The position numbers were made by a program, and so were the translations under genes. DNA of 64,000 nucleotides, taken from positions 372,001-436,000 of the forward strand of contig NZ_JACYTQ010000002.1 of the NCBI RefSeq assembly GCF_014841125.1, read 5' to 3'. Position 1 is the stretch's first letter; every line of letters begins with the position of its first letter. Shown here in pieces: positions 1-64,000 of this stretch. The stretch comes from Echinicola arenosa (lineage in GTDB: Bacteria > Bacteroidota > Bacteroidia > Cytophagales > Cyclobacteriaceae). The notes beneath the pieces are model-generated. The model was given only the letters and a program-made list of their open reading frames with translations. It searched no databases and was not told the origin of the DNA.

Positions 1-1107
1 CAAGTATTTCAAATAGCGAACCCCTCCCATTAAACTTTCCAGCGGGTCATTCGGATTACTTACCCCAAAGCGCTCCAAGGTTACTGGCATCAACTGTAAA
101 AGTCCTTTGGCCCCGGCATAACTGGTAGCCACTGTATCAAATCTAGATTCTTTATAAACCAAAGAGGCCAAAAGACGCCAGTCCCAACCTAGCACTTCAG
201 CGCCTTGTTTGATGAGGTCATCATATACTGAAATCCGGTCTCCAGAGATGGAAGAAAAGGGACTTTTATTTCTGTAATAGTTATTTTTCTTGTTCAAAAA
301 ATATTTCCCATAGAGGATGGCAAAGTAGGTAGAGCTTTTGCCTTTTTCCATCCAGTCGTTTACTGCTGCCAACAGGTTTGGGGCATTGGTTCTTACTGCC
401 CAAGCTACCGGGCGAGGTTCATTGACCTTAAGCCCCACATCAATTCCTCGATAATAAGTTGAGTTCACCAAGGCCACTCCTTCGTCCACCAAGGTGTATT
501 CAATTTCTTCCCGGACTACTTCCTCCACTAATTCATCAGAATTTTTGTCTTCTTCGATGATATCAATATTAATTTGCAAGCTATCCTCCAAATATTCCAG
601 TTGACTCCTGTATATGGTTGATTGCCTGACGTGGATTGTTTTGCCATCCAACCCTTCAACTTTTTTTATGGTGGGCTTTTCTCGATTTTGGACCAATACA
701 GATGAAAGAGAAGTAAGTGGATCAGTAAAAGCTCCGTACTTCTTTCTTTCATCATTAATAACCAAATTAATGGCTATAATATCGGCTCCACCGGTATTGA
801 GCAAGTAATAGGCTCTTTGAACATCTTGATTGACAATCAATCTTAACTGAACATCCAGTCTTTTCGCCAGATTTCTCAACAACTCATATTCATAGCCCAT
901 CCTGCGACCCCTGTAGATATAATAACTAGTTGATGAATTGTCCACCACCGCTCGAATAAAGCCTCTCTTTTTTATTCCCTCCAAATCTAATTGGACAGGA
1001 TTTTCCCAATAGGGAACTTCTCTCTTTTTCTTTTTTTGGGCTTCACCACATGAAACTGCAAAAACACTAACACATAAGATGGTAAAAATTAACAGGTTAT
1101 GCTTCAT
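1..1107 (-). CDS. MltF-like membrane-bound lytic murein transglycosylase (3' end outside window)
   Basis: A lipoprotein enzyme predicted to cleave peptidoglycan glycan strands. I read it directly from the minus strand, since it runs off the left edge; about 369 codons are present. The N-terminus is a signal peptide ending in a lipobox (AVSC). Next comes a periplasmic solute-binding (SBP3-like) domain of about 200 residues, including GRRMGYEYELL and DWMEKGKSSTYFAILYGKYF. The C-terminal part is an SLT lytic transglycosylase domain with the catalytic-Glu motif KESRFDT and the family motif AKGLLQLMP. SBP domain plus SLT is the MltF architecture. The start is the ATG just before the lipoprotein signal. 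The missing 3' part should hold the rest of the SLT fold. The fold call is firm; the precise cellular role is inferred. Confidence 0.88.
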   Translation of the reverse strand, partial: MKHNLLIFTILCVSVFAVSCGEAQKKKKREVPYWENPVQLDLEGIKKRGFIRAVVDNSSTSYYIYRGRRMGYEYELLRNLAKRLDVQLRLIVNQDVQRAYYLLNTGGADIIAINLVINDERKKYGAFTDPLTSLSSVLVQNREKPTIKKVEGLDGKTIHVRQSTIYRSQLEYLEDSLQINIDIIEEDKNSDELVEEVVREEIEYTLVDEGVALVNSTYYRGIDVGLKVNEPRPVAWAVRTNAPNLLAAVNDWMEKGKSSTYFAILYGKYFLNKKNNYYRNKSPFSSISGDRISVYDDLIKQGAEVLGWDWRLLASLVYKESRFDTVATSYAGAKGLLQLMPVTLERFGVSNPNDPLESLMGGVRYLKYL

Positions 1108-1253
1108 GGGCAAGATATAACGCATTTTTTGCGCAATGGTCCTGACCAATAATAGCATAATTATACCAATTCTACAAAATAACGAAAGTAAGCAGCAGGG
1201 GTCTAACGAAAATCTTAAACCAATTAATTTAATCCGTAAGCCAACAACAAAGC

Positions 1254-2024
1254 TTACATTGATTTGTTTTTTACAATCGCTTCAAAAAGACTAAGAATTT
1301 CCTCTTTCTTTCGCTGGCTAATCGGTAAAATTTTACCATTTTCCATTAAAACACTACCTCCATCATTTCGATAATACTTTCTCATATAATTGGGGTTAAT
1401 GAGATAGGATTGGTGGATTCTTATAAAAAAATATTTACTCAATGTTTTCTCCACTTCCTTTAGCGTTTTGCTAAACAGTAGGTTACTTCCATCATCCAGG
1501 TAAAGTAATGAATAGTTGTTTTGACTTTGGGCATAAATAATTTCATCTACTTTAATAAACTCCAAACCTTCGCTAACTGGCACCGCAATCTTGGACTTGA
1601 TGATGTTATTCTTTTTAAGCTGACCGATAAACTCAGTCATTTTATGATCCAATTGGTCTTTTTCATGCTGCTTTACATCTTCAAACTTATCCAGAACTCC
1701 TTGAAGTTCTGCTTTGTTAATAGGCTTAAGCAAATAATGAAAGGCCTTATATTGAAACGCTTTGACAGCATATTGACTGTAAGCCGTTGTAAATACCACC
1801 TCAAAATTAATATTCCCCATTACATCCAACAGCTCAAAGCCATTCAACCTTGGCATTTCCACATCTAGAAATAAAAGGTCTATCTCCATTTTCTTAAGCC
1901 AATCCATCGCCTCTTCCACATTGGTCGACGAAAAAGCGACTACTATTTCAGGGGCTAAATCAGCCAGTTCATGTTCCAAACTCTCTATACAATGTAACTC
2001 GTCATCGATGATCCCAACCTTCAT
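1254..2024 (-). CDS. LytTR-family response regulator
   Basis: A DNA-binding response regulator of the LytR/AlgR class. Residues 1-120 form a receiver domain: the acidic pocket is D7-D8, the phospho-acceptor is D54 in LFLDVEMP, and a conserved Lys sits in LLKPINK. Residues of about 150-250 form a LytTR DNA-binding domain (IIYAQSQNNYSLLYL, FIRIHQSYLINP). The natural partner is the LytS-type histidine kinase at 2862-5018 on the same strand, but an opposite-strand gene lies between the two. The efflux genes further upstream on the same strand are plausible targets, though no binding site was recognised. Confidence 0.93.
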   Translation of the reverse strand: MKVGIIDDELHCIESLEHELADLAPEIVVAFSSTNVEEAMDWLKKMEIDLLFLDVEMPRLNGFELLDVMGNINFEVVFTTAYSQYAVKAFQYKAFHYLLKPINKAELQGVLDKFEDVKQHEKDQLDHKMTEFIGQLKKNNIIKSKIAVPVSEGLEFIKVDEIIYAQSQNNYSLLYLDDGSNLLFSKTLKEVEKTLSKYFFIRIHQSYLINPNYMRKYYRNDGGSVLMENGKILPISQRKKEEILSLFEAIVKNKSM

Positions 2025-2354
2025 TTATTTGTTCTTTTATAACAGCTTTTAATCCTAATGCAATTCCTAATATAGAAAAGTTACATCAGCAAAATCAACC
2101 GTAACTAAAGTTTTCAGCAAAAATTAAACCCTGCCACTTCAAAAAAAAGATTATAATTCACATTCGTCCTATACTCGACAGCGCCTTGTGATCACTATTT
2201 AAATATTGATGTTGGTGATAAAAAACAATAGATTCATCTTATCATTTTCAACTGACTTTTCACATTTAACTTTTCTGACATTATTATAGCATAGGTAGGT
2301 ATAAACTTGCTAAGGACGGCAATTTTATGCTTACCTATCACTTTCTAATGTCGA
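2025..2354. other. intergenic region between response regulator and lipoprotein gene
   Basis: AT-rich spacer of 330 bases between divergently transcribed genes. It must hold promoters for both sides. The best candidate I see on the plus strand is TAAACTTG at 2302-2309, one mismatch from the Bacteroidota -7 consensus TAnnTTTG. No convincing hairpin, RNA gene or repeat was found. Confidence 0.4.
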
Positions 2355-2861
2355 ATGAAAATCATGGTTAGTTTAAATAGAATTATATGCTACAACCTTA
2401 TGTTTCTTTTCTTTTGCTTTAGTTGTAACCTGAAGCAAGGGGGTAATTCTCATTCCTATCGTCAGCAATACCTATTGATTTCAACCCCAAATAACAGTGA
2501 CCATAGCAACATCAAGCCTGGTATTAGAATCGGAGAAATACTTATCGAACCTATCTCCGGTGAAAAACTTTTTAAAGCAACAGTTTACTTGGAACGTGAA
2601 ATTCCTTCTTCGGGATATCAGCTGTTCATTAATGGGGAGTCCAATTACAAAATGCTGGAATATGGAAAGCCATACTATTTTGTTGGAGAGTTTGATGGAG
2701 AAAAATCCCTTACCCTCCGGATGAGATTAGATGATCAAAAACACATCATTACCTCCCTCAAGAAAATCGCTAATTATAGTCATGAACCCAGCATGAACTT
2801 CAAAACTGAATCAAATTTATCTGGTATAGTGAGCAAACTGGCCTTTAACAGAATTTATTGA
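2355..2861 (+). CDS. putative lipoprotein of unknown function
   Basis: I do not recognise a family. The 168-residue product starts with a hydrophobic signal segment (LMFLFFCFSCN) whose FSC cysteine fits a lipobox, so export as a lipoprotein is likely. The rest is polar and beta-rich in appearance (IRIGEILIEPISGEKLFKAT, YFVGEFDGEKSLTLRMRL). It is the only plus-strand gene in the first 12 kb. It sits exactly between the histidine kinase and response regulator genes, ending one base before the kinase stop codon. A second ATG lies 3 codons in. That placement suggests a role linked to the two-component system, but this is inference only. Confidence 0.65.
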   Translation: MKIMVSLNRIICYNLMFLFFCFSCNLKQGGNSHSYRQQYLLISTPNNSDHSNIKPGIRIGEILIEPISGEKLFKATVYLEREIPSSGYQLFINGESNYKMLEYGKPYYFVGEFDGEKSLTLRMRLDDQKHIITSLKKIANYSHEPSMNFKTESNLSGIVSKLAFNRIY

Positions 2862-5018
2862 TCAAACGGGGTCTGCTTCCATCAAGATATGTATTTCCGC
2901 TCTAGTACCTGACACTCCTCCTTCATCATTCTTTTTAGTTGCAATCACAAACTTCACTTCTCCTTCATTTTGCTGATTATATATCGCCAACCTTTCCTCT
3001 ATTAACCTCAAGCCTAAATGAGTACCATCAGGCTTTGGCTCACTATTATCCCCTTTTTTATATTTAATTCCGGTTCCGTTGTCCACCACCTCTACTGATA
3101 TACCTCCTTGGCTTTCATTCACCTTAATTTCCAGCACTTTATGCTTTTTCCGGCTTGGGAGCAAGCCATGTTTAATCGCATTTTCTACTAATGGCTGTAA
3201 AATCTTAGGCGGCACCTTAATATGTTCTGGGTTAACTTCTGGAGCAACTTGTATGGTATAAGAGAACTCACTCCCGAATCTTAGATTTTCTATTTTCAGA
3301 TAAAGCCCAGTTGATTTTAGTTCTTCCTGCAGGCTTATGGATGACTTTCTGTTATTGGTCAAACTCATCCTTAAGAGCTGTGCAAATGTATCTATGTATT
3401 CCTTGGCTTCATCATTTTTGTTTTTCATCACCAACCACCTCACAGCATTCATTCCATTAAACAAAAAATGAGGGTTCATTTGAGACTCCAAAGATTGTAA
3501 AGCAAGGGACTGTATCCTGTTTTCAAATTTACTTTCCAATAACTTGACCCTTTTCTCTTCTGCATTTTTCTGCTCTTCAATCAATTCTTCAAAGGTGGCT
3601 TCTAATTGTTTATTGACTTTTTCTATTTCATCCTTCTGTTCACTGATCTGTCTATTCTGCTTTCTCAACAAAACGTTGGCCCGCTTCTTTTCCTTTATAT
3701 TTCTGTATTGCATCAGTGCAATGGCCACAATGGCTATCAATACCAGTACCATCAGTAGCAAAATGATTTGATGGCTTTTTAAAGCTGCCTGTTGACTATC
3801 TAACTGAGACTGCTGAAGTGCCTTATCTTTCTCTAATAGCTCAATTTGTGACTCTTTCTTCTCTATTGCATACCTTTTTTCAATCGCTGCAATCTGTGTT
3901 TCCTGATCGATCAACGCAACGCTATCTTTATATTGCTGTGAAATTTTCAGGTACTCCAATGCCAATCGATCATTTGACTGTAATTCATAGATTTCCGATA
4001 GTCTAAGGGCACAATCCATGATCAAGCCTTTATTCTTGAGTTTTTCTGCCATTTCCCAAGATTTTTTATAAAAGTCGATCGCCTGAATAAATTTTCCTTG
4101 AGCCTTGAATACATCTCCTTGCCTTTTTGCCAAATCCGCTAGTTTATGTTCATCTCCCAGCTGCTCAAACAATGATTTAGACTGTTGAAAATAAATGGCT
4201 GCCTGTTGCAAATCTTTTCTTTCTTGAAAATAATTCTGTCCAAAATATTCATAAGTAATTCCTAAGCCAAAAGTATCTTTTCGGGTTTTATTGATCTCCA
4301 ATAATTTGTCCAAATAGTTTCTGGCCTTTCCATAATCTCCCTTTTCCGTAAAATAATCCCCAATCGATAGGTAGTTCATGGCTATACCTAGAGTATTTCC
4401 CCTTTCCCTTTCTGCTTCTAACGACCTTTCAAAATAAGCCAAGGCATCTTCTTCCCTCCCTGAAAGATGCAACAAAGTATTTCCCAGACCATTACATGAA
4501 ATGGCAATATTTCTTAGATCACCTTGCTTCTCCGCAATTTTCAATGCTTCCAAATAATACAATACCGCTTTATCATAATCCTCTGCATAGCGACTGGCCA
4601 CCCCGGCATTATTGGCATATATCATTTTGGCCAAAAAAGAAGAGTCTTCCTTGGCTATCAGATCAAAGGCTTTGATATGAAGTGGGATGGCTTCTTCATA
4701 GCGCTGATGGTATCGATAAAGCAAACCCAGATTGTCCAGTGATTTGGCATAAAGCAGGGTATCTCCCAAATCCAATGAGAGACTTACTGCTTGCTCAGCT
4801 TTTTCATATTCCTCCTCCTCATTATGCCTATTCCTATGAATTTCCTTCGAACGCTGAATTGCTTTATCTACGGCACTTGCATCCTTTTGTATAAACTCGC
4901 TTCCTTGCGCATGGAGATCAGCTATGTTGCAAAAAATAAATACCAGCAAGCATATGCTTCTATATATTAACGGCTGACTAACCGTAAAACCAAAAGCTAG
5001 AGATTTAGTAATACACAT
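2862..5018 (-). CDS. TPR-containing LytS-type sensor histidine kinase
   Basis: A sensor kinase of the His_kinase (LytS/YehU) class, common in Bacteroidota. The order is: N-terminal signal/hydrophobic segment (about 15-38), roughly seven tetratricopeptide repeats (about 60-370, e.g. ALAYFERSLEAERERGN), a membrane helix (IILLLMVLVLIAIVAIALMQY, near 420-440), a coiled coil, then the kinase core. The phospho-acceptor is His at about residue 517 in QMNPHFLFNGMNAV. The ATPase part carries LQPLVENAIKHGL (N-box) and VVDNGTGI. The TPR region is therefore probably periplasmic, facing a protein or envelope signal. It lies about 100 bases downstream of tolC on the same strand, so co-transcription with the efflux genes is possible. 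The presumed partner is the LytTR regulator at 1254-2024. Confidence 0.92.
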   Translation of the reverse strand: MCITKSLAFGFTVSQPLIYRSICLLVFIFCNIADLHAQGSEFIQKDASAVDKAIQRSKEIHRNRHNEEEEYEKAEQAVSLSLDLGDTLLYAKSLDNLGLLYRYHQRYEEAIPLHIKAFDLIAKEDSSFLAKMIYANNAGVASRYAEDYDKAVLYYLEALKIAEKQGDLRNIAISCNGLGNTLLHLSGREEDALAYFERSLEAERERGNTLGIAMNYLSIGDYFTEKGDYGKARNYLDKLLEINKTRKDTFGLGITYEYFGQNYFQERKDLQQAAIYFQQSKSLFEQLGDEHKLADLAKRQGDVFKAQGKFIQAIDFYKKSWEMAEKLKNKGLIMDCALRLSEIYELQSNDRLALEYLKISQQYKDSVALIDQETQIAAIEKRYAIEKKESQIELLEKDKALQQSQLDSQQAALKSHQIILLLMVLVLIAIVAIALMQYRNIKEKKRANVLLRKQNRQISEQKDEIEKVNKQLEATFEELIEEQKNAEEKRVKLLESKFENRIQSLALQSLESQMNPHFLFNGMNAVRWLVMKNKNDEAKEYIDTFAQLLRMSLTNNRKSSISLQEELKSTGLYLKIENLRFGSEFSYTIQVAPEVNPEHIKVPPKILQPLVENAIKHGLLPSRKKHKVLEIKVNESQGGISVEVVDNGTGIKYKKGDNSEPKPDGTHLGLRLIEERLAIYNQQNEGEVKFVIATKKNDEGGVSGTRAEIHILMEADPV

Positions 5019-5121
5019 AAGGGCACAATTTTTTATACCCTTTAATATCCATAATTAATTCGTAAAAAGCACGCTGAGAAAAAACCTGTCCTTATAGAGC
5101 GGTATAGATAGCCTCGCAGAA

Positions 5122-6450
5122 TTAATTGATCATTTCGTCGTCATTACTGTTATAATATATCCCTCCTGCCAAGCGCAATAGCTCCACTTCGGCTACTTTG
5201 ATCGAGAAAATGGCATTGATCAACCGGCTTTCTGCTTCCAGTCGGTTCACTTGTGCATCCCTAAATTCCAAGTAGCTGGTCAAACCAGATTTAAACCGAT
5301 CAAAAGCTATGTCTGTATTTTCTTCTACCACCTTATAATTTTCCCGCTCTATCTCAAGTCTCCTCTTACTGTTATCATAAACATTGTAGGCACGGTGAAG
5401 GTCAGACCTCAATTGAACCTCATATTGGTCCATCACATAAGCTTGTGCTTCCTGCTCCACTTTTGCTCTTTGAATTCTTCGGTTCAAAGTAAAACCACTA
5501 AAAATGTTAATACCTAAAGTAGCTCCGAAGTTGTAGCCCTTTCTTTTATTTTGAATTAAAAAGCCCGCATCTGAGTTGGATACGGTCTGTCTGTAGCTAC
5601 CATCCAAAGTTAAAACCGGTAAGCGCTGGGCTTGAATTTCCTTTAGTTGAAGGTAGGCTACATTCTCCTGCCTCTGGTTGATCAACAACATTTTGTTTTG
5701 GTCAAAAGCTTGGGACATCAAATCATCCAATTGCAGCCCATCATTCACAATAATGGTATCGTTGATCAGAAACTCAGTATTTGACTCCATGGCCATCAAT
5801 TCATTCAAATTGATGCGGGCATTTTGAATCACTTGCTCTTGAGATACCACTTGGGACAAATCCGCATTATAATCTACCTGTGCCGCTAAAAACTCCGTCT
5901 TGGAAGCTCCCCCCAATTCATATTGTGCTTGGGCAATATCCAAACGATCCTGAGACAGTTCCAGCGTTTCATTCAACACTTCATACCTTTCTAACTCCAA
6001 TACCAACCTATAGTAAGCATCAGAAATGGCAGCTACTGTGTTTTCAATAACCACTTTAGCTTGCAACTCCCCGATCTCACTCAGCTTCCCTAACCTTTTC
6101 ATGGCCACCACAGCATCATACCTGAACCCATAAATGGCATTGAGATTGAAATTCTCTCCCGTGGACTTTGCGTTATCAATATTTCTTGGCTGGTTTTCAT
6201 TAACAAACTGTTGCTCCACATCTTCCGTACTGGAAGTCCTGCCATAGGTTGCATCTAAGCTTGGAAGTAAAGCTCCCAAGCCAATTTTCTTATCGATCTC
6301 AGTAAGCTCTTTGTCTTGTAGGGCTATTTTAATGTCATAATTATTTTCCAGCCCCAACATGATAGCTTGCTCAAATGTCAATTCTTCTTGAGCATAAAGC
6401 TTCCCTGAGACCATAAGGGCGACTAAAATCAAAAAACAATACTTTATCAT
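5122..6450 (-). CDS. TolC-family outer-membrane efflux channel
   Basis: Outer-membrane component of a tripartite efflux pump. The 442-residue product begins with a cleavable signal peptide (LILVALMVSGKLYAQ). Two outer-efflux-protein repeats rich in long alpha-helices follow, with typical phrases such as EQAIMLGLENNYDIKIA near the start and VEENTDIAFDRFKSGLTSYL in the second half. Length fits the family. Its start codon overlaps the stop of the RND pump gene by four bases (ATGA), so the two are translationally linked. It is the third gene of adaptor, pump and channel. Confidence 0.94.
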   Translation of the reverse strand: MIKYCFLILVALMVSGKLYAQEELTFEQAIMLGLENNYDIKIALQDKELTEIDKKIGLGALLPSLDATYGRTSSTEDVEQQFVNENQPRNIDNAKSTGENFNLNAIYGFRYDAVVAMKRLGKLSEIGELQAKVVIENTVAAISDAYYRLVLELERYEVLNETLELSQDRLDIAQAQYELGGASKTEFLAAQVDYNADLSQVVSQEQVIQNARINLNELMAMESNTEFLINDTIIVNDGLQLDDLMSQAFDQNKMLLINQRQENVAYLQLKEIQAQRLPVLTLDGSYRQTVSNSDAGFLIQNKRKGYNFGATLGINIFSGFTLNRRIQRAKVEQEAQAYVMDQYEVQLRSDLHRAYNVYDNSKRRLEIERENYKVVEENTDIAFDRFKSGLTSYLEFRDAQVNRLEAESRLINAIFSIKVAEVELLRLAGGIYYNSNDDEMIN

Positions 6451-9400
6451 ACTCTCGCTAATCTTCCTGATTTGGATGTCAAATATGTGTAAACGGCAGG
6501 GATGACGAAAAGTGTCAATATGGTAGAAATCACTAAACCACCAATGACAGCTACCCCCATAGGCATTCTACTTTCAGCTCCCGCCCCCAAAGCCAAGGCT
6601 ATCGGCAAAATACCTAATATGGTAGACAAACTAGTCATAAGAATTGGTCTGAAACGAGCAGCAGCGGCTCCTACAATCGCTTCCTCTATATCCAGTCCAT
6701 GCGCCTTTCGTTGGTTGGCAAACTCCACAATCAATATCCCATTTTTCGTGACCAAACCAATCAACATAATTATACCTATCTGACTGAAAATATTCAGTGT
6801 AAAATCAAATAGCCATAATGACAACAATGCACCACAAAGTGCCAGTGGCACGGTAAACATAATAGTCAGTGGATCCATAAAGCTTTCAAACTGAGCAGAC
6901 AACACCAAATAAATAAGAATCAGAGCGAACAAAAAGGCAAAAATCAAACTATTGGAGCTCTCACGAAATTCCTTGGAAACACCTGCTACATCAGTGGTAA
7001 AAGTATCATCCAAAACTTCTGCCGCGATCAAATCCATTTCCTCCAATCCGTTCCCAATGGTTTGTTTTGGTGCCAAACCTGCCGAAATGGTGGCACTTAC
7101 AAACCGATTGAATCGATACAGCTGTGGTGGAGTACTTTTTTCTTTGATTGTCACTAAATTATCCAATTGTACCAATTGGCCATTTTCGGCCCTCACATAT
7201 AGCATCCTCAGATTAATCGGTTCATTTCTATCTTCCAACTGCATTTCACCAACCACCTGATACTGCTTGCCGTTCATGATAAAATAATCAAACCGCTGCC
7301 CTGAATAGGATAATTGTAAAGTCCTTGCTATTTCCTGGACAGAAACACCAATATTCCTTGCTTTGTCCCTGTCTATTTCTACTTCAATTTCTGGCTTGGT
7401 GAATTTTAAATTAATATCTGAAAATTCAAAAACACTACTTTGGTTCACCCTGTCCATAAACGGTGGAATGACCTCCTTCAGCTTCTCCAGTGATGGCGCC
7501 TGAATCACATATTGCACAGGAAGCCCTCCCCTTCTATCACCAATAGACTGAGGCTGAGAGGCAAAAGCCCGAACATCCGTTTTATTCTTTAAAATCCCCG
7601 AAATTTCTTCAAAAACTTGTTGCTGGCTGACTTCTCGCTCATGGGCATCCACCAAACGAACCCTGATAAATCCAGAGTTAGTACTCGCCGTACCAAAACC
7701 GGGAGAGGTAACAGAAATAAAGCTATGCCAAATATCAGGAGAAATGGAAGTCATCATTTCATGCAATAATTCATCAATCACCCGATCCATGTAATCAAAA
7801 GTAGCTCCCTCTGGGCCACTCATATTGATCCTCATTTCTCCTCTGTCCTCCACTGGAGCTAATTCAGAAGGAATAGAAATGAACAAGGCATAGATACCTA
7901 CTCCCATCATTATAATGACAATAAATGAAATCCACCTAACTTTCATGAACATCACCAATGCGCGCTCATATTTTTCATTCAGCCATAAGAAGAACGGCTC
8001 TGAGAAATTATAAAACCAATTATGCTTCTCTCGCTTCTTCAGTAATTTAGAGCTGAGCATGGGAGTCATGGTCAAGGCTACGAAAGAGGAAATGATCACT
8101 GCACCTGCTACTACAATCCCAAATTCACGGAACAAACGTCCTGTGGTTCCGGAAAGAAAGATCACTGGCAAGAATACCGCTGCCAAAGCAATGGTGGTGG
8201 CGATTACAGCAAAGAAAATCTCTTCAGCACCTTTTTCAGCCGCTGTATCTGGATCCTCTCCTTTTTCTATTTTTGAATAGATATTTTCCAATACCACGAT
8301 GGCATCATCTACCACCAGACCAATTGATAGCACAATACCAAGTAAGGTCAGTACATTGATAGAAAAATCCATCAAATACATCACGAAGAAGACCCCAACC
8401 AAGGAAATGGGAATGGTCAAAACCGGGATGAAGGTTGTCCTCCAATCCCTCAGAAAAATAAAAATAATGGCCACCACGAGCAAGAATGCCAATAAGATGG
8501 TTTCCTGCACCTCGCTAATGGAGCTTCTGATATATTGGGTAGTATCAAAGCCAATTCCCAGCTCTATATCGCTTGGTAAATCTTTCTTGATAAACTCCAG
8601 CCTTCTGTAAAACTCATCAACAATCTCAATGCTGTTTGATCCCGGAAGTGGTACCAATACTACCCCAACCATGGGTACGCCGTCTCTTTTTAAGACTGTC
8701 CGTTCATTCAACGGTGCGAGTTCCGCTTTCCCTACATCCTGAAATCGAACAATATTATTATTGTCCTCTTTGATAATCAACTGGTTGAATTCATCAGGTG
8801 TGGAAAGCCTACTCTTCGTCCTTACTGACAGTTCAATCGTAGAACCTTCTATTCTTCCTGAAGGTAATTCTACATTTTCACTTTGAACTTTATTCAGTAC
8901 ATCCAAAGGGGTAACCCCATAAGAAGCCATTCGAATGGGATCCATCCTCAAACGCATGGCATATTCTTTCTCTCCCCAAATCCTAACTTCACTCACACCA
9001 GGGATGGTTTGCAGCCTTTCCTTAAATATATTATCCGCAATATCCGATATCTCTAGAAGACTCTTTTTCTTACTTTGGACATTCAAAAAAACAATGGGCT
9101 GAGAATCAGCATCCGCTTTGGATACAACTGGTGGCTCAGCATCGGGAGGTAAGTTTCTTTGTGCTCGGGCCACTTTATCACGAACGTCGTTGGCAGCCGC
9201 TTCCATATCAGCCCCCACGTCAAATTCCACGGTGATATTACTGGTTCCATCATTACTTGTGGAAGTCAAGGTCTTGATTCCAGAAATACCATTAATGGAT
9301 TCCTCCAAAGGTTCGGTAATCTGCGCCTCAATTACATCTGCATTGGCTCCCACATAGGTCGTCCTGACATTGATTATTGGTGGATCCACACTAGGGTATT

Positions 9401-9509
9401 CCCTTACCCCCAAAAAGCTCATTCCAATAATTCCAAAGAGCAAAATGGTCAGGGAAAATACAATGGCCAAAACTGGCCTTCTGATACTTATGGTTGATAA
9501 ACTGGCCAT
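6447..9509 (-). CDS. RND efflux transporter, HAE1 (AcrB-like) family permease
   Basis: Proton-driven inner-membrane pump subunit. The 1020 residues show the AcrB pattern: an N-terminal membrane helix (RRPVLAIVFSLTILLFGI), a large periplasmic porter domain (YPSVDPPIINV; RDKVARAQRNLPPDAE), a six-helix block, then a second copy of the same layout. The proton-relay aspartates are present in IGLVVDDAIVVLENI (TM4). The second half has IGLVTKNGILIVEFANQ, also typical. It lies between the adaptor (one-base gap) and tolC (4-base overlap), so the three form one operon. Substrate cannot be read from sequence; the family exports drugs, detergents or lipids. Confidence 0.96.
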   Translation of the reverse strand: MASLSTISIRRPVLAIVFSLTILLFGIIGMSFLGVREYPSVDPPIINVRTTYVGANADVIEAQITEPLEESINGISGIKTLTSTSNDGTSNITVEFDVGADMEAAANDVRDKVARAQRNLPPDAEPPVVSKADADSQPIVFLNVQSKKKSLLEISDIADNIFKERLQTIPGVSEVRIWGEKEYAMRLRMDPIRMASYGVTPLDVLNKVQSENVELPSGRIEGSTIELSVRTKSRLSTPDEFNQLIIKEDNNNIVRFQDVGKAELAPLNERTVLKRDGVPMVGVVLVPLPGSNSIEIVDEFYRRLEFIKKDLPSDIELGIGFDTTQYIRSSISEVQETILLAFLLVVAIIFIFLRDWRTTFIPVLTIPISLVGVFFVMYLMDFSINVLTLLGIVLSIGLVVDDAIVVLENIYSKIEKGEDPDTAAEKGAEEIFFAVIATTIALAAVFLPVIFLSGTTGRLFREFGIVVAGAVIISSFVALTMTPMLSSKLLKKREKHNWFYNFSEPFFLWLNEKYERALVMFMKVRWISFIVIIMMGVGIYALFISIPSELAPVEDRGEMRINMSGPEGATFDYMDRVIDELLHEMMTSISPDIWHSFISVTSPGFGTASTNSGFIRVRLVDAHEREVSQQQVFEEISGILKNKTDVRAFASQPQSIGDRRGGLPVQYVIQAPSLEKLKEVIPPFMDRVNQSSVFEFSDINLKFTKPEIEVEIDRDKARNIGVSVQEIARTLQLSYSGQRFDYFIMNGKQYQVVGEMQLEDRNEPINLRMLYVRAENGQLVQLDNLVTIKEKSTPPQLYRFNRFVSATISAGLAPKQTIGNGLEEMDLIAAEVLDDTFTTDVAGVSKEFRESSNSLIFAFLFALILIYLVLSAQFESFMDPLTIMFTVPLALCGALLSLWLFDFTLNIFSQIGIIMLIGLVTKNGILIVEFANQRKAHGLDIEEAIVGAAAARFRPILMTSLSTILGILPIALALGAGAESRMPMGVAVIGGLVISTILTLFVIPAVYTYLTSKSGRLARV

Positions 9510-9510
9510 A

Positions 9511-10599
9511 TCAGTTGATTTTATTGAGCTGGACCTTCATGCCTTCTTTTACCTGAAGCACCCCCGTTGTCAATACCAACTCACCTGGCTTCAGTCCATC
9601 TGTAATCTGAACTTTTCGTTCAGTCCGCATACCAATAGCAACTTTTCTTTCTTCTACATTGCCTTCCTTATCTACAAGGAAAAGTTTGTAGCCCTCCAAC
9701 TCAGGAATCAATGCCTCAGAAGGAACCATCAACGCATTTTCCTCCACATCAAGGTTGAACCTGATATTGACAAACATTCCTGGAAGGAACTTTCTATCTT
9801 TGTTGGGACTAATTGCCCTTAACTTCAAAGTCCTAGTATTCGCATCCACCACAGGCTCATAAGCATACACTTCTCCTATTTCATTTCCATCAGAAGCATT
9901 ATTGGAAAAGTTAATCTTTGAACCCACAGTAACCCTTCCCGCATAACGTTCCGGGATAGAAAACTCAATTTTTATAGGGTCAATATTCACAATATTTGCA
10001 ATGACATCAGCTGTACCAATGACCGATCCCACTGAAATTTGCCTAAGCCCAAGCACTCCGTCAAAAGGAGCTCTGATCACCATTTTATCCAACTGGGCCT
10101 TGACAAGCTTGATGTCAGCCAAGGTTGTATTGTACTGATTGAGAATAACATCATACTCTTCCTGGCTAATGGCCTCCCGTTGCAAAAGCTGCTTTTGGCG
10201 GTTTTCTTGCCCCTCATAGAGCTTTTTGGTGTATTCTAACCGATCATACTGTGCCGAAAGTTCATCATCATTGAGATAGACTAAGGGAGTACCTTTTTTA
10301 ACAAATTGCCCCTCTCTAAAGTTAATTTGCTCAACCAAACCCGTAATCTCAGGTCTCAAAGCCACCGACTCATTGGGTATGACATTTCCTGTTACGTTCA
10401 GATTATTCTCCAATCGCTCAGACTTCATTTCAATAACATCAACAGGTAATAGGCCAGAGCTAGCTTCAGCTCCTTCTTGATTATCAAGAGAAGCAGGAGT
10501 CTTACCATTACTCAATAGGTTAAGCTGTGGGAATAAAAAAATGATGGCTATCACCCCAACTATAGCCACAATAAGAATTATTTTAGTCTGTTTTTTCAT
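9511..10599 (-). CDS. RND efflux periplasmic adaptor (membrane fusion protein)
   Basis: HlyD/AcrA-type adaptor bridging the inner-membrane pump and TolC channel. The 362-residue product starts with a membrane anchor (IILIVAIVGVIAIIFLF). A split lipoyl/barrel-sandwich domain follows (GLVEQINFREGQFVKKGTPL and VIRAPFDGVLGLRQISVGS), interrupted by a helical hairpin, then beta-barrel and membrane-proximal domains (LVLTTGVLQVKEGMKV). There is no lipobox cysteine, so it is anchored by the helix. It is the first gene of the efflux operon; the pump gene starts one base after its stop. About 230 bases of gene-free DNA upstream should hold the operon promoter. Confidence 0.95.
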   Translation of the reverse strand: MKKQTKIILIVAIVGVIAIIFLFPQLNLLSNGKTPASLDNQEGAEASSGLLPVDVIEMKSERLENNLNVTGNVIPNESVALRPEITGLVEQINFREGQFVKKGTPLVYLNDDELSAQYDRLEYTKKLYEGQENRQKQLLQREAISQEEYDVILNQYNTTLADIKLVKAQLDKMVIRAPFDGVLGLRQISVGSVIGTADVIANIVNIDPIKIEFSIPERYAGRVTVGSKINFSNNASDGNEIGEVYAYEPVVDANTRTLKLRAISPNKDRKFLPGMFVNIRFNLDVEENALMVPSEALIPELEGYKLFLVDKEGNVEERKVAIGMRTERKVQITDGLKPGELVLTTGVLQVKEGMKVQLNKIN

Positions 10600-10829
10600 T
10601 TCGTTGAAAAGGATATCTTCAATACGTTCGCTTCTTTAATTAAAACTAATCAATCTTTAAGCAAATTAAATCTTTTGGGATTGATCTCTACCCGAATAAA
10701 ATATAGATGGCAAATCAGGGATATCAATGGTAAATGAAAAGATCGCCTTTTCCATCTAATGAATGAAACTTTGCACAATTATACTGTTTAAAAAACTACT
10801 CAAATCCTGATCACAAACCTAAAAACCAG

Positions 10830-11867
10830 TTATAGGTACAAGTAAGGATTAACCGTATCCAAAGCCTTTTTAACCTTTGGTCCAGGCAAAAATCTATAAA
10901 TAAAATTGAGTCTGTAATTGCCTGTAACAATTTGGTTGTTAAAACCATCCACCTTTGCCAACCTCAAATTACTAAACACATAATTGGCATTTATTGCCCA
11001 CCTTCTGGAATTATACCCCACGCTTCCTTTCAAAAAGTAGTTTGAATTCACATTCCAATTGGTTCTTTTGCTATCTCCTTGGAGGTTATTAAATCCCAAG
11101 CCAATATTCCCATTTGCAGAGCCCATGATAAAGTAATGTTGGTCTATCACCAGTGTATAGGCATAGCCTACATTCGGTCCAAATTCAAAAAAGCCCATTT
11201 TATCAAAATCCCTCTCAGGATTGATCATTAGTGATGAAGGTATCAAAGTACTGTCACCTTTGGCCACTCCTCCATATAATTCAAATCCTACCAATAAAGA
11301 GCCCGCCGACTTTTTCTGCCATTCAGTTTGTAAAAAAGCGGCTCGATAAGAGAACTTCTTGCCATTGAAGACATATTTCACAGAGGCTCCTACTTCCCTT
11401 ACTTTCATATCAGGCCTATAGTAATAGTTTTCTCCTTCCTGCGTCAAGTAACCTTCTTGCTTCAGGTGAAATCCTTTATAAAATTGACCAAACAGGTCAA
11501 TAGCAAAATTATTTGGATAAGCATGAACTTGCAGATCAAGGTACTTGGTATCTCCCTTTCCTACATCAGGGTTTAAAAAACCGAACCCCAAAGCCAGGTT
11601 GAGATTAAATGCATGATAAGAAGTACCTATCCCCATATTCAAAGTGGAATTAGGCCGATAATTGAGTTCTCCTATTTCACCAAGTCGATCCTTGATGTCC
11701 ACACCAGTATATTTTCTCGAAAAATAAAATCGACTAGTAACCTCACCAGGAAAACGTTGATAATAGCTTGAGTCACTTGAAAAAGATTGGGCTAAAACTG
11801 TTAAATGAACTAAAAAAAAGCCCGAAGTCAGTAATAATTTCAAGAACAAATCTTTGACAGACATCAT
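10830..11867 (-). CDS. DUF4421 family outer-membrane protein
   Basis: Putative outer-membrane beta-barrel of 345 residues. It has a signal peptide (LLLTSGFFLVHLTVLAQS) followed by alternating beta-strand sequence: YYQRFPGEVTSRFYFSRK, a YPNNFAIDLFGQFYKGFHL block, and a strand-like end (RLNFIYRFLPGPKVKKAL). The pattern matches DUF4421 proteins known from Bacteroidota, whose function is not established. Length fits the family. It is transcribed away from the efflux operon promoter region and may be followed by no co-transcribed gene. Confidence 0.75.
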   Translation of the reverse strand: MMSVKDLFLKLLLTSGFFLVHLTVLAQSFSSDSSYYQRFPGEVTSRFYFSRKYTGVDIKDRLGEIGELNYRPNSTLNMGIGTSYHAFNLNLALGFGFLNPDVGKGDTKYLDLQVHAYPNNFAIDLFGQFYKGFHLKQEGYLTQEGENYYYRPDMKVREVGASVKYVFNGKKFSYRAAFLQTEWQKKSAGSLLVGFELYGGVAKGDSTLIPSSLMINPERDFDKMGFFEFGPNVGYAYTLVIDQHYFIMGSANGNIGLGFNNLQGDSKRTNWNVNSNYFLKGSVGYNSRRWAINANYVFSNLRLAKVDGFNNQIVTGNYRLNFIYRFLPGPKVKKALDTVNPYLYL

Positions 11868-11931
11868 ATCAAGCTATTAGAAATTTTAGTGCAACAGCGC
11901 AATCAATACTTAAGCCTGAAGAAACTAAATA

Positions 11932-12108
11932 TTAGCCAATAAAAAAATACATAAAACAAAAAGTCAAAGCACCTGCTACGGTACCAGAAACTAAATATGC
12001 TCTCACAAAGAAAGTTTTCATCTTTCTTTGGTAAGGAAAAACAGATAAAGTACCTAAAGTATATGCCGAAAAAAGCAATAAAGCTGTAGCAATTGTTTGT
12101 ATCATCAT
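11932..12108 (-). CDS. small two-helix membrane protein
   Basis: A 59-residue hydrophobic protein; I do not recognise a family. I chose an internal start because the upstream extension to 12195 is polar and atypical, whereas MMIQTIATALLLFSAYTLGT begins a clear membrane helix. A purine-rich AAGGGGA lies just before this ATGATG, which supports the choice. A second helix closes the protein (AYLVSGTVAGALTFCFMYFF). It lies 64 bases from the DUF4421 gene, same strand and upstream of it, so the two may be co-transcribed. Confidence 0.5.
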   Translation of the reverse strand: MMIQTIATALLLFSAYTLGTLSVFPYQRKMKTFFVRAYLVSGTVAGALTFCFMYFFIG

Positions 12109-12254
12109 TCCCCTTGCATTTTTGTAGCTACAAGGACGAAATAATATTATAAAAAACACTTCTTCACATTTTAACTTTTTGTTAAATCTATCCAAACAAG
12201 AAATTGATGATCAAACTATTTCATGAACAACTGAGGATAAGTCGTCAATCTTTA

Positions 12255-12407
12255 TAAATGAAATACCATCTTGAAATATCAAGATGGTATTTGTTTTTAA
12301 ACCAAATAAGTTAAATAAATGGAGGTTTAAAAAAAATCATCTTTAAAATAACCTCCAACTCAATTACACACACTAAAAGTCGGTAGTAGAAAAAGTTGCT
12401 TAATCAC
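12255..12407 (-). ncRNA. candidate small RNA (promoter, hairpin, terminator; no gene)
   Basis: A minus-strand Bacteroidota promoter at 12414-12445 would start RNA near 12407. Reading leftward, this RNA meets a hairpin (GGAGGTT arms at 12321-12327 and 12350-12356) and then a perfect 12-bp stem with a 4-base loop at 12263-12290 followed by a U-rich stretch. There is no convincing coding frame in between. The result would be an RNA of about 140-150 nt. Alternatives: a leader with an attenuator for the small membrane protein gene at 11932-12108, or a plus-strand terminator, since TTGTTTTT follows the stem on that strand too. Confidence 0.4.
12263..12300. terminator. perfect 12-bp stem, intrinsic-terminator-like
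   Basis: Arms 12263-12274 and 12279-12290 are perfectly complementary, with the loop AATA. T-rich tails occur on both sides (TTGTTTTT on plus; TTTCATTTAT on minus), so it can act in either direction. No protein gene ends at it on either strand. Confidence 0.7.
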
Positions 12408-12413
12408 CCAAGA

Positions 12414-12445
12414 CAAATGTACACATTTTTTTACAGATAATGCAA
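12414..12445 (-). promoter_or_regulatory. Bacteroidota-type promoter (minus strand)
   Basis: On the minus strand, TTG (12445-12443) is separated by 21 bases from TACATTTG (12421-12414), a perfect match to the -33/-7 consensus TTG...TAnnTTTG. It points at the candidate small RNA and then the small membrane protein gene. Confidence 0.55.
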
Positions 12446-12685
12446 TACCATGATCACGGTATTATTTGATAAATTACTGGAATAGTAATAAGTAAGAATG
12501 TATTGAAGTAATTTTTTTTCAATAAAAAGTCATTTCGACCAATAATAAGATCAAGACAAGCAAGAAATTTAAAATTTTAAGCAAAGATTACTTACAAACT
12601 GTCTGAATATATCAAGCAGTGTGATGAACCGATATTAATTTTAACTAATATTTGGACAATGCCTTATAGAAATAAAATACCCTTT

Positions 12686-12693
12686 TATCTTTG
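12686..12693 (+). promoter_or_regulatory. -7 element upstream of glycosyltransferase gene
   Basis: TATCTTTG matches TAnnTTTG exactly and lies 30 bases before the start codon at 12723. No good -33 TTG was seen at the usual spacing. Confidence 0.5.
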
Positions 12694-12722
12694 GGAGTTA
12701 ATAAAATCAATTTAGTCTCTCA

Positions 12723-13517
12723 ATGCAGCCATTGGAAAACAAAAACCTGGTAAGCGTTATCATCCCTTGCTACAATCAGGGAAAATACCTTAGGGAAACT
12801 GTCATTTCTGTACTCAATTCCAGTCACAAACCGTTGGAGATTATTATCGTTAATGACGGTTCCACCGATGACTCGCTCATGATTGCCCAAGAGATCCAAC
12901 AAGAATTCCCCCAAATAGAAATCATCGACCAAGAAAATGGAGGTGTGTCGAGTGCTAGGAACACAGGCATAGAAGCAGCAAAGGGGGAAATCATTCTTCC
13001 ACTAGATGGAGATGACCTAATCTCAGACAATTATATTGAGGAAGCTGTAAAAGCACTAAACACAAAACCAGAAGTAAAGGTTGTTTATTGCCAAGGAATT
13101 AAATTTGATGAGTCCGGACAAAAAAGTTGGAACCTTAAGCCTTTTAGCAGACATGAACTGGCTTTGGACAACATGATATTCCATGCAGCACTTTACAGAA
13201 AAGCTGACTGGAAAAGAGCTGGTAAATACTCAGTGGAAATGCGCTACATGGGGCGTGAGGATTGGGAATTTTGGATCAAAATGCTAAAGGATGAGGGAGA
13301 AGTAGAGCAACTTCCCTTTATTGGCTATTATTATAGGCTTACCCCTACCAGCAAACGAAAAAAAACAGCGACTACTGAAAAAAAACGTGAAAGGATTGCC
13401 TTTTTGAACCAACAACATCAAGATTTTTTTAATAGGGAACTTAATGGTCCACTAAGGATGCAACGGTCTTGGTCTAAACCTTACAATACTTTGCTTAAGA
13501 TTTTTAATCTGATTTGA
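12723..13517 (+). CDS. family 2 glycosyltransferase
   Basis: GT-A fold nucleotide-sugar transferase, 264 residues. The N-terminal nucleotide-binding motif (VSVIIPCYNQGKYLRE) and VNDGSTDD lie within the first 50 residues. The metal-binding DxD motif is DGDD at 95-98, following NGGVSSARNTGIEAAKGEI. A GREDWEFWIKM motif later is the usual ED/WEFW acceptor-base region of GT2 enzymes. There is no membrane segment, so it is cytoplasmic. It faces a second GT-A-like gene on the opposite strand, with one base between their stop codons. Donor and acceptor are unknown; cell-surface glycan synthesis is an inference. Confidence 0.92.
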   Translation: MQPLENKNLVSVIIPCYNQGKYLRETVISVLNSSHKPLEIIIVNDGSTDDSLMIAQEIQQEFPQIEIIDQENGGVSSARNTGIEAAKGEIILPLDGDDLISDNYIEEAVKALNTKPEVKVVYCQGIKFDESGQKSWNLKPFSRHELALDNMIFHAALYRKADWKRAGKYSVEMRYMGREDWEFWIKMLKDEGEVEQLPFIGYYYRLTPTSKRKKTATTEKKRERIAFLNQQHQDFFNRELNGPLRMQRSWSKPYNTLLKIFNLI

Positions 13518-13518
13518 A

Positions 13519-14229
13519 TTATATCTTGTCCAACCCCTTCCAAAATTTCAGGAAATAGTATTTAAGCGGATTTTTATATTTGAGCTGCTTCCATGGACGA
13601 CTTCCATGTGGCTTGTGTAGTACCGGAACATTCATCAAAACATAATTTTTATATTCCAGCTCCAATGCCTTTTTGGAAATAAAAGTATCATACCAGTCTT
13701 TCGCATCATCCAAGGCCATAAAGTCATATTCCTCTAAAAATTCCTTACTGAACAAAGTACAGCAAAAACTCAAACTTCTTTTGGTATCAATGATATTGTC
13801 CTTGATGTCTTTGAATTTGAGATAGGGGAAATTGACTTTCTTGTCATAGTCTACTGTGATCGCTCCAATCAACCCCACCTTTTCGTTCTTTTGATAGAAG
13901 TCAAGCATTTTCTCGATCGTATCTTTCTCCACTGTCACATCCGACTCAACTACCAACAAGGGCAATCCCTTTTTCAATGCTTCCTTCTGGGCCATCTGAA
14001 GTACCAATTTGTAATTGGGAGAAGGAGTATCCGTAACCTCTTCGAGATGAATTAGCTCATAACCTATTTCAGGAGCATACTTATCGAGGGCAGCCTTGGT
14101 CTCAGGAGTACTGAAGTCGTTAAAAATCTTATGGACCACAGGTACAGAAGAGGCCTTTATTGCCTTCGCCGTTTCTAATGTAGTTTCAATGGAATTTTTA
14201 ACCGGAGTAATTACAAGTACTTGAGCCAT
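13519..14229 (-). CDS. GT-A-like glycosyltransferase family protein
   Basis: A 236-residue protein with GT-A fold features: it opens with VLVITPVKNSIETTLETAK, has a central LLVVESDVTVEKDTIEKML, and ends with a basic tail. ESDV takes the place of the usual DxD. It lacks the WEFW region seen in its convergent neighbour. Its start ATG lies 78 bases from the aspC-like gene's stop, with a terminator between them, so it is probably transcribed separately. I infer glycosyl transfer from fold resemblance only. Confidence 0.75.
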   Translation of the reverse strand: MAQVLVITPVKNSIETTLETAKAIKASSVPVVHKIFNDFSTPETKAALDKYAPEIGYELIHLEEVTDTPSPNYKLVLQMAQKEALKKGLPLLVVESDVTVEKDTIEKMLDFYQKNEKVGLIGAITVDYDKKVNFPYLKFKDIKDNIIDTKRSLSFCCTLFSKEFLEEYDFMALDDAKDWYDTFISKKALELEYKNYVLMNVPVLHKPHGSRPWKQLKYKNPLKYYFLKFWKGLDKI

Positions 14230-14247
14230 ATCTGAAAGGGTTTACAG

Positions 14248-14289
14248 AAAAAAGAGCTTGACAGAAGCCATTGCCTCCAGTCAAGCTCT
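14248..14289 (-). terminator. intrinsic terminator of the aminotransferase gene
   Basis: A 10-bp perfect stem (14253-14262 with 14280-14289). On the minus strand it is followed by TTTTTT. It sits 19 bases past the stop of the aspC-like gene. Confidence 0.8.
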
Positions 14290-14307
14290 CCATGTTATTG
14301 AATAAGC

Positions 14308-15510
14308 TTAGCTTAAGTTAGCCACAGCATCTTTAATTCTCTTCAAAGCTTCTTTAAGCTCAGCTTCAGAAGCAGCATAAGAAAGTCTCACACAGTTTGG
14401 AGCACCAAAAGCAGCACCAGTAACCAATGAAACATGCGCTTCATTTAGGATATACAAGCAGAAGTCATCCGCATTCTCGATCTTATTTTCTCCTACTGAC
14501 TTACCAAAGAAAGCCGTTACATCAGGGAAGAAATAAAAGGCTCCTTCAGGGACATGAGTCTTGATCCCTGGAATATCTCTCAACAAACCTAGCACCAATT
14601 CTCTTCTACTTTTGTAAGCTTCTTCCATTTCTTGGGAAGGAGTCTGGTCTCCGGTGATGGCTGCCAAAGCAGCTCTTTGCGCAATACCAGTACCACCTGA
14701 AGTGAATTGTCCTTGGATCTTCTCACAAGCCTTGGCAATGAAAAGCGGAGCACAGATATACCCTACTCTCCATCCTGTCATGGCATACCCCTTAGAGAAA
14801 CCATTCACAGTGATCGTTCTTTCGAACATACCTGGCAAAGCTGCCATGCTGGCATGTTGTCCTGTAAAGTTGATCAACTCATAGATCTCATCCGCAATTA
14901 CATAAACATCATCATGCTTTTTCACCACATCCGCAATTGCCTCCAATTCGGCCTTACTGAATACAGAACCAGTTGGGTTACAGGGAGATGAATAGATCAC
15001 CGCTTTGGTTTTGTCTGTGATCGCTTCCTCCAGCTGTGCAGCAGTGGCTTTGAAATTGTTTTCCAAAGTTCCTTCGATCAATACAGGCACACCACCTGCC
15101 AATTTGATGATCTCAGCATAACTCACCCAATAAGGAGAGAAAATCACCACTTCATCACCTTCATTGATCAAACACATGAAGATGTTCGCAATTGAATGCT
15201 TGGCGCCAGTAGAAAGCACGATGTTTTCTGCCTTCGCCTCAGCTATTTTATTTTGAGTTTGAAGTTTGGTAGCAATGGCTTCTCTCAAGTCCTGATATCC
15301 AGAAACCGGAGGGTAAGAAAAATATTTTCCTTCATCGATAGCCGCCTTGGCCGCATCTTGCACATGCTGAGGAGTCTTGAAGTCAGGCTCTCCCAAACTT
15401 AAACTGATAATGTCAATCCCTTGGCCTTTAAGCTCTCTAGCTTTTTTTGCCATCGCCAGCGTAGCTGACTCTTCCATATTGTTAATACGGTCTGATAAAA
15501 TACTGCTCAT
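14308..15510 (-). CDS. class I pyridoxal-phosphate aminotransferase (aspartate aminotransferase-like)
   Basis: Fold-type I PLP enzyme of 400 residues, most like the prokaryotic I-gamma aspartate aminotransferases that swap amino groups between aspartate and 2-oxoglutarate. Visible features: ISLSLGEPDFKTP near residue 36-47, the substrate-site Asn-Pro in SSPCNPTGSVFSKAEL, the PLP-pyridine Asp in VIADEIYELI (about 205-213), the Schiff-base Lys at 240 in NGFSKGYAMTGWRVGY, and the C-terminal Arg in NCVRLSYAAS. A -7 element at 15637-15644 lies upstream, and a terminator follows. Substrate preference among amino acids is inferred from overall family likeness. Confidence 0.92.
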   Translation of the reverse strand: MSSILSDRINNMEESATLAMAKKARELKGQGIDIISLSLGEPDFKTPQHVQDAAKAAIDEGKYFSYPPVSGYQDLREAIATKLQTQNKIAEAKAENIVLSTGAKHSIANIFMCLINEGDEVVIFSPYWVSYAEIIKLAGGVPVLIEGTLENNFKATAAQLEEAITDKTKAVIYSSPCNPTGSVFSKAELEAIADVVKKHDDVYVIADEIYELINFTGQHASMAALPGMFERTITVNGFSKGYAMTGWRVGYICAPLFIAKACEKIQGQFTSGGTGIAQRAALAAITGDQTPSQEMEEAYKSRRELVLGLLRDIPGIKTHVPEGAFYFFPDVTAFFGKSVGENKIENADDFCLYILNEAHVSLVTGAAFGAPNCVRLSYAASEAELKEALKRIKDAVANLS

Positions 15511-15636
15511 TTGCTTTATAATTGTTTTTCTATGGTCAGTTTATTGTCTTATCTTGAGGCTCTCAGAGAAATTCAGAAGGAAAACACCTTTGTTTCTTCC
15601 CTGATTGATATTAATGCACTCTTATTAATAATTGGG

Positions 15637-15644
15637 CAAAATTA
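15637..15644 (-). promoter_or_regulatory. -7 element upstream of aminotransferase gene
   Basis: On the minus strand this reads TAATTTTG, an exact TAnnTTTG match. It lies about 125 bases before the start codon at 15510, implying a leader of roughly 120 nt. Confidence 0.4.
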
Positions 15645-15749
15645 AGGATTATGCTTGTTAATTCTAAACCTTTCTTTTATTTAGAGCACAGATTCTATCT
15701 TTTAAATCATTATCAAATTAAAATCTCCCTTGTCTGGCCTGCGGTTCAC

Positions 15750-16604
15750 ATGAAAAAAGTAGTTCTTAGTTTACTTTTAGTAGCAACTAGTGGTTTGCTT
15801 AAAGCCCAAAATTTTGATTCCCTATCCACCAGCAACCCTGTTGACAGCTCTGGAATCATTCAAGACCGGCTATTACCCACGACCACCCCTGTTCTCCTTT
15901 TTGATGACAGCAATCGAAAAGAAGAGAAAAAAAAGGAGAAAAAGAAAAGAAGTAAAAATGTCTATTTTGGTGAAAAGACCAGAAAGAGTTTTATTCGAGT
16001 AGATACTAAAGGGAAAACCCAATACCAACTCTTTCATTACACTACCAGAAATAAGCAAGTTGATCCTTATATCAGGAATATCTATTGGTTGGACATCAAA
16101 GATAAAGCCATCAGAACTTCTGGGTTCAAGCCTGAAGAGGGTTATCTCCTTCACGGCCCCTATGAAAGGCGTATCGATAATGCTGTCGTAGAAAAAGGGA
16201 TGTACTATTACGGCACCAAACATGGTCGTTGGATGACTTTCGATCAAAAAAATATCCTCCAGACCAAGTCCCACTTCTATGAAGGCTGGCCAGAAGACTC
16301 AAGAATTTCTTACTATAATCAATCCCAACAAAAACTTGAGAAGGTCATCCCCATTGAGTATGATCTGAAGGAAGGAAATTTCTATCATTTTTATGAAGAT
16401 GGTCACTTGGCTGTAAAAGGGGAATACCATTATGGAGAAAAAATCGGACTTTGGACCGAGTATTGGAATACCAATGGAGGCAAAGTCATTAGAAAGCGAG
16501 AAATCCAATATCAGGAAAAGCCCTTTACCAAAAACTTCAAGCCCTATATCCGAGCAGAATGGAATGAAGAAGGCACCTTGATTTATAAAGACAATCGACT
16601 GTAG
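15750..16604 (+). CDS. exported YwqK/MORN-like repeat protein
   Basis: The best start is the ATG at 15750, which begins a signal peptide (MKKVVLSLLLVATSGLLKAQ); the open frame extends upstream to 15651 but that part is not signal-like. A lysine/glutamate-rich segment (KEEKKKEKKKRSK) is followed by repeated short beta motifs: GPYERRIDNAVVEKGMYYYG, GRWMTFDQ, KGEYHYGEKIGLWTEYWNTN. These resemble the MORN-like repeats of proteins annotated as YwqK family. Despite the name often given to that family, I see no partner toxin. Function is unknown; an exported repeat protein is the safe statement. Confidence 0.75.
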   Translation: MKKVVLSLLLVATSGLLKAQNFDSLSTSNPVDSSGIIQDRLLPTTTPVLLFDDSNRKEEKKKEKKKRSKNVYFGEKTRKSFIRVDTKGKTQYQLFHYTTRNKQVDPYIRNIYWLDIKDKAIRTSGFKPEEGYLLHGPYERRIDNAVVEKGMYYYGTKHGRWMTFDQKNILQTKSHFYEGWPEDSRISYYNQSQQKLEKVIPIEYDLKEGNFYHFYEDGHLAVKGEYHYGEKIGLWTEYWNTNGGKVIRKREIQYQEKPFTKNFKPYIRAEWNEEGTLIYKDNRL

Positions 16605-16643
16605 GATATTAAATCCTTAATCATCTGCTCACTGTTAATCTAC

Positions 16644-17000
16644 TTAATAAAAGGCATCTTCAAACTGTTTGAACCGGATAACACCAGATTTGTCTTTATA
16701 CACCCCCACAATATCAAAGCGAATATCCTTGTGCCAATCGACCTTATGGATGTAATGATCAGCTGCTCGAATGATCAACTGCCGTTTTCTATAATCGACA
16801 AATTCCTCCGCATACCCAAAGCCTGTTCCACTCCTGAATTTCACCTCCACAAATACCAAAAGCCCCTTAAACTCCATGATCAGATCGATTTCAGCATGTT
16901 TGTAGCGAAAGTTAGATTCTTTTAATTGATACCCTTTTGCGGAAAGGTATTCGGCTGCGAGTTGCTCGGCCTCCCTTCCCAATTCATTGTGCTGTGCCAT
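16644..17000 (-). CDS. yraN: YraN family (UPF0102) nuclease-fold protein
   Basis: A 118-residue cytoplasmic protein with the UPF0102 pattern: GREAEQLAAEYLSAKGYQL, then the restriction-endonuclease-like signature YKHAEIDLIMEFKGLLVFVE followed by VKFRSG (Glu, Asp and Glu-x-Lys of a nuclease core). Length matches the family. The cellular role in bacteria is unsettled; a structural likeness to Holliday-junction resolvases is known. It is divergent from lipB, with 126 bases between them. Confidence 0.9.
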   Translation of the reverse strand: MAQHNELGREAEQLAAEYLSAKGYQLKESNFRYKHAEIDLIMEFKGLLVFVEVKFRSGTGFGYAEEFVDYRKRQLIIRAADHYIHKVDWHKDIRFDIVGVYKDKSGVIRFKQFEDAFY

Positions 17001-17014
17001 CAGAAATTATTTAT

Positions 17015-17022
17015 TAATTTTG
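17015..17022 (+). promoter_or_regulatory. -7 element upstream of lipB
   Basis: TAATTTTG is an exact TAnnTTTG match, 105 bases before the lipB start. The -33 partner is not clear. Confidence 0.35.
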
Positions 17023-17126
17023 GTAAAAATTTCAGCTTTTGTGGATCCGCTTTAGCGTAAAACCACCTCAAAAAGAACTCTAAATTAAAAAACGGTGTTA
17101 ATCACCTCTACAATCCCAATCAGATA

Positions 17127-17846
17127 GTGAATCAAATTATCAATAAAAAAGTAAAGTTTATAGATCTCGGCAAAAAAGATTACAAAGAAACTTGGGACTA
17201 TCAGGAGTCCCTCTTTGCCGAAACTGTGGCCATAAAAATTGAAAACCGTAAAAACGGACCAGAAAAACAACAAATTACGCCCAATTATTTATTGTTTGTT
17301 GAACACCCACATGTATATACACTTGGTAAAAGTGGAGAGCTTTCCCACCTCTTGCTAAATGAAACCGAACTAGCAGATAAGCAGGCCACTTTCTATAAAA
17401 TCAACCGAGGTGGTGATATTACCTATCATGGTCCCGGACAATTGGTGGGCTATCCTTTGCTGGATTTAGACAATTTCTTCACCGATATTCACAAATACCT
17501 TCGCTATCTGGAGGAGGCTATTATACGGACATTAGCAGATTATGGAATTGAGGCCGGTCGAATCGAAGGGCTTACCGGTGTTTGGCTTGATCATATCAAA
17601 AAAGTAAACCCTCGCAAGATTTGTGCTTTAGGAGTAAAATCCAGCAGATGGGTCACCATGCACGGCTTTGCCTTTAACGTAAACGCTGACCTTTCCTATT
17701 TTGGAAACATTGTACCCTGCGGCATCGCTGACAAAGCTGTCACCTCACTACATTTGGAATTGGGGAGAGCAATTGATGAAGAAGAAGTCAAAGAAAAGGT
17801 AAAAAAGCATTTGGCGGATCTATTCGAAATGGAATGGGAAAATTAA
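17127..17846 (+). CDS. lipB: octanoyl-[acyl-carrier-protein]:protein N-octanoyltransferase
   Basis: LipB moves octanoyl from acyl carrier protein to the lipoyl domains of 2-oxoacid dehydrogenases and the glycine-cleavage H protein, the first step of lipoate synthesis. The 239 residues contain the signature RGGDITYHGPGQLVGYPLLD, the catalytic Lys region LGVKSSRWVTMHGFAFNV and the nucleophilic Cys in VPCGIADKAVTSL. Length is normal. The N-terminus runs somewhat longer than in enterobacterial LipB. The unknown gene 17884-18285 and the exonuclease gene follow closely on the same strand, so a short operon is likely. Confidence 0.96.
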   Translation: MNQIINKKVKFIDLGKKDYKETWDYQESLFAETVAIKIENRKNGPEKQQITPNYLLFVEHPHVYTLGKSGELSHLLLNETELADKQATFYKINRGGDITYHGPGQLVGYPLLDLDNFFTDIHKYLRYLEEAIIRTLADYGIEAGRIEGLTGVWLDHIKKVNPRKICALGVKSSRWVTMHGFAFNVNADLSYFGNIVPCGIADKAVTSLHLELGRAIDEEEVKEKVKKHLADLFEMEWEN

Positions 17847-17883
17847 TTTCCTTTTCCAAATTGAAAACTGAAAAAACTAAACC

Positions 17884-18285
17884 ATGAAAAAAGACATTGA
17901 ATTCCACCCTGTAACAGGCGTCAAGCTGGCCATCGCCAAAGAAGAAATTGATGGGCAAACTGAGTGGGGAGTATATATCATTAACCTCAATCTAATAGAG
18001 CTTAAAAACCTCATGATTACTTCCAAGGGTTATGGTTTTATTGAGGGGCAAGAGAAAAAAACCTCCACATTGCGTCATATGATTGAAGAGTTGGGTCCAC
18101 AAAGTATAGCCAAAATCGAACCCATTGATCCTAATTTATTTGTATTAAACAATGAATTCTGGGTCAGTTATTATATATTAGATCAAATATTTGATAAAAA
18201 ATTCGTCTTCGTCGAAGGCAGCATGGACTCCAGTAATATTCACCGAATCCCTGAACTGGACTTAGAAGGCGTCTTGCATCCTTAA
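17884..18285 (+). CDS. hypothetical cytoplasmic protein
   Basis: I do not recognise a family. The 133-residue product has no signal peptide or membrane segment. It contains TEWGVYIINLNLIELKNLMI, a KGYGFIEGQEKKTS segment and a C-terminal half rich in acidic and aromatic residues (FVLNNEFWVSYYILDQIFDK). It begins 37 bases after lipB and ends 5 bases before the exonuclease gene, so it is surely co-transcribed with that gene. No catalytic motif was seen. Confidence 0.7.
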   Translation: MKKDIEFHPVTGVKLAIAKEEIDGQTEWGVYIINLNLIELKNLMITSKGYGFIEGQEKKTSTLRHMIEELGPQSIAKIEPIDPNLFVLNNEFWVSYYILDQIFDKKFVFVEGSMDSSNIHRIPELDLEGVLHP

Positions 18286-18290
18286 AGCCT

Positions 18291-19034
18291 ATGGCCGATT
18301 TTTTGAGTGATTTAAGAGACATTTTATTTTTGGACATTGAAACGGCATCATTCACTGAAAAATTCAGTGAGTTGCCTTCCAGACTACAAGAAGAGTGGCA
18401 GAAGAAAGCCAATTACCTACAGCAAGCCCCTGAAGAAAAATCTATAGAAGCGCTTTATTTTGAAAAAGCCGGTATTTATGCTGAATTTGGCAAAGTGCTC
18501 TGTATTGGCTTGGGCTATTTCCTCTACGATCCCGATAAAGAGCAGTTACAATTCCGAACCAAGTCCATAGCTATGGACAACGAGCATGATACCTTACTCG
18601 AATTTCGGGATATTCTAGAAAAGAAAGTCTGGACATTATGTGCGCACAACGGTAAAGAGTTTGACTTTCCCTATCTTTGCAGAAGAATGCTGATCAACCG
18701 GATCCCCCTTCCTGATGCCTTGCAAATGGCAGGCAAAAAACCGTGGGAAATCAGACATTTGGACACTTTGGAACTCTGGAAGTTTGGAGACTATAAGCAT
18801 TATACAAGACTGGAGCTTCTGGCTGCCATTTTTGATATTCCTAGTTCCAAGGATGGCATCAACGGCAGTGAAGTAAACGAAGTGTATTACCATCATCAGG
18901 ACCTTAAAAACATTCGGGAGTATTGTATAAGAGATGTAGAAGTTACGGCCAAAATATACTTGGCATTTCAGGGCTTACCTAGTGACCTAGAGGTAAAAGT
19001 CATCAATTTGGATGAAGGACAAGACGATGAATAA
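18291..19034 (+). CDS. PolB-like predicted 3'-5' exonuclease (RNase H fold)
   Basis: A DEDD-type exonuclease domain protein of 247 residues. The first acidic pair is in ILFLDIETASF near the N-terminus, the second motif is CAHNGKEFDFPYLCRRML, and the third is YCIRDVEVTAKIYL. These correspond to ExoI-III of the family B polymerase proofreading fold. There is no polymerase domain, so it acts alone. The insertion between ExoI and the FGKVLCIGLGYF strand is typical of the PolB-exo2 group. A role in DNA repair or RNA processing is an inference. Confidence 0.85.
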   Translation: MADFLSDLRDILFLDIETASFTEKFSELPSRLQEEWQKKANYLQQAPEEKSIEALYFEKAGIYAEFGKVLCIGLGYFLYDPDKEQLQFRTKSIAMDNEHDTLLEFRDILEKKVWTLCAHNGKEFDFPYLCRRMLINRIPLPDALQMAGKKPWEIRHLDTLELWKFGDYKHYTRLELLAAIFDIPSSKDGINGSEVNEVYYHHQDLKNIREYCIRDVEVTAKIYLAFQGLPSDLEVKVINLDEGQDDE

Positions 19035-19186
19035 ATTATTTATCCTTCAACACTAAACTCTCTGGCCGAATTAATTGTATAATAGTAGAAACATCAATTC
19101 GAGACACGATTCACCTGGCCAATATTTTCTAACCAAGAAATCAAATGCAGGCATCATAACCTGTAAACGAAAAGATTAAAATTTTT

Positions 19187-21361
19187 ATGAGCAAAAGATC
19201 AAGAAAACAAATAAAAGGAAAACAGACGGGAAGTAAGCGGATGAATTCCGCGCAGTTAGCAGAGCGCATCCTAAACTTTTTGGAAAACCATTATGGAGAA
19301 GAGTTCTCCATCAAGCAAATAATTAAAAAGTTACTCATCAGGGATTCACTCACCAAAGGTGGCGTGGAACCTGTATTGAACAAATTGGTAGAGGCTGGAT
19401 CAGTTTCCAGGAATCCCAGAAACCATTTTTCTTCCACTAAATCACCTGATTTCATCGAAGGGACGGTAGACTTTGTCAATCCTAGATTTGCCTTCATCAT
19501 CCCAGACAATAAAGCCGAAGGAGAAGAAGACATACTTATCAAAGCCAATGAAATGAAAAATGCCCTAGACGATGATAAAGTCCGGGTAATGGTCTACCCC
19601 AACAAAAGACATGGCCAGAAAAGAGAGGGGCGAGTGCTCGAAATTGTCAAAAGAGCCCGTGAAGAGTTTGTCGGCAAAGTAGAAATATCTCCGCGATTTG
19701 CTTTTGTGGTGCCCGATTTCAAAAAAATGCACCATGATATCTTTATTAGGAAATCCGATCTGATGGGAGCAGAGCACAATCAAAAAGTGGTGGTAAAAAT
19801 CACAGAATGGAGAGAAGAGGATAAAAACCCAACTGGCAAAATAACTCAAGTACTGGGCGAGGCGGGAGAGCACGAGGTGGAAATCCATTCTATCATGGCT
19901 GAGTTTGGATTGCCATTTGAATACCCAGAAGACATAGTCCAGGAGGCGGAAGAAATCAATGAAGAAATTTCTCAAAGTGAGATCAAAGCCCGAAAAGATT
20001 TCAGGGATATTACCACTTTCACCATTGACCCAGTGGATGCCAAGGACTTTGATGATGCCATTTCATACCAAAGACTTCCCAATGGAAATATTGAATTGGG
20101 AGTGCATATTGCCGATGTGACCTACTACGTAAAACCCAAAACCAATCTAGAAAAGGAGGCCTATGACAGGGCTACTTCTGTTTATTTGGTAGACAGAACC
20201 ATTCCCATGCTCCCAGAGAGACTAAGCAATGGACTGTGTTCCCTCAGGCCTAATGAGGATAAATTGACCTTTTCCTGCGTGTTTGAGTTAGATGAAAATG
20301 GAGAGATTCAAAAGCAATGGATCGGAAGGACCATCATACATTCAGACCGAAGGTTTGCTTACGAGGAAGCCCAGGAGAACATTGACAAACAAGAAGGAGA
20401 TTTCTTCTCTGAGCTTACCCTACTGAACAATCTGGCAAAAAAGATACGAAAAAGAAGGTTTCAGCATGGTGCCATCAATTTCGAAACCACAGAGGTAAAA
20501 TTTAAGCTGGACGAAAAAGGAACTCCACTTGGTCTGATCGTAAAAGAAAGGAAAGATATTCACAAAATGATCGAAGAATACATGCTCTTGGCCAATAAGG
20601 CCGTGGCAGAATTCATCTACAATAAAAACAAAGGCAAGGACACCTTTGTTTATAGAACCCACGATCATCCGGACTTGGAACGTTTAGAGACTTTTGCGAA
20701 TTTCGCAAAAAAATTCGGTCATCAGATTTCGATCAATGAAGACACCAGGATCTCATCTACCTTGAACAAACTGATGAATGAAATAGAAGGAAAACCAGAA
20801 CAAAACCTTTTGGAACAATTGGCGATAAGAAGTATGGCCAAAGCTAAATATAGCACAGAGCCGAAAGGGCACTTTGGATTGGCTTTCAGCCATTATACCC
20901 ATTTCACTTCCCCAATCAGAAGGTATCCGGACATGATGGTTCACCGCCTTCTGCAACACTATCTTGATGGAGGGAAATCTCCAGATAAAGAACCTTGGGA
21001 TGACAAATGTGTTCATTCATCAGAAAGAGAAAAGCGTGCTTCTGACGCCGAAAGAGCTTCCATAAAATACAAACAAGTGGAATATATGTCCTTGGCAGAA
21101 GACAAAGCTTATGAAGGAATTATTTCCGGTGTAACAGAATGGGGTATCTTTGTGGAAATTACGGAGACCAAGTGTGAAGGAATGATCCGATTGCAGGACT
21201 TACGTGATGACTATTACGAATTTGATGAAAAAAACATGCGCCTGATAGGCTCTAAGAATAAAAAAATGATCACCCTGGGTGACCAGGTATCGGTCCGTGT
21301 AGTAAATACGGATATAGACAGAAGAACCATAGATTTGGAATTTGCAAATGACAATGACTAA
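19187..21361 (+). CDS. rnr: ribonuclease R
   Basis: Processive 3'-5' exoribonuclease that degrades structured RNA. The 724 residues run: basic N-terminus, winged-helix region (FSIKQIIKKLLIRDSLTKGG), two cold-shock domains (GTVDFVNPRFAFIIPD and GKVEISPRFAFVVPDFKK), the RNB catalytic domain with the metal-binding aspartates in DPVDAKDFDDAI (about residue 280-290), HYTHFTSPIRRYPDMMVHR, and a C-terminal S1 domain (GIISGVTEWGIFVEI). It ends inside the start of the polyprenyl synthetase gene, so translation is coupled. Confidence 0.96.
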   Translation: MSKRSRKQIKGKQTGSKRMNSAQLAERILNFLENHYGEEFSIKQIIKKLLIRDSLTKGGVEPVLNKLVEAGSVSRNPRNHFSSTKSPDFIEGTVDFVNPRFAFIIPDNKAEGEEDILIKANEMKNALDDDKVRVMVYPNKRHGQKREGRVLEIVKRAREEFVGKVEISPRFAFVVPDFKKMHHDIFIRKSDLMGAEHNQKVVVKITEWREEDKNPTGKITQVLGEAGEHEVEIHSIMAEFGLPFEYPEDIVQEAEEINEEISQSEIKARKDFRDITTFTIDPVDAKDFDDAISYQRLPNGNIELGVHIADVTYYVKPKTNLEKEAYDRATSVYLVDRTIPMLPERLSNGLCSLRPNEDKLTFSCVFELDENGEIQKQWIGRTIIHSDRRFAYEEAQENIDKQEGDFFSELTLLNNLAKKIRKRRFQHGAINFETTEVKFKLDEKGTPLGLIVKERKDIHKMIEEYMLLANKAVAEFIYNKNKGKDTFVYRTHDHPDLERLETFANFAKKFGHQISINEDTRISSTLNKLMNEIEGKPEQNLLEQLAIRSMAKAKYSTEPKGHFGLAFSHYTHFTSPIRRYPDMMVHRLLQHYLDGGKSPDKEPWDDKCVHSSEREKRASDAERASIKYKQVEYMSLAEDKAYEGIISGVTEWGIFVEITETKCEGMIRLQDLRDDYYEFDEKNMRLIGSKNKKMITLGDQVSVRVVNTDIDRRTIDLEFANDND

Positions 21362-22340
21362 AACCAACTTAAGCCATGAGCTGTTGGAGCAGCTAGAAAA
21401 CCACATGCAGAAATTTTCTTATGGAAGTTCTCCAGAGGAACTCTATGAGCCTATTTCTTACATCATGAGCTTGGGAGGCAAACGAATCAGGCCCCTATTG
21501 ACATTATTGGCTTATTCATTATACCGGGATGATTATGAAAAGGCACTCACGCCTGCTTCTGCTGTTGAAGTATTTCACAATTTCACCTTGGTGCATGATG
21601 ACATTATGGATGAGGCTCCATTGAGAAGAGGAAAGCCCACTGTCCATAAAAAATGGAACATCAATAATGCTATCCTTTCCGGAGATGTCATGTTGGTCAA
21701 AGCTTATGATATGTTGCTTCATGTTCCTGAGGATAAACTTGCCGTATGCTTGAGATTGTTCAATCAAACCGCAACTGAAGTTTGCGAAGGGCAGCAACAT
21801 GACATGAATTTCGAATCCAATAAAGCTGTACTGGAATCTGAATATGTGGAAATGATCCGGCAGAAGACAGCTGTATTGCTTGGTTTTGCCTTGCAGTACG
21901 GAGCCATCTTGGCCGGTGCTTCACAGGATGATGCCCAACATCTCTACGATTTCGGAGTTAATATTGGGATCGGCTTCCAACTGAAAGATGATTTGCTGGA
22001 CGTTTATGCGGACAAAGCTAAATTTGGCAAGCAAGTCGGAGGAGATATCATCGCTAATAAAAAGACCTTCCTGCTCATTAAAGCAAAAGAACTTGCAATT
22101 GACGGGGACAAGGAAGAGCTTGAAAGCTGGCTCTCCAAAGTTGACTTTGACAAAGAAGAAAAAGTCAAAGCGGTTACTGCCCTTTATGATAAGTTAGGTA
22201 TCAAAAACATTACTGAAGCTAAAATGGAGTCTTATTTTGAAAGAGGCTTCAATCAGCTCACTACCCTTGACGTTGTTAACCAAGAAGCCTTGTTGGCACT
22301 AAAGGGACTCACACAAAATCTTATTGAGCGGGAAAAATAA
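21348..22340 (+). CDS. polyprenyl (isoprenoid) diphosphate synthase
   Basis: Trans-prenyltransferase that condenses isopentenyl diphosphate with an allylic diphosphate. Both aspartate-rich motifs are visible: the first is HDDIMDEAPLRRGKPT, the second FQLKDDLLDVYAD. GGKRIRPLL near residue 45 binds the diphosphate. DDIMD with two residues between aspartate groups, rather than the longer plant-type spacing, suggests a farnesyl/geranylgeranyl class enzyme, but chain length cannot be settled here. ATG at 21348 or 21354 are the plausible starts; both overlap the end of rnr. Confidence 0.92.
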   Translation: MTMTKTNLSHELLEQLENHMQKFSYGSSPEELYEPISYIMSLGGKRIRPLLTLLAYSLYRDDYEKALTPASAVEVFHNFTLVHDDIMDEAPLRRGKPTVHKKWNINNAILSGDVMLVKAYDMLLHVPEDKLAVCLRLFNQTATEVCEGQQHDMNFESNKAVLESEYVEMIRQKTAVLLGFALQYGAILAGASQDDAQHLYDFGVNIGIGFQLKDDLLDVYADKAKFGKQVGGDIIANKKTFLLIKAKELAIDGDKEELESWLSKVDFDKEEKVKAVTALYDKLGIKNITEAKMESYFERGFNQLTTLDVVNQEALLALKGLTQNLIEREK

Positions 22341-22368
22341 TTCTCGCTCTTTTACTGACAATTATTTC

Positions 22369-22998
22369 ATGGATATTTCTGCAACGGTTCTGATCATCAT
22401 CATTACTGCTATCAGTTCCTTTTACGGATGGAAAAACTACGGCTTTCTGAGTCGAAGTATGTTTAACCCTTATTTGATCAACAGCAACAAGGAATTTGAT
22501 CGTTTCATACTATCGGGTTTTGTTCACAAGGATGCCGTGCATCTGCTCTTCAATATGATTACCTTTTACTTCTTTGGTAGTTTAGTAGAACAGTACCTGA
22601 CTTACCGATTTGGTTTCTTCCCTGGAGTGGCGATATTTATCTTATTCTATCTGGGCGCCTTGGCAATATCAGATATTCCCACATACCTTAAGCACAAGTC
22701 CAATCCCAACTACCAAGCCCTGGGAGCCTCTGGAGGAACTGCGGCGGCTGTTTTTGCCAGCATTATCCTCATGCCCATGCAAGACATCTGTCTCTTTGGT
22801 ATCCTTTGCTTGCCTGGTTTCATTCTTGGGATTATTTTCTTGGGGTACTCTGCAATTAAGAGCAAGCAGGACAATGACAGCATCAACCATGATGCGCACC
22901 TTTACGGTGCCTTATTCGGGATTATCTTTATATTAATCTTAAGCCCAGGAAGTGCCGTTCACTTTTTCGATCAAGTAAAAAATTACAGTTTGTTTTAG
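22369..22998 (+). CDS. rhomboid family intramembrane serine protease
   Basis: A six-helix membrane protease that cuts transmembrane substrates. The catalytic Ser lies in LGASGGTAAAVFA (GxSG motif), and the catalytic His in the last helix is in NHDAHLYGALFG. HLLFNMITFYFFG is the conserved HxxxN region of the second helix. I prefer the ATG at 22369, directly before a membrane helix (ISATVLIIIITAISSFYGW), over the TTG at 22324 that overlaps the previous gene. It ends the rnr-led cluster and is followed by a strong terminator. Confidence 0.93.
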   Translation: MDISATVLIIIITAISSFYGWKNYGFLSRSMFNPYLINSNKEFDRFILSGFVHKDAVHLLFNMITFYFFGSLVEQYLTYRFGFFPGVAIFILFYLGALAISDIPTYLKHKSNPNYQALGASGGTAAAVFASIILMPMQDICLFGILCLPGFILGIIFLGYSAIKSKQDNDSINHDAHLYGALFGIIFILILSPGSAVHFFDQVKNYSLF

Positions 22999-23002
22999 TA
23001 AG

Positions 23003-23044
23003 CCAAAGGCCTGATGTCAAACATCAGGCCTTTGGTCTTATTTT
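23003..23044 (+). terminator. intrinsic terminator after the rhomboid gene
   Basis: A perfect 14-bp stem (23003-23016 with 23022-23035) and a 5-base loop, followed by TCTTATTTT on the plus strand. It also lies just past the stop of the minus-strand DUF5107 gene, but no U tract follows it on that strand. Confidence 0.8.
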
Positions 23045-23066
23045 AACTTATCCTCTTAGATACAAA

Positions 23067-26009
23067 TTAAAACATTCTTTGATCTGCTTCGAAGGACAAA
23101 GATTTGATTTCTTTAATTAAAGATTTTTCATCGATTCTTTCTTTTCCCAATCCTTCTTGAGGAATATTGCCTTTCAATCCTGAAGTAACCATTTTTTGGG
23201 TCACAATTTGTTTCAGGGAATTTTCTAACTTATCATTTATAAGTTCAGGGTAAGGCCGTCCCACACCTAAATTGTTTGGCCATAATTTGATTTCCTCTAT
23301 CTTATTCAACGCTTTTGAATATTCTCCCTCCTCCAATGCCTGATAGGCCAGCATCATCTTGGTCTGACGATAATATTTTCTAGCGTCAGTAGCTCCTTCA
23401 AATGGCAATACCTTTATTTCATTTAGAATTCTCTCAGCATCTAAGTATTGATCTATCTTCATGAGCCCCTTTACTAACTCCAAGCCCACTACATAGTTAG
23501 TGTTATTTTCTTTGTAAGTATTTTGTATAACCTTTACTGATTCTTCCTTTTTTCCTTGTTGACTTAGTAATGCTGCCAGTATTTTCTGATACCTCCACTC
23601 CTTTGGATCAATGGCAATAGCCTGTTCTGCATATGCTACTTTTTCTTCAATGGTTGCAGATTCTTGAATCCTTATCTGAAGGACATGATAAGGAGCAAAG
23701 TCAACTCTTTCACTTCCCATCAGTGCTGCTGCTTCTTTTCTATTTCCCCTAAAATCATGGATCAAAGCCAATAAATACTTTGGTTTCCAAGACGATTCTT
23801 TGTTTGAGGCCCATTCCAATACTTTTACTGACTCTTCTCTGAAAGGGAAAACATATGCCAAATCTGCTTTTTCCGCCTCTCTAAAGAAAGCATCAGACCT
23901 AGGAGTTTCCTTAGTCAGCCAAGCCAGCCAATATAAAATTTCTGCGTTTTTTGGAGCTAACTCCAACACTCCTATACTTTCCTGTAACCGACCAACCGAT
24001 GCATACCAGATCCCCAATTCCAAAAAAGTTTCATGGGCAAGCTCGCTTTTGATCAAACTTACAAAATCAGCTTTTTTAGCATCATCTTTATTATGAAAAT
24101 ATTGTTCAAATCTGATAAAGTGGTCTAAAGGGTTTAATTCAACCAATTTACTCTCGATTTCTTCTTTGCCCAATTGTTTATTCTCTAATCTGTATAATAA
24201 ATACAAAATCCGAAGTGCTTCTATATTAGATGAATTTTGCACCATTGCCTTCATAGCCATATCTCTTGAACCTATCAAGTTATGTTTCTTTAAATTTAAC
24301 TTGCTCAGTGCAGTATATGCAGCGTTCCTAAATTGAGGAGACAAGCTCGCCACTTCAAAACCATCCATAGCATCATAATCCAAAGAAAGACGGTCAGCAA
24401 TAAGTCCATAATAATAATTTGCTTCCGGATCATAGGTATCAATACTCAATGCCTGTTTTACATAAGTAAAAGCAGCGTCGTAATTCATACGATAAAGCTT
24501 TAACTTCGCCATTTCTACCAATGCAGGAATATAGGTATCGTTCTTTTCCAGAGCAGTCTCTAGTTTTTGCTCAGCCAAAAGATAATCCCTAAAACGATAA
24601 AGGTCTCGAGCCTGCATATACAGCCCATAAGCACTCTCAGCATCATAGTTTTCGGCTATTTTTAGCGGTCTACTTAAACTTTTCTTCCTGTCCTTTTGAA
24701 GATCAACTCTCTGACCACCTAATTCCAAATATGAAATCTGATTGGCATTAGGACAAACCAAAACATGATTGATCGTGGAAAGAGGCTTTGAGTCAATAAG
24801 CTCAGCAGCCAATATTTCTCCGGCACTATTGAAAATCTTCAAGGTATCTTTCACCGCTTTGACAGGGCTAAAGGCAAACCTTACCTCACTTTCTTCAATT
24901 TGTATATTATAAGCCCCTAATAAATTGGCATGAGTAAAGCCTTCCATATCCCCAAAGGAATACCAATATTCTGTCCATTTTTCAGCTGCATAAGGTAAAA
25001 AGCCTATCTGCTTGAAGGGGGTAAAACTGCTATTAAATACATTTTGGTTAAAAAGGCGGCCACTTTGAATCTCCACATACTGCCCACTATGGTCTGTCAG
25101 TAAATCCTCCCAGATTTTCCCTTGATCAGACTGTGCCCAGAGGAATATCTTCTTACCCAACTTATCCTCTCTATTGGAATATCGAATCATCCCAAAGTCA
25201 GCTAGTTCCCAACGGGCTCCAAAATAGCTACTATGAGCTCCTGTTACGTGGTATGACTTTGATCCTCCGAAATCATTATTTGAATATCGAGAGAGATCTT
25301 TTCCTTGCTCATCAATGGGCCAATCATGTGCTTTTCCATCATGACCAATATAGTGTGTACCTGGGTATAAAAACGTCAAATCATCACTTGCAGGAATACC
25401 TGCATTCATCCATGTATAATAAGGCTGTTCATTACCTGTCGAATTAAACCAAAAAGATTTTGTACTAAAATAAGCTTTGTCTTTTTCCAATTTAATTTCC
25501 AGTACCCATCGGGTCCTGGTCAATAAGTCCAGAGTGCTGACAAAACAACTTTGACTTCCATCACTGTTTTCTTTCAAAAGATAATCCACTGAAGTAGCAC
25601 TGTTTGGCGTATGGCCTATGGTTCCGTAATTTGCCTCTATACCACCACTTACCCATGGACCTCTCATGGCAATATCCCTAAACTTCACTACTTCATTGTT
25701 GTAAAGAAAATACTTCTGATGAACCTTATCATAAGCAGTCCAAACCTTTCCTCCTATTTCAGGCATGATTTGTACCTTAATAAAATCATTCTCCAACTCT
25801 ACTACTTTCCACTTTTTAACTGTCCCTTCGTCAGTAAAACCATCAAAACGAAAATAGGGGTAAAGCTTTTTATCTGCAGGAACTGGATCAGGATCTGAGA
25901 ATGGATAAGTAACATACTCTTTTAAAAACTCCCTTGACCTGACAGTTTCTTGTGCGATAGAAAAGTGTACAAGAAACATCAGGAAAAACCCCATCGCCAT
26001 TCTACTCAT
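23067..26009 (-). CDS. DUF5107 domain and TPR-repeat exported protein
   Basis: An approximately 980-residue exported protein. The N-terminal half matches DUF5107: ENDFIKVQIMPEIGGKVWTA, RGPWVSGGIEANYG, IGHTPNSATSVDYLL and PYYTWMNAGIPASDD, a beta-sandwich related in fold to galactose mutarotases. The C-terminal half is a long run of TPR-like helices (NYYYGLIADRLSLDYDAMDG). I place the start at 26009, where MSRMAMGFFLMFLVHF opens a signal peptide two bases after the DUF6067 stop; an in-frame ATG also exists at 26033. It is the last gene of the SusCD operon. The family probably binds or acts on sugars, but no activity is established. Confidence 0.82.
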   Translation of the reverse strand: MSRMAMGFFLMFLVHFSIAQETVRSREFLKEYVTYPFSDPDPVPADKKLYPYFRFDGFTDEGTVKKWKVVELENDFIKVQIMPEIGGKVWTAYDKVHQKYFLYNNEVVKFRDIAMRGPWVSGGIEANYGTIGHTPNSATSVDYLLKENSDGSQSCFVSTLDLLTRTRWVLEIKLEKDKAYFSTKSFWFNSTGNEQPYYTWMNAGIPASDDLTFLYPGTHYIGHDGKAHDWPIDEQGKDLSRYSNNDFGGSKSYHVTGAHSSYFGARWELADFGMIRYSNREDKLGKKIFLWAQSDQGKIWEDLLTDHSGQYVEIQSGRLFNQNVFNSSFTPFKQIGFLPYAAEKWTEYWYSFGDMEGFTHANLLGAYNIQIEESEVRFAFSPVKAVKDTLKIFNSAGEILAAELIDSKPLSTINHVLVCPNANQISYLELGGQRVDLQKDRKKSLSRPLKIAENYDAESAYGLYMQARDLYRFRDYLLAEQKLETALEKNDTYIPALVEMAKLKLYRMNYDAAFTYVKQALSIDTYDPEANYYYGLIADRLSLDYDAMDGFEVASLSPQFRNAAYTALSKLNLKKHNLIGSRDMAMKAMVQNSSNIEALRILYLLYRLENKQLGKEEIESKLVELNPLDHFIRFEQYFHNKDDAKKADFVSLIKSELAHETFLELGIWYASVGRLQESIGVLELAPKNAEILYWLAWLTKETPRSDAFFREAEKADLAYVFPFREESVKVLEWASNKESSWKPKYLLALIHDFRGNRKEAAALMGSERVDFAPYHVLQIRIQESATIEEKVAYAEQAIAIDPKEWRYQKILAALLSQQGKKEESVKVIQNTYKENNTNYVVGLELVKGLMKIDQYLDAERILNEIKVLPFEGATDARKYYRQTKMMLAYQALEEGEYSKALNKIEEIKLWPNNLGVGRPYPELINDKLENSLKQIVTQKMVTSGLKGNIPQEGLGKERIDEKSLIKEIKSLSFEADQRMF

Positions 26010-26011
26010 GA

Positions 26012-29005
26012 CTATTCTATTACGAGCATCCATCCTTTATTCTTTTCTACAGGTATTTGATCTGAAACATCAAAAGTTTTGGAAGGCTGGAAACCTTGTA
26101 TCTCAGGAGCGCTGATTTTAATCTTATTAGGGTCTATTCCTAAACTTTTCCAGTCAATTTCTAACTTAATTCTAACATCGTCCTCTGCCCAGCTGGCTAC
26201 GGACACCAAGGCTTTCCCTTCTTTCTTGTACACAGTTGCCAATACCTTCTCATGATTTGTTTTCACTGGACTATCACTTACCCAATAACCAATCATATTA
26301 ACGCCTTCCATACCAAAGTCATCCCAGGCTTTCCAAATATGATCCGGCCTTTCTTCTTGGTAAGGCATTCTATTAGTCATACCATACAACATTCCTCGCC
26401 AAGGGTTTCCTCCATCTTGGAGCATCTCCCCCATCAGTCCAAATGGAATCCCACTAACTTCAGTCAAATAAAATTCAGGACTACCTTTTTCATAGTCAAA
26501 ATACTCACCAAACCACAAGCGATTGATATAAGGAAAATGTTCCATGTATAAATTTGCACTGTTGTTGTAACCATCACGCTCATTATATTGATTAGCTGAA
26601 TGAAGATCAATCAAACCAGGGTGTCCCTGTTTTGTAAGAACCCTTTTAATTCTCTTCATAGTAATACGATCAAAAGCAACATCATCTAAGTATATTCCAT
26701 CTATCCCAATATTTTGTACCAACCAGTTCATCCCCTCTACATAGTAATTATGCCAGCGGTTCATGCCACTATTAATTATAGCAGCATCCTTAAAGCGTGG
26801 TACATACCATGCCGCAATATAATTTCGTTGAAGATGTTCTTGCAGCCATGAGAAACCTCCACCGTTTCCTTCTGAAAAAACTTCATGATTAAGACTCCTT
26901 AGCGGATACAGCTCATAGAGTCGGTTGGAAACCTCACGAACGGTATTGTATATTTTCACCTTTAAACCTCTTTCATGAGCAGCATCAATGTATGCCTTCA
27001 TTTCTTTTGTTGCAATAAAAGGATAGTTGATGTAAGGATTGATTTCATTTGCGTGATGGATATTAACAATGCTAGCCCCGCTTTTTACCACTGTATCCAC
27101 GGGTTGATAGGCGTGATAATAACGATCTCTCCATTGGTCATCGGTCTGCAAGGTATGAAAAGGAGTAATCAATAAAGTGAAATTAAAATACAGAGTATCG
27201 CCAATCTCCATTTTTCTATCGCCACTATAATGATGGACATTCAAAACATCACCATCTTCTACCATACTGATTCCTCCTTTATTATCATTCCCCCATGAGA
27301 GAGGTAATTTTAGAGGCTTTTGTAAATAAAAATTTGTATTCAGTGGCCGTTCATAATGCTGATCTCGTAGACTCAACTGCATACCTGAGTTTACGGACCC
27401 TAACCACCATCCGTCTTGGTTTTTATGGGCTACATCCCATTTCCAGTCAATCTTCCTGGGTGTATGCTGACCTTTATAGCCCAAGCCTAACATATACTTT
27501 GATGAAGTTTTATAAACTGGTATATCTAAGGCAATATCTTTTAGCTCTACATCTTGAAGTGCTACTACTTTTATTTCAAAATTCGCAAAGCCATCAAACT
27601 CAAGAGATCCATTGATTACTATTTCCAATTCTTGGGACTTCCCAATAGACTTCCAAGAAACCTTTCCTTCCTCCAGGTCTTTAAAAACTGGCCCAGAATA
27701 ATCAGCTACCATATGTTGACCATTCTCCTTCAAGATATTTAAGGAAAATGGATCTGCAATCATGTCTTTTGCTTCTTTAGAAATAGAGGTCATTTCCTCT
27801 GCAAAAAAACTCTGAATTTGTGCCGGTAATCCGTTTGAACCCAACCATACCTTTCGCCCTAGCAAAGATATAGTATGACCTTCCACTTTCAACGGAATAT
27901 AAGGTGCTATTACAGAGTTTTCCTGGGCCAAAGTGGAATTAAGCCAATTTAATCGGGTTTGTTTCCATGGTTCATTGACTCCTCCATTGATCGCTTTCTT
28001 TTGGGAAACAATAAGCTCAACAGGAATTTCTGTTGGGGCTTGTCCTTCAGGCAAGATGGTTACTGCACCACTATACTTAGCCGCAGAATTATTATCGGGA
28101 ATCGTTATGCCACACCATAAAGCCTGTATTTTACCTTCCTCAACATCAACTGTTTTGGAAAAAGACTTTCCGGTGTAATCGACTCCTTCTTTGTTGAAAC
28201 AAGTAAAGTTTTCAAGGGGCAGAACATCACCATTTTCAGACTTAAATTTTGAAAAGGTAACCTTTATATTTTTCAAAGCTTGATCTTTAGCCCAGAGCCC
28301 AAGTTGAAAAGTGTAATTCTCTTTAATACATACTTCTCTGCTAAATGTTGACTCCAAAGTTGAGACCGCCCACTTTTGAGGTAGATAATCCTTCATTTTG
28401 ATTGGATTATCCCTATCCTCCGGAAAAACCAAATAGCTTTTATCTCTATGCTTTGCCCTAAATGCTTCAACTTCTTTCTGCGTAGCAATAATTTCCATTG
28501 GTTTGTTGCTGTTAAAATCATCAACAGCTTCAAGGCGAAGAACTTTTACATCGTTTTCATTACTTAACCTAAGTTGCTTCTCATTTGTCTTATTGGTGAT
28601 TTGCTCCTCATAGACCACATCCGGATAATTCCTCCTTCCCACTACCTTATAAGGTAAATAATAAATGTAGAATATTCCCTTTCGTCCAGAAGTAGTAAAG
28701 GTAATTTTCCCTTTCTCTGGACTCATGCTATCGATAAGCACCTCTTCTACCATGTTCTGGGTAGTACTATCCACCACGTATACTTTTTGCTGAGATGTTA
28801 CATTTCTATTTCTCCATTCCACCTCCACCGTTACCTGATCCGCTATTTTGTTTACAAGTACTACTGCCCTTTGATTTCCCAATGAATCGGCATCCCACAA
28901 CTCTTGCTGTGGAGGATAAATATGTTGCTGAGCATGTGCATTTTCTACATAAAAAGTGTACTGAATGATAAATAGTAGAAGTATTATTGAATAATATCTA
29001 TTCAT
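26012..29005 (-). CDS. DUF6067/GH123-like glycoside hydrolase domain protein
   Basis: A 997-residue exported protein with signal peptide (IILLLFIIQYTFYVENAHAQ). The N-terminal 500 residues are beta-rich and include a LLGRKVWLGSNGLPAQIQSF block. The C-terminal part looks like a TIM barrel of the GH13/GH31/GH123 kind, with AHERGLKVKIYNTVREVSN, DGIYLDDVAFDR, HPGLIDLHSANQ and LWFGEYFDYEKGSPEFYL. It resembles proteins annotated as DUF6067 or GH123-related. The position where a barrel enzyme would carry acid residues reads LDD. Predicted periplasmic glycan processing, but catalytic competence is unproven. It lies 3 bases downstream of the arylsulfotransferase gene. Confidence 0.75.
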   Translation of the reverse strand: MNRYYSIILLLFIIQYTFYVENAHAQQHIYPPQQELWDADSLGNQRAVVLVNKIADQVTVEVEWRNRNVTSQQKVYVVDSTTQNMVEEVLIDSMSPEKGKITFTTSGRKGIFYIYYLPYKVVGRRNYPDVVYEEQITNKTNEKQLRLSNENDVKVLRLEAVDDFNSNKPMEIIATQKEVEAFRAKHRDKSYLVFPEDRDNPIKMKDYLPQKWAVSTLESTFSREVCIKENYTFQLGLWAKDQALKNIKVTFSKFKSENGDVLPLENFTCFNKEGVDYTGKSFSKTVDVEEGKIQALWCGITIPDNNSAAKYSGAVTILPEGQAPTEIPVELIVSQKKAINGGVNEPWKQTRLNWLNSTLAQENSVIAPYIPLKVEGHTISLLGRKVWLGSNGLPAQIQSFFAEEMTSISKEAKDMIADPFSLNILKENGQHMVADYSGPVFKDLEEGKVSWKSIGKSQELEIVINGSLEFDGFANFEIKVVALQDVELKDIALDIPVYKTSSKYMLGLGYKGQHTPRKIDWKWDVAHKNQDGWWLGSVNSGMQLSLRDQHYERPLNTNFYLQKPLKLPLSWGNDNKGGISMVEDGDVLNVHHYSGDRKMEIGDTLYFNFTLLITPFHTLQTDDQWRDRYYHAYQPVDTVVKSGASIVNIHHANEINPYINYPFIATKEMKAYIDAAHERGLKVKIYNTVREVSNRLYELYPLRSLNHEVFSEGNGGGFSWLQEHLQRNYIAAWYVPRFKDAAIINSGMNRWHNYYVEGMNWLVQNIGIDGIYLDDVAFDRITMKRIKRVLTKQGHPGLIDLHSANQYNERDGYNNSANLYMEHFPYINRLWFGEYFDYEKGSPEFYLTEVSGIPFGLMGEMLQDGGNPWRGMLYGMTNRMPYQEERPDHIWKAWDDFGMEGVNMIGYWVSDSPVKTNHEKVLATVYKKEGKALVSVASWAEDDVRIKLEIDWKSLGIDPNKIKISAPEIQGFQPSKTFDVSDQIPVEKNKGWMLVIE

Positions 29006-29008
29006 GAT

Positions 29009-30505
29009 TTATTGATCAATTTTGAAGTAATCACTCCATAAAGTCGCAGGAATATATTCTGCCCTGTATGGAATAAAATGTGAATTAAGTGTCCAAAGTA
29101 CTTCTCCATTCTGGTTACTTATGGCCACTTTTCCAGTTTTCGAAATGGTTTGGAGGATATAGTCATTAGGCATCAAAAAGGCACTTCCCATTCTGGATGT
29201 ATAATACTCTTTTGGAAGTATGTTATCTATTTGTACTTCGGCCTTCATTTGTTCAGTGTCTAATTTAAAGGCCAAGCTTCTGGAAACTTTGTTGACTTTA
29301 CTGGTATCATTTGGTGAAAAATCACCATTATCAAAGAGCATCAAATCACCATTTCTGTTAATGTATACGGAATGCTGAAAATAAAAATAAGAGCTTGAAT
29401 CCATCTCAAAATCTCCTCCCTTTCCTAACTTCCAGATTATTTCACCGCTTTTGGAGTCTACCTTCCAAACTTGGTTTTCGATTGGTGTGGAAAGTAAATA
29501 ATTCCCATCAGTGTCCAAATTCACAGAATTAAAATGAAAACGATCTCCTGCATATTCTTTGATTTTTATATCCTTGGAAATATCCCATACATTCCACGCT
29601 GACCATTTGTCCAAAACATTTCCCAAAGTATCCATAATCATTACACCATCTCCCCACAAAGTATCAATTTTGGTTGGAGTATCTGGTAGATCGTAAAGCT
29701 TATAATCTCTATAGATACTCATGATTTTATGATCATCAGTCATTCGAAGATCATGGTGAAAGACAATACCTTTTTCTTCCAAATTGGTTCTCCAGAGAAC
29801 ATTCCCTTCTAAATCGATCTCTGCTATCTCTGTCCCTCCCACAAAGCCTATCTTACCAGTTCGCAAATAGTAACTCGCCACTCCTTTATTATCTCCTTTT
29901 TCAGGTTTCTTGAATTCATCTTTTCGAGCAGGAGCAAGCAAAGCTAATATGGTATTTCTCGGAGTAATGGTAGCCAAGCGTACACCAAGGTTCTTATCTT
30001 GCCAATACCATCGTATTGTCCCTTCTCCATCCACCATCGAGATATATCCAGGGTACCCCCTATAGCATAACATCACTAAGCCATCGCCCATTGCTGTTTT
30101 GTCATGAGGCTTATCTTCCTTGATCCATTCATGGATCATCCACGAAGAGGCCTCTCTTGTCTGAAAAGACAATACATCAGTGGATTGATCAATCCATCCA
30201 TCTATGACAATCCTATATTCATAGGTAGTACCAGGCTCCAGAAGGAGAAGGTGGACCAAATGGTCCACCTTTACTTCACTAATCGGAGTGGTATACTTCA
30301 CATCATCTCCTTTTTTCCAATATTCCACTTTCAGTGGGGATGCTTCACTTAATGATATTGATAAATCCTCTTTAAGTGCAGAATTTTCTGGAGAGACCAG
30401 TTCAACTTTCGTAATCCTGATATTATGATTTGAGTAGTATACAAACCCAAAACACGTCAACAAGCCAAGGCAAGTAATGACAATAGCTAATCCTGTCTTT
30501 TTCAT
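29009..30505 (-). CDS. arylsulfotransferase (ASST) family protein
   Basis: ASST enzymes move sulfuryl groups from aryl sulfates to phenolic acceptors in the periplasm, without PAPS. The 498 residues show an N-terminal membrane anchor or signal (AIVITCLGLLTCFGFVYY), a fibronectin-like beta domain (LLLEPGTTYEYRIVIDGWID), then a six-bladed propeller of repeats such as ISMVDGEGTIRWYWQDKN and GEIIWKLGKGGDF. Candidate active-site histidines are in FHHDLRMTDD, DRFHFNSVNL and YFYFQHSVYINRNGD. From memory of E. coli ASST, an Arg is expected near YLLSTPIENQVWKV; none is there. So the fold is fairly sure and the reaction is not. It is the third gene from SusC, between SusD and DUF6067. Confidence 0.78.
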   Translation of the reverse strand: MKKTGLAIVITCLGLLTCFGFVYYSNHNIRITKVELVSPENSALKEDLSISLSEASPLKVEYWKKGDDVKYTTPISEVKVDHLVHLLLLEPGTTYEYRIVIDGWIDQSTDVLSFQTREASSWMIHEWIKEDKPHDKTAMGDGLVMLCYRGYPGYISMVDGEGTIRWYWQDKNLGVRLATITPRNTILALLAPARKDEFKKPEKGDNKGVASYYLRTGKIGFVGGTEIAEIDLEGNVLWRTNLEEKGIVFHHDLRMTDDHKIMSIYRDYKLYDLPDTPTKIDTLWGDGVMIMDTLGNVLDKWSAWNVWDISKDIKIKEYAGDRFHFNSVNLDTDGNYLLSTPIENQVWKVDSKSGEIIWKLGKGGDFEMDSSSYFYFQHSVYINRNGDLMLFDNGDFSPNDTSKVNKVSRSLAFKLDTEQMKAEVQIDNILPKEYYTSRMGSAFLMPNDYILQTISKTGKVAISNQNGEVLWTLNSHFIPYRAEYIPATLWSDYFKIDQ

Positions 30506-30520
30506 TAATTTATCAACTTC

Positions 30521-32068
30521 TTATGGCAATCTTGAGGCATTTTCTGCAGCCATTTCGTTATGAATCATTGTCTCCACCAAAGGGTAAGGGAAATAACGCA
30601 TGTTTGAAGTTACGATGGGCTCCATTCCTCTTTGACTGAGGTAGTCATTACATACTTCTTCAAACCTTCCCAGTCGAATGAGGTCTGCCCTTCGATGGTA
30701 TTCAAAAACTAACTCAAACCCGCGTTCATCAACCAAAGCATCAATCATTTCTTCTTTAGAAGAAGGAGCAACAAACTCCGGACTACTGCCATAAGCTGGA
30801 GCTCCTGCACGTGTTCTTATTTCATTGAGATAAGGTAAGGCAGCAGCAGGACCAGAAAGTGCATTTTCAATCTCTGCCTTGCATAATATTATATCTGCCA
30901 TTCTGAAAACCTGAATCGTCCTTCCATCCAAATAGGAATTGGAAACCATTTCATAAGAATACTTTTTGGTTGAAACATTTTGTAGCAACCTAGTAGTATC
31001 ATTAGGAGGGGTATTTTCTCCTACATCTGGCATTTTATAAAAGAAGCCATTTGAAGTGGTGCCATCCCTTGCAGCAAGTCCCTCATAGTCAAAATAAAAG
31101 AAGTCTTTTCTTGGATCCGAATCGGAGTACTTTCTCCAAAAAGGAAGAGATACCGCATAGTATTGCCACCTATTCTGTACTTCTTTATGATCACTTGGGC
31201 CAAAGTGATTGGTGATTTCTCCTCCATTTTGAGCAGATTCATGAAAAATCCCAAAAATCAACCCCATATCAATCTTATTATTGTCAGACCACTCATTCTT
31301 GAAATCAGGATTTAGCGCATAATATCCCTCATCCCGAAGTTCCAAAACTTGATCAATGTAGATTTTGGCATTGGTATAATCATGAGCTCTCATATATACC
31401 TTACCTAAAAGTGTAAGGGCAGCTCCTTTACTTGCTCTTCCAATACCGTACTCGGCTGCCCACTCTTCAGGAAGGTGTTCTATGGCAAACTTACAATCCT
31501 CAATGATCAGTTGATCAACTTCCTCAACTGATGACAAAGGGTAATTAACGGTTTCTGTGGGATTCTCCGCTGTGGTGATCAAAGGTACTGGTCCCCAAGA
31601 ATCGGTCAAATCACGATAGGAAAGAGCCCTCAAAAACCGCGCTTGAGCTTTAATCTCATTCCTTTTTGACTCCTCCATCTCCACATCATCAATTTTAGAG
31701 AGCAAAATATTGGCATTACTGATGACCTCATACATATTGTTCCAGTTTAACCGAAAATATCGATTGTTGTCATCATAAGTGAAATTACTCATTTTGGTAG
31801 GGTCTCCTGCGGCAGTGGAAAATCCCATATCTGCCGCATAATCAGTAATCATAACCAAATAACCTGCATAGTATAAATAAGCGTCTCCTGGATAAGGTTT
31901 TAACTTCGCATATGTACCTGTCAATGCTGCTTCTACATCACTTTCAGTGCTGTAAGCATTTTTTGTGGTGAGGTCACTATATAGTTCGGGTTCCAAATTG
32001 GTGCAAGACACAATCAAAGAAGCAACTATACCCGTATAAGTGAAATTGATATATTTCTTAAAATTCAT
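30521..32068 (-). CDS. SusD/RagB family nutrient-binding outer-membrane lipoprotein
   Basis: Surface lipoprotein that captures the ligand and closes over the SusC barrel. The 515 residues start with a lipoprotein signal (GIVASLIVSCTNLEPELY, lipobox VSC). SusD features follow: TESDVEAALTGTYAKLKPY, NNMYEVISNANILLSKID, ARFLRALSYRDLTDSWGPVP and the C-terminal ERGFELVFEYHRRADLIRLG. TPR-like helices give the scaffold. It follows SusC by 11 bases and precedes the ASST gene by 15, so all are one transcript. The ligand is unknown; the neighbours suggest a sulfated or aromatic glycoconjugate. Confidence 0.96.
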   Translation of the reverse strand: MNFKKYINFTYTGIVASLIVSCTNLEPELYSDLTTKNAYSTESDVEAALTGTYAKLKPYPGDAYLYYAGYLVMITDYAADMGFSTAAGDPTKMSNFTYDDNNRYFRLNWNNMYEVISNANILLSKIDDVEMEESKRNEIKAQARFLRALSYRDLTDSWGPVPLITTAENPTETVNYPLSSVEEVDQLIIEDCKFAIEHLPEEWAAEYGIGRASKGAALTLLGKVYMRAHDYTNAKIYIDQVLELRDEGYYALNPDFKNEWSDNNKIDMGLIFGIFHESAQNGGEITNHFGPSDHKEVQNRWQYYAVSLPFWRKYSDSDPRKDFFYFDYEGLAARDGTTSNGFFYKMPDVGENTPPNDTTRLLQNVSTKKYSYEMVSNSYLDGRTIQVFRMADIILCKAEIENALSGPAAALPYLNEIRTRAGAPAYGSSPEFVAPSSKEEMIDALVDERGFELVFEYHRRADLIRLGRFEEVCNDYLSQRGMEPIVTSNMRYFPYPLVETMIHNEMAAENASRLP

Positions 32069-32079
32069 GATATTCCTTT

Positions 32080-35000
32080 TTAAAATTTAGCACTAATTCC
32101 AATGGTAAATGTCCTCATGCTTGGATAGGAATTGAAATCCAGTCCTGCACCGGCATTGGCCGACTGTGCATTTCCACCATATTTGACCAAATTGTCATTC
32201 TCATAACCTTTGGTATCCACCTCCGGATCCCAACCTGAATACCCACTGATAGTGAAGAGATTCTCACCCATGGCATAAACTCTGATGGATTGAACTGCAT
32301 TTGACTGAAGAGGTATATTATAACCTAATGTTACATTTCTCAAGCGCAAAAATGAGGCATCCTCTATGAAGTGATCATTGATATAACCTCCATATTGGGA
32401 ATAGAAAAAGCCGTTTCTAGGAATATCAGTATCTGTATTTTCTGGAGTCCATCGATTAAGTGATTCAGCTGTCCTGTTCCACTCCAAGTTCATTCTTGTC
32501 ATGTTCAACAAGTCATTACCGACTTTTCCGTAAAAGAATAGTGATAAATCAAAATTCTTGTACATGAAACTATTATTGAAACCAAATGTGAATTTAGGAT
32601 ATGCCGAGCCTATTATTCCTCGGTCTGCAGAAGTAATCAGACCATCACCATTGAGATCTTCAAACATTGGATCACCGGCTTTTGAATTAGGCTGTGGAGC
32701 ATATGTTTCTCCTTCTTGAAGCACACCTACGTATTTGTACCCATAGAGTGAACCAAGAGGTTTTCCTTCTTGAATGATAGCGTAGCTTTCTTCAGAGACA
32801 TTTCCTATTGGCTTTGAAGAGGTCAACAAAATCTCGCTTTGATCTCCAAGGCTAAGTACTTTATTTTTGTTTATGGCAAAATTTAAACCCGTCTTCCAAG
32901 AGAACTGATTATTAGTGGGAACTTGATATTCCATATTAAACTCTAAACCCTTATTCTCAGTGGCCCCTACATTGCTAAGTCCAGATGCATATCCAGAATA
33001 CTTCGGAAGATTAACTCTTATCAGCAAATTGTCAGTTCGCTTATAATATCCATCTATGTTAAATTTCAAGCGATTATCCAACAAACTAAAGTCAAGCCCA
33101 GCATTGAATTGATCTGTAGTTTCCCACTTCAATTTACTATTCTCTGGAGAAGAGCTATTTAGAAAGGTACCTGCGGTATTGTTTACCCCATCAAAAGTGT
33201 ATCTAGCTGTTGATACCAAACCATAAGATGCATAATTCCCTATTCGCTCATTACCAGTACGGCCATAACCTGCTCTGAATTTTAAATCAGAAAATAGGGA
33301 TTGGTTTTCCATGAAACTTTCATCGATAACTCTCCAAGCAAAAGAGCCCGAAGGAAATATACCCCATTTATTATCCTCACCAAACCTAGATGAACCATCA
33401 GACCTAACGGTAAAGGTAAAGAGGTACTTATCGTCCAAGGAATAGTTGGCTCTGCCAAAGAAGGATATTAATATATTTTCAGTCTTGCTTGAACTGACTC
33501 CAGTTATGGTCGAGGCAGCACCTACATTGTTATATCCATAAAGATCTGTCGAGAACCCATAAACATTAATTCCATTGCTTTCATTGATGTATTTCTCGTA
33601 AGAGTAGCCTCCCATTACTTGAAGTGCATGGCGCTCTTTGATCAATTTTTCGTAGGTAACAAATATATCAAACAAATTATGGGTCAATGAATAATTGGAG
33701 AGGTTAGCAACCCCATCGTTAATTCCTCCTTGATAAGAATCTTTGGAAAGATATCCTCCCAAGCGGTCTTCTCTTATTTCTGTACCTGCATCCATTCTAG
33801 CCTTAAGCCCTTTTGCCAAGTTTAACTCCAAAAACATGGAACCGTTCAATTTACTTTTTTGTACATCATTTTGTCGGGCTGTAAGGTTGGCCAATGGGTT
33901 ATCTCCTCGTCCTCCTGGTGGGCGTGCAAAGGAGCCATCCTGATTATAGACTGGCACAGTGGGGTCATAAGTCAAAATGCTATAAAGCACGTTTGAATTC
34001 AAAATGTTACCATCATAAACCTGATAATTGGAATTTTCCCGCTGAGCCATGATGGTCGCACCAGATTTGATAAAGTCATTTATTTCGTGATCCACATTGA
34101 CTCGACCTGATAATCTTGAAAAATTGGTATTCTTCAAGACTCCTTCTTGATCAAAGTACCCAATACTCGTAAGTACCTTGGTTTTTTCGCTTCCTCCAGT
34201 TATTTGCAAACTGTAATTTTGAACTAAACTTCTTCTTGTAGTTGCCTCGATCCAATCGGTACTGACATCAGAGGCCAACTGAGAGGGAGTATAGGCACCG
34301 TTGTTAATATTCTCTTGACCATCTATTTCTTTATATAGATCATTCGCCAAATACATATAATCTTGACCATTCAACATATCAAATGGCACTATTATATTCT
34401 GGGTACTGGTATAGGCATTGACTGCTATATTACCTTGCCCCTCCTTTCCTCTTTTGGTGGTGATCAAAACAACTCCGTTCGCACCCCTTGAACCATAAAT
34501 TGCCGTAGCAGAAGCATCCTTTAATATTTCCATTGAGGCAATATCTTCAGGATTGATATTAATTCCATTATCAGTTGGAAACCCATCCACAACATATAAG
34601 GGTTCATTGGAACTACTTACGGAGTTTGCCCCCCTAATTCTAATTGACATGCTTCCTCCAGGAGCCTTAGAATTTTGAGTAACGACTACCCCTGAAGCTC
34701 TACCTTGAATAGCCTGAGCCACATTACTCACAGTACCTCCAGAAGTCAAATCATCAGCATTCAAGGATGAGATTGCTCCTGTCAGGTCACTTTTTTTCTG
34801 CGAACCATATCCAACGACCACCACTTCATCCAACTGAGCCGCGTCTTCTTGTAAGACAATATTGAAAACCTCTTGATTGCCTACCAATATTTCCTTAGTA
34901 ACATAACCCACAAAAGAAACCACCAAAGTTGCATTCTCAGGCACATCCAGTGAAAATTTCCCATCGATATCCGTGGCGGTACCTATAGTTCTCCCTTTCA

Positions 35001-35475
35001 CCAATATGGTGGCCCCTGGTATTGAATTTCCTCTTTCATCCAGTACGCTTCCTGTAATTTTTACGTTTTCAATAAACGCTTCAGGGACAGCGGACTTGGA
35101 AAATAGACTTGCATCCCTGATTTGGACTGAAATATTTTCATTGACCTGCTTAAATGAAAGCCCGCTTTGCTCTGCTATTTTGTACAGTATCTTGGAAAGC
35201 GTCTCATTTTTCGAAACAAGACTGATCCTTGAAGGGTTATCATTAAACAGTGATTTGTTGAAATGATAGGTAAAACTAAGTCCACTCTTTTGTTCAATTT
35301 CCTTGAATACATGACTTAAGTCTTCATTTTCCAACTCCAATGAAATCCTTATTTTATCAATACTTTGAGCATCTGACGTTTTAGCCAGAAGAATTCCGGA
35401 AAAAAGACTTGTGATAAAGAGTATTAAGAATGAGTTTACAGTCATCCTAAATAATTTAAATAAATAGTTTTTCAT
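32080..35475 (-). CDS. SusC/RagA family TonB-linked outer-membrane transporter with STN domain
   Basis: TonB-dependent importer of about 1130 residues. I start it at 35475 (MKNYLFKLFRMTVNSF); the frame is open to 35526 but the extra residues do not look like a signal. Order: signal peptide, STN domain (about 35-110, SLELENEDLSHVFKEIEQKS), carboxypeptidase-like regulatory domain (ITGSVLDERGNSIPGATILV), plug with the SusC signature DASATAIYGSRGANGVVLIT, then a 22-strand barrel ending in SYPSMRTFTIGISAKF. The STN domain marks it as a transducer that signals through FecR to the FecI-type sigma factor, both encoded just upstream. A 10-bp inverted repeat lies in its leader. Confidence 0.96.
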   Translation of the reverse strand: MKNYLFKLFRMTVNSFLILFITSLFSGILLAKTSDAQSIDKIRISLELENEDLSHVFKEIEQKSGLSFTYHFNKSLFNDNPSRISLVSKNETLSKILYKIAEQSGLSFKQVNENISVQIRDASLFSKSAVPEAFIENVKITGSVLDERGNSIPGATILVKGRTIGTATDIDGKFSLDVPENATLVVSFVGYVTKEILVGNQEVFNIVLQEDAAQLDEVVVVGYGSQKKSDLTGAISSLNADDLTSGGTVSNVAQAIQGRASGVVVTQNSKAPGGSMSIRIRGANSVSSSNEPLYVVDGFPTDNGININPEDIASMEILKDASATAIYGSRGANGVVLITTKRGKEGQGNIAVNAYTSTQNIIVPFDMLNGQDYMYLANDLYKEIDGQENINNGAYTPSQLASDVSTDWIEATTRRSLVQNYSLQITGGSEKTKVLTSIGYFDQEGVLKNTNFSRLSGRVNVDHEINDFIKSGATIMAQRENSNYQVYDGNILNSNVLYSILTYDPTVPVYNQDGSFARPPGGRGDNPLANLTARQNDVQKSKLNGSMFLELNLAKGLKARMDAGTEIREDRLGGYLSKDSYQGGINDGVANLSNYSLTHNLFDIFVTYEKLIKERHALQVMGGYSYEKYINESNGINVYGFSTDLYGYNNVGAASTITGVSSSKTENILISFFGRANYSLDDKYLFTFTVRSDGSSRFGEDNKWGIFPSGSFAWRVIDESFMENQSLFSDLKFRAGYGRTGNERIGNYASYGLVSTARYTFDGVNNTAGTFLNSSSPENSKLKWETTDQFNAGLDFSLLDNRLKFNIDGYYKRTDNLLIRVNLPKYSGYASGLSNVGATENKGLEFNMEYQVPTNNQFSWKTGLNFAINKNKVLSLGDQSEILLTSSKPIGNVSEESYAIIQEGKPLGSLYGYKYVGVLQEGETYAPQPNSKAGDPMFEDLNGDGLITSADRGIIGSAYPKFTFGFNNSFMYKNFDLSLFFYGKVGNDLLNMTRMNLEWNRTAESLNRWTPENTDTDIPRNGFFYSQYGGYINDHFIEDASFLRLRNVTLGYNIPLQSNAVQSIRVYAMGENLFTISGYSGWDPEVDTKGYENDNLVKYGGNAQSANAGAGLDFNSYPSMRTFTIGISAKF

Positions 35476-35513
35476 ATTTTTGTAGTGGTTTGAATGTAAC
35501 AATTCGACTAACA

Positions 35514-35550
35514 GGACTGTTAACACTGATTCGACCCGGTTTAACAGTCC
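35514..35550 (-). promoter_or_regulatory. inverted repeat in the SusC leader
   Basis: Perfect 10-bp arms at 35514-35523 and 35541-35550 (GGACTGTTAA and its complement) flank a 17-base loop, 39 bases upstream of the SusC start and 22 bases past the FecR stop. No U tract follows on the minus strand, so an RNA stability or attenuation element, or a dimeric protein site, fits better than a terminator. Confidence 0.5.
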
Positions 35551-35572
35551 TTATTTATTTTTCATAGGCACT

Positions 35573-36631
35573 TTACATATTTTGACAATTCCCTCCTTTG
35601 ATTACAATTTTTTTGGATCGACTATCAATCTCGTATTCAAAACCCAAAGCATACTGCAAGGAAATCAATACATTATCCAAACTTTCATTGTGGTATTTAC
35701 CTTGAATTATGCAGCGGTTAGTTTGGGGAGATTGATTTTCTATCTCTACACCATACCATCTTTCGAGTTCAAATAGAACTTTTGAAAAAGGATCCTTATC
35801 AAAAAGTAATGTTTTATCTTTCCACATGGCTATCTGAGAAGCATCAACTTTCCCCACCTTAATCGTTTCTTCTTCTTTATGAAACGACGCCATTTCTCCA
35901 GGAATCAAAATGGCACGCTGATCCCTAGAATTTTGAGAAGAATCTGAAGCAATTACTTGTACTTTTCCTGTAACCACCGAAACGGCGATATTATCTTCAT
36001 TTTCAAATGAGTTTATATTAAATGAAGTACCAAGCACCTTCGTGGTTACTCTACCTGTGTGCACCATAAAAGGCCTTTCTTCATCTCTTGTTACTTCAAA
36101 AAAAGCTTCTCCCTCAAGCCATATCTCCCGCTTTTCATTCGCAAAGAATTCAGGATAGCTCAGTTGGCTACTTGAATTTAACCACACAATGGAACCATCC
36201 GGTAAATGGATCTTACTCTTCTTACCAGAAGGGTTACTCTTAGTGTTTAAAGCTACTACAGAATTACTTTTAAAATCACTGGTAGACCTATTATCAGGCA
36301 GAAGCTTGTAGAATGCAAATGAAAGCGTTAAAAACAAAAGCAAAACAGCAGCACGGCTAACCCAAAATCCTATGTTTCTTGTTTTCGGAACAAGCTTATT
36401 TTCGCTTTGTATAATTTGTCGCTTTAAACGGCCAAAGACTAGCTCTTTGGATTCTTTTTCATACTCACTTAGTTGAAACTGATCTTGCTCGGGATCCATA
36501 CGCGCAACCAAGGTTTTGTAAGCCTCCATTCCCTTTTGGGTCTGTAATATTTCAAAAACTTGATTGACTTCATCCTGATTACATTTATTAAGGAGAAATT
36601 TCTGTAATAAGTAATACTCTTGATGCTTCAT
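35573..36631 (-). CDS. FecR family anti-sigma factor
   Basis: Membrane-spanning regulator that holds the ECF sigma factor until the STN domain of SusC signals. The 352 residues show a cytoplasmic N-terminal helical domain (LLQKFLLNKCNQDEVNQVFE), a membrane helix (AAVLLLFLTLSFAFYKLL, near 95-112), the periplasmic FecR domain (IHLPDGSIVWLNSSSQLSYP; EAFFEVTRDEERPFMVHTG; VLGTSFNINSF), and a C-terminal DUF4974 (CIIQGKYHNESLDNVLISLQ), the secretin-like domain typical of Bacteroidota FecR. It lies between the sigma gene and SusC, the usual order. Confidence 0.95.
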   Translation of the reverse strand: MKHQEYYLLQKFLLNKCNQDEVNQVFEILQTQKGMEAYKTLVARMDPEQDQFQLSEYEKESKELVFGRLKRQIIQSENKLVPKTRNIGFWVSRAAVLLLFLTLSFAFYKLLPDNRSTSDFKSNSVVALNTKSNPSGKKSKIHLPDGSIVWLNSSSQLSYPEFFANEKREIWLEGEAFFEVTRDEERPFMVHTGRVTTKVLGTSFNINSFENEDNIAVSVVTGKVQVIASDSSQNSRDQRAILIPGEMASFHKEEETIKVGKVDASQIAMWKDKTLLFDKDPFSKVLFELERWYGVEIENQSPQTNRCIIQGKYHNESLDNVLISLQYALGFEYEIDSRSKKIVIKGGNCQNM

Positions 36632-36845
36632 TTATATTCTGATTGTATATATTATTACAGAAAATAGACAAAGTCCATATACTCCTTTACAAAATATTTT
36701 TTTTTAAATCTTTATCGATATCCGATTAACTGCTTAGTCAAAAAAGATATATGGAAAATGTTTTTTTATTACAAAGTATATTTACAAAATAATATATTAA
36801 AACAACAACATCCACTGTGCCAATTCAAAAGAAAACTCACCTTTA

Positions 36846-37445
36846 CTAGACACTAAAAAATAGACTTAATATCATTAAAATTATAGAAACACCTAGCTTA
36901 ATTAATCTCTCCAAACTCCTATTGGCCTTGATAATATGACTATTTACTGTCCCTTTAGAAATCCCCAAAATATCCGCTGCTTCCTCGTATGATTTCCCTT
37001 CCAACTTGCATAAACGGAAAACTTTCTGTCTCACAGGTGGAAGTTTAGCAACAGCGATATTAAAGCTATTTTCAAATTCCCTTTGAATTAGGACATCTTC
37101 AGGCCCACTTTCCAAACTGGATAATTGAGAGTCAGTAATTTCTCTTAAAAGAACTGGTTTTTTTGCGGCTTTATCCAATAGGTTGAGGACATGGTTTTTG
37201 CAAATTTTGTATAAAAATGGGCTGATTGATCTATCTTCCTGTACACGTTCTCGGCTATTCCATAATTTAAGAAAAACATCATGTACCGCCTCCTCTGCTA
37301 GCTCTTTTGATTTAAGAAATTTCAAGGCATACCTGTACAATGAAGGAAAAAAATGATCATATAATGCTCTGAAAGCAACTTCACTTCCTTTTTTGAAAGA
37401 AATCAACAGAAGCTTTTCATCAAAGTTGGTGTTTTCAACTGACAT
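36846..37445 (-). CDS. FecI-type ECF RNA polymerase sigma factor
   Basis: Extracytoplasmic-function sigma factor of the Bacteroidota expansion family that activates the adjacent SusC/D genes. I take the ATG at 37445 (MSVENTNFDEKLL) rather than 37484, because region 2 starts shortly after it. Region 2 includes LYRYALKFLKSKELAEEAVH and LWNSRERV; region 4 is PPVRQKVFRLCKLEGKSYEE through LGISKGTVNSHIIKANRSL, a helix-turn-helix. Unusually, it ends with a hydrophobic stretch (LGVSIILMILSLFFSV), which could anchor it to the membrane. The gap to FecR is 214 bases and has no gene. Confidence 0.93.
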   Translation of the reverse strand: MSVENTNFDEKLLLISFKKGSEVAFRALYDHFFPSLYRYALKFLKSKELAEEAVHDVFLKLWNSRERVQEDRSISPFLYKICKNHVLNLLDKAAKKPVLLREITDSQLSSLESGPEDVLIQREFENSFNIAVAKLPPVRQKVFRLCKLEGKSYEEAADILGISKGTVNSHIIKANRSLERLIKLGVSIILMILSLFFSV

Positions 37446-37854
37446 GTTTCGTATTCTAAAGAAGGCAACCTTAAGATATGGCACCTGAGCGGATGGACAC
37501 TAAAATAATCTCCATTATCCATTTAGTTCTTGGACACCTTGATCTATTAGCAATGATAGACAAGTAACGCTGAACACTTCTTACCTAAACAAAGCAAAAT
37601 GTGTTTTGGCAACCATAAATGGAATATAAAAAACATCATTAAATAAAAGAAACTTTTAATAAAAAAATGATAAGAATTCGAAAAAAATATATTGTTTTAA
37701 TAAAGTAATGTGCTAGTTATTGATATGTTTCTAATGTATATGGAAGATTTTTCTTGTCACCGTTTCATTCAATTTACTAGGTATAACTAATATCAACTTC
37801 AAAAAAGTCCTCTCTCGAAATAGTCAAGAGAGGGCCGCAAATATATTCCACTTT
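37446..37854. other. intergenic region between galT and the ECF sigma gene
   Basis: A 409-base, very AT-rich spacer. It holds the terminator of the gal operon at 37801-37834 and presumably the promoter of the sigma gene, which I could not pin down; no exact TAnnTTTG on the minus strand was noticed close to it. No RNA gene or ORF is convincing. Confidence 0.4.
37801..37834 (-). terminator. intrinsic terminator of the galactose operon
   Basis: A 7-bp stem (37809-37815 with 37827-37833) which on the minus strand is followed by ACTTTTTT. It lies 21 bases past the galT stop. Confidence 0.7.
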
Positions 37855-38904
37855 TTATTTACCAGTTTTATAATGCTCCTTCGGTTGGCTTTTTAGAATT
37901 TTTACGGCTGATTCAGCGGTGATGTCCCTTTGTGGATTAGCTAGCATCTCATAGCCTACCATAAACTTCTTAACCGTGGCAGAACGTAATAATGGCGGAT
38001 AAAAAACCATGTGCAAGTCCCACTCTGGATGGTCTTTCCCGTCGGTCATGGCCTGATGGATTCCAGCCGAATAAGGAAAGGACACCTTAAAAACGTTATC
38101 ATACATAATGGTCAACTGACGATAAGCATCCGCCAATGCTTCCATTTGTGCTTCATCCATTTCTGCCAAAGAGGCAATATGGGTTTTGGGAGCTATCATG
38201 GCCTCAAAAGGCCACACTGCCCAGAAAGGAACCAAGCCTACAAAATATTCATTTTCAAAAAGGATTCGTTCGTTTTTCTTCAACTCTTCTTGTACATAAT
38301 CCACCACCATGCTTCGTCCATATTTCTCAAAATACTGAGAAAACTTCTGCTGCTTTTTTGCTGGTTCTACAGGTACAGATTCTTGCGCCCAGATCTGTCC
38401 ATGTGGGTGTGGGTTGGAGCACCCCATTACTGAACCCTTATTCTCAAAAATCTGAACGTAATTGATGAAATCCTTTCCGCCCAAACCAAGGTATTCCGCT
38501 TTCCACAACTCCACCACCTTGGTAATTGCCTGCACATCCAACTCTGGAATGGTCAAGTCATGTCGCGGAGAAAAACAAATCACCTTGCATATGCCCCGCT
38601 CACTTTTGGCTTTGAAAAACTCTCCTTCTGACAATTCCCCTTCTGGAATATCAGCAGTCAAGGCGCCAAAATCATTTTGAAAAACAAAGCTTCCTTGATA
38701 ATCTGGATTTAGCTCCCCGTTCACTCGGGTATTGGTGGGGCAAAGGTAACAAGCTTCATCATAGGCCACCTTCTTCTCCTCAGCAGTATTTTCTTCCTGA
38801 CCTTGCCATGGTCGCTTCCCTCGATGTGGAGAAACCTGAAGCCAGTCACCAGTGAATGGGTTGTACCTCCTGTGACTGTGGTCTTCAAAGTTAAAATCTG
38901 ACAT
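37855..38904 (-). CDS. galT: galactose-1-phosphate uridylyltransferase
   Basis: Leloir-pathway enzyme that exchanges UMP between UDP-glucose and galactose-1-phosphate. The 349 residues carry the HxH active site in NPHPHGQIWAQ, the Zn-site CYLCPTN, RRYNPFTGDWLQVSPHRGKR near the N-terminus, and EWDLHMVFYPPLLRSATVKK toward the end. Length is normal. It is the last gene of the galM-galK-galT cluster, 110 bases after galK, and is followed by a terminator. Confidence 0.97.
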   Translation of the reverse strand: MSDFNFEDHSHRRYNPFTGDWLQVSPHRGKRPWQGQEENTAEEKKVAYDEACYLCPTNTRVNGELNPDYQGSFVFQNDFGALTADIPEGELSEGEFFKAKSERGICKVICFSPRHDLTIPELDVQAITKVVELWKAEYLGLGGKDFINYVQIFENKGSVMGCSNPHPHGQIWAQESVPVEPAKKQQKFSQYFEKYGRSMVVDYVQEELKKNERILFENEYFVGLVPFWAVWPFEAMIAPKTHIASLAEMDEAQMEALADAYRQLTIMYDNVFKVSFPYSAGIHQAMTDGKDHPEWDLHMVFYPPLLRSATVKKFMVGYEMLANPQRDITAESAVKILKSQPKEHYKTGK

Positions 38905-39014
38905 AATTCAATTCTAGGTATAAATAGGTTTAATAGTATTTCTTATTTTTTTAACATGGACCTAAACGTCATAAACTGAGATTAAAGTCTCTTAACAAGC
39001 ATTGATGCTCTGCC

Positions 39015-40169
39015 CTAGGCTGTAACCAAACGGGTTCCATCAGTAATATTTACTTCATAGATTTTCAAAGCTTTGCCAAAGGCTTCATAATAAGCGGTGG
39101 CCACTTCTTTTTCAAATTGATCCTTACCTGACTTTTCGACCAAGTTGATAGTACAGCCACCAAAACCTCCCCCCATCATCCGCGCTCCAGCGACACTTTC
39201 ATTTGATTTAGCGAAATCAGCCAAGAAGTCCAATTCCTTACAGCTCACTTCATACATTTCAGAAAGACCATCATGAGAGCCATACATCTGCTGGCCAAAG
39301 CCTTTGATATCTCCTTTTTCCAATAGCTCACAGCCCTTCAACAATCGCTCATTTTCTTCAATCACGTATTTGCTTCTGGTGTAAACCACCTCACTGACAT
39401 CCCCTTTAGCTTCATCAAGCATTTCAAGAGTAACATCTCGTAGACTTTGAACAGCAGGATGGTATTTCTGTACCGCCTCAACCCCTTCTTGACACTCCCT
39501 TCTTCGATCATTGTAAGCTGTATCGGCTAAAGAATGCTTGACCTGTGTATCACAAAGCACAATTTGGTAATCACCCAATTCTATTGGAAAATAGCTAAAG
39601 TCCAAAGACCTGCAATCCAAGCGAATGGCATGGTTGTCCTTCCCCATCATAGAAGCAAACTGATCCATGATGCCGCATTGTACTCCTGCAAATTCATGCT
39701 CTGCTTTTTGGGCAAACTTAAGCATATTGAGTTTTTCAAGCCCCAAATCAAAAAGTGCTGAAAGAGCCAAGCAGACACCATTTTCCACTGCCGCGGAAGA
39801 TGACAACCCTGCACCTACAGGAACATCGCCACCAAAAACAAGATCAAAACCTTTCAGCTCATAGCCTGCTTTCTGAAGTTGTGCTACCACACCCATGACA
39901 TAATTTCCCCAGCCGCCTTCCATGCGTTCAAAGTCATTAATATTAAATGTCAAGGATTCTTGAAAATCAAAGGAGAAAAGACGGCATTCCTCTAAATCAT
40001 TGGCCTGGACAGCAATGACAATTTCTTTGTCAATGGCTGCAGGAAGTACAAATCCTTCATTGTAATCTGTATGTTCTCCGATAAGATTTATACGTCCGGG
40101 AGATTTAACGACAATAGGCTCTTTGTCAAAAAGTTCTTTGAACTTTGACTGAATGATAGTAGGATTCAT
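39015..40169 (-). CDS. galK: galactokinase
   Basis: Phosphorylates galactose at C1 with ATP. A GHMP kinase of 384 residues: the galactokinase signature GRINLIGEHTDYNEGFVLPA is near residue 25-45, the ATP-binding loop is VPVGAGLSSSAAVENG, the catalytic Asp lies in CGIMDQFASMMG, and motif 3 is GARMMGGGFGGCTINL. It starts 17 bases after galM ends, so the two are co-transcribed under the LacI-type operator upstream of galM. Confidence 0.97.
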   Translation of the reverse strand: MNPTIIQSKFKELFDKEPIVVKSPGRINLIGEHTDYNEGFVLPAAIDKEIVIAVQANDLEECRLFSFDFQESLTFNINDFERMEGGWGNYVMGVVAQLQKAGYELKGFDLVFGGDVPVGAGLSSSAAVENGVCLALSALFDLGLEKLNMLKFAQKAEHEFAGVQCGIMDQFASMMGKDNHAIRLDCRSLDFSYFPIELGDYQIVLCDTQVKHSLADTAYNDRRRECQEGVEAVQKYHPAVQSLRDVTLEMLDEAKGDVSEVVYTRSKYVIEENERLLKGCELLEKGDIKGFGQQMYGSHDGLSEMYEVSCKELDFLADFAKSNESVAGARMMGGGFGGCTINLVEKSGKDQFEKEVATAYYEAFGKALKIYEVNITDGTRLVTA

Positions 40170-40186
40170 GGTAATCTATATTTGCT

Positions 40187-41266
40187 TTACTTTTTTACTG
40201 AAAATTTAAAGGTAGTGTAGCTTTCAAACCGCTCGTCTGGCCGAAGTATCACTGATGGAAAGTGAGGCTGGTTAGGAGAATCTGGAAAATGCTGCGTTTC
40301 CATGGCAATACCTCCGTGTTTTGGATAAATTTTTCCTTTACCACTTACACTTCCATCAAAATAGTTTGCAGTATACAATTGTATGCCAGGCTCTGAACTC
40401 TGAACTTCCATTTCAATACCTGACTCAGACGAATAAAGTGTGGCACCTGGATTATTCTTATCAAAAACAATGGTTTGATCCAAGCCATTGGCAATGACCG
40501 TTTGCTCATGATCTGAAAACACGGCTTCCTTCACTTTTTTGCTTTGTAGCAAATCAAAAGGTGTTCCTTTAACGGAAAGTATTTCGCCAGTAGGAATACT
40601 TCCTGCTACTACAGGGATATAAAAAGGCGCATTTGCCTGGATGTCATGATCAAGAATGGTTTTTGAAAAATCACCCGAAAGGTTAAAATAGGAATGATTG
40701 GTAAGATTGATTACGGTACCTTTATCAGTCTCGGCAGTATAGGAAATTTTAAGTTCACTTTCACCTTCCAGGCTAAAGGTAACACACACTCTCAGGTTTC
40801 CTGGATAATTTTCCTCACCATCTGGACTGAGATAAGTAAACTTCACTCCACGTTCAACAATTTCCGCTTCCCAAATCTTCTTGTCAAAACCTATCTTGCC
40901 CCCATGAAGATGGTGGTCCCCATTCGTAATGGCCAGTTGATAATCCTTTCCATCCAACTCAATTTTCCCTCTGTTGATCCTATTGCAAACCCTGCCAACT
41001 GTACATCCCATGAAAGCATTGGCCTTCAAATAGTTTTCGCTGATATACTCTTCAAAAGTATCAAAGCCCAACACGACATCTGTACTTTCTCCTTGCCTGT
41101 CAGGGACAAAAAGATGGGTCATTGTGGCCCCATAATTGGTTACACAAACTTTAGTACCATAATTATTGCTCAGGGTAAATAAATGGACATCCGTTCCATT
41201 TATTGTTTTGCCGAAAACAGATTGCTCGACTTGTATTTTGGTGTGGTTTGGCTTTTCGGTCGACAA
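40187..41266 (-). CDS. galM: aldose 1-epimerase (galactose mutarotase)
   Basis: Interconverts alpha and beta anomers of galactose, feeding galactokinase. The 359 residues contain VTNYGATMTHLFVPDRQG, TVGRVCNRINRGKIELDGKD, the catalytic His region NHSYFNLSGDFS, and the catalytic Glu region GIAMETQHFPDSPNQPHFPS. No signal peptide, so it is cytoplasmic. It is the first gene of the gal operon; a 20-bp palindrome at 41366-41385 about 100 bases upstream of its start is a likely repressor site. Confidence 0.95.
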   Translation of the reverse strand: MSTEKPNHTKIQVEQSVFGKTINGTDVHLFTLSNNYGTKVCVTNYGATMTHLFVPDRQGESTDVVLGFDTFEEYISENYLKANAFMGCTVGRVCNRINRGKIELDGKDYQLAITNGDHHLHGGKIGFDKKIWEAEIVERGVKFTYLSPDGEENYPGNLRVCVTFSLEGESELKISYTAETDKGTVINLTNHSYFNLSGDFSKTILDHDIQANAPFYIPVVAGSIPTGEILSVKGTPFDLLQSKKVKEAVFSDHEQTVIANGLDQTIVFDKNNPGATLYSSESGIEMEVQSSEPGIQLYTANYFDGSVSGKGKIYPKHGGIAMETQHFPDSPNQPHFPSVILRPDERFESYTTFKFSVKK

Positions 41267-41365
41267 AGAAGTCAGGTTTATTAATTGACAATTTTGATTT
41301 TTAGAAATGCCAAATTAATAGATTAAAAAATGTAATTCGGGGCAATGAAGACTTATTTTTGAAAA

Positions 41366-41385
41366 AAACGTTCCCGAAAACGTTT
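41366..41385. promoter_or_regulatory. LacI-family operator candidate upstream of galM
   Basis: A perfect palindrome, AAACGTT-N6-AACGTTT, between the repressor gene and galM. The CG-centred half-site style fits LacI-family operators. Autoregulation and control of galM-galK-galT are inferred. Confidence 0.7.
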
Positions 41386-41396
41386 CCATTAATAAT

Positions 41397-42413
41397 TCAT
41401 TTTTGTGATGATTTCCTTACAATTAGTTCTGTATCCAAAACAATGGCCTGAGGCTCAAAATCCTCTGGGTTCATCAATTGGTCCAAAAGATTGTTTGCAG
41501 CCAATTTTCCCATTTCATATGCTGGCTGATCCACCGTGGTAAGGGAAGGCTCCAAAGCATCCGAGATCGGCATATTGGTAAAGCCCACCAAGGCAACATC
41601 AGCAGGTATCTTTAAACCTCTTGATTTTAAAAATTTCATCACATCAATGGCTACAGGGTCATTAATTGCAAAAATAGCATCTGGCATCTCTTCCAGATCC
41701 AATAGCTCCTGAGTTAGGATTTGAGTGCAATTTTCCGTCAAATCACTATGTTTCACTAAATCATTCTGGACCTTCATTCCATATTCATCCAGTGCTTTTT
41801 CATAGCCGGCCATCCGCTTCTTACTGATATACATTTCTTCCGGACCGGACATAAAAGCTATTCGCCTACAGCCTTGCCCAATCAAATGTTTTGTGACTTT
41901 ATAAGCACCCAAACTATCGTCCACAGTCACTGTGGAAACAGGCAGCCCCTCATGAATCCGATCAAAAAGTACAAAAGGGATTTCTCTTTCGATCAGGTTA
42001 TCCAAATGCTCATAGGAGGAAGTCTCCCGAGACAATGAAATCAGCAAACCATCAACACGGCTAGAGATCAGGGTGCGAATATCTGATTTCTCTTGATCAA
42101 AACTTTCATTTGACTGGCAAATCATCACATTATAGCCCCTGCTATAAGCCGTATCTTGAATACCACTGATATTGGAAGCAAAAAAATGGGAAGCCAACTG
42201 AGGAACAACAATCCCCAAAGTTTTGGTTTTGTTGACCCGGAGGCTTTGGGCCACAACGTTAGGGGTGTAATTCAGCTTTTCAGCCATGGCCAAAACCTTC
42301 TTTCTGGTCTCCAGCTTGATTTCGGGAGAATCCCTCAATGCTCTTGAAACCGTAGAAATACTGATTTTAAGCTTTAGCGCAATGTCCCTGATGGTTACTT
42401 GTCCCTTTTTCAT
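41397..42413 (-). CDS. LacI-family transcriptional regulator
   Basis: Sugar-responsive repressor of 338 residues. N-terminal helix-turn-helix and hinge: VTIRDIALKLKISISTVSRA and NYTPNVVAQSLRVNKTKTLG. The ligand-binding domain follows with IVVPQLASHFFASNISGIQD, FDRIHEGLPVSTVTVDD, GCRRIAFMSGPEEMYISKKR and the C-terminal ALEPSLTTVDQPAYEMGKLA. It is encoded directly upstream of the gal genes on the same strand, with a palindromic operator in between, so galactose or a derivative is the likely effector. Confidence 0.94.
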   Translation of the reverse strand: MKKGQVTIRDIALKLKISISTVSRALRDSPEIKLETRKKVLAMAEKLNYTPNVVAQSLRVNKTKTLGIVVPQLASHFFASNISGIQDTAYSRGYNVMICQSNESFDQEKSDIRTLISSRVDGLLISLSRETSSYEHLDNLIEREIPFVLFDRIHEGLPVSTVTVDDSLGAYKVTKHLIGQGCRRIAFMSGPEEMYISKKRMAGYEKALDEYGMKVQNDLVKHSDLTENCTQILTQELLDLEEMPDAIFAINDPVAIDVMKFLKSRGLKIPADVALVGFTNMPISDALEPSLTTVDQPAYEMGKLAANNLLDQLMNPEDFEPQAIVLDTELIVRKSSQK

Positions 42414-42489
42414 TTTTTTCTTTGTTGCTCAAAAAATGAATATACATTTTTTACAAGAGAACACCTATTCCCCACACTTGGGACTAAGT

Positions 42490-43479
42490 TTATTCTTGGT
42501 AGATGGTGAATAAAACTGTCTCTCCAACAGCCTTAAGCGTTCGTTTATCAATAACCTCCATGTTATCGGAATGCTTGTGGTGGTACCTACCAAATCCAAA
42601 ATCAGGGGAATAATCAATGATGTCAATCATTGGAATCCGGGCTATTTCATTTACAGGAATATGATCATCTGTGATCGCATGAGAATCTCTCATCTGAAAA
42701 AAATCACTGTGACCTATTGAATGGGCGAAATTCCATACTTTCGTCACAATCCCTTTTGCATATTGCTGAGAAACACCTTCTTTGTAAAAGCGAGCTCCTT
42801 TTGCTCCAACCATGTCCACCAAGATCCCATAATAAGCCGCATAGCCACGCTCATGAGGATTTCTGGACCAATATTGAGAGCCCAAACACCACCATTTGGC
42901 ATCATCTGTCCCACCTTTGGCAGACTCAGGCTTTCCATCATCCTCACCATCAAACAAAATAAAATCAATCCCAATATCAGGTTTTAGTTCTGCATTTGAA
43001 ATGCTTCTGGCTATTTCTAACAAAACCCCTACCCCACTGGCACCGTCATTGGCACCATCAATTGGTTCATTGATTCGCTCGGTATCTTTATCAGCAATCC
43101 TTCTGGTATCCCAGTGGGCTGCCAAAATTACTCTTTTCTTGGCTGATGGATTAAAGGAAGCAATGATGTTCATCAACTCCAGTTTTTTCCCATCATAGGC
43201 CTCGGCCTCAAATTCCTGAACCTCTACACCCAGCCCAAATGACTTGAATTTGTCCTGTAGCCAAGCAGCAGTGGCTTTGTGTGATTCGGTATTGGGAACC
43301 CTTGGCCCAAAATCAACCTGATCCTGAATGTACTGATATGCAGAGTCCACATTAAATACAGGAACATCACTCAAGGCAACCTCAACCTGAGGTTCTTCTA
43401 CTACAACTTCACTTTTGTGATCTCCACATGCTCCCAAAAACCATAGTAAAACTATAGCCCAGACTAAATTATTCTTCAT
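42490..43479 (-). CDS. M28-family lipoprotein, glutaminyl-peptide cyclotransferase-like
   Basis: A zinc-dependent M28-fold enzyme exported as a lipoprotein (lipobox LGAC at about residue 15-18). The metal-binding residues are visible: AAHWDTR (His, Asp), GANDGASG (Asp), LFDGEDDG (Glu pair) and YHHKHSDN near the end. The set and the 329-residue length match bacterial glutaminyl cyclases, which turn N-terminal Gln to pyroglutamate, more than aminopeptidases, but the distinction needs structure. It overlaps the end of cysS by 11 bases. Confidence 0.85.
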
Positions 43480-44968
43480 ATGCCCAATCTACTTTATCTT
43501 TCATATCCTTTACCACTACACCAATTGATTTCAACGCAGACCTGATTTCATCTACCTTGTCATAATTTTTGGCCAGTTTGGCTTCTTGGTAAACCCTTAG
43601 AAGGATTTCCAGCAATTCCTGCTGCTTGTCAGACTTCTCTTCTAAAAGCCCTAATATTTCCTCTACAAAAACGACGAAAGTAGCATTTAATTTCTCAAAA
43701 ACATCTTTGCCTAAAACTGATGCCTTCAGCTGACCTGTGTAAAGACTATTAATTTTCTTCAATAAGTTAAACAAATGTCCAATGGCTTGGGCAGAATTAA
43801 AATCATCGTTCATCGCCCTATAGGCACTTTCAATACTCTTTTCAATCTGCTGAATTTGCTTTTCATCCCTAACTACACCTTCCTCTTCTGTGTACTCCAA
43901 ACTTTTAGCAATTCTCAATCCATTGATAATTTTTTTGTATCCTTTTTGTGCCGCCTTCAGAGCTTCGTTGGAGAAATCCAAAGTAGACCTATAGTGCGCC
44001 GTCAAAATAAAATACCTGATGGTCATTGGAGAATAGGCTTGATCAAGAAGATCATGCTTGCCAGTAAACAACTCCTGAAGGGTAATAAAATTACCAAGTG
44101 ATTTGCCCATCTTTTGACCATTGATGGTAATCATATTATTATGCATCCAGTATTTAGCGGGGTCATGCCCATGACCTGCATTACCTTGGGCGATTTCACA
44201 CTCATGGTGAGGAAACATCAAGTCCATCCCACCACCATGAATATCAAACTGATTGCCAAGATACTTGGAACTCATGGCGGTGCATTCTAAATGCCAACCG
44301 GGAAAGCCCAATCCCCATGGTGATTCCCACTTCATCAAATGCTCTGGAGAGGCATTTTTCCATAAAGCAAAATCAATCGGGTTTCTTTTTTCATCCTGAC
44401 CATCCAACTCTCTGCTCCCACTCATCAATTCATCCACCACCCTTCCGGAAAGCTTGCCATATGGCTTTTCACTATTATACTTGAGCACATCAAAATACAC
44501 ACTACCATTTACTTCATAGGCAAAACCAGCATCCAAAATATCTTTTACCAATTGGATCTGCTCTGGAATGTGTCCTGTAGCCCTTGGTTCAATATTGGGT
44601 TTATTGGTATTTAGGGATTCCATATCCCTATGGTAAGTATCAGTATAGTATTGGGCCACTTCCATCGGCTCCAACTGCTCCAGCTTTGCCTTTTTGGCAA
44701 TCTTGTCCTCTCCATCATCTGCATCTCCCTGTAAATGCCCCACGTCAGTAATGTTCCTTACATACCTTACTTTGTACCCAAGATGACTCAAATACCGATA
44801 CACGGTATCAAAAGTGACTGCAGGTCGGGAATGTCCTAAATGTGCATCTCCATAAACGGTAGGTCCACAAACATACATCCCAACAAATGGTGGCTTTAGT
44901 GGCTCAAAAAGTTCTTTTTCACGCGAAAGCGTATTGTAAATCTTTAATTCTTTGGAAATCATAAACAA
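43469..44968 (-). CDS. cysS: cysteinyl-tRNA synthetase
   Basis: Class I aminoacyl-tRNA synthetase charging tRNA-Cys. The 499 residues contain the Zn/HIGH region [41 protein letters not shown], and the KMSKS loop as KMGKSLGN. The C-terminal anticodon-binding helical part follows. Here KMSKS reads KMGKS, which is a known tolerated form. A -7 element at 45010-45017 lies about 42 bases upstream of the start. The M28 gene begins within its last codons. Confidence 0.97.
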
Positions 44969-45009
44969 ATTTAATTAAACCGACAGGAAATTAGCAGTCA
45001 TTTGGGTCA

Positions 45010-45017
45010 CAAAACTA
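45010..45017 (-). promoter_or_regulatory. -7 element of cysS
   Basis: On the minus strand it reads TAGTTTTG, an exact TAnnTTTG match, giving a leader of about 35 nt before the cysS start. Confidence 0.45.
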
Positions 45018-45286
45018 TCTGTTAAAATTCATTTTTCTGCCCTTTGGATGGAATAAAACTCAATCGAAACAAAAAAGATTCAGATTCAAAAATATTAAAA
45101 TCAGCTTCGCAAAAAAGATAATCGACTTTTTAAATTCAAATATTCTTTAGGTAATACATGCTCCATGTACTGATTAAATGGATAGCACATAGGATTTCCG
45201 ATCAAAAAAGGAGCTTATGATGAAAAAAACCTCGTTAAAAATATTATATGATCAAAAAGCCACTTTTTTTCCGAAAAAAAATTTAT

Positions 45287-45294
45287 TACATTTG
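45287..45294 (+). promoter_or_regulatory. -7 element of the rimP-nusA-infB operon
   Basis: TACATTTG is an exact TAnnTTTG match. It predicts transcription starting near 45301, so the RNA leader before rimP is about 60 nt and begins just upstream of the hairpin at 45316-45338. The spacer 44969-45359 otherwise holds only the cysS promoter. Confidence 0.6.
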
Positions 45295-45315
45295 TACCGT
45301 ATTAAGTCGTTTACG

Positions 45316-45338
45316 AGAGGGGACACAACGTCCCCTCT
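45316..45338 (+). promoter_or_regulatory. 5' leader hairpin of the rimP operon
   Basis: A perfect 9-bp, GC-rich stem (AGAGGGGAC with GTCCCCTCT) and a 5-base loop, followed by TTTCATT. It is positioned 22 bases before the rimP start, inside the predicted leader. It may be an attenuator or autoregulatory site for the NusA operon. Confidence 0.6.
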
Positions 45339-45359
45339 TTCATTATAGGTAAGTGTAGT

Positions 45360-45830
45360 ATGAGTTTGAAGCAGACCATCGAGGAGATTGTAACGAAGCA
45401 TTTGCCCGATGATTCTCATTTTGTGGTAGATGTCCTCATCAATGAGAAAGGCCCTAAGCAAAAAGTCAGCATTCTTATTGATGCAGATGGAGGTTTAAAT
45501 ATCGACACCTGCGCTACAGTCAGCAGAGCTGTAGGCGAAGAATTAGAAGCCAAAGAAATAATAGAAAAAGCCTATGTGCTTGAAGTTTCTTCACCAGGAC
45601 TGGACCACCCACTTACTGGCAGGAGACAATATCAAAAAAACATAGGGAGGAACCTTCAGGTCACCATGGAAAATGGTGAGAAAATGGAAGGAAAGCTCTT
45701 GAGCGTAGACCAATCGGCCATCAACCTATTGGTAAAACAAAAAGAAAAAGGCAAAAAAGCTGTTGAAGTAGAAGCAACAATAGCTTTGGAGCAAATTAAG
45801 AAATCAATTGTATTAGTCTCTTTTAAATAA
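45360..45830 (+). CDS. rimP: ribosome maturation factor RimP
   Basis: Needed for 30S subunit maturation. The 156 residues show the two-domain RimP pattern: IVTKHLPDDSHFVVDVLINE with GPKQKVSILIDADGGLNIDT, YVLEVSSPGLDHPLTGRRQY (signature) and a C-terminal SH3-like part with VTMENGEKMEGKLLSVDQS. It leads the operon with nusA and infB, a conserved order. Confidence 0.95.
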   Translation: MSLKQTIEEIVTKHLPDDSHFVVDVLINEKGPKQKVSILIDADGGLNIDTCATVSRAVGEELEAKEIIEKAYVLEVSSPGLDHPLTGRRQYQKNIGRNLQVTMENGEKMEGKLLSVDQSAINLLVKQKEKGKKAVEVEATIALEQIKKSIVLVSFK

Positions 45831-45835
45831 AAAAA

Positions 45836-47083
45836 ATGGATGCTAAAGTTCTGATAGAATCGTTTGCAGAATTTGCAAGATCAAAAAATGTGGATCGTCC
45901 TACCATGATCCGCATCTTGGAAGATGTGTTTAGAGCAATGATTCGTAAAAAGTACGAAACAGATGAGAATTTCGATGTAATCATCAACGCAGACAAAGGT
46001 GACCTTGAGATTTGGAGGATCAGGGAAATTGTTGACGATAATTCGGAAGACATCTGGGATCATGACAAAATCAGCCTATCCGAAGCCAGAAAAATCGAAC
46101 CTGATTTTGAAATTGGCGAAGAGACTTACGAAAGAATCGAATTGGAGGACTTTGGAAGAAGAGCCGTGATGATGGCAAGACAGACTTTGATCCAGAAGAT
46201 CAAGGATTTGGAAAAAGACTTGCTTTTCCAACAATATGAGGAGTTGGTAGGTGAAATCATCACTGCTGAAGTTTACCAAATCTTAGGAAGAGAAATGCTT
46301 TTAATGGACGGTGAAGGCAATGAGCTGATCCTTCCAAAAGGAGAACAAATCCCTAAGGACCGTTTCCGAAAAGGAGATACCGTAAAATCCATTGTCCACA
46401 AAGTGGAAATGGTCAACGGCAACCCACGAATCATTCTTTCAAGAACTTCTCCAATTTTCTTGGAAAGATTGTTTGAAAATGAAGTACCGGAAGTTTATGA
46501 TGGATTGATCACTATCAAGAAGATTGTCAGAGAGCCAGGAGAAAGAGCCAAGGTAGCCGTAGAATCTTATGATGATCGTATTGATCCAGTAGGTGCATGT
46601 GTGGGTATGAAAGGAAGCAGGATTCATGCTGTAGTTCGTGAACTTCAAAACGAGAACATTGATGTCATTAACTACACTGATAACTTAGAACTATATGTTT
46701 CGAGAGCCCTAAGTCCAGCCAAGGTCAGCTCGATTTCAGCCAATGAAGAAGAGAAGAGACTTTCTGTCTTTTTAAAGCCTGATCAAGTATCTTTGGCCAT
46801 CGGAAAAGGAGGGTATAATATCAGATTGGCCAGCCGTTTGGTGGGCTACGAAATAGATGTCTTCAGAGAACTTTCTGATTACGAGGAAGAAGAAGATGTC
46901 GATCTATCCGAATTTTCTGACGAAATTGAGGGTTGGATTATTGAAGAGTTGAAGAAAACAGGTCTGGACACTGCAAAAAGCGTATTAGCATTGTCTACTG
47001 AAGACCTAACCAGAAGAACTGAGCTCGAAGAAGAAACTATCGAGGAGATCTTCAGAATATTAAAACAGGAATTTGAACAGTAA
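45836..47083 (+). CDS. nusA: transcription termination/antitermination factor NusA
   Basis: Binds RNA polymerase and modulates pausing, termination and antitermination. The 415 residues have an N-terminal polymerase-binding domain (SKNVDRPTMIRILEDVFRAM), an S1 domain, and two KH domains (GACVGMKGSRIHAVVRELQ and VSLAIGKGGYNIRLASRL). The C-terminus is acidic with a single helix-hairpin region (LKKTGLDTAKSVLALSTEDL), shorter than the enterobacterial form, as usual in Bacteroidota. It lies 5 bases after rimP. Confidence 0.96.
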   Translation: MDAKVLIESFAEFARSKNVDRPTMIRILEDVFRAMIRKKYETDENFDVIINADKGDLEIWRIREIVDDNSEDIWDHDKISLSEARKIEPDFEIGEETYERIELEDFGRRAVMMARQTLIQKIKDLEKDLLFQQYEELVGEIITAEVYQILGREMLLMDGEGNELILPKGEQIPKDRFRKGDTVKSIVHKVEMVNGNPRIILSRTSPIFLERLFENEVPEVYDGLITIKKIVREPGERAKVAVESYDDRIDPVGACVGMKGSRIHAVVRELQNENIDVINYTDNLELYVSRALSPAKVSSISANEEEKRLSVFLKPDQVSLAIGKGGYNIRLASRLVGYEIDVFRELSDYEEEEDVDLSEFSDEIEGWIIEELKKTGLDTAKSVLALSTEDLTRRTELEEETIEEIFRILKQEFEQ

Positions 47084-47155
47084 ATCATTTGCCCTGATGG
47101 GATAACATTAGTGGCATATTTACATCAATAAAAAATTAGCAAGAGGTTTTAGCGT

Positions 47156-50100
47156 ATGTCAGAAGAAAAAATGATGCGATTAGGCCAGGTAGCCAGAAAG
47201 CTCAATGTGGGGATTTCCTCAATTGTTGAGTCTATGGCCAAGAAAGGCTTTGATGTAGAGAGCAACCCTAACTCCAAGATCAGCCAAGATCAGTTTAACA
47301 TGTTGGCTAAGGAGTTTAAGTCCTCTGCACAGGAAAAGGAGGAAGCGTCCCACCTTTCCATTGGTAAACGTCACAATGAAAACTTTACCATCAAAGCAGA
47401 ATCTGAATCTGTGCCTGAAGAAGCAAAAAAAGAAGAACCAAACCAGCCAGTAGCGCCTGCTCCTAAGCAAGAAGAGAAGCAGCAACCTGCACCTGTAGAA
47501 ACTCCTAAAAAGGAAGAGGGTAGCAAAGTTACTTCCGAAGCAGAGAAGCTTCCTGGCATTAAGGTATTGGGTAAAATTGACCTAAGTGGTCAAAACAAGG
47601 GCAAAAAAGAAGAGCCCAAAAAAGAAGAAAAACCAAAAGCTGCCCAGGAAACTCCTAAGCCAGCCGAAAAACCTGCAGAAGCTCCTAAAGCTGAAAAGCC
47701 AGTAGAAGCTCCTCCTGCAGTAGAAAAACATCAGGAAAAGACTCCTGAAAAACCAAAAGAAACACCTAAGGCTGAGAAGTCTGAGCAAAAAGAAGACGCT
47801 AAAACTACCCCTAAAGCTGAACCTGGGAAGGCTCAGACCTCTGACGCATCAAAAGTACAAAAGCCGCAAGCTGAGAAGCCCGCAGCAACTCCTTCTAACA
47901 AACCAGAAGAAAAAACCTCTCCATCAGAAACTCCTAAGACGGAAGTCAAAAAGGAAAATTCTGATTCAGTAATTTCTGCTAAAGCTGACGCGCTAAAAGG
48001 CCTAACTGTACTAGGGAAAATAGAACTCCCTAAAGATAAGCCGAAGAAAAAAGCAAAACCTGTAGCCTCCTCAGATGAGCGAGGAAAAGATAAAAAGAAA
48101 CGCCCACGTAAGCGAATCGATAAGCCAGGAACAGGTGGTCCTGGAGCAGGTCAAGGCAATCGACCTGGTGGTAATGCAGGTGGCCCTCAGGGCAACCGAA
48201 ACCAACAGGGAGGCGGTAATCGAAACCAACAAGGTGGACGTAAAAGACCTGGAGGCAACCAACAAAAAGGAGGCGGCAACCGATTCCAAAAAGTGGAGCC
48301 TACCCAAAAGGAAATCCAAGACCAAATCAAACAAACCCTTGCCCGTCTTCAAGGCGGTGGCAAGTCTGGAGGAGGTAAGAGCAAGAGCAGAAGAGACAAG
48401 CGTTCTGAAAGAACCAAAGATCACAATGTAGAAGGACAGGAAGAAAGCAAAGTACTAAAAGTAACTGAGTTTATCTCTGCAAATGACTTGGCTTCTTTAT
48501 TGGATGTTTCTGTAAACGAGATCATCTCAGTTTGCATGTCATTGGGTATGTTTGTCTCCATCAACCAACGACTGGATGCCGAAGCAATCACCATTATCGC
48601 AGATGAATTTGGCTATGAAGTGGAGTTTACCAAAACAGATGAAGAAGAGAGTGAAGTCGAAGAAGTTGATAGCCCAGAAGATTTGGAACCAAGAGCTCCT
48701 ATCGTTACCATCATGGGACACGTCGATCATGGTAAAACTTCCTTGCTGGATTACATCAGAAGCTCTAAAGTAACCAGTGGTGAAGCAGGTGGTATTACCC
48801 AGCACATTGGTGCTTATGATGTTAAAACCGACAATGGCGAAAAAATCGCTTTCTTGGATACTCCTGGTCACGAAGCTTTTACAGCCATGAGAGCCCGTGG
48901 TGCGAAAATCACGGACGTGGCCATCATCGTAATCGCGGCTGATGACAGCATCATGCCTCAGACGAAAGAAGCCATCAACCACGCTCAGGTGGCTGGTGTA
49001 CCGATGATATTTGCTATCAACAAAGTAGATAAGCCAAATGCCAACCCGAACAAAATCAAAGAGGAATTGGCTAACATGAACCTATTGGTGGAAGAATGGG
49101 GCGGTAAATACCAGTCTCAAGAAATCTCTGCCAAGACAGGTCAAGGAATAGATGAATTGCTCGAAAAAGTATTGCTAGAAGCCGAAATCCTTGAACTTAC
49201 TGCCAATCCAAACAGAAATGCAGTAGGTACCGTGGTTGAAGCCTCTTTGGATAAAGGACGTGGATATGTATCCACTGTGATGGTCCAAGCAGGTACTTTG
49301 AAAATTGGTGATATCATGCTGGCCGGCCAACACTACGGTAGGGTAAAAGCGATGTTTGACCATACTGGCAAAAAAGTGAAGGAAGCTGAGCCATCTACTC
49401 CAGTCCAAGTATTGGGCTTGAGCGGAGCTCCTCAGGCAGGTGACATCTTGAAAGTATACGACACTGAACGTGAAGCCAGGGAAATCGCTAACTCTAGAGA
49501 GCAGATCAATAGAGAACAAAGTATGCGTACCAAGAAACATATTACTTTGGACGAAATTGGTAGACGTTTGGCTATCGGAAGCTTTAAAGAACTTAACATC
49601 ATTATCAAAGGTGATGTGGATGGTTCTGTGGAAGCCTTGTCTGATTCCTTACTGAAACTTTCCAAGGATGAGGTAAGTGTCAATATTATCCACAAAGGTG
49701 TTGGTCAGATTTCTGAATCTGACGTCCTTCTTGCTTCTGCATCGGACGCCATTATCCTTGGATTCCAGGTGAGACCTTCTACCAGTGCCAAGAAGTTGGC
49801 AGAGCAGGAAGAAATCGAAATCAGACATTACTCTATCATCTACGATGCCATTAACCAAATCAAGGATGCCATCGAGGGTATGCTAGAGCCTGAATTCGAA
49901 GAGGTGATTACTGGTAACATCCAGGTAAGGGAAGTCTTCAAGATTTCTAAAGTAGGAACCGTTGCAGGGTGTTATGTAACCGATGGATATGTAACCAGAA
50001 AGAATAAAATCAGAATTATCCGTGATGGTATCGTTATTCATGATGGAGAAATTGATCAGTTGAAGCGTTTCAAAGATGATGTAGCAGAAGTGAAAGCAGG

Positions 50101-50197
50101 TTATGAATGTGGTATTTCCATCAAAGGATATAATGACATCAAACTGGAAGACACTATCGAAGGATACGAAATGCGTGAAATCAAAAGAAAAAAATAA
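47156..50197 (+). CDS. infB: translation initiation factor IF-2
   Basis: GTPase that brings initiator tRNA to the ribosome. The 1013 residues start with an IF2-N module ([20 protein letters not shown]). A disordered linker of about 380 residues follows, rich in Pro, Lys, Glu and Ala, then Gly/Asn/Gln/Arg-rich. A second IF2-N module ([20 protein letters not shown]) precedes the G domain: GHVDHGKTS (about 519-527), DTPGHEAF and NKVDKP. C-terminal domains end in [20 protein letters not shown]. The linker explains several opposite-strand frames in this stretch, which are not genes. Confidence 0.97.
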
Positions 50198-50224
50198 TTC
50201 AACTAAATACACACGCTTAAAGTC

Positions 50225-50260
50225 AAAAGGACAGTTTTCTAACTGTCCTTTTTCTTTTTC
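50225..50260 (+). terminator. intrinsic terminator of the rimP-nusA-infB operon
   Basis: A perfect 12-bp stem (50225-50236 with 50241-50252), loop TTCT, followed by CTTTTTC. It lies 28 bases past the infB stop. Confidence 0.85.
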
Positions 50261-50302
50261 ATTTCCAAAACATTATTTAGCCTAACACAATAAAATTCAA
50301 TC

Positions 50303-50500
50303 ATGGGTATTGCTCTCGTATTGCTATTAAAAACCCTTTGTTACGCCTCCATTATCAGTATTCTGGCGGGTTTTATCAGACCTGTTTATGTACTTTGGTT
50401 TATGGACAGGTGTAACCGGTTAAGAGTTCTTCAAGTGTATGGAACATTGGCAGTATTCTTTTTCATACTGTATGAAGTCCTTAGTCACTTCTTGCTTTAA
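50303..50500 (+). CDS. small two-helix membrane protein
   Basis: A 65-residue hydrophobic protein, no family recognised. Two membrane helices (LVLLLKTLCYASIISILAGF and VYGTLAVFFFILYEVLSHFL) are joined by a basic, tryptophan-containing loop (FMDRCNRLRV). It has its own ATG after the infB terminator, with 42 bases of AT-rich DNA that could carry a promoter. Hydrophobicity and placement make it a believable gene, but function is unknown. Confidence 0.6.
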   Translation: MGIALVLLLKTLCYASIISILAGFIRPVYVLWFMDRCNRLRVLQVYGTLAVFFFILYEVLSHFLL

Positions 50501-50510
50501 TAAATATACC

Positions 50511-51044
50511 TTAAGGGATGAGTCTCTTCAACTCTTCTTCATGAATCCTAAAATCATTATCCCCAAACAACACAAAATAAATCTTTCTGATCGATTTTAA
50601 TTCAGGCAGAATTGCCATGATTGATGAAAAAGCGACTTTTGCTGCTTCCTCCACAGGGTAACCAAAGATCCCAGTTGAGATGGCCGGAAAAGCAATAGAA
50701 GTCATTTGATAATCATCCGCCAGCTTCAACGCTTCCCGATAGCAATTACCAAGAATTTTTGCTTCAGGTTTATCCTTCCCATAGACGGGGCCAAGGCAAT
50801 GAATTATATATTTGTTGGGTAGTCGAAATGCTTCTGTGATCACCGCCTCTCCTGGTTGTATGGGGCCAAGTGGAATGGCAGCTCGCTCGAGGTCTGGTCC
50901 TGCAGCTCTGTGAATCGCCCCTGCCACACCTCCGCCAGTCCTAAGCTGCGCATTGGCGGCATTGACAATCACATCAACATCGGATTGTTTGGTAATATCC
51001 CCTTGCCGATTGATCAGTTCAATATGATTGATTAACCTAGCCAT
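50511..51044 (-). CDS. macrodomain protein (ADP-ribose/O-acetyl-ADP-ribose hydrolase-like)
   Basis: A 177-residue stand-alone macrodomain. The ADP-ribose-binding features are clear: GDITKQSDVDVIVNAANAQL, RTGGGVAGAIHRAAG and AFPAISTGIFGYPVEEAAK. The NAAN and GGGV motifs match the MacroD/YmdB type, whose members remove O-acetyl groups or mono-ADP-ribose. I start at ATG 51044; a TTG lies one codon earlier. It converges with the small membrane protein gene, leaving 10 bases between stops. Confidence 0.93.
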   Translation of the reverse strand: MARLINHIELINRQGDITKQSDVDVIVNAANAQLRTGGGVAGAIHRAAGPDLERAAIPLGPIQPGEAVITEAFRLPNKYIIHCLGPVYGKDKPEAKILGNCYREALKLADDYQMTSIAFPAISTGIFGYPVEEAAKVAFSSIMAILPELKSIRKIYFVLFGDNDFRIHEEELKRLIP

Positions 51045-51274
51045 CAAAAAACTTTCTGATTATCCGCTATGATGCCAGTAACCATAAATCCTTTGCTCAA
51101 GTGTCGGAAGCCTGTCAAACTGCCAAATAGAACTGAAGCCTGAAGCAATGGATACTTTAATCAAAAGGATCGCTTCGATTCGTTTTAATCTTTACTGGTA
51201 AAATTGCGGATATACATAAAGAACTTTAAACTCAACTAAGTTAACCTAAAAAAGAAGCATAATCAACCACCAGG

Positions 51275-52474
51275 CTAGCCCACTCGCTTACACTTATAAA
51301 CCTTTGGTGAATCATCCAAGGTGGTCACTGCAAAAAGATATTCATCTCCTCCGTCCTGAAGTTTATATTTTTTTTTGATCATATCCGGCTTCAAGGGATG
51401 GTTCCTAACCAAAACATTTACTTTTCCAGATGGAAATGTCTTTTTGATCTGCTTTTTGTCAAGTTTTTGCTCTTCTAGAATTTCAAATACCCTTCCTTGA
51501 ACTGGAGCAATCAACTGATCAGAGGTGTAGACATGAGTATTAGGATGCAATTTCTTCAATCCGTATTGTTGGGAAAAGGATTTAAAAGCTCCGGCTTTTA
51601 AAATAGCAGCAGAGGGAAGTACCAAATACTTCTCAGGGAAACCAAAAGTTGCCTGAGCAAGTGTTTCTTCCTCGTATGAAAACTCAAAAAATTCATCGAA
51701 TTCTTCTGATAGGTTCCAGCAGCTTACCTTTGGCGAACCTACTTCAGCGTCTCTCTCCCAAATCAATAAAATCTCTTTTACCTCATTCTTGACACCGACG
51801 ACATGAAGATGACTGACTGCTGGTATTTCGCGTAAAGCTTCTTTGATGTCCAACATGGGCGAAGCCTTTACCATAATATGCCTAGCCTTCCTAGCCATCA
51901 TCTTCCAGTGACTGATTATATCTGGCTCACAATCCGCTAACTTATATAACTTCTGATTATGTCCTCCTCTTCTGGCCGGATCCACAAAAATCCAATCAAA
52001 AGCGCTTTCCGTTTCCCTCAAATATTCGATCGAATCACCGGACCGGACTTCATATTTACCTCTAATTTCACTAAGCTGGGAAAAATTCATGGCAGCAATT
52101 TCAGCCAATTTCGCCTGTCGCTCCAGATAAAGTACCTTATCGAAATGAGCCCCTAAAAAAAAAGTATCTACCCCAAAACCACCAGTTAAATCTACTAGGC
52201 TGCCCCCCTTTGCCAATCGGCTTTTAAATTTTGCTGTCAATTCAGAGGAACATTGTTCCAAGGAGATCGATGGGGGAAAAATAACATTATGATTGGCCAC
52301 CCAAGAAGGCAACTTCACCTGAGCTTTCTTTCGGGCCGAAATTTGTTGGACGGCTTCCTTGACATCCAAGGAAGTATTTTGATGGTGCTTTAAAAGCAAT
52401 TGTGCAGGATCTTCATGGAGATGATCCTGCACAAATTGAAACAATAATGGAGTATATATTTTGGAAGCTTCCAA
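51275..52474 (-). CDS. class I SAM-dependent methyltransferase with THUMP-like domain
   Basis: A 399-residue predicted RNA-modifying methyltransferase. The SAM-binding Rossmann core is in SLVDLTGGFGVDTFFLGAHF, with YLERQAKLAEIAAMNFSQL, and the motif IV region is WIFVDPARRGGHNQKLYKL. A helical N-terminus precedes it, and a C-terminal THUMP-like part follows, including KYLVLPSAAILKAGAFKSF and KVNVLVRNHPLKPDMIKKK. Substrate is unknown. It starts two bases after the asd stop, so it is expressed with asd. Confidence 0.85.
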   Translation of the reverse strand: MEASKIYTPLLFQFVQDHLHEDPAQLLLKHHQNTSLDVKEAVQQISARKKAQVKLPSWVANHNVIFPPSISLEQCSSELTAKFKSRLAKGGSLVDLTGGFGVDTFFLGAHFDKVLYLERQAKLAEIAAMNFSQLSEIRGKYEVRSGDSIEYLRETESAFDWIFVDPARRGGHNQKLYKLADCEPDIISHWKMMARKARHIMVKASPMLDIKEALREIPAVSHLHVVGVKNEVKEILLIWERDAEVGSPKVSCWNLSEEFDEFFEFSYEEETLAQATFGFPEKYLVLPSAAILKAGAFKSFSQQYGLKKLHPNTHVYTSDQLIAPVQGRVFEILEEQKLDKKQIKKTFPSGKVNVLVRNHPLKPDMIKKKYKLQDGGDEYLFAVTTLDDSPKVYKCKRVG

Positions 52475-52476
52475 AT

Positions 52477-53466
52477 TTACACCAAGCTATGCTCTACTAG
52501 GTACTCAGCAATTTGAACTGCATTGGTAGCAGCTCCTTTTCTAAGGTTATCTGCCACAATCCACATGTTCAAAGTATTTGGCTGAGACTCGTCCCTTCTC
52601 AATCTACCCACAAAAACCTCATCGCGCTTGTGCGCATTCATTGGCATTGGGTAGACATTATTGGCTACATCATCCTCCACAATTACACCAGGTGTAGCTG
52701 ACAATAGTTGCTTCACTTCAGCGATATCGAAATCTTCTTTGAATTCCACATTTACTGATTCTGAGTGACCTCCCATTACAGGAATCCTAACGGTAGTAGC
52801 CGTCACCTGAATGGATTGATCATCAAAAATCTTTTTGGTCTCATTGATCATCTTCATTTCCTCTTTGGTGTATCCATTCTCTTGGAATACATCAATATGA
52901 GGCAAGACATTTAAGTCAATTTTATGAGGGTATGCTTTCTCTCCGTCTTTTCCTTCCCGTTCATCCATCAACTGGTTTACCGCTTTTAAGCCACTTCCTG
53001 TAACCGATTGGTAAGTGGATACAACCACTCTCTTAATCCCATATCGCTCACGTAATGGCGCCAAAGCCAAAACCATTTGGATGGTCGAACAGTTTGGATT
53101 CGCTATGATCCTGTCATCAATCTTCAGAGATTTAGCGTTGATCTCAGGAACAACCAGTTTTTTGGTAGGGTCCATTCTCCAAGCAGAAGAATTGTCCACT
53201 ACAATAGTACCTGCCTCAGCAAATTTCGGTGCCCATTCTTTGGACGTCTCTCCACCTGCAGAGAAAATGGCTACATCTGGCTTTTCAGCCACTGCCTGTG
53301 CCAGGCCTATCACTGTGTATTCCTTATCCTTGAAAGTAATCTTCTTTCCCGCAGACCTTTCACTGGCCACTAAAAGCAATTCATCAAAAGGGAAATTGTG
53401 CTCCGCTAGCACCTCAAGAATCTCTGAGCCAACTAAACCAGTCGCTCCTACAACAGCTAATTTCAT
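52477..53466 (-). CDS. asd: aspartate-semialdehyde dehydrogenase
   Basis: Reduces beta-aspartyl phosphate to aspartate semialdehyde, at the branch to lysine, threonine, methionine and diaminopimelate. The 329 residues start with the NADP-binding motif AVVGATGLVGSEILEVL. The nucleophilic Cys is in IIANPNCSTIQMVLALAPL. VVSTYQSVTGSGLKAVNQL and GGHSESVNVEF are also diagnostic. No nearby lysC or dapA is present. The methyltransferase gene follows directly. Confidence 0.97.
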   Translation of the reverse strand: MKLAVVGATGLVGSEILEVLAEHNFPFDELLLVASERSAGKKITFKDKEYTVIGLAQAVAEKPDVAIFSAGGETSKEWAPKFAEAGTIVVDNSSAWRMDPTKKLVVPEINAKSLKIDDRIIANPNCSTIQMVLALAPLRERYGIKRVVVSTYQSVTGSGLKAVNQLMDEREGKDGEKAYPHKIDLNVLPHIDVFQENGYTKEEMKMINETKKIFDDQSIQVTATTVRIPVMGGHSESVNVEFKEDFDIAEVKQLLSATPGVIVEDDVANNVYPMPMNAHKRDEVFVGRLRRDESQPNTLNMWIVADNLRKGAATNAVQIAEYLVEHSLV

Positions 53467-53652
53467 CGTTGAAAACTTTCTATTAATTGATTTTTATAGT
53501 ATTTTAAATTTTTCAGCTTGGTTTTTTTGAAAGATGGCTCCTATTAATAACGGAGTTAGAAATTTCATGGATTCAATTTTTATCTGCTGCCTATTTTGGA
53601 TTGGCTGATGTTTATTTAGTCTCCCCAATTTAGCAGCCCAAAATTTTTAGGT

Positions 53653-55965
53653 ATGAAATCTTACTGTTTTAATTCACCTACTTCTTTTTTTATTTGCTTT
53701 GGAATGCTACTTTTTGCATCCTTCCAAATCTCAAAAAAAGTAGAATCATCGCCCTTCTATTTTTCAAACCAGAGGCCTTCAAATTTTAGTGCCGCAAGTT
53801 ACGGAAAATCATCCACTAACGGAGTAGAAAATCTTAAAATATCTACCGAACCCGAAAGATTAGATAAAAATTTGAATAAAAGACCGTTAGAGGAAACACC
53901 AAACAACCTGATTCACCACACAAATACTTCAATCCCAATCCTCTTTGGATTTACTAATAGCCAATTGAAAACCCAAAATTCAAGGATAGAATCAAAGGGT
54001 CAATTCAATTCACCTCCCATCAATCCAGATACAATCCCTGCCAAAATCGTCCATGTTAATCGCAGAAGTAAAAACTCCATCATGGTTACCTTTGATAAAC
54101 CACTTGATCCTGTTTTTTCAGTTATCCCAAATTTTTATGACATTGATGGCAGGGCACCAATTGAAGTGACTTGGGCCAATTCATCCTTTCAAGTGATTCT
54201 GAACTTTGAATATCCAATTGACTCCCTGAATTGTACCCTAAAAGTAAGTGGAGTATTGGACTCAAATGGGAATAAAATTGTTCGCGAAAGCTTCTCCTTT
54301 AAAACAAACCGCAAAGCCAACGTTGCCCAAAAAGAGCTGGTCATCAATGAAGTCATGGCTGCACCAAAAAATGGAAACCCACTTCCCTATGCTGAATACA
54401 TTGAGATCTACAATACGAGTGACCGAACTATTGCGCTTGGAGGCTTTCATTTAAAGAACTCCAGTCGATCAGCTGTGTTTCCAGTTTCTACTGTTTCCCC
54501 AGGGGAATATGCTATCATCGTTGATGAGGATGATGCTTCAGCATTTAGTGCCTTCGGAAAAGTGATTGGCCTAAGTACTTGGCCTAGGTTTGTCAACAGT
54601 AGCGATCAGGTCATCTTATGCGACCCAAACGACCAAATCATAGACCAATTAAGTTATAATCAGCAAAGCTATGGCAGCTCAGATAAAGCTAATAATGGCT
54701 ACAGCCTAGAAGTAGTAAATCCCTTTTCCTCATGTAATCAGTCCCTACTTTTAAAAGCTTCAGAAGACCCTTCAAAAGGAACTCCAGGAAGAGAAAACTC
54801 CATATTTGACAATACTCCAGACATGGTCGCTCCTCGCCTTCTAAAAGCATTGGCATCAGACCCCTCAACAATTATATTACAATTCAACGAGAGCTTGAAT
54901 ACGGACCTTTCCAATGTTACTTGGGGATTCAATAAGACAGTTGAACTTACTGAAGCATTTGTTTCTCCAGAGAATAGCACTGAAATCATTTTGAAGTTAA
55001 AAAACAATTTATCTGAAAAAACAGCCTATCAAATTACCGTAACAGACCTTTATGACTGCGCTGGCAATTCAATTGATCTATCTTTCAATACCGCCAATTT
55101 CCAGATTCCTTCGGAAGCAGAAATAGGAGAGATCCTCTTAAATGAAATACTCTTCAACCCCAGAAGCGGAACACCTAAGTTTGTGGAGATTTATAACCAC
55201 TCCTCAAAATACATTGACTTAGCCAATTGGAAACTTGCCAATGTCTCCCAAGACGCGATTGATAATAGAAAAATTATAGAAGAAAAAACCTTGATTATTG
55301 CACCATTTGACTACTTGGTGGTCACAACGGATATCAATCTTCTTCATCAAGAATATCCCAAGGGTGTTGTCTCTAAATGGATTGAAATCAATAATTTGCC
55401 CAGTTATCCCATTGCTGAAGGGAGTGTTGTTCTATTAAACCCTGAAGAAAGCCTCCAAGAACGTTTCGACTATTCAGATAAATTTCATCATGAATTGATC
55501 CAAAATACAAAAGGAGTTTCTTTGGAGCGCTTCACTCCTGAACATGAAACCAATGAGCCTAAAAACTGGCATTCTGCAGCAAGCACTGAAGGTTTTGCAA
55601 CACCTGGCTATAAGAATTCACAAAGCCTGGAGCTGAACGATTTAAATCAAGAAATTCAAATTAGCCCTAAAGTCTTCCTACCTGATGCAACGGGCGAACA
55701 ACCTTTTACAACTATAAGCTATAAAATGACAGAACCAGGTTACTTTGGCTCCATTAAAATCTACGGCACAGATGGACAGCTTATCAAAACCATCTGCCAA
55801 AATGAAAGCTGGGGAATTGTTGGTTTTTACACTTGGAGTGGTACCAACGAAGCAGGTATTAAAGTCAGACCAGGATATTATATTGCTTTGGTAGAAATGG
55901 TTCACCTAAACGGCCAAGTGTCAACAATCAAAGAAACAATCATAGTTGGAAGTAAATTACAGTAA
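53653..55965 (+). CDS. secreted protein with two lamin-tail domains
   Basis: A 770-residue exported protein. After a signal region (FFICFGMLLFASFQISKK) and a long low-complexity stretch comes an Ig-like domain (TIPAKIVHVNRRSKNSIMV). The first lamin-tail domain is around 225-370 (ELVINEVMAAPKNGNPLPYA, EYIEIYNTS), a second Ig-like segment follows, then a second lamin-tail domain (EILLNEILFNPRSGTPKFVE). The end is a FlgD-like Ig domain (GFYTWSGTNEAGIKVRPGYY). Such proteins bind surfaces or nucleic acid debris in some proposals; no activity is established. It stands alone, with a terminator shared with its convergent neighbour. Confidence 0.85.
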   Translation: MKSYCFNSPTSFFICFGMLLFASFQISKKVESSPFYFSNQRPSNFSAASYGKSSTNGVENLKISTEPERLDKNLNKRPLEETPNNLIHHTNTSIPILFGFTNSQLKTQNSRIESKGQFNSPPINPDTIPAKIVHVNRRSKNSIMVTFDKPLDPVFSVIPNFYDIDGRAPIEVTWANSSFQVILNFEYPIDSLNCTLKVSGVLDSNGNKIVRESFSFKTNRKANVAQKELVINEVMAAPKNGNPLPYAEYIEIYNTSDRTIALGGFHLKNSSRSAVFPVSTVSPGEYAIIVDEDDASAFSAFGKVIGLSTWPRFVNSSDQVILCDPNDQIIDQLSYNQQSYGSSDKANNGYSLEVVNPFSSCNQSLLLKASEDPSKGTPGRENSIFDNTPDMVAPRLLKALASDPSTIILQFNESLNTDLSNVTWGFNKTVELTEAFVSPENSTEIILKLKNNLSEKTAYQITVTDLYDCAGNSIDLSFNTANFQIPSEAEIGEILLNEILFNPRSGTPKFVEIYNHSSKYIDLANWKLANVSQDAIDNRKIIEEKTLIIAPFDYLVVTTDINLLHQEYPKGVVSKWIEINNLPSYPIAEGSVVLLNPEESLQERFDYSDKFHHELIQNTKGVSLERFTPEHETNEPKNWHSAASTEGFATPGYKNSQSLELNDLNQEIQISPKVFLPDATGEQPFTTISYKMTEPGYFGSIKIYGTDGQLIKTICQNESWGIVGFYTWSGTNEAGIKVRPGYYIALVEMVHLNGQVSTIKETIIVGSKLQ

Positions 55966-55968
55966 ACC

Positions 55969-56015
55969 ATTTTTAAGAAAACAAGTGACCTCTCCAAGAA
56001 CCAACGAGGTCACTT
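55969..56015. terminator. bidirectional terminator between convergent genes
   Basis: A perfect 10-bp stem (55983-55992 with 56006-56015). On the minus strand it is followed by GTTTTCTTAAAAA, serving the asparaginase-like gene; the plus-strand lamin-tail gene also ends just before it. Confidence 0.75.
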
Positions 56016-56018
56016 CCT

Positions 56019-57113
56019 TTACAAACCTTCATCCTCATCATTATAGATAAAAGTATTTGCCTTACCTTTCTCTTTAATATACCCTCTATACATCCCCGCG
56101 GAATTAAAAGGCATGCTAATATTGGCATCTTTATCGATAGATATAACACCTCCGCTTCCTTCCATTTTCACCAACTGATCCATGACCACTTCTTTAGCAG
56201 CTTGATCCAGAGATTTACCAGCATATCGCATGATTGAGGCAATCTCATGACCAACGACATTCCTGATGAAAAATTCTCCATGGCCAGTTGCCGAAACAGC
56301 ACAAGTCGCATTATCCGCATAAGTACCTGCCCCAATTACAGGAACATCCCCCACTCTGCCATAGCGTTTATTGGTCATGCCACCAGTGGATGTAGCAGCA
56401 GCCACATTCCCCTCCGAGTCAACAGCCACTGCACCTACTGTCCCATACTTTCTATCGTTAAAATAAGGATCTTCCCATTCCATCTCACGAAGTGAGGAAT
56501 GATCCAACTGCTGCTGTTCTGACTCAATGATTTTCATCAATTGTTCGTACCTTTTTTCCTCTCTAAAATAACTGGGATCAACTATTTCCAACCCTTGCTC
56601 TTCGGCAAATTGCTCAGCCCCTTTACCCACCATAAAAACATGAGGACTGTTTTGCATCACTTCAAATGCAGCAGTAATTGGATTCTTGACAGTGGTTATA
56701 CCCGCAACAGCACCTGCATTTCTCGTTTTCCCATCCATTATCGCCGCATCCATTTCATTTCGAGCATCATGGGTAAAAACAGCCCCCTTGCCCGCATTGA
56801 AAAGTGGACTATCCTCCATCACCTTGATAGCAGCTATTACAGCATCTACTGACTTACCTCCCTTTTCCAAGACCGCGTATCCATGGTTCAAAGCCTCAGC
56901 CAGTTTTTCCCGATAAGCCTGTTCTCTTTCCGGGGTCATATTTTCTCTTTTGATAGTTCCTGCTCCTCCATGTATTACCAAGGCAATGGGCTGCTCTTGA
57001 CTAACAACTACATTTTGATCTTCTAATTCCTCATTCTCCTCTTTAGTACCAGAACAAGACAAAAGGAATACAAAAAGCAATACAAACAAACTACCTGTTT
57101 TCGTTCTAAGCAT
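56019..57113 (-). CDS. isoaspartyl peptidase/L-asparaginase (Ntn hydrolase), lipoprotein
   Basis: Plant-type asparaginase family member that hydrolyses isoaspartyl dipeptides and asparagine after self-cleavage. The signal ends in a lipobox (LLSCSG), so it is exported. ALVIHGGAGTIKREN opens the mature fold. The nucleophilic Thr is at about residue 225 in KYGTVGAVAVD, just where autocleavage would create the beta subunit. TSTGGMTNKRYGRVGDVPVI is the family motif. Length (364) fits a precursor plus signal. Converges with the lamin-tail gene. Confidence 0.9.
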   Translation of the reverse strand: MLRTKTGSLFVLLFVFLLSCSGTKEENEELEDQNVVVSQEQPIALVIHGGAGTIKRENMTPEREQAYREKLAEALNHGYAVLEKGGKSVDAVIAAIKVMEDSPLFNAGKGAVFTHDARNEMDAAIMDGKTRNAGAVAGITTVKNPITAAFEVMQNSPHVFMVGKGAEQFAEEQGLEIVDPSYFREEKRYEQLMKIIESEQQQLDHSSLREMEWEDPYFNDRKYGTVGAVAVDSEGNVAAATSTGGMTNKRYGRVGDVPVIGAGTYADNATCAVSATGHGEFFIRNVVGHEIASIMRYAGKSLDQAAKEVVMDQLVKMEGSGGVISIDKDANISMPFNSAGMYRGYIKEKGKANTFIYNDEDEGL

Positions 57114-57215
57114 ATAATATATTTAAACCATTCAATGGACAATTAACGTATTAAATTAGTAAAGATATTTATATATATCCTTAGCTTTACGAAACACATT
57201 TAATTCTGTTGGTGA

Positions 57216-57223
57216 TATTTTTG
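57216..57223 (+). promoter_or_regulatory. -7 element of the DksA-like gene
   Basis: TATTTTTG is an exact TAnnTTTG match. It lies 83 bases before the start codon chosen at 57306. Confidence 0.45.
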
Positions 57224-57305
57224 ATTTTAAAAATGACGCCTTATTTTAGGGGACTTTTTGAAAGTCAAAAATTTATTTAGCCATCGACACTTAACACCTA
57301 ATACT

Positions 57306-57689
57306 ATGAGTCAAGAAGAGAAAACATCATATTCCAGAGAAGAACTAAAAGAGTTCGAGGAATTGATCAACAACAAGCTAAGCGTGGCCCGTGAAGAACT
57401 TCTCTCTTTAAAAGAGACACTTAGCAAAAAAAATGACAGTGGAACAGACTTCACCGCTTCCACTTCGAAACTATTGGAAGATGGAGCTGATACACTTGAA
57501 AGAGAAAGCCTGAGCCAATTGGCAGCCAGACAGCAAAAATTCATCATCAACTTGGAAAATGCTTTAATTAGAATTAAAAATGGCACATACGGTGTATGCG
57601 TTGATACGGGTAAGCTAATTGCCAAAGAAAGACTAAAAGCAGTACCTCATACCATGCATTCCATTGAAGCTAAATTAGCTAAAAAGTAA
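57306..57689 (+). CDS. DksA/TraR-like protein with incomplete zinc finger
   Basis: A 127-residue protein resembling the Bacteroidota TraR/DksA group. I start at ATG 57306 (MSQEEKTSYSREELKEFEEL); an upstream in-frame ATG at 57258 adds poorly fitting residues. A coiled-coil region leads to GTYGVCVDTGKLIAKERLKA. Only one cysteine is present, so the four-Cys zinc site is degenerate. It probably still docks in the RNA polymerase secondary channel, but this is inference. It stops 3 bases before the scpB start, so the two genes are coupled. Confidence 0.85.
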   Translation: MSQEEKTSYSREELKEFEELINNKLSVAREELLSLKETLSKKNDSGTDFTASTSKLLEDGADTLERESLSQLAARQQKFIINLENALIRIKNGTYGVCVDTGKLIAKERLKAVPHTMHSIEAKLAKK

Positions 57690-57692
57690 CTA

Positions 57693-58253
57693 TTGGAATT
57701 TTTACACAGACATATTGAAGCTTTGATATTCTGTTCACCTTCTCCGTTGGGCATTGGCGAGATCCAAAAGTGCCTGACGGAGATGTTTGAAACCGATGTC
57801 CCCAAAGAGCATGTTGAAGCGGCCATTAATGACTTGATCCAAAAGTATCAGCATGATGATTTTTCCTTCGCATTGGAACACCTTGGTGATGGCTACCAGT
57901 TTTTAACAAAGCCTGCCTATCAAACCAGTATATCTATTTTGCTCAAGCAGCAATCCACCAAAAGGCTCTCTACAGCCCAAATGGAGACCTTATCCATTAT
58001 TGCTTACAAGCAACCTGTAACAAAATCTGAGGTAGAGCAAATACGGGGTGTTAATTGCGATTATTCCATCCAGAAGTTATTGGAAAAAGAACTCGTCACC
58101 ATCAAAGGAAAATCCGACAGCATTGGCAGACCTCTCCTTTATGGCACTAGTGAAAAATTCATGGAGTATTTTGGCATCAATAGCCTCAGGGACCTTCCCC
58201 AGCCTAAAGATTTTTCAGAAGAAGAGAACCAAATCGGAAAAGAGCAGGATTAA
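57693..58253 (+). CDS. scpB: segregation and condensation protein B
   Basis: ScpB is the winged-helix partner of the SMC-ScpA condensin. The 186 residues begin MEFLHRHIEALIFCSPSPLG, which is the standard ScpB N-terminus, so the TTG at 57693 is the real start. KRLSTAQMETLSIIAYKQPV and VEQIRGVNCDYSIQKLLEKE are diagnostic, and LIEKELVTIKGKSD-like and GRPLLYGTSEKFMEYFGI close it. scpA is not in the window. The gene lies right after the DksA-like gene. Confidence 0.94.
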   Translation: MEFLHRHIEALIFCSPSPLGIGEIQKCLTEMFETDVPKEHVEAAINDLIQKYQHDDFSFALEHLGDGYQFLTKPAYQTSISILLKQQSTKRLSTAQMETLSIIAYKQPVTKSEVEQIRGVNCDYSIQKLLEKELVTIKGKSDSIGRPLLYGTSEKFMEYFGINSLRDLPQPKDFSEEENQIGKEQD

Positions 58254-58313
58254 ACCTGTAGCCCTTGAAAATAAATATTTCTATTCTTTATCATTTATCC
58301 GTAAAGAAGTCCG

Positions 58314-58321
58314 TATCTTTG
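58314..58321 (+). promoter_or_regulatory. -7 element of the pseudouridine synthase gene
   Basis: TATCTTTG is an exact TAnnTTTG match, 84 bases before the start at 58406. Confidence 0.5.
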
Positions 58322-58405
58322 CACCCTAATTTCAGGAATCACAATTGATTCAATATTAAGGGATTACATTGACAAAACCTTATACAGCAGAGATGCTGCA
58401 ACACT

Positions 58406-59578
58406 ATGAAAAATCAAAACAGAAACAATCAAGACGGCAACAGAGGCAAAGGAAGACCATCAAATTCTTCCAAAAAAACCGGCCGAAAGCCATATGGCGA
58501 TAACCAAAGGCCTTCTTCAAAGTCCCGTAGAGGTAAATTTGAAGGATACTCTTCTTCTGAAAGAAAAGAAAACAAATCTGCTGGAGACTTCTCTCCTTTG
58601 AAGAAATATAGCAAAGACAAACCATCCTTCCAAAGACCTGAAAATCAAGACAGCTCCAAAGAAAAAGGCGCTTTAAAGACGGTTTACAAGGGAAGAGGCA
58701 AAGATCAAAGGCCTGTTTTTGGAACAGAAAGAGTTGATGAAGAAAGAAATTTCCAAAAGTCAAGAAAGTTCAAAAACAACAGATTCATTAAAAACAACAG
58801 GGATTTCCAAGAAGAAAAACCTGAATACAACCTAAAAAAAGTAGAACGCAAATTATCCAAATCTTCCAGTTCCGAGATCAGGTTAAATAAATACATTGCC
58901 AACTCCGGCATCTGCTCTAGAAGAGATGCCGACAAGCTTATAGAAAAAGGTGAAATCAAGGTCAATGGTGAAGTAATCACCGAACTTGGTCACCGTGTAT
59001 CCCTAACAGACAAGGTGGTATACAAGGGAAAAACAATCAACCCTGAGAAACCAGTATATGTTCTTTTGAACAAACCCAAGGACTTTATCACTACTACGGA
59101 TGACCCCATGAACCGCAAAACAGTGATGCATTTGGTGCAGTCCGCATGCGATGAAAGGATTTTCCCAGTAGGTAGGTTGGACAGAAATACCACCGGATTA
59201 CTTCTCTTCACGAATGATGGAGAATTGGCCTCCAAGCTTTCTCACCCCTCTGAGAAAATCAAAAAGATCTATCAAGTCACCCTTGATAAGCCTATCGGGA
59301 AAAGTGAAGTAGAGGCCATTTTGGAAGGACTCACCCTTGAAGACGGCTTAGTTGAGGTTGATGATCTTCAAGTTTTATCTAAAGACAGGACCATCTTGGG
59401 AATTGAAATCCACGTAGGGAAAAACCGAATTGTAAGAAGAATCTTTGCTCACTTAGGATTCGAAGTAGTCGCCCTTGACAGGGTTACCTATGCTGGGTTA
59501 ACTAAAAAAGACCTTTCAAGGGGGCAGTGGAGATTCCTGACTGAAAAAGAAGTAATCAACTTGAAGTACTTCAAATAA
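58406..59578 (+). CDS. RluB/RsuA-family 23S rRNA pseudouridine synthase with basic extension
   Basis: Converts uridine to pseudouridine in ribosomal RNA. The 390 residues have an N-terminal extension of about 150 residues, very rich in Lys, Asn, Arg and Ser, with no fold expected. Then come an S4 RNA-binding domain (RLNKYIANSGICSRRDADKL) and the catalytic domain with the Asp in VGRLDRNTTGLLLFTNDGEL (about residue 257). GKNRIVRRIFAHLGFEVVAL closes it. The family is RsuA/RluB/RluE/RluF; RluB is the common Bacteroidota form, but I cannot fix the target. A terminator follows. Confidence 0.92.
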   Translation: MKNQNRNNQDGNRGKGRPSNSSKKTGRKPYGDNQRPSSKSRRGKFEGYSSSERKENKSAGDFSPLKKYSKDKPSFQRPENQDSSKEKGALKTVYKGRGKDQRPVFGTERVDEERNFQKSRKFKNNRFIKNNRDFQEEKPEYNLKKVERKLSKSSSSEIRLNKYIANSGICSRRDADKLIEKGEIKVNGEVITELGHRVSLTDKVVYKGKTINPEKPVYVLLNKPKDFITTTDDPMNRKTVMHLVQSACDERIFPVGRLDRNTTGLLLFTNDGELASKLSHPSEKIKKIYQVTLDKPIGKSEVEAILEGLTLEDGLVEVDDLQVLSKDRTILGIEIHVGKNRIVRRIFAHLGFEVVALDRVTYAGLTKKDLSRGQWRFLTEKEVINLKYFK

Positions 59579-59604
59579 TATATTTCTCAAACAAACATAT
59601 TGTT

Positions 59605-59640
59605 AAGTGCCTAGACTAAGTTTAGGCACTTTTTTTATAC
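59605..59640 (+). terminator. intrinsic terminator after the pseudouridine synthase gene
   Basis: A perfect 9-bp stem (59605-59613 with 59623-59631), followed by TTTTTT. It lies 27 bases past the stop. Confidence 0.85.
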
Positions 59641-59940
59641 TTCAAATTACAATGACATTTTTTTGTAGTTCTATTACATAAGTTCCTTGAGGTGCATTTA
59701 AATATCGAATCCTTCAATTCACAAACAACACTTATTGATATAGAAAACAACTATAAACCAATCTTAACTCTAAAAATTGAATTAATTAGTTATTTTATAA
59801 TACTAAATAGATATTTCTTTAGCAAAACAATCCCCATTAACTTCAATTCAGAACAATTCGTATGTTCTGTTATTCAATTTACGGGGAAGCCGAAAACCAT
59901 TTTTCATTAAGAGTAGGCATTACTTCAAAATCACAATACC
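59641..59940. other. AT-rich gene-free stretch upstream of the micro-ORF
   Basis: About 300 bases between the terminator and the micro-ORF. A 72-residue open frame at 59692-59910 starts with GTG and looks like chance AT-rich sequence. I found no exact TAnnTTTG on either strand and no clear RNA structure here; it presumably carries the promoter for what follows. Confidence 0.35.
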
Positions 59941-59997
59941 ATGGATTTACTTTCATTTTTATTGGAATTGTTACTTTCCCTTTTAGGCGGGCTGTAA
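59941..59997 (+). CDS. 18-residue hydrophobic micro-ORF
   Basis: ATG at 59941 opens a peptide of Met-Asp followed by a leucine-rich run (LLSFLLELLLSLLGGL) and a TAA. It is predicted to form one short amphipathic or membrane helix. Downstream on the same strand lie a small hairpin (60017-60036) and an intrinsic terminator (60048-60080), so it would be carried on a short separate RNA. Size and composition recall hydrophobic peptides of type I toxin systems or leader peptides, but I see no antisense RNA promoter. It may also be chance sequence; conservation would decide. Confidence 0.35.
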   Translation: MDLLSFLLELLLSLLGGL

Positions 59998-60016
59998 TTT
60001 CAAACCACTAATCGCT

Positions 60017-60036
60017 CGACCAATCCTTATCGGTCG
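60017..60036 (+). other. small hairpin downstream of the micro-ORF
   Basis: CGACC (60017-60021) and GGTCG (60032-60036) pair around a 10-base loop, 20 bases after the micro-ORF stop and 12 before the terminator stem. Confidence 0.35.
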
Positions 60037-60047
60037 AAAACGTACTA

Positions 60048-60081
60048 AAAGCTGCTTTCTAAAACAAAGTGGCTTTTTTTT
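60048..60081 (+). terminator. intrinsic terminator after the micro-ORF
   Basis: An 11-bp stem (60048-60058 with 60066-60076, two G-U pairs), followed by a run of T. There is no protein-coding gene of normal size ending upstream, which implies a short RNA. Confidence 0.7.
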
Positions 60082-60181
60082 GCTTTCAAACATTTTTTTT
60101 TGATTTTCAAAAAAGAAAAACCTACGCTCTAGACAGGCACAAAAGTTGTTCAATAGATACTAATTCAAAACCTAGGAAATC

Positions 60182-61561
60182 ATGGAAAAGTTTGATGCAA
60201 TAATCATTGGAGCAGGTCAATCTGGTATGCCCTTGGCCAAAAAAATCAGCCAAAAAGGGCTTTCTGTAGCACTTATAGAGAAAAGAGCAATCGGAGGCAC
60301 CTGTATCAATGATGGTTGTTCTCCCACCAAAACCATGGTTCACTCCGCCAAAGTAGCACACTTAGTTTCCCGAGCAGAAGATTTTGGAATACGAATCGAG
60401 AACTATAAAGTAAGTCAAAAAGGCATCAAAAGCAGGAAAAACCATATTGTGGAACAGTTTAGAGGAGGAGCTGAAAAAGGGCTCAAAAAGTCGGAAAACA
60501 TCAAAATTATAATGGGGAATGCCCAATTTAAAGACAATCACGTTTTGAGCATCAATACAAATGAGGAGGAATTTGAAATTTATGGGAGTAAAATCTTTAT
60601 CAACACCGGATCAGAACCCAGAATTCCAGAAATAAAAGGGCTCATCAACTCCCCCTTCCTCACCAGCTCAAGTATAATGGATCTAAATGAAACCCCAGAG
60701 CATCTGATCATTTTAGGAGGCGGCTATATTGGACTTGAATTTGCGCAGATGTTTAGTCGTTTTGGCAGCGAAGTGACCATTATAGACAAATCTGAAAGAT
60801 TGGTTCCCAAAGAAGACAAAGATGTCTGCGAAGAGATCTGCGCTATATTTAACGAAGAAGGCATTTCCACGATATTCAACGCTGGAGTTACTGAAGTTAC
60901 ATTTCACGACAACTCATTTACACTGTCTTATAAAAATTCAGAAAAAGAAGAAAAATTGAGCGGTACTCACCTGTTGATTGCAACTGGAAGAATTCCATCC
61001 ACGAAAAATCTAGGGCTGGAAAATGCCGGTATAAAAATAACTTCATCAGGACACGTCAAGGTAAATAACTATTTCGAAACCAACATATCCAACGTTTATG
61101 CCCTGGGAGATGTAGCAGGAAGTCCTCCCTTTACCCACATCGCCTATCATGATGCATACTTGGCTTTCCAGCATATTTATGAAAAAACTAGTCATTCAAA
61201 AGAAGACCGACTGGTACCCTATTGCATCTTCATCGATCCTCAATTGGGCCGAATAGGACTCAATGAAGCAGAAGCGATTGAAAAAGGAATCAAATATAAA
61301 ACAGGAAAATTCCTAATGAAGCATGCTGGCAGAGCCTTAGAAGTAGATGAAACCAAAGGCTTTTTTAAGGTTTTGGTAGACCCAGAAACAAAACAAATCA
61401 TTGGCGCCACCATTTTAAGTGTGGATGGTGGAGAAATCCTGGCAGTTTTACAAATGGCTATGCTTGGCCATATTACTTATGACACCATTGCTACATTACC
61501 CATTGCCCACCCAACCTTATCAGAAAGCTTAAACAACCTTATGATGCAAATAAAAAAATAA
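60182..61561 (+). CDS. class I pyridine nucleotide-disulfide oxidoreductase (mercuric reductase-like)
   Basis: FAD and NAD(P)H dependent flavoenzyme of 459 residues. The FAD motif is AIIIGAGQSGMPLAKKI. The redox-active disulfide is C41-C46 in GGTCINDGCSPTKTMV. A second nucleotide-binding motif is ILGGGYIGLEFAQMFSRFG, then YALGDVAGSPPFTHIAYHDA. The C-terminal dimer domain has the catalytic His-Glu pair at H443 and E448 (AHPTLSE). Relatives are often annotated mercuric reductase, but the vicinal C-terminal cysteines and heavy-metal domain needed for that are absent, and no mer genes are near. A different, small-molecule disulfide or quinone substrate is more likely. Confidence 0.88.
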   Translation: MEKFDAIIIGAGQSGMPLAKKISQKGLSVALIEKRAIGGTCINDGCSPTKTMVHSAKVAHLVSRAEDFGIRIENYKVSQKGIKSRKNHIVEQFRGGAEKGLKKSENIKIIMGNAQFKDNHVLSINTNEEEFEIYGSKIFINTGSEPRIPEIKGLINSPFLTSSSIMDLNETPEHLIILGGGYIGLEFAQMFSRFGSEVTIIDKSERLVPKEDKDVCEEICAIFNEEGISTIFNAGVTEVTFHDNSFTLSYKNSEKEEKLSGTHLLIATGRIPSTKNLGLENAGIKITSSGHVKVNNYFETNISNVYALGDVAGSPPFTHIAYHDAYLAFQHIYEKTSHSKEDRLVPYCIFIDPQLGRIGLNEAEAIEKGIKYKTGKFLMKHAGRALEVDETKGFFKVLVDPETKQIIGATILSVDGGEILAVLQMAMLGHITYDTIATLPIAHPTLSESLNNLMMQIKK

Positions 61562-61595
61562 AGCCACTGTTCAAGTGTTCTACTCAAACAGTGGC
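61551..61595 (-). terminator. intrinsic terminator of the DUF4252 operon
   Basis: A 9-bp perfect stem (61563-61571 with 61587-61595). On the minus strand it is followed by TTTATTTTTTT, serving the last DUF4252 gene. It also sits directly after the oxidoreductase stop on the plus strand but lacks a T run there. Confidence 0.75.
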
Positions 61596-61620
61596 CTGCA
61601 AATCAACTATCAAACTTATT

Positions 61621-62094
61621 TTACGGCATTGAGCTGGCAATGGCCTTACTCTCAAACGCCCCCTCAAGCTCTATCACTAAATGGCTGTCGTCATCATCTC
61701 CTCCGATCAGCAAGACCAAATCACTGATAATATCATCCCCTTTTGAGTAAAAGGCAATCTCACTGTCCTTTTCCGATAACTCCATCATCAACTCATACTT
61801 TTCCTTTTTCAACCCTTTGGCTAAGGCTTTAAAATCGGCTTTGGCTTCACTTCCATTTACAGGAAGTTTGAAAAGTTTCATCCTCTCCACCGACTTGGCA
61901 ATTGCCTTCATCCCTTCTTCATCAAAATCAATATCAAACCCCTCTGCAAAATCAAAAAAGCTTCCTGCCAAATCCAAGTGAAAGAATTCCTCAGTACCCT
62001 TATATTTCTCATAAAGTGAAGCAACACTTTTACTTTGTGCCTGAGCAAAAAGACTCATCCCCATCAGGGCTACGATCATCAATAACTTTTTCAT
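61621..62094 (-). CDS. DUF4252 domain exported protein (downstream copy)
   Basis: A 157-residue exported protein with signal peptide (LLMIVALMGMSLFAQAQS). The body matches DUF4252: LYEKYKGTEEFFHLDLAGSF, then two short repeats of hydrophobic and acidic segments and a C-terminal strand SDLVLLIGGDDDDSHLVIEL. A run of aspartates is notable. Function is unknown; DUF4252 genes often sit with ECF sigma and anti-sigma genes in Bacteroidota, as here. It is the fourth gene of the operon. Confidence 0.85.
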   Translation of the reverse strand: MKKLLMIVALMGMSLFAQAQSKSVASLYEKYKGTEEFFHLDLAGSFFDFAEGFDIDFDEEGMKAIAKSVERMKLFKLPVNGSEAKADFKALAKGLKKEKYELMMELSEKDSEIAFYSKGDDIISDLVLLIGGDDDDSHLVIELEGAFESKAIASSMP

Positions 62095-62134
62095 ATTTAT
62101 TCCATTTTAATGTTAGGTATCTTATTCACTCAGT

Positions 62135-62674
62135 CTATTTATTCTTCTTTTTTCCACTACTATACTCGTTCATTCCTGGCAGATCAGTTTTTTCTGCCAG
62201 CATGTTGAGATCTTGATAGGTAAAACTTCCCAGCATGCTTAGCAAAGTAAATTCACCTTCAGAGCCAGAAAGCATCAGCAATTCTGCAACTTTTCCATTC
62301 TCTTCTCTTACCATAAATTTGAGACTACTCCCCTTGTCCTGAACATCCATCAAATCCTCATATTTATTCCTGTTCAATGTTCCCATTGCTTCTTTGTACA
62401 AGGCCATTCCATCCACATCTTCACCGCTCAGAATTCGAATACCCTTTACTTTAGAGATCAACTCTCCCATGTCTTTGGCATCCTGGTCATCGCCATCTGC
62501 TGCTGCGGACTTCAAGAAACCACCAGCCATCTGCATCATTTTTGGGCTGATATAAACCCTGGAAAAATCATCGCTCTCCATATACTTGGAGAAGAACTTC
62601 ACGATGGCATCATCTTGCGCCTGAACTGCAGTTGCCACTAACACCAGCACCAATAGACTAATTATTTTTTTCAT
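62135..62674 (-). CDS. DUF4252 domain exported protein (upstream copy)
   Basis: A 179-residue paralogue of the next gene, with its own signal peptide (IISLLVLVLVATAVQAQ). It contains VKFFSKYMESDDFSRVYISP, KVKGIRILSGEDVDGMALYK, and VREENGKVAELLMLSGSEGE. The paralogy with the neighbouring gene suggests a tandem duplication. It begins 4 bases inside the end of the putative anti-sigma gene (ATGA overlap), so translation is coupled. Confidence 0.87.
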   Translation of the reverse strand: MKKIISLLVLVLVATAVQAQDDAIVKFFSKYMESDDFSRVYISPKMMQMAGGFLKSAAADGDDQDAKDMGELISKVKGIRILSGEDVDGMALYKEAMGTLNRNKYEDLMDVQDKGSSLKFMVREENGKVAELLMLSGSEGEFTLLSMLGSFTYQDLNMLAEKTDLPGMNEYSSGKKKNK

Positions 62675-63108
62675 TTCTCCTCCTCTTTTATTTCTTTGAT
62701 ATTAAATAGGTCATTTGTCGTATTCAAATATTTCATATCATCCATCACCTGAAGTGACGACGTCCCTTTTTTCATGTTCTTTTGTATCATGGCTAGCGCT
62801 TCCACTACCTTCTCATAAGCCTCTTCTTCTTCCATTCGTCTTTGTTGTTCAATAAAAAGCCAACCAAATACCAAAAAGACCAAAACAACAGCCGCTACCC
62901 TTTGCCATAATCCCAAACTTCGTTCAGCTTTTGGTGCTGGTTTTTTTGTTGGCTCTTCCCTCTTAAACTCTGATAAACCTAGAAAAAACATTTTTTCACC
63001 CTCAAAACCTTCAACCTTTCTTAAAAGCTCCATGAGGAGTTTTTCTTCTTCAAGAGAAGTTTTACCTTCAAAATATTTATCCAATAATGCCCTAACCTGT
63101 TCTTCCAT
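62671..63108 (-). CDS. putative membrane anti-sigma factor
   Basis: A 145-residue protein with an N-terminal cytoplasmic helical part (VRALLDKYFEGKTSLEEEKL), one membrane helix (LWQRVAAVVLVFLVFGWLFI, about residue 77-96) and a coiled periplasmic tail. No known anti-sigma domain is certain, but the layout, the short zinc-free N-terminus, and the 17-base overlap with the upstream ECF sigma gene make that the likely role. Confidence 0.7.
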   Translation of the reverse strand: MEEQVRALLDKYFEGKTSLEEEKLLMELLRKVEGFEGEKMFFLGLSEFKREEPTKKPAPKAERSLGLWQRVAAVVLVFLVFGWLFIEQQRRMEEEEAYEKVVEALAMIQKNMKKGTSSLQVMDDMKYLNTTNDLFNIKEIKEEEK

Positions 63109-63595
63109 AATTTCCTTTTTCCTGTAAAAAAGATTTTAGCCTCTTTCTGGCCCTGAACAAATTTACTTTTACTTGCTCTGTACTGATTTCCAGATATTCA
63201 GCAATTTCTTCATAAGTCAAACCCTCCACTTCTCTTAATTGAAAGATTTCCTGTTGCTTTTCAGGCAAATCCTTCAAAAACTTAAAGACCATTTTCAAAG
63301 CCGGTGAAACATCCTCTGCGGCATCCATAGGCATTTCTGGCAAATCATCTTGAGTTTCTAAAACCATCCACCGCCTTTGTTCCCTTAACTTTTGAAGACT
63401 TTGGTTTCTTACTACCCGGACCATCCATCCTGTTGGGTTTTCCATTTTTTGAAGCTGGTCTCTCTGGGCCCAAGCTTTCTCCAACGCTTCTTGCACAGCA
63501 TCCTCTGCCTCATCCCGGCTTTTCAACCATAGATAAGCCATGCGATAAAGCTTGCTTCTCAACGACCAGATATATGCTTCAAAAAATGTCTTCAT
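63092..63595 (-). CDS. ECF RNA polymerase sigma factor
   Basis: A 167-residue extracytoplasmic-function sigma factor. Region 2: MAYLWLKSRDEAEDAVQEAL and NPTGWMVRVVRNQSLQKLR. Region 4: LPEKQQEIFQLREVEGLTYE and IAEYLEISTEQVKVNLFRAR. It differs from the FecI-type factor at 37 kb: no hydrophobic tail, and its partner is a single-helix protein rather than a FecR. It probably controls this operon of two DUF4252 genes. It is the first gene of the operon. Confidence 0.93.
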   Translation of the reverse strand: MKTFFEAYIWSLRSKLYRMAYLWLKSRDEAEDAVQEALEKAWAQRDQLQKMENPTGWMVRVVRNQSLQKLREQRRWMVLETQDDLPEMPMDAAEDVSPALKMVFKFLKDLPEKQQEIFQLREVEGLTYEEIAEYLEISTEQVKVNLFRARKRLKSFLQEKGNYGRTG

Positions 63596-64000
63596 TCATG
63601 TAGATAATGAGGATGAATCTCCAATGTTACAGAATTAGCATAAAATATTTATAAATATTTACAAACAACTTACTTCCAGCAAAATACACTTACACACTTT
63701 GAATCCCCGTACCATCCATACAGATGATAACTGACCAAATCATAAAGCTGAGGGGACAACATTTACCAATACTTTATGGTAACCTCATATATTCCACGTG
63801 GTATCCTTTTTTGCCTTTCTGAAGAACGGGAAAGCCCCGGTTTTAATGCAGCCGACCTACAACTACCCTTCAACATCTTAACAATAACCCTCGGATAAAT
63901 CGGTTACTCAGTCTACTTTCCTTTGGATCAAACAGGCTTCTCACCCAAATTATCTTCGGATTTCACTCGGTAGTTTCCGAGGGTGATCCGAAGGAGATCC
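63596..64000. other. gene-free region with structured right edge
   Basis: The 405 bases upstream of the ECF operon hold its promoter region and, from about 63750 to the edge, sequence with a different, more GC-containing texture. A hairpin at 63954-63993 pairs CTTCGGAT with ATCCGAAG outside and CTCGG with CCGAG inside. On the minus strand two short frames stay open from the edge (one ending at 63928, one at 63950). This could be the 3' end of a gene, a transposon or a group II intron that extends past the window; I cannot tell. Confidence 0.35.

Follow-up and report, generated by a model that had tools for sequence, protein, structure and literature searches.

For most sulfotransferases that do not depend on PAPS, the physiological roles and the natural acceptors are poorly understood, according to PMC13426309. 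The same account provides the residue roles for E. coli AssT, in which His436 is catalytic and is accompanied by His252, His356 and Asn358, and describes a Bacteroidota arylsulfotransferase, BvAST of Bacteroides vulgatus, whose genome also encodes a predicted PAPS-dependent sulfotransferase. Sulfation of caprazamycin proceeds in two steps, by Cpz8 and then Cpz4, as given in PMC4257720 and, for Cpz4, also in PMC13426309. Open-access literature searches found no work that joins arylsulfotransferase or aryl sulfotransferase with SusD or polysaccharide utilization, nor any that joins sulfotransferase with SusD and APS kinase, and arylsulfotransferases were absent among the matches listed for SusC/SusD or for GH123 with SusD. 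The Bacteroidota cassette described here, in which a SusC/SusD pair is accompanied by an arylsulfotransferase-fold protein (ASST), and the sulfate-activating enzymes that its relatives often encode, hint that the uptake of glycans may be tied to sulfate transfer, a connection that has had little study.

The cassette lies in a window of 64,000 nucleotides from Echinicola arenosa, which is the whole stretch of DNA that was analyzed. As the earlier note had reported, seven genes occupy positions 23067-37445 on one strand in the order FecI, FecR, SusC, SusD, ASST, GH123_N and DUF5107-TPR. The FecI-type ECF sigma factor (36846..37445, minus strand; TIGR02985 at 133.5 bits against a cut-off of 126.4, with PF04542 and PF08281) was taken from its ATG, and its open frame reaches a GTG at 37484. 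The FecR-type anti-sigma regulator (35573..36631, minus strand; PF04773 E 2e-19, PF16344 E 1.5e-15) precedes a SusC/RagA TonB-dependent transporter with an N-terminal extension (32080..35475, minus strand; TIGR04056, 918 bits), for which ATG 35475 was chosen as the start in a frame open from GTG 35526. This transporter had been credited with an STN domain; the extension itself stands, with a sub-threshold FecR_C match over residues 63-132 (Pfam, 19.3 bits against a cut-off of 24.4), but no STN model matches it in Pfam at E 0.01. The gene for the SusD lipoprotein (30521..32068, minus strand; PF14322 E 1.8e-25, PF07980 E 5.3e-22) is adjacent to that of SusC, as in a SusCD locus. Intergenic gaps measure 214 bases between FecI and FecR, 97 between FecR and SusC, 11 between SusC and SusD, 15 between SusD and ASST and 3 between ASST and GH123_N, so the gaps of 2 to 15 bases previously described from SusC onward hold as far as GH123_N and give way at the final pair, where the GH123_N and DUF5107 reading frames overlap by 22 bases.

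The SusCD-ASST operon is a single cassette that is cleanly present or absent among related bacteria. In congener G007 just 7 bases stand in place of approximately 23043..37866, and this empty site (L132) aligns to window positions 13976-23042 at 95.3% and 37867-48685 at 94.2%; on the right the alignment ends within the 12 bases that close galT, which leaves an uncertainty of roughly that length in the true edge. A rhomboid gene directly adjoins galT in G001, G008 and G005 as well. Terminator-like hairpins lie just left of the cassette (23002..23036, plus strand, 16-pair stem) and immediately after galT, still within the right edge (37809..37833, minus strand, 10-pair stem with a T run), in a scan that as a whole returned 14 hairpins against 9.5 expected. 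Because galT, galK, galM and a LacI regulator sit directly upstream of the cassette in the window, and likewise in G009, the seven genes could be part of a neighboring gal operon, or could simply have come together by chance. We give this reading next to no credence, since all eight congeners without an ASST have the gal genes with no cassette beside them, while in G005 and Arenibacter the cassette occurs in stretches that contain no gal genes. The empty sites in congeners led us to reject the gal operon as a part of the system, and the preserved order in other genomes, together with the clean block of presence and absence, argues that the grouping is more than chance.

Besides the window, 12 of the other loci examined show the seven-gene order (L041, L042, L096-L101, L103-L105 and L131), as does Arenibacter (L061) with the sigma gene on the opposite strand. 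The earlier note had made its reading depend on two points, and both held: the ASST, GH123_N and DUF5107 genes are conserved together with this SusCD pair in these relatives, and the ASST gene is no lone insertion, given the absence of the whole cassette from G007 and the recurrence of the order. Across a survey of 70 SusCD-linked ASST genes in 69 loci, the partner of SusCD that stays constant is the ASST, which SusD directly precedes in 53 cases. These counts exclude L067-L069, which are flanks or overlaps of loci already included, and L132-L140, the gal sites of congeners; no gene of L048, L060 or L062-L066 was classed as an ASST, and L143-L144 were added later for other genes. GH123_N occurs in 23 of the 70 stretches and DUF5107 in 18, always with GH123_N. 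Divergence of the ASST in the GH123_N-bearing loci is tracked by that of SusC (r 0.97), SusD (r 0.97) and GH123_N (r 0.74) over 23 loci each, and by that of DUF5107 (r 0.82) over 18; none of 2000 permutations reached any observed r, and shared descent stays in these values.

The ASST (29009..30505, minus strand) is the only PF05935 match in its genome (E 3.4e-30, 105.7 bits against a cut-off of 24.2). Its H251, H324, N326 and H378 align with H252, H356, N358 and the catalytic H436 of E. coli AssT (3elq). At the position of R374 it carries P341, and R438-M439 stand against I500-T501, placing Met439 at Thr501 in an alignment that may be off by one there. R374 is missing from 33 of the 70 SusCD-linked ASSTs, including all 23 that are linked to GH123_N, where Pro, Tyr, Phe or Ala replaces it. 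Every one of the 33 carries an Arg at or beside the Thr501 position. The exchange is not a strict swap, because 7 of the 37 SusCD-linked ASSTs that retain R374 also have Arg at 438; of 15 ASSTs called without SusCD, three are without R374 and have no Arg at 438. A phylogeny-aware test did not tie Arg438 to the loss of Arg374 (sign test p 1, on three independent pairs with support). The three active-site histidines are retained in all 23 GH123_N-linked proteins; in the wider set of 70, six show a gap at the second histidine. In the window protein, an Arg in the loop at the Thr501 position may have taken over from the one that neighbors the sulfate in E. coli AssT. Structure predictions of this protein and of the GH123_N protein, made from alignments of two rows that paired each with its counterpart in Arenibacter, reached mean pLDDT values of only 38.3 and 39.0. 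The window ASST is without an Arg found in the active site of E. coli AssT, which cautions against treating it as a typical arylsulfate sulfotransferase; its activity, direction and substrate are putative.

The GH123_N protein (26012..29005, minus strand) matches PF19543, which we take to be the former DUF6067, over residues 36-997 of 997 with 1414 bits, and its N-terminus, judged by eye, is of the export type. An N-terminal stretch weakly matches the solved GH123 enzymes 5l7v (E 7.7e-7), 8k2j (1.4e-4) and 5fqe (2.2e-4); a profile search of solved structures found no credible match for the C-terminal half, in which Asp774-Asp775 is invariant in an alignment of nine proteins. The GH123 catalytic domain has an Asp-Glu pair, and its Pfam model, presumably PF13320, was not reported for the window protein in the Pfam scan. 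This PF19543 protein, with a putative catalytic role, is the only carbohydrate-active candidate in the operon, and the earlier description of a locus with no clear classical hydrolase is fair, as the resemblance to GH123 enzymes is confined to the N-terminal stretch. In a class sample, GH123_N occurs without an ASST in two of the five genomes that have a full-length copy. The last gene encodes a DUF5107 domain followed by TPR repeats (23067..26033, minus strand; PF17128 E 3.7e-110, with a match to 5cd6 at E 2.1e-20), again with an export-type N-terminus by eye. The one open-access paper matched by DUF5107 concerns marine stramenopile genomes.

A sulfur role of SusCD-ASST loci is suggested by gene partners in relatives, which fit sulfation as much as sulfate removal. 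New relative to the earlier note, a PAPS-type sulfotransferase and/or ChrA-type transporter, in some loci with APS kinase and a CysQ-like phosphatase, is present in 37 of the 70 SusCD-linked stretches. Counted anywhere in the stretch, the sulfotransferase occurs in 36, ChrA in 35, the CysQ-like phosphatase in 20 and APS kinase in 19; the 15 ASSTs without recognized SusC/SusD yield 1, 2, 0 and 0 respectively (L124, L126). L106, from the window's own family, reads FecI, FecR, SusC, SusD, ASST, sulfotransferase, GH123_N and ChrA in one same-strand run, and L075 reads sulfotransferase, CysQ-like, APS kinase, SusC, SusD, ASST, cytochrome c, GH123_N and DUF5107 on one strand. In 21 of the 23 GH123_N-bearing loci, the window's included, neither sulfotransferase nor ChrA is found in the stretch. 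This distribution, together with the lost R374 and the window's Met at the T501 position, would fit GH123_N-linked ASSTs that no longer transfer sulfate, their three-histidine propeller having turned to some other molecule, which it would bind, or cleave in the manner of a lyase or hydrolase, within a glycan-use locus that is otherwise ordinary. We judge this unlikely, given that the catalytic His and N326 are still present, that L106 and L075 are themselves GH123_N-linked and carry the sulfotransferase, and that clade C (L076-L083) shows the same loss, to Tyr, with ChrA, sulfotransferase, CysQ-like phosphatase and APS kinase in all eight loci. Clade C shows that loss of the Arg need not mean loss of a sulfur role, and we set that equation aside.

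The direction of transfer bears on what had been proposed earlier, that the operon imports a sulfated or aryl-conjugated compound and transfers its sulfate, a proposal that finds support in part. The sulfur theme is suggested by the sulfotransferase, APS kinase, CysQ-like and ChrA genes of relatives; import of a sulfated compound and removal of its sulfate are conjectural. It is possible, though doubtful, that a sulfated glycan or an aryl sulfate enters through SusCD, that the ASST passes the sulfate through its histidine to a small acceptor, and that GH123_N and DUF5107 then break down the glycan so freed, with no sulfatase involved. None was reported in the operon, as the earlier note had observed, or among its neighbors, in a Pfam scan of 20 genes (15.6 to 47 kb of the window), and the locus has no PAPS-type sulfotransferase beside its ASST; PF13469 has 0 matches in the genome, which holds one weak PF00685 match elsewhere than the locus and one distant ChrA (26% over 351 residues), with none of the reference-set partners adjoining. 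GH109-like and APH-type kinase genes near some cytochrome-type relatives are a weak fit to amino-sugar breakdown. On the other side, the APS kinase, CysQ-like phosphatase and sulfotransferase of relatives run most naturally toward making sulfate esters, and the window protein has another residue where E. coli AssT has its active-site Arg.

We therefore prefer, at about even chances, a reading in which this FecI/FecR-switched cassette belongs to a Bacteroidota SusCD-ASST family that couples outer-membrane import to periplasmic sulfuryl transfer. A ligand at SusCD would turn the operon on through FecR and FecI, and a glycoside would enter the periplasm via SusCD. There the ASST-fold protein could use a sulfo-histidine at H378 to shift a sulfuryl group between the imported glycoside and a molecule resembling an aryl sulfate; the GH123_N and DUF5107-TPR proteins would next process or bind the glycoside. 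In many relatives the sulfuryl groups probably come from inside via PAPS, through APS kinase, sulfotransferase, CysQ-like phosphatase and ChrA-type transporter, a supply that may resemble the two-step sulfation of caprazamycin. With no such set next to it, and no PF13469 match in its genome, the window form would have to draw its donor from the surroundings or from another part of the cell. A bolder extension, which we regard as quite improbable, would make SusCD-ASST loci the sulfate counterpart of group translocation: imported, perhaps phenolic, glycosides would be sulfated in the periplasm and so trapped or marked, with sulfuryl groups delivered from cytoplasmic PAPS by an exported aryl-sulfate carrier, and in the window's sub-lineage the Arg that binds sulfate would have shifted to a different loop, with a donor now taken from the environment.

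SusCD operons with the ASST as constant partner offer a concrete setting for testing substrate, donor and direction, often with an APS kinase, CysQ-like phosphatase and PAPS-type sulfotransferase nearby, and their ASSTs supply a naturally occurring set of active-site variants that have lost a key Arg. They could represent a Bacteroidota way to handle glycan sulfate without a sulfatase. Compared with E. coli AssT, the window protein shares the PF05935 fold and the aligned three His and Asn, but it has Pro341 for R374 and Met439, with the adjoining Arg438, for T501, and its gene lies in a SusCD operon. BvAST, as described in PMC13426309, is likewise a Bacteroidota arylsulfotransferase, in a genome that also encodes a predicted PAPS-dependent sulfotransferase. 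Relatives of the window locus, like caprazamycin Cpz8/Cpz4, combine a PAPS-type sulfotransferase with an ASST, whereas here the setting is SusCD import with glycan-type genes in Bacteroidota and the window locus is without the PAPS-type enzyme. The PF19543 protein is like the GH123 beta-N-acetylgalactosaminidases 5l7v, 8k2j and 5fqe in its N-terminal stretch, with no match in its C-terminal half. The locus shares with SusCD polysaccharide utilization loci the SusC/SusD pair, FecI/FecR genes nearby (HTCS or LacI in relatives) and exported carbohydrate-type proteins; it differs in having an ASST as its constant extra partner, instead of a hydrolase, lyase or sulfatase.

The gene order proposed in the earlier note is borne out: FecI (36846-37445), FecR (35573-36631), SusC (32080-35475), SusD (30521-32068), the arylsulfotransferase-fold protein ASST (29009-30505), a GH123_N protein (26012-29005; PF19543 spanning residues 36-997 of 997) and a DUF5107-TPR protein (23067-26033) all lie on the minus strand, with spacings from SusC onward of 11, 15 and 3 bases followed by a 22-base overlap. 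PF05935 has a single match in the genome, this ASST. Comparison with congeners revealed that these seven genes are a single cassette. The congener G007 (L132) aligns to the window at 95.3% identity across 13976-23042 and at 94.2% across 37867-48685, and the intervening 23043-37866 is replaced there by seven bases, with a right edge that is approximate because the alignment breaks within the final 12 bases of galT. Terminator-like hairpins lie at both edges (23002-23042 and 37809-37867). A rhomboid gene directly adjoins galT also in G001, G008 and G005, the last of which carries the operon at another site (L041), and in the remaining five ASST-less congeners (G002, G003, G004, G006, G010) other genes flank galT and no operon adjoins it. 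The gal genes are therefore a neighbor rather than a part of the cassette. ASST occurs in 3 of the 11 genomes of the genus, and the operon's full-length GH123_N in the same three; G005 has a weak partial GH123_N match. Elsewhere, the region 1254-10599 of the window holds an RND efflux system of OEP, AcrB and HlyD types next to a histidine kinase and a LytTR response regulator.

We surveyed ASST genes at E 0.001 in five partly overlapping samples, with matches in 6/59 relatives, 35/395 class genomes (many weak), 37/251 genomes of family f60, 33/295 of f1, the family of the window, and 13/149 of f73. Stretches were taken for part of these matches only: 20 from the relatives and class samples (5 and 14 genomes), those of 36 of the 37 matching f60 genomes (the 37th, G287, entered via an earlier sample), 20 from 19 of the 33 in f1 (some others entered via earlier samples), and those of 6 of the 13 in f73 (G158 entered via an earlier sample). 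Among 85 ASST genes longer than 300 residues, window included and classed by BLAST against a reference set, 70 share their stretch with SusC or SusD (69 loci, two genes being in L043) and 15 do not; SusD is directly upstream in 53 of the 70.

The partners of these 70 genes fall into two largely exclusive sets. Counted anywhere in stretches of at most 21.5 kb, some on short contigs, so that the values are lower bounds and a partner need not share the operon (the L043 pair is ~5 kb away), a PAPS-type sulfotransferase accompanies 36, a ChrA-type transporter 35, either of these 37, a CysQ-like phosphatase 20, an APS kinase 19, GH123_N 23 and DUF5107 18. All 18 DUF5107 genes are among the 23 with GH123_N (0/47 without it), and sulfotransferase or ChrA is found in 2/23 with GH123_N (L075, L106) versus 35/47 without; GH123_N and the sulfur partners therefore mostly replace each other, two loci holding both.

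The window order, architecture A, recurs to give 13 loci (window, L041, L042, L096-L101, L103-L105, L131), and also in Arenibacter sp. 6A1 (L061; ASST 70% identical) with the sigma gene on the opposite strand. L106, whose ASST belongs to the same clade, has a sulfotransferase between ASST and GH123_N, then ChrA, and no DUF5107 was seen there. Architecture B (L046, L047, L070-L075) runs SusC, SusD, ASST, cytochrome c, GH123_N, with DUF5107 in 4/8 and further genes between cytochrome c and GH123_N in L073 and L074. Its SoxA/TsdA-type cytochrome c, assigned by Pfam in the two scanned and by BLAST in the rest, directly follows ASST in 8/8 (L046:8316-9317, L047:11197-12210, L070-L075), a redox or sulfur partner that was not expected. 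Some B loci also have GH109-like and APH-type kinase genes nearby, a weak hint at amino sugars. Architecture C (L076-L083) comprises ChrA, sulfotransferase, CysQ-like phosphatase, APS kinase, SusC, SusD and ASST, with all four sulfur partners in 8/8. The eleven D loci (L084-L094) run SusD, ASST, ChrA, sulfotransferase, with a CysQ-like gene in 10, APS kinase in 9 and GH16 in 6; ten of them also have a hybrid two-component regulator, and SusC of L085 lies past the contig end. In the remaining loci SusCD and ASST either have neither partner set or are joined by ChrA and sulfotransferase in a different order. A gene of 264-319 aa recurs near SusD and ASST (L043:12532-13353, L110, L114, L115, L116, L118, L120, L122, L125), the L043 copy having no match in Pfam. 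FG-GAP/ASPIC-UnbV-type proteins, assigned by Pfam for L043 and by BLAST elsewhere, recur near GH123_N-less ASSTs (L043, L107, L108, L111, L113, L122, L124, L125, L126).

GH123_N also occurs apart from ASST. Five class-sample genomes hold it at full length, next to ASST in three (G000, G158, G287) and in a genome with no ASST match in two (G171, L062; G231, L063). A second full-length copy in G009 (L064:8445-11423), 38% identical, lies near another SusC gene. In genus g120 it is full-length in L063 and fragmentary in L065 and L066 within a similar run of small genes, which suggests in-place decay of one copy; neither ASST nor a sulfur partner was found in the L064, L065 and L066 stretches.

Alignment to the E. 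coli AssT structure 3elq places H252, H356, N358, R374, H436 and T501, whose roles we take from PMC13426309, at window H251, H324, N326, P341, H378 and M439, the last possibly off by one. Among the 70 SusCD-linked ASSTs, position 341 retains arginine in 37 and is P (14), Y (13), F (4), A (1) or N (1) in the other 33, all of which carry an arginine at 438 (32) or 439 (1); Arg438 is also present in 7 of the 37 that keep R374. R374 is missing from three of the 15 ASSTs for which no SusCD was called, and 0/3 of those have Arg438/439. In six SusCD-linked ASSTs, all of them lacking both partner sets, the alignment has a gap where the second histidine would be. A quick tree groups A with L106 and B with C (SH-aLRT 100 each), with fewest changes of 6 for R374, 6 for Arg438/439 and 3 for GH123_N. 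An independent-pairs test of Arg438/439 against R374 loss on this tree had 3 usable pairs and was not significant, so we offer relocation of the arginine as a hypothesis.

The sulfur genes were identified by Pfam in a few representatives (PF13469, PF02417, PF00459, PF01583) and by BLAST to those in the others; the PF00459 gene would function as CysQ, and sulfate is the presumptive ChrA cargo. The loop GTQRSGSNLLR, which we take to be PAPS-binding, is present in 35/36 sulfotransferases longer than 250 residues, the exception (L075) being cut before it. Sulfotransferases of solved structure (4gox and CurM 4gbm) match the L106 enzyme, whose gene, with either of two start codons, begins within ~10 bases of the ASST stop. 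N-termini inspected by eye show no export signal in the sulfotransferase and hydrophobic export-type segments in ASST, GH123_N and DUF5107.

The earlier note had suggested that the operon may import a sulfated or aryl-conjugated compound and transfer its sulfate. A genome search found no PF13469 in the window genome, a single weak PF00685 match and a single distant ChrA without partners beside it; with no sulfotransferase adjoining the operon either, the window form may draw on an outside donor or, in line with the note, carry out desulfation. We place sulfuryl transfer by ASST, in whichever direction, above loss of function. Among the open-access matches listed we found no description of ASST in SusCD loci, although a database entry (PULDB) may exist. 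In caprazamycin sulfation, as described in PMC4257720, a phenolic sulfate formed by a PAPS-dependent sulfotransferase serves as donor for an ASST-type enzyme. The window locus differs from that system in having no adjoining sulfotransferase. The genes present in C, D and L106 agree with such a two-step scheme, to which SusCD would add import.
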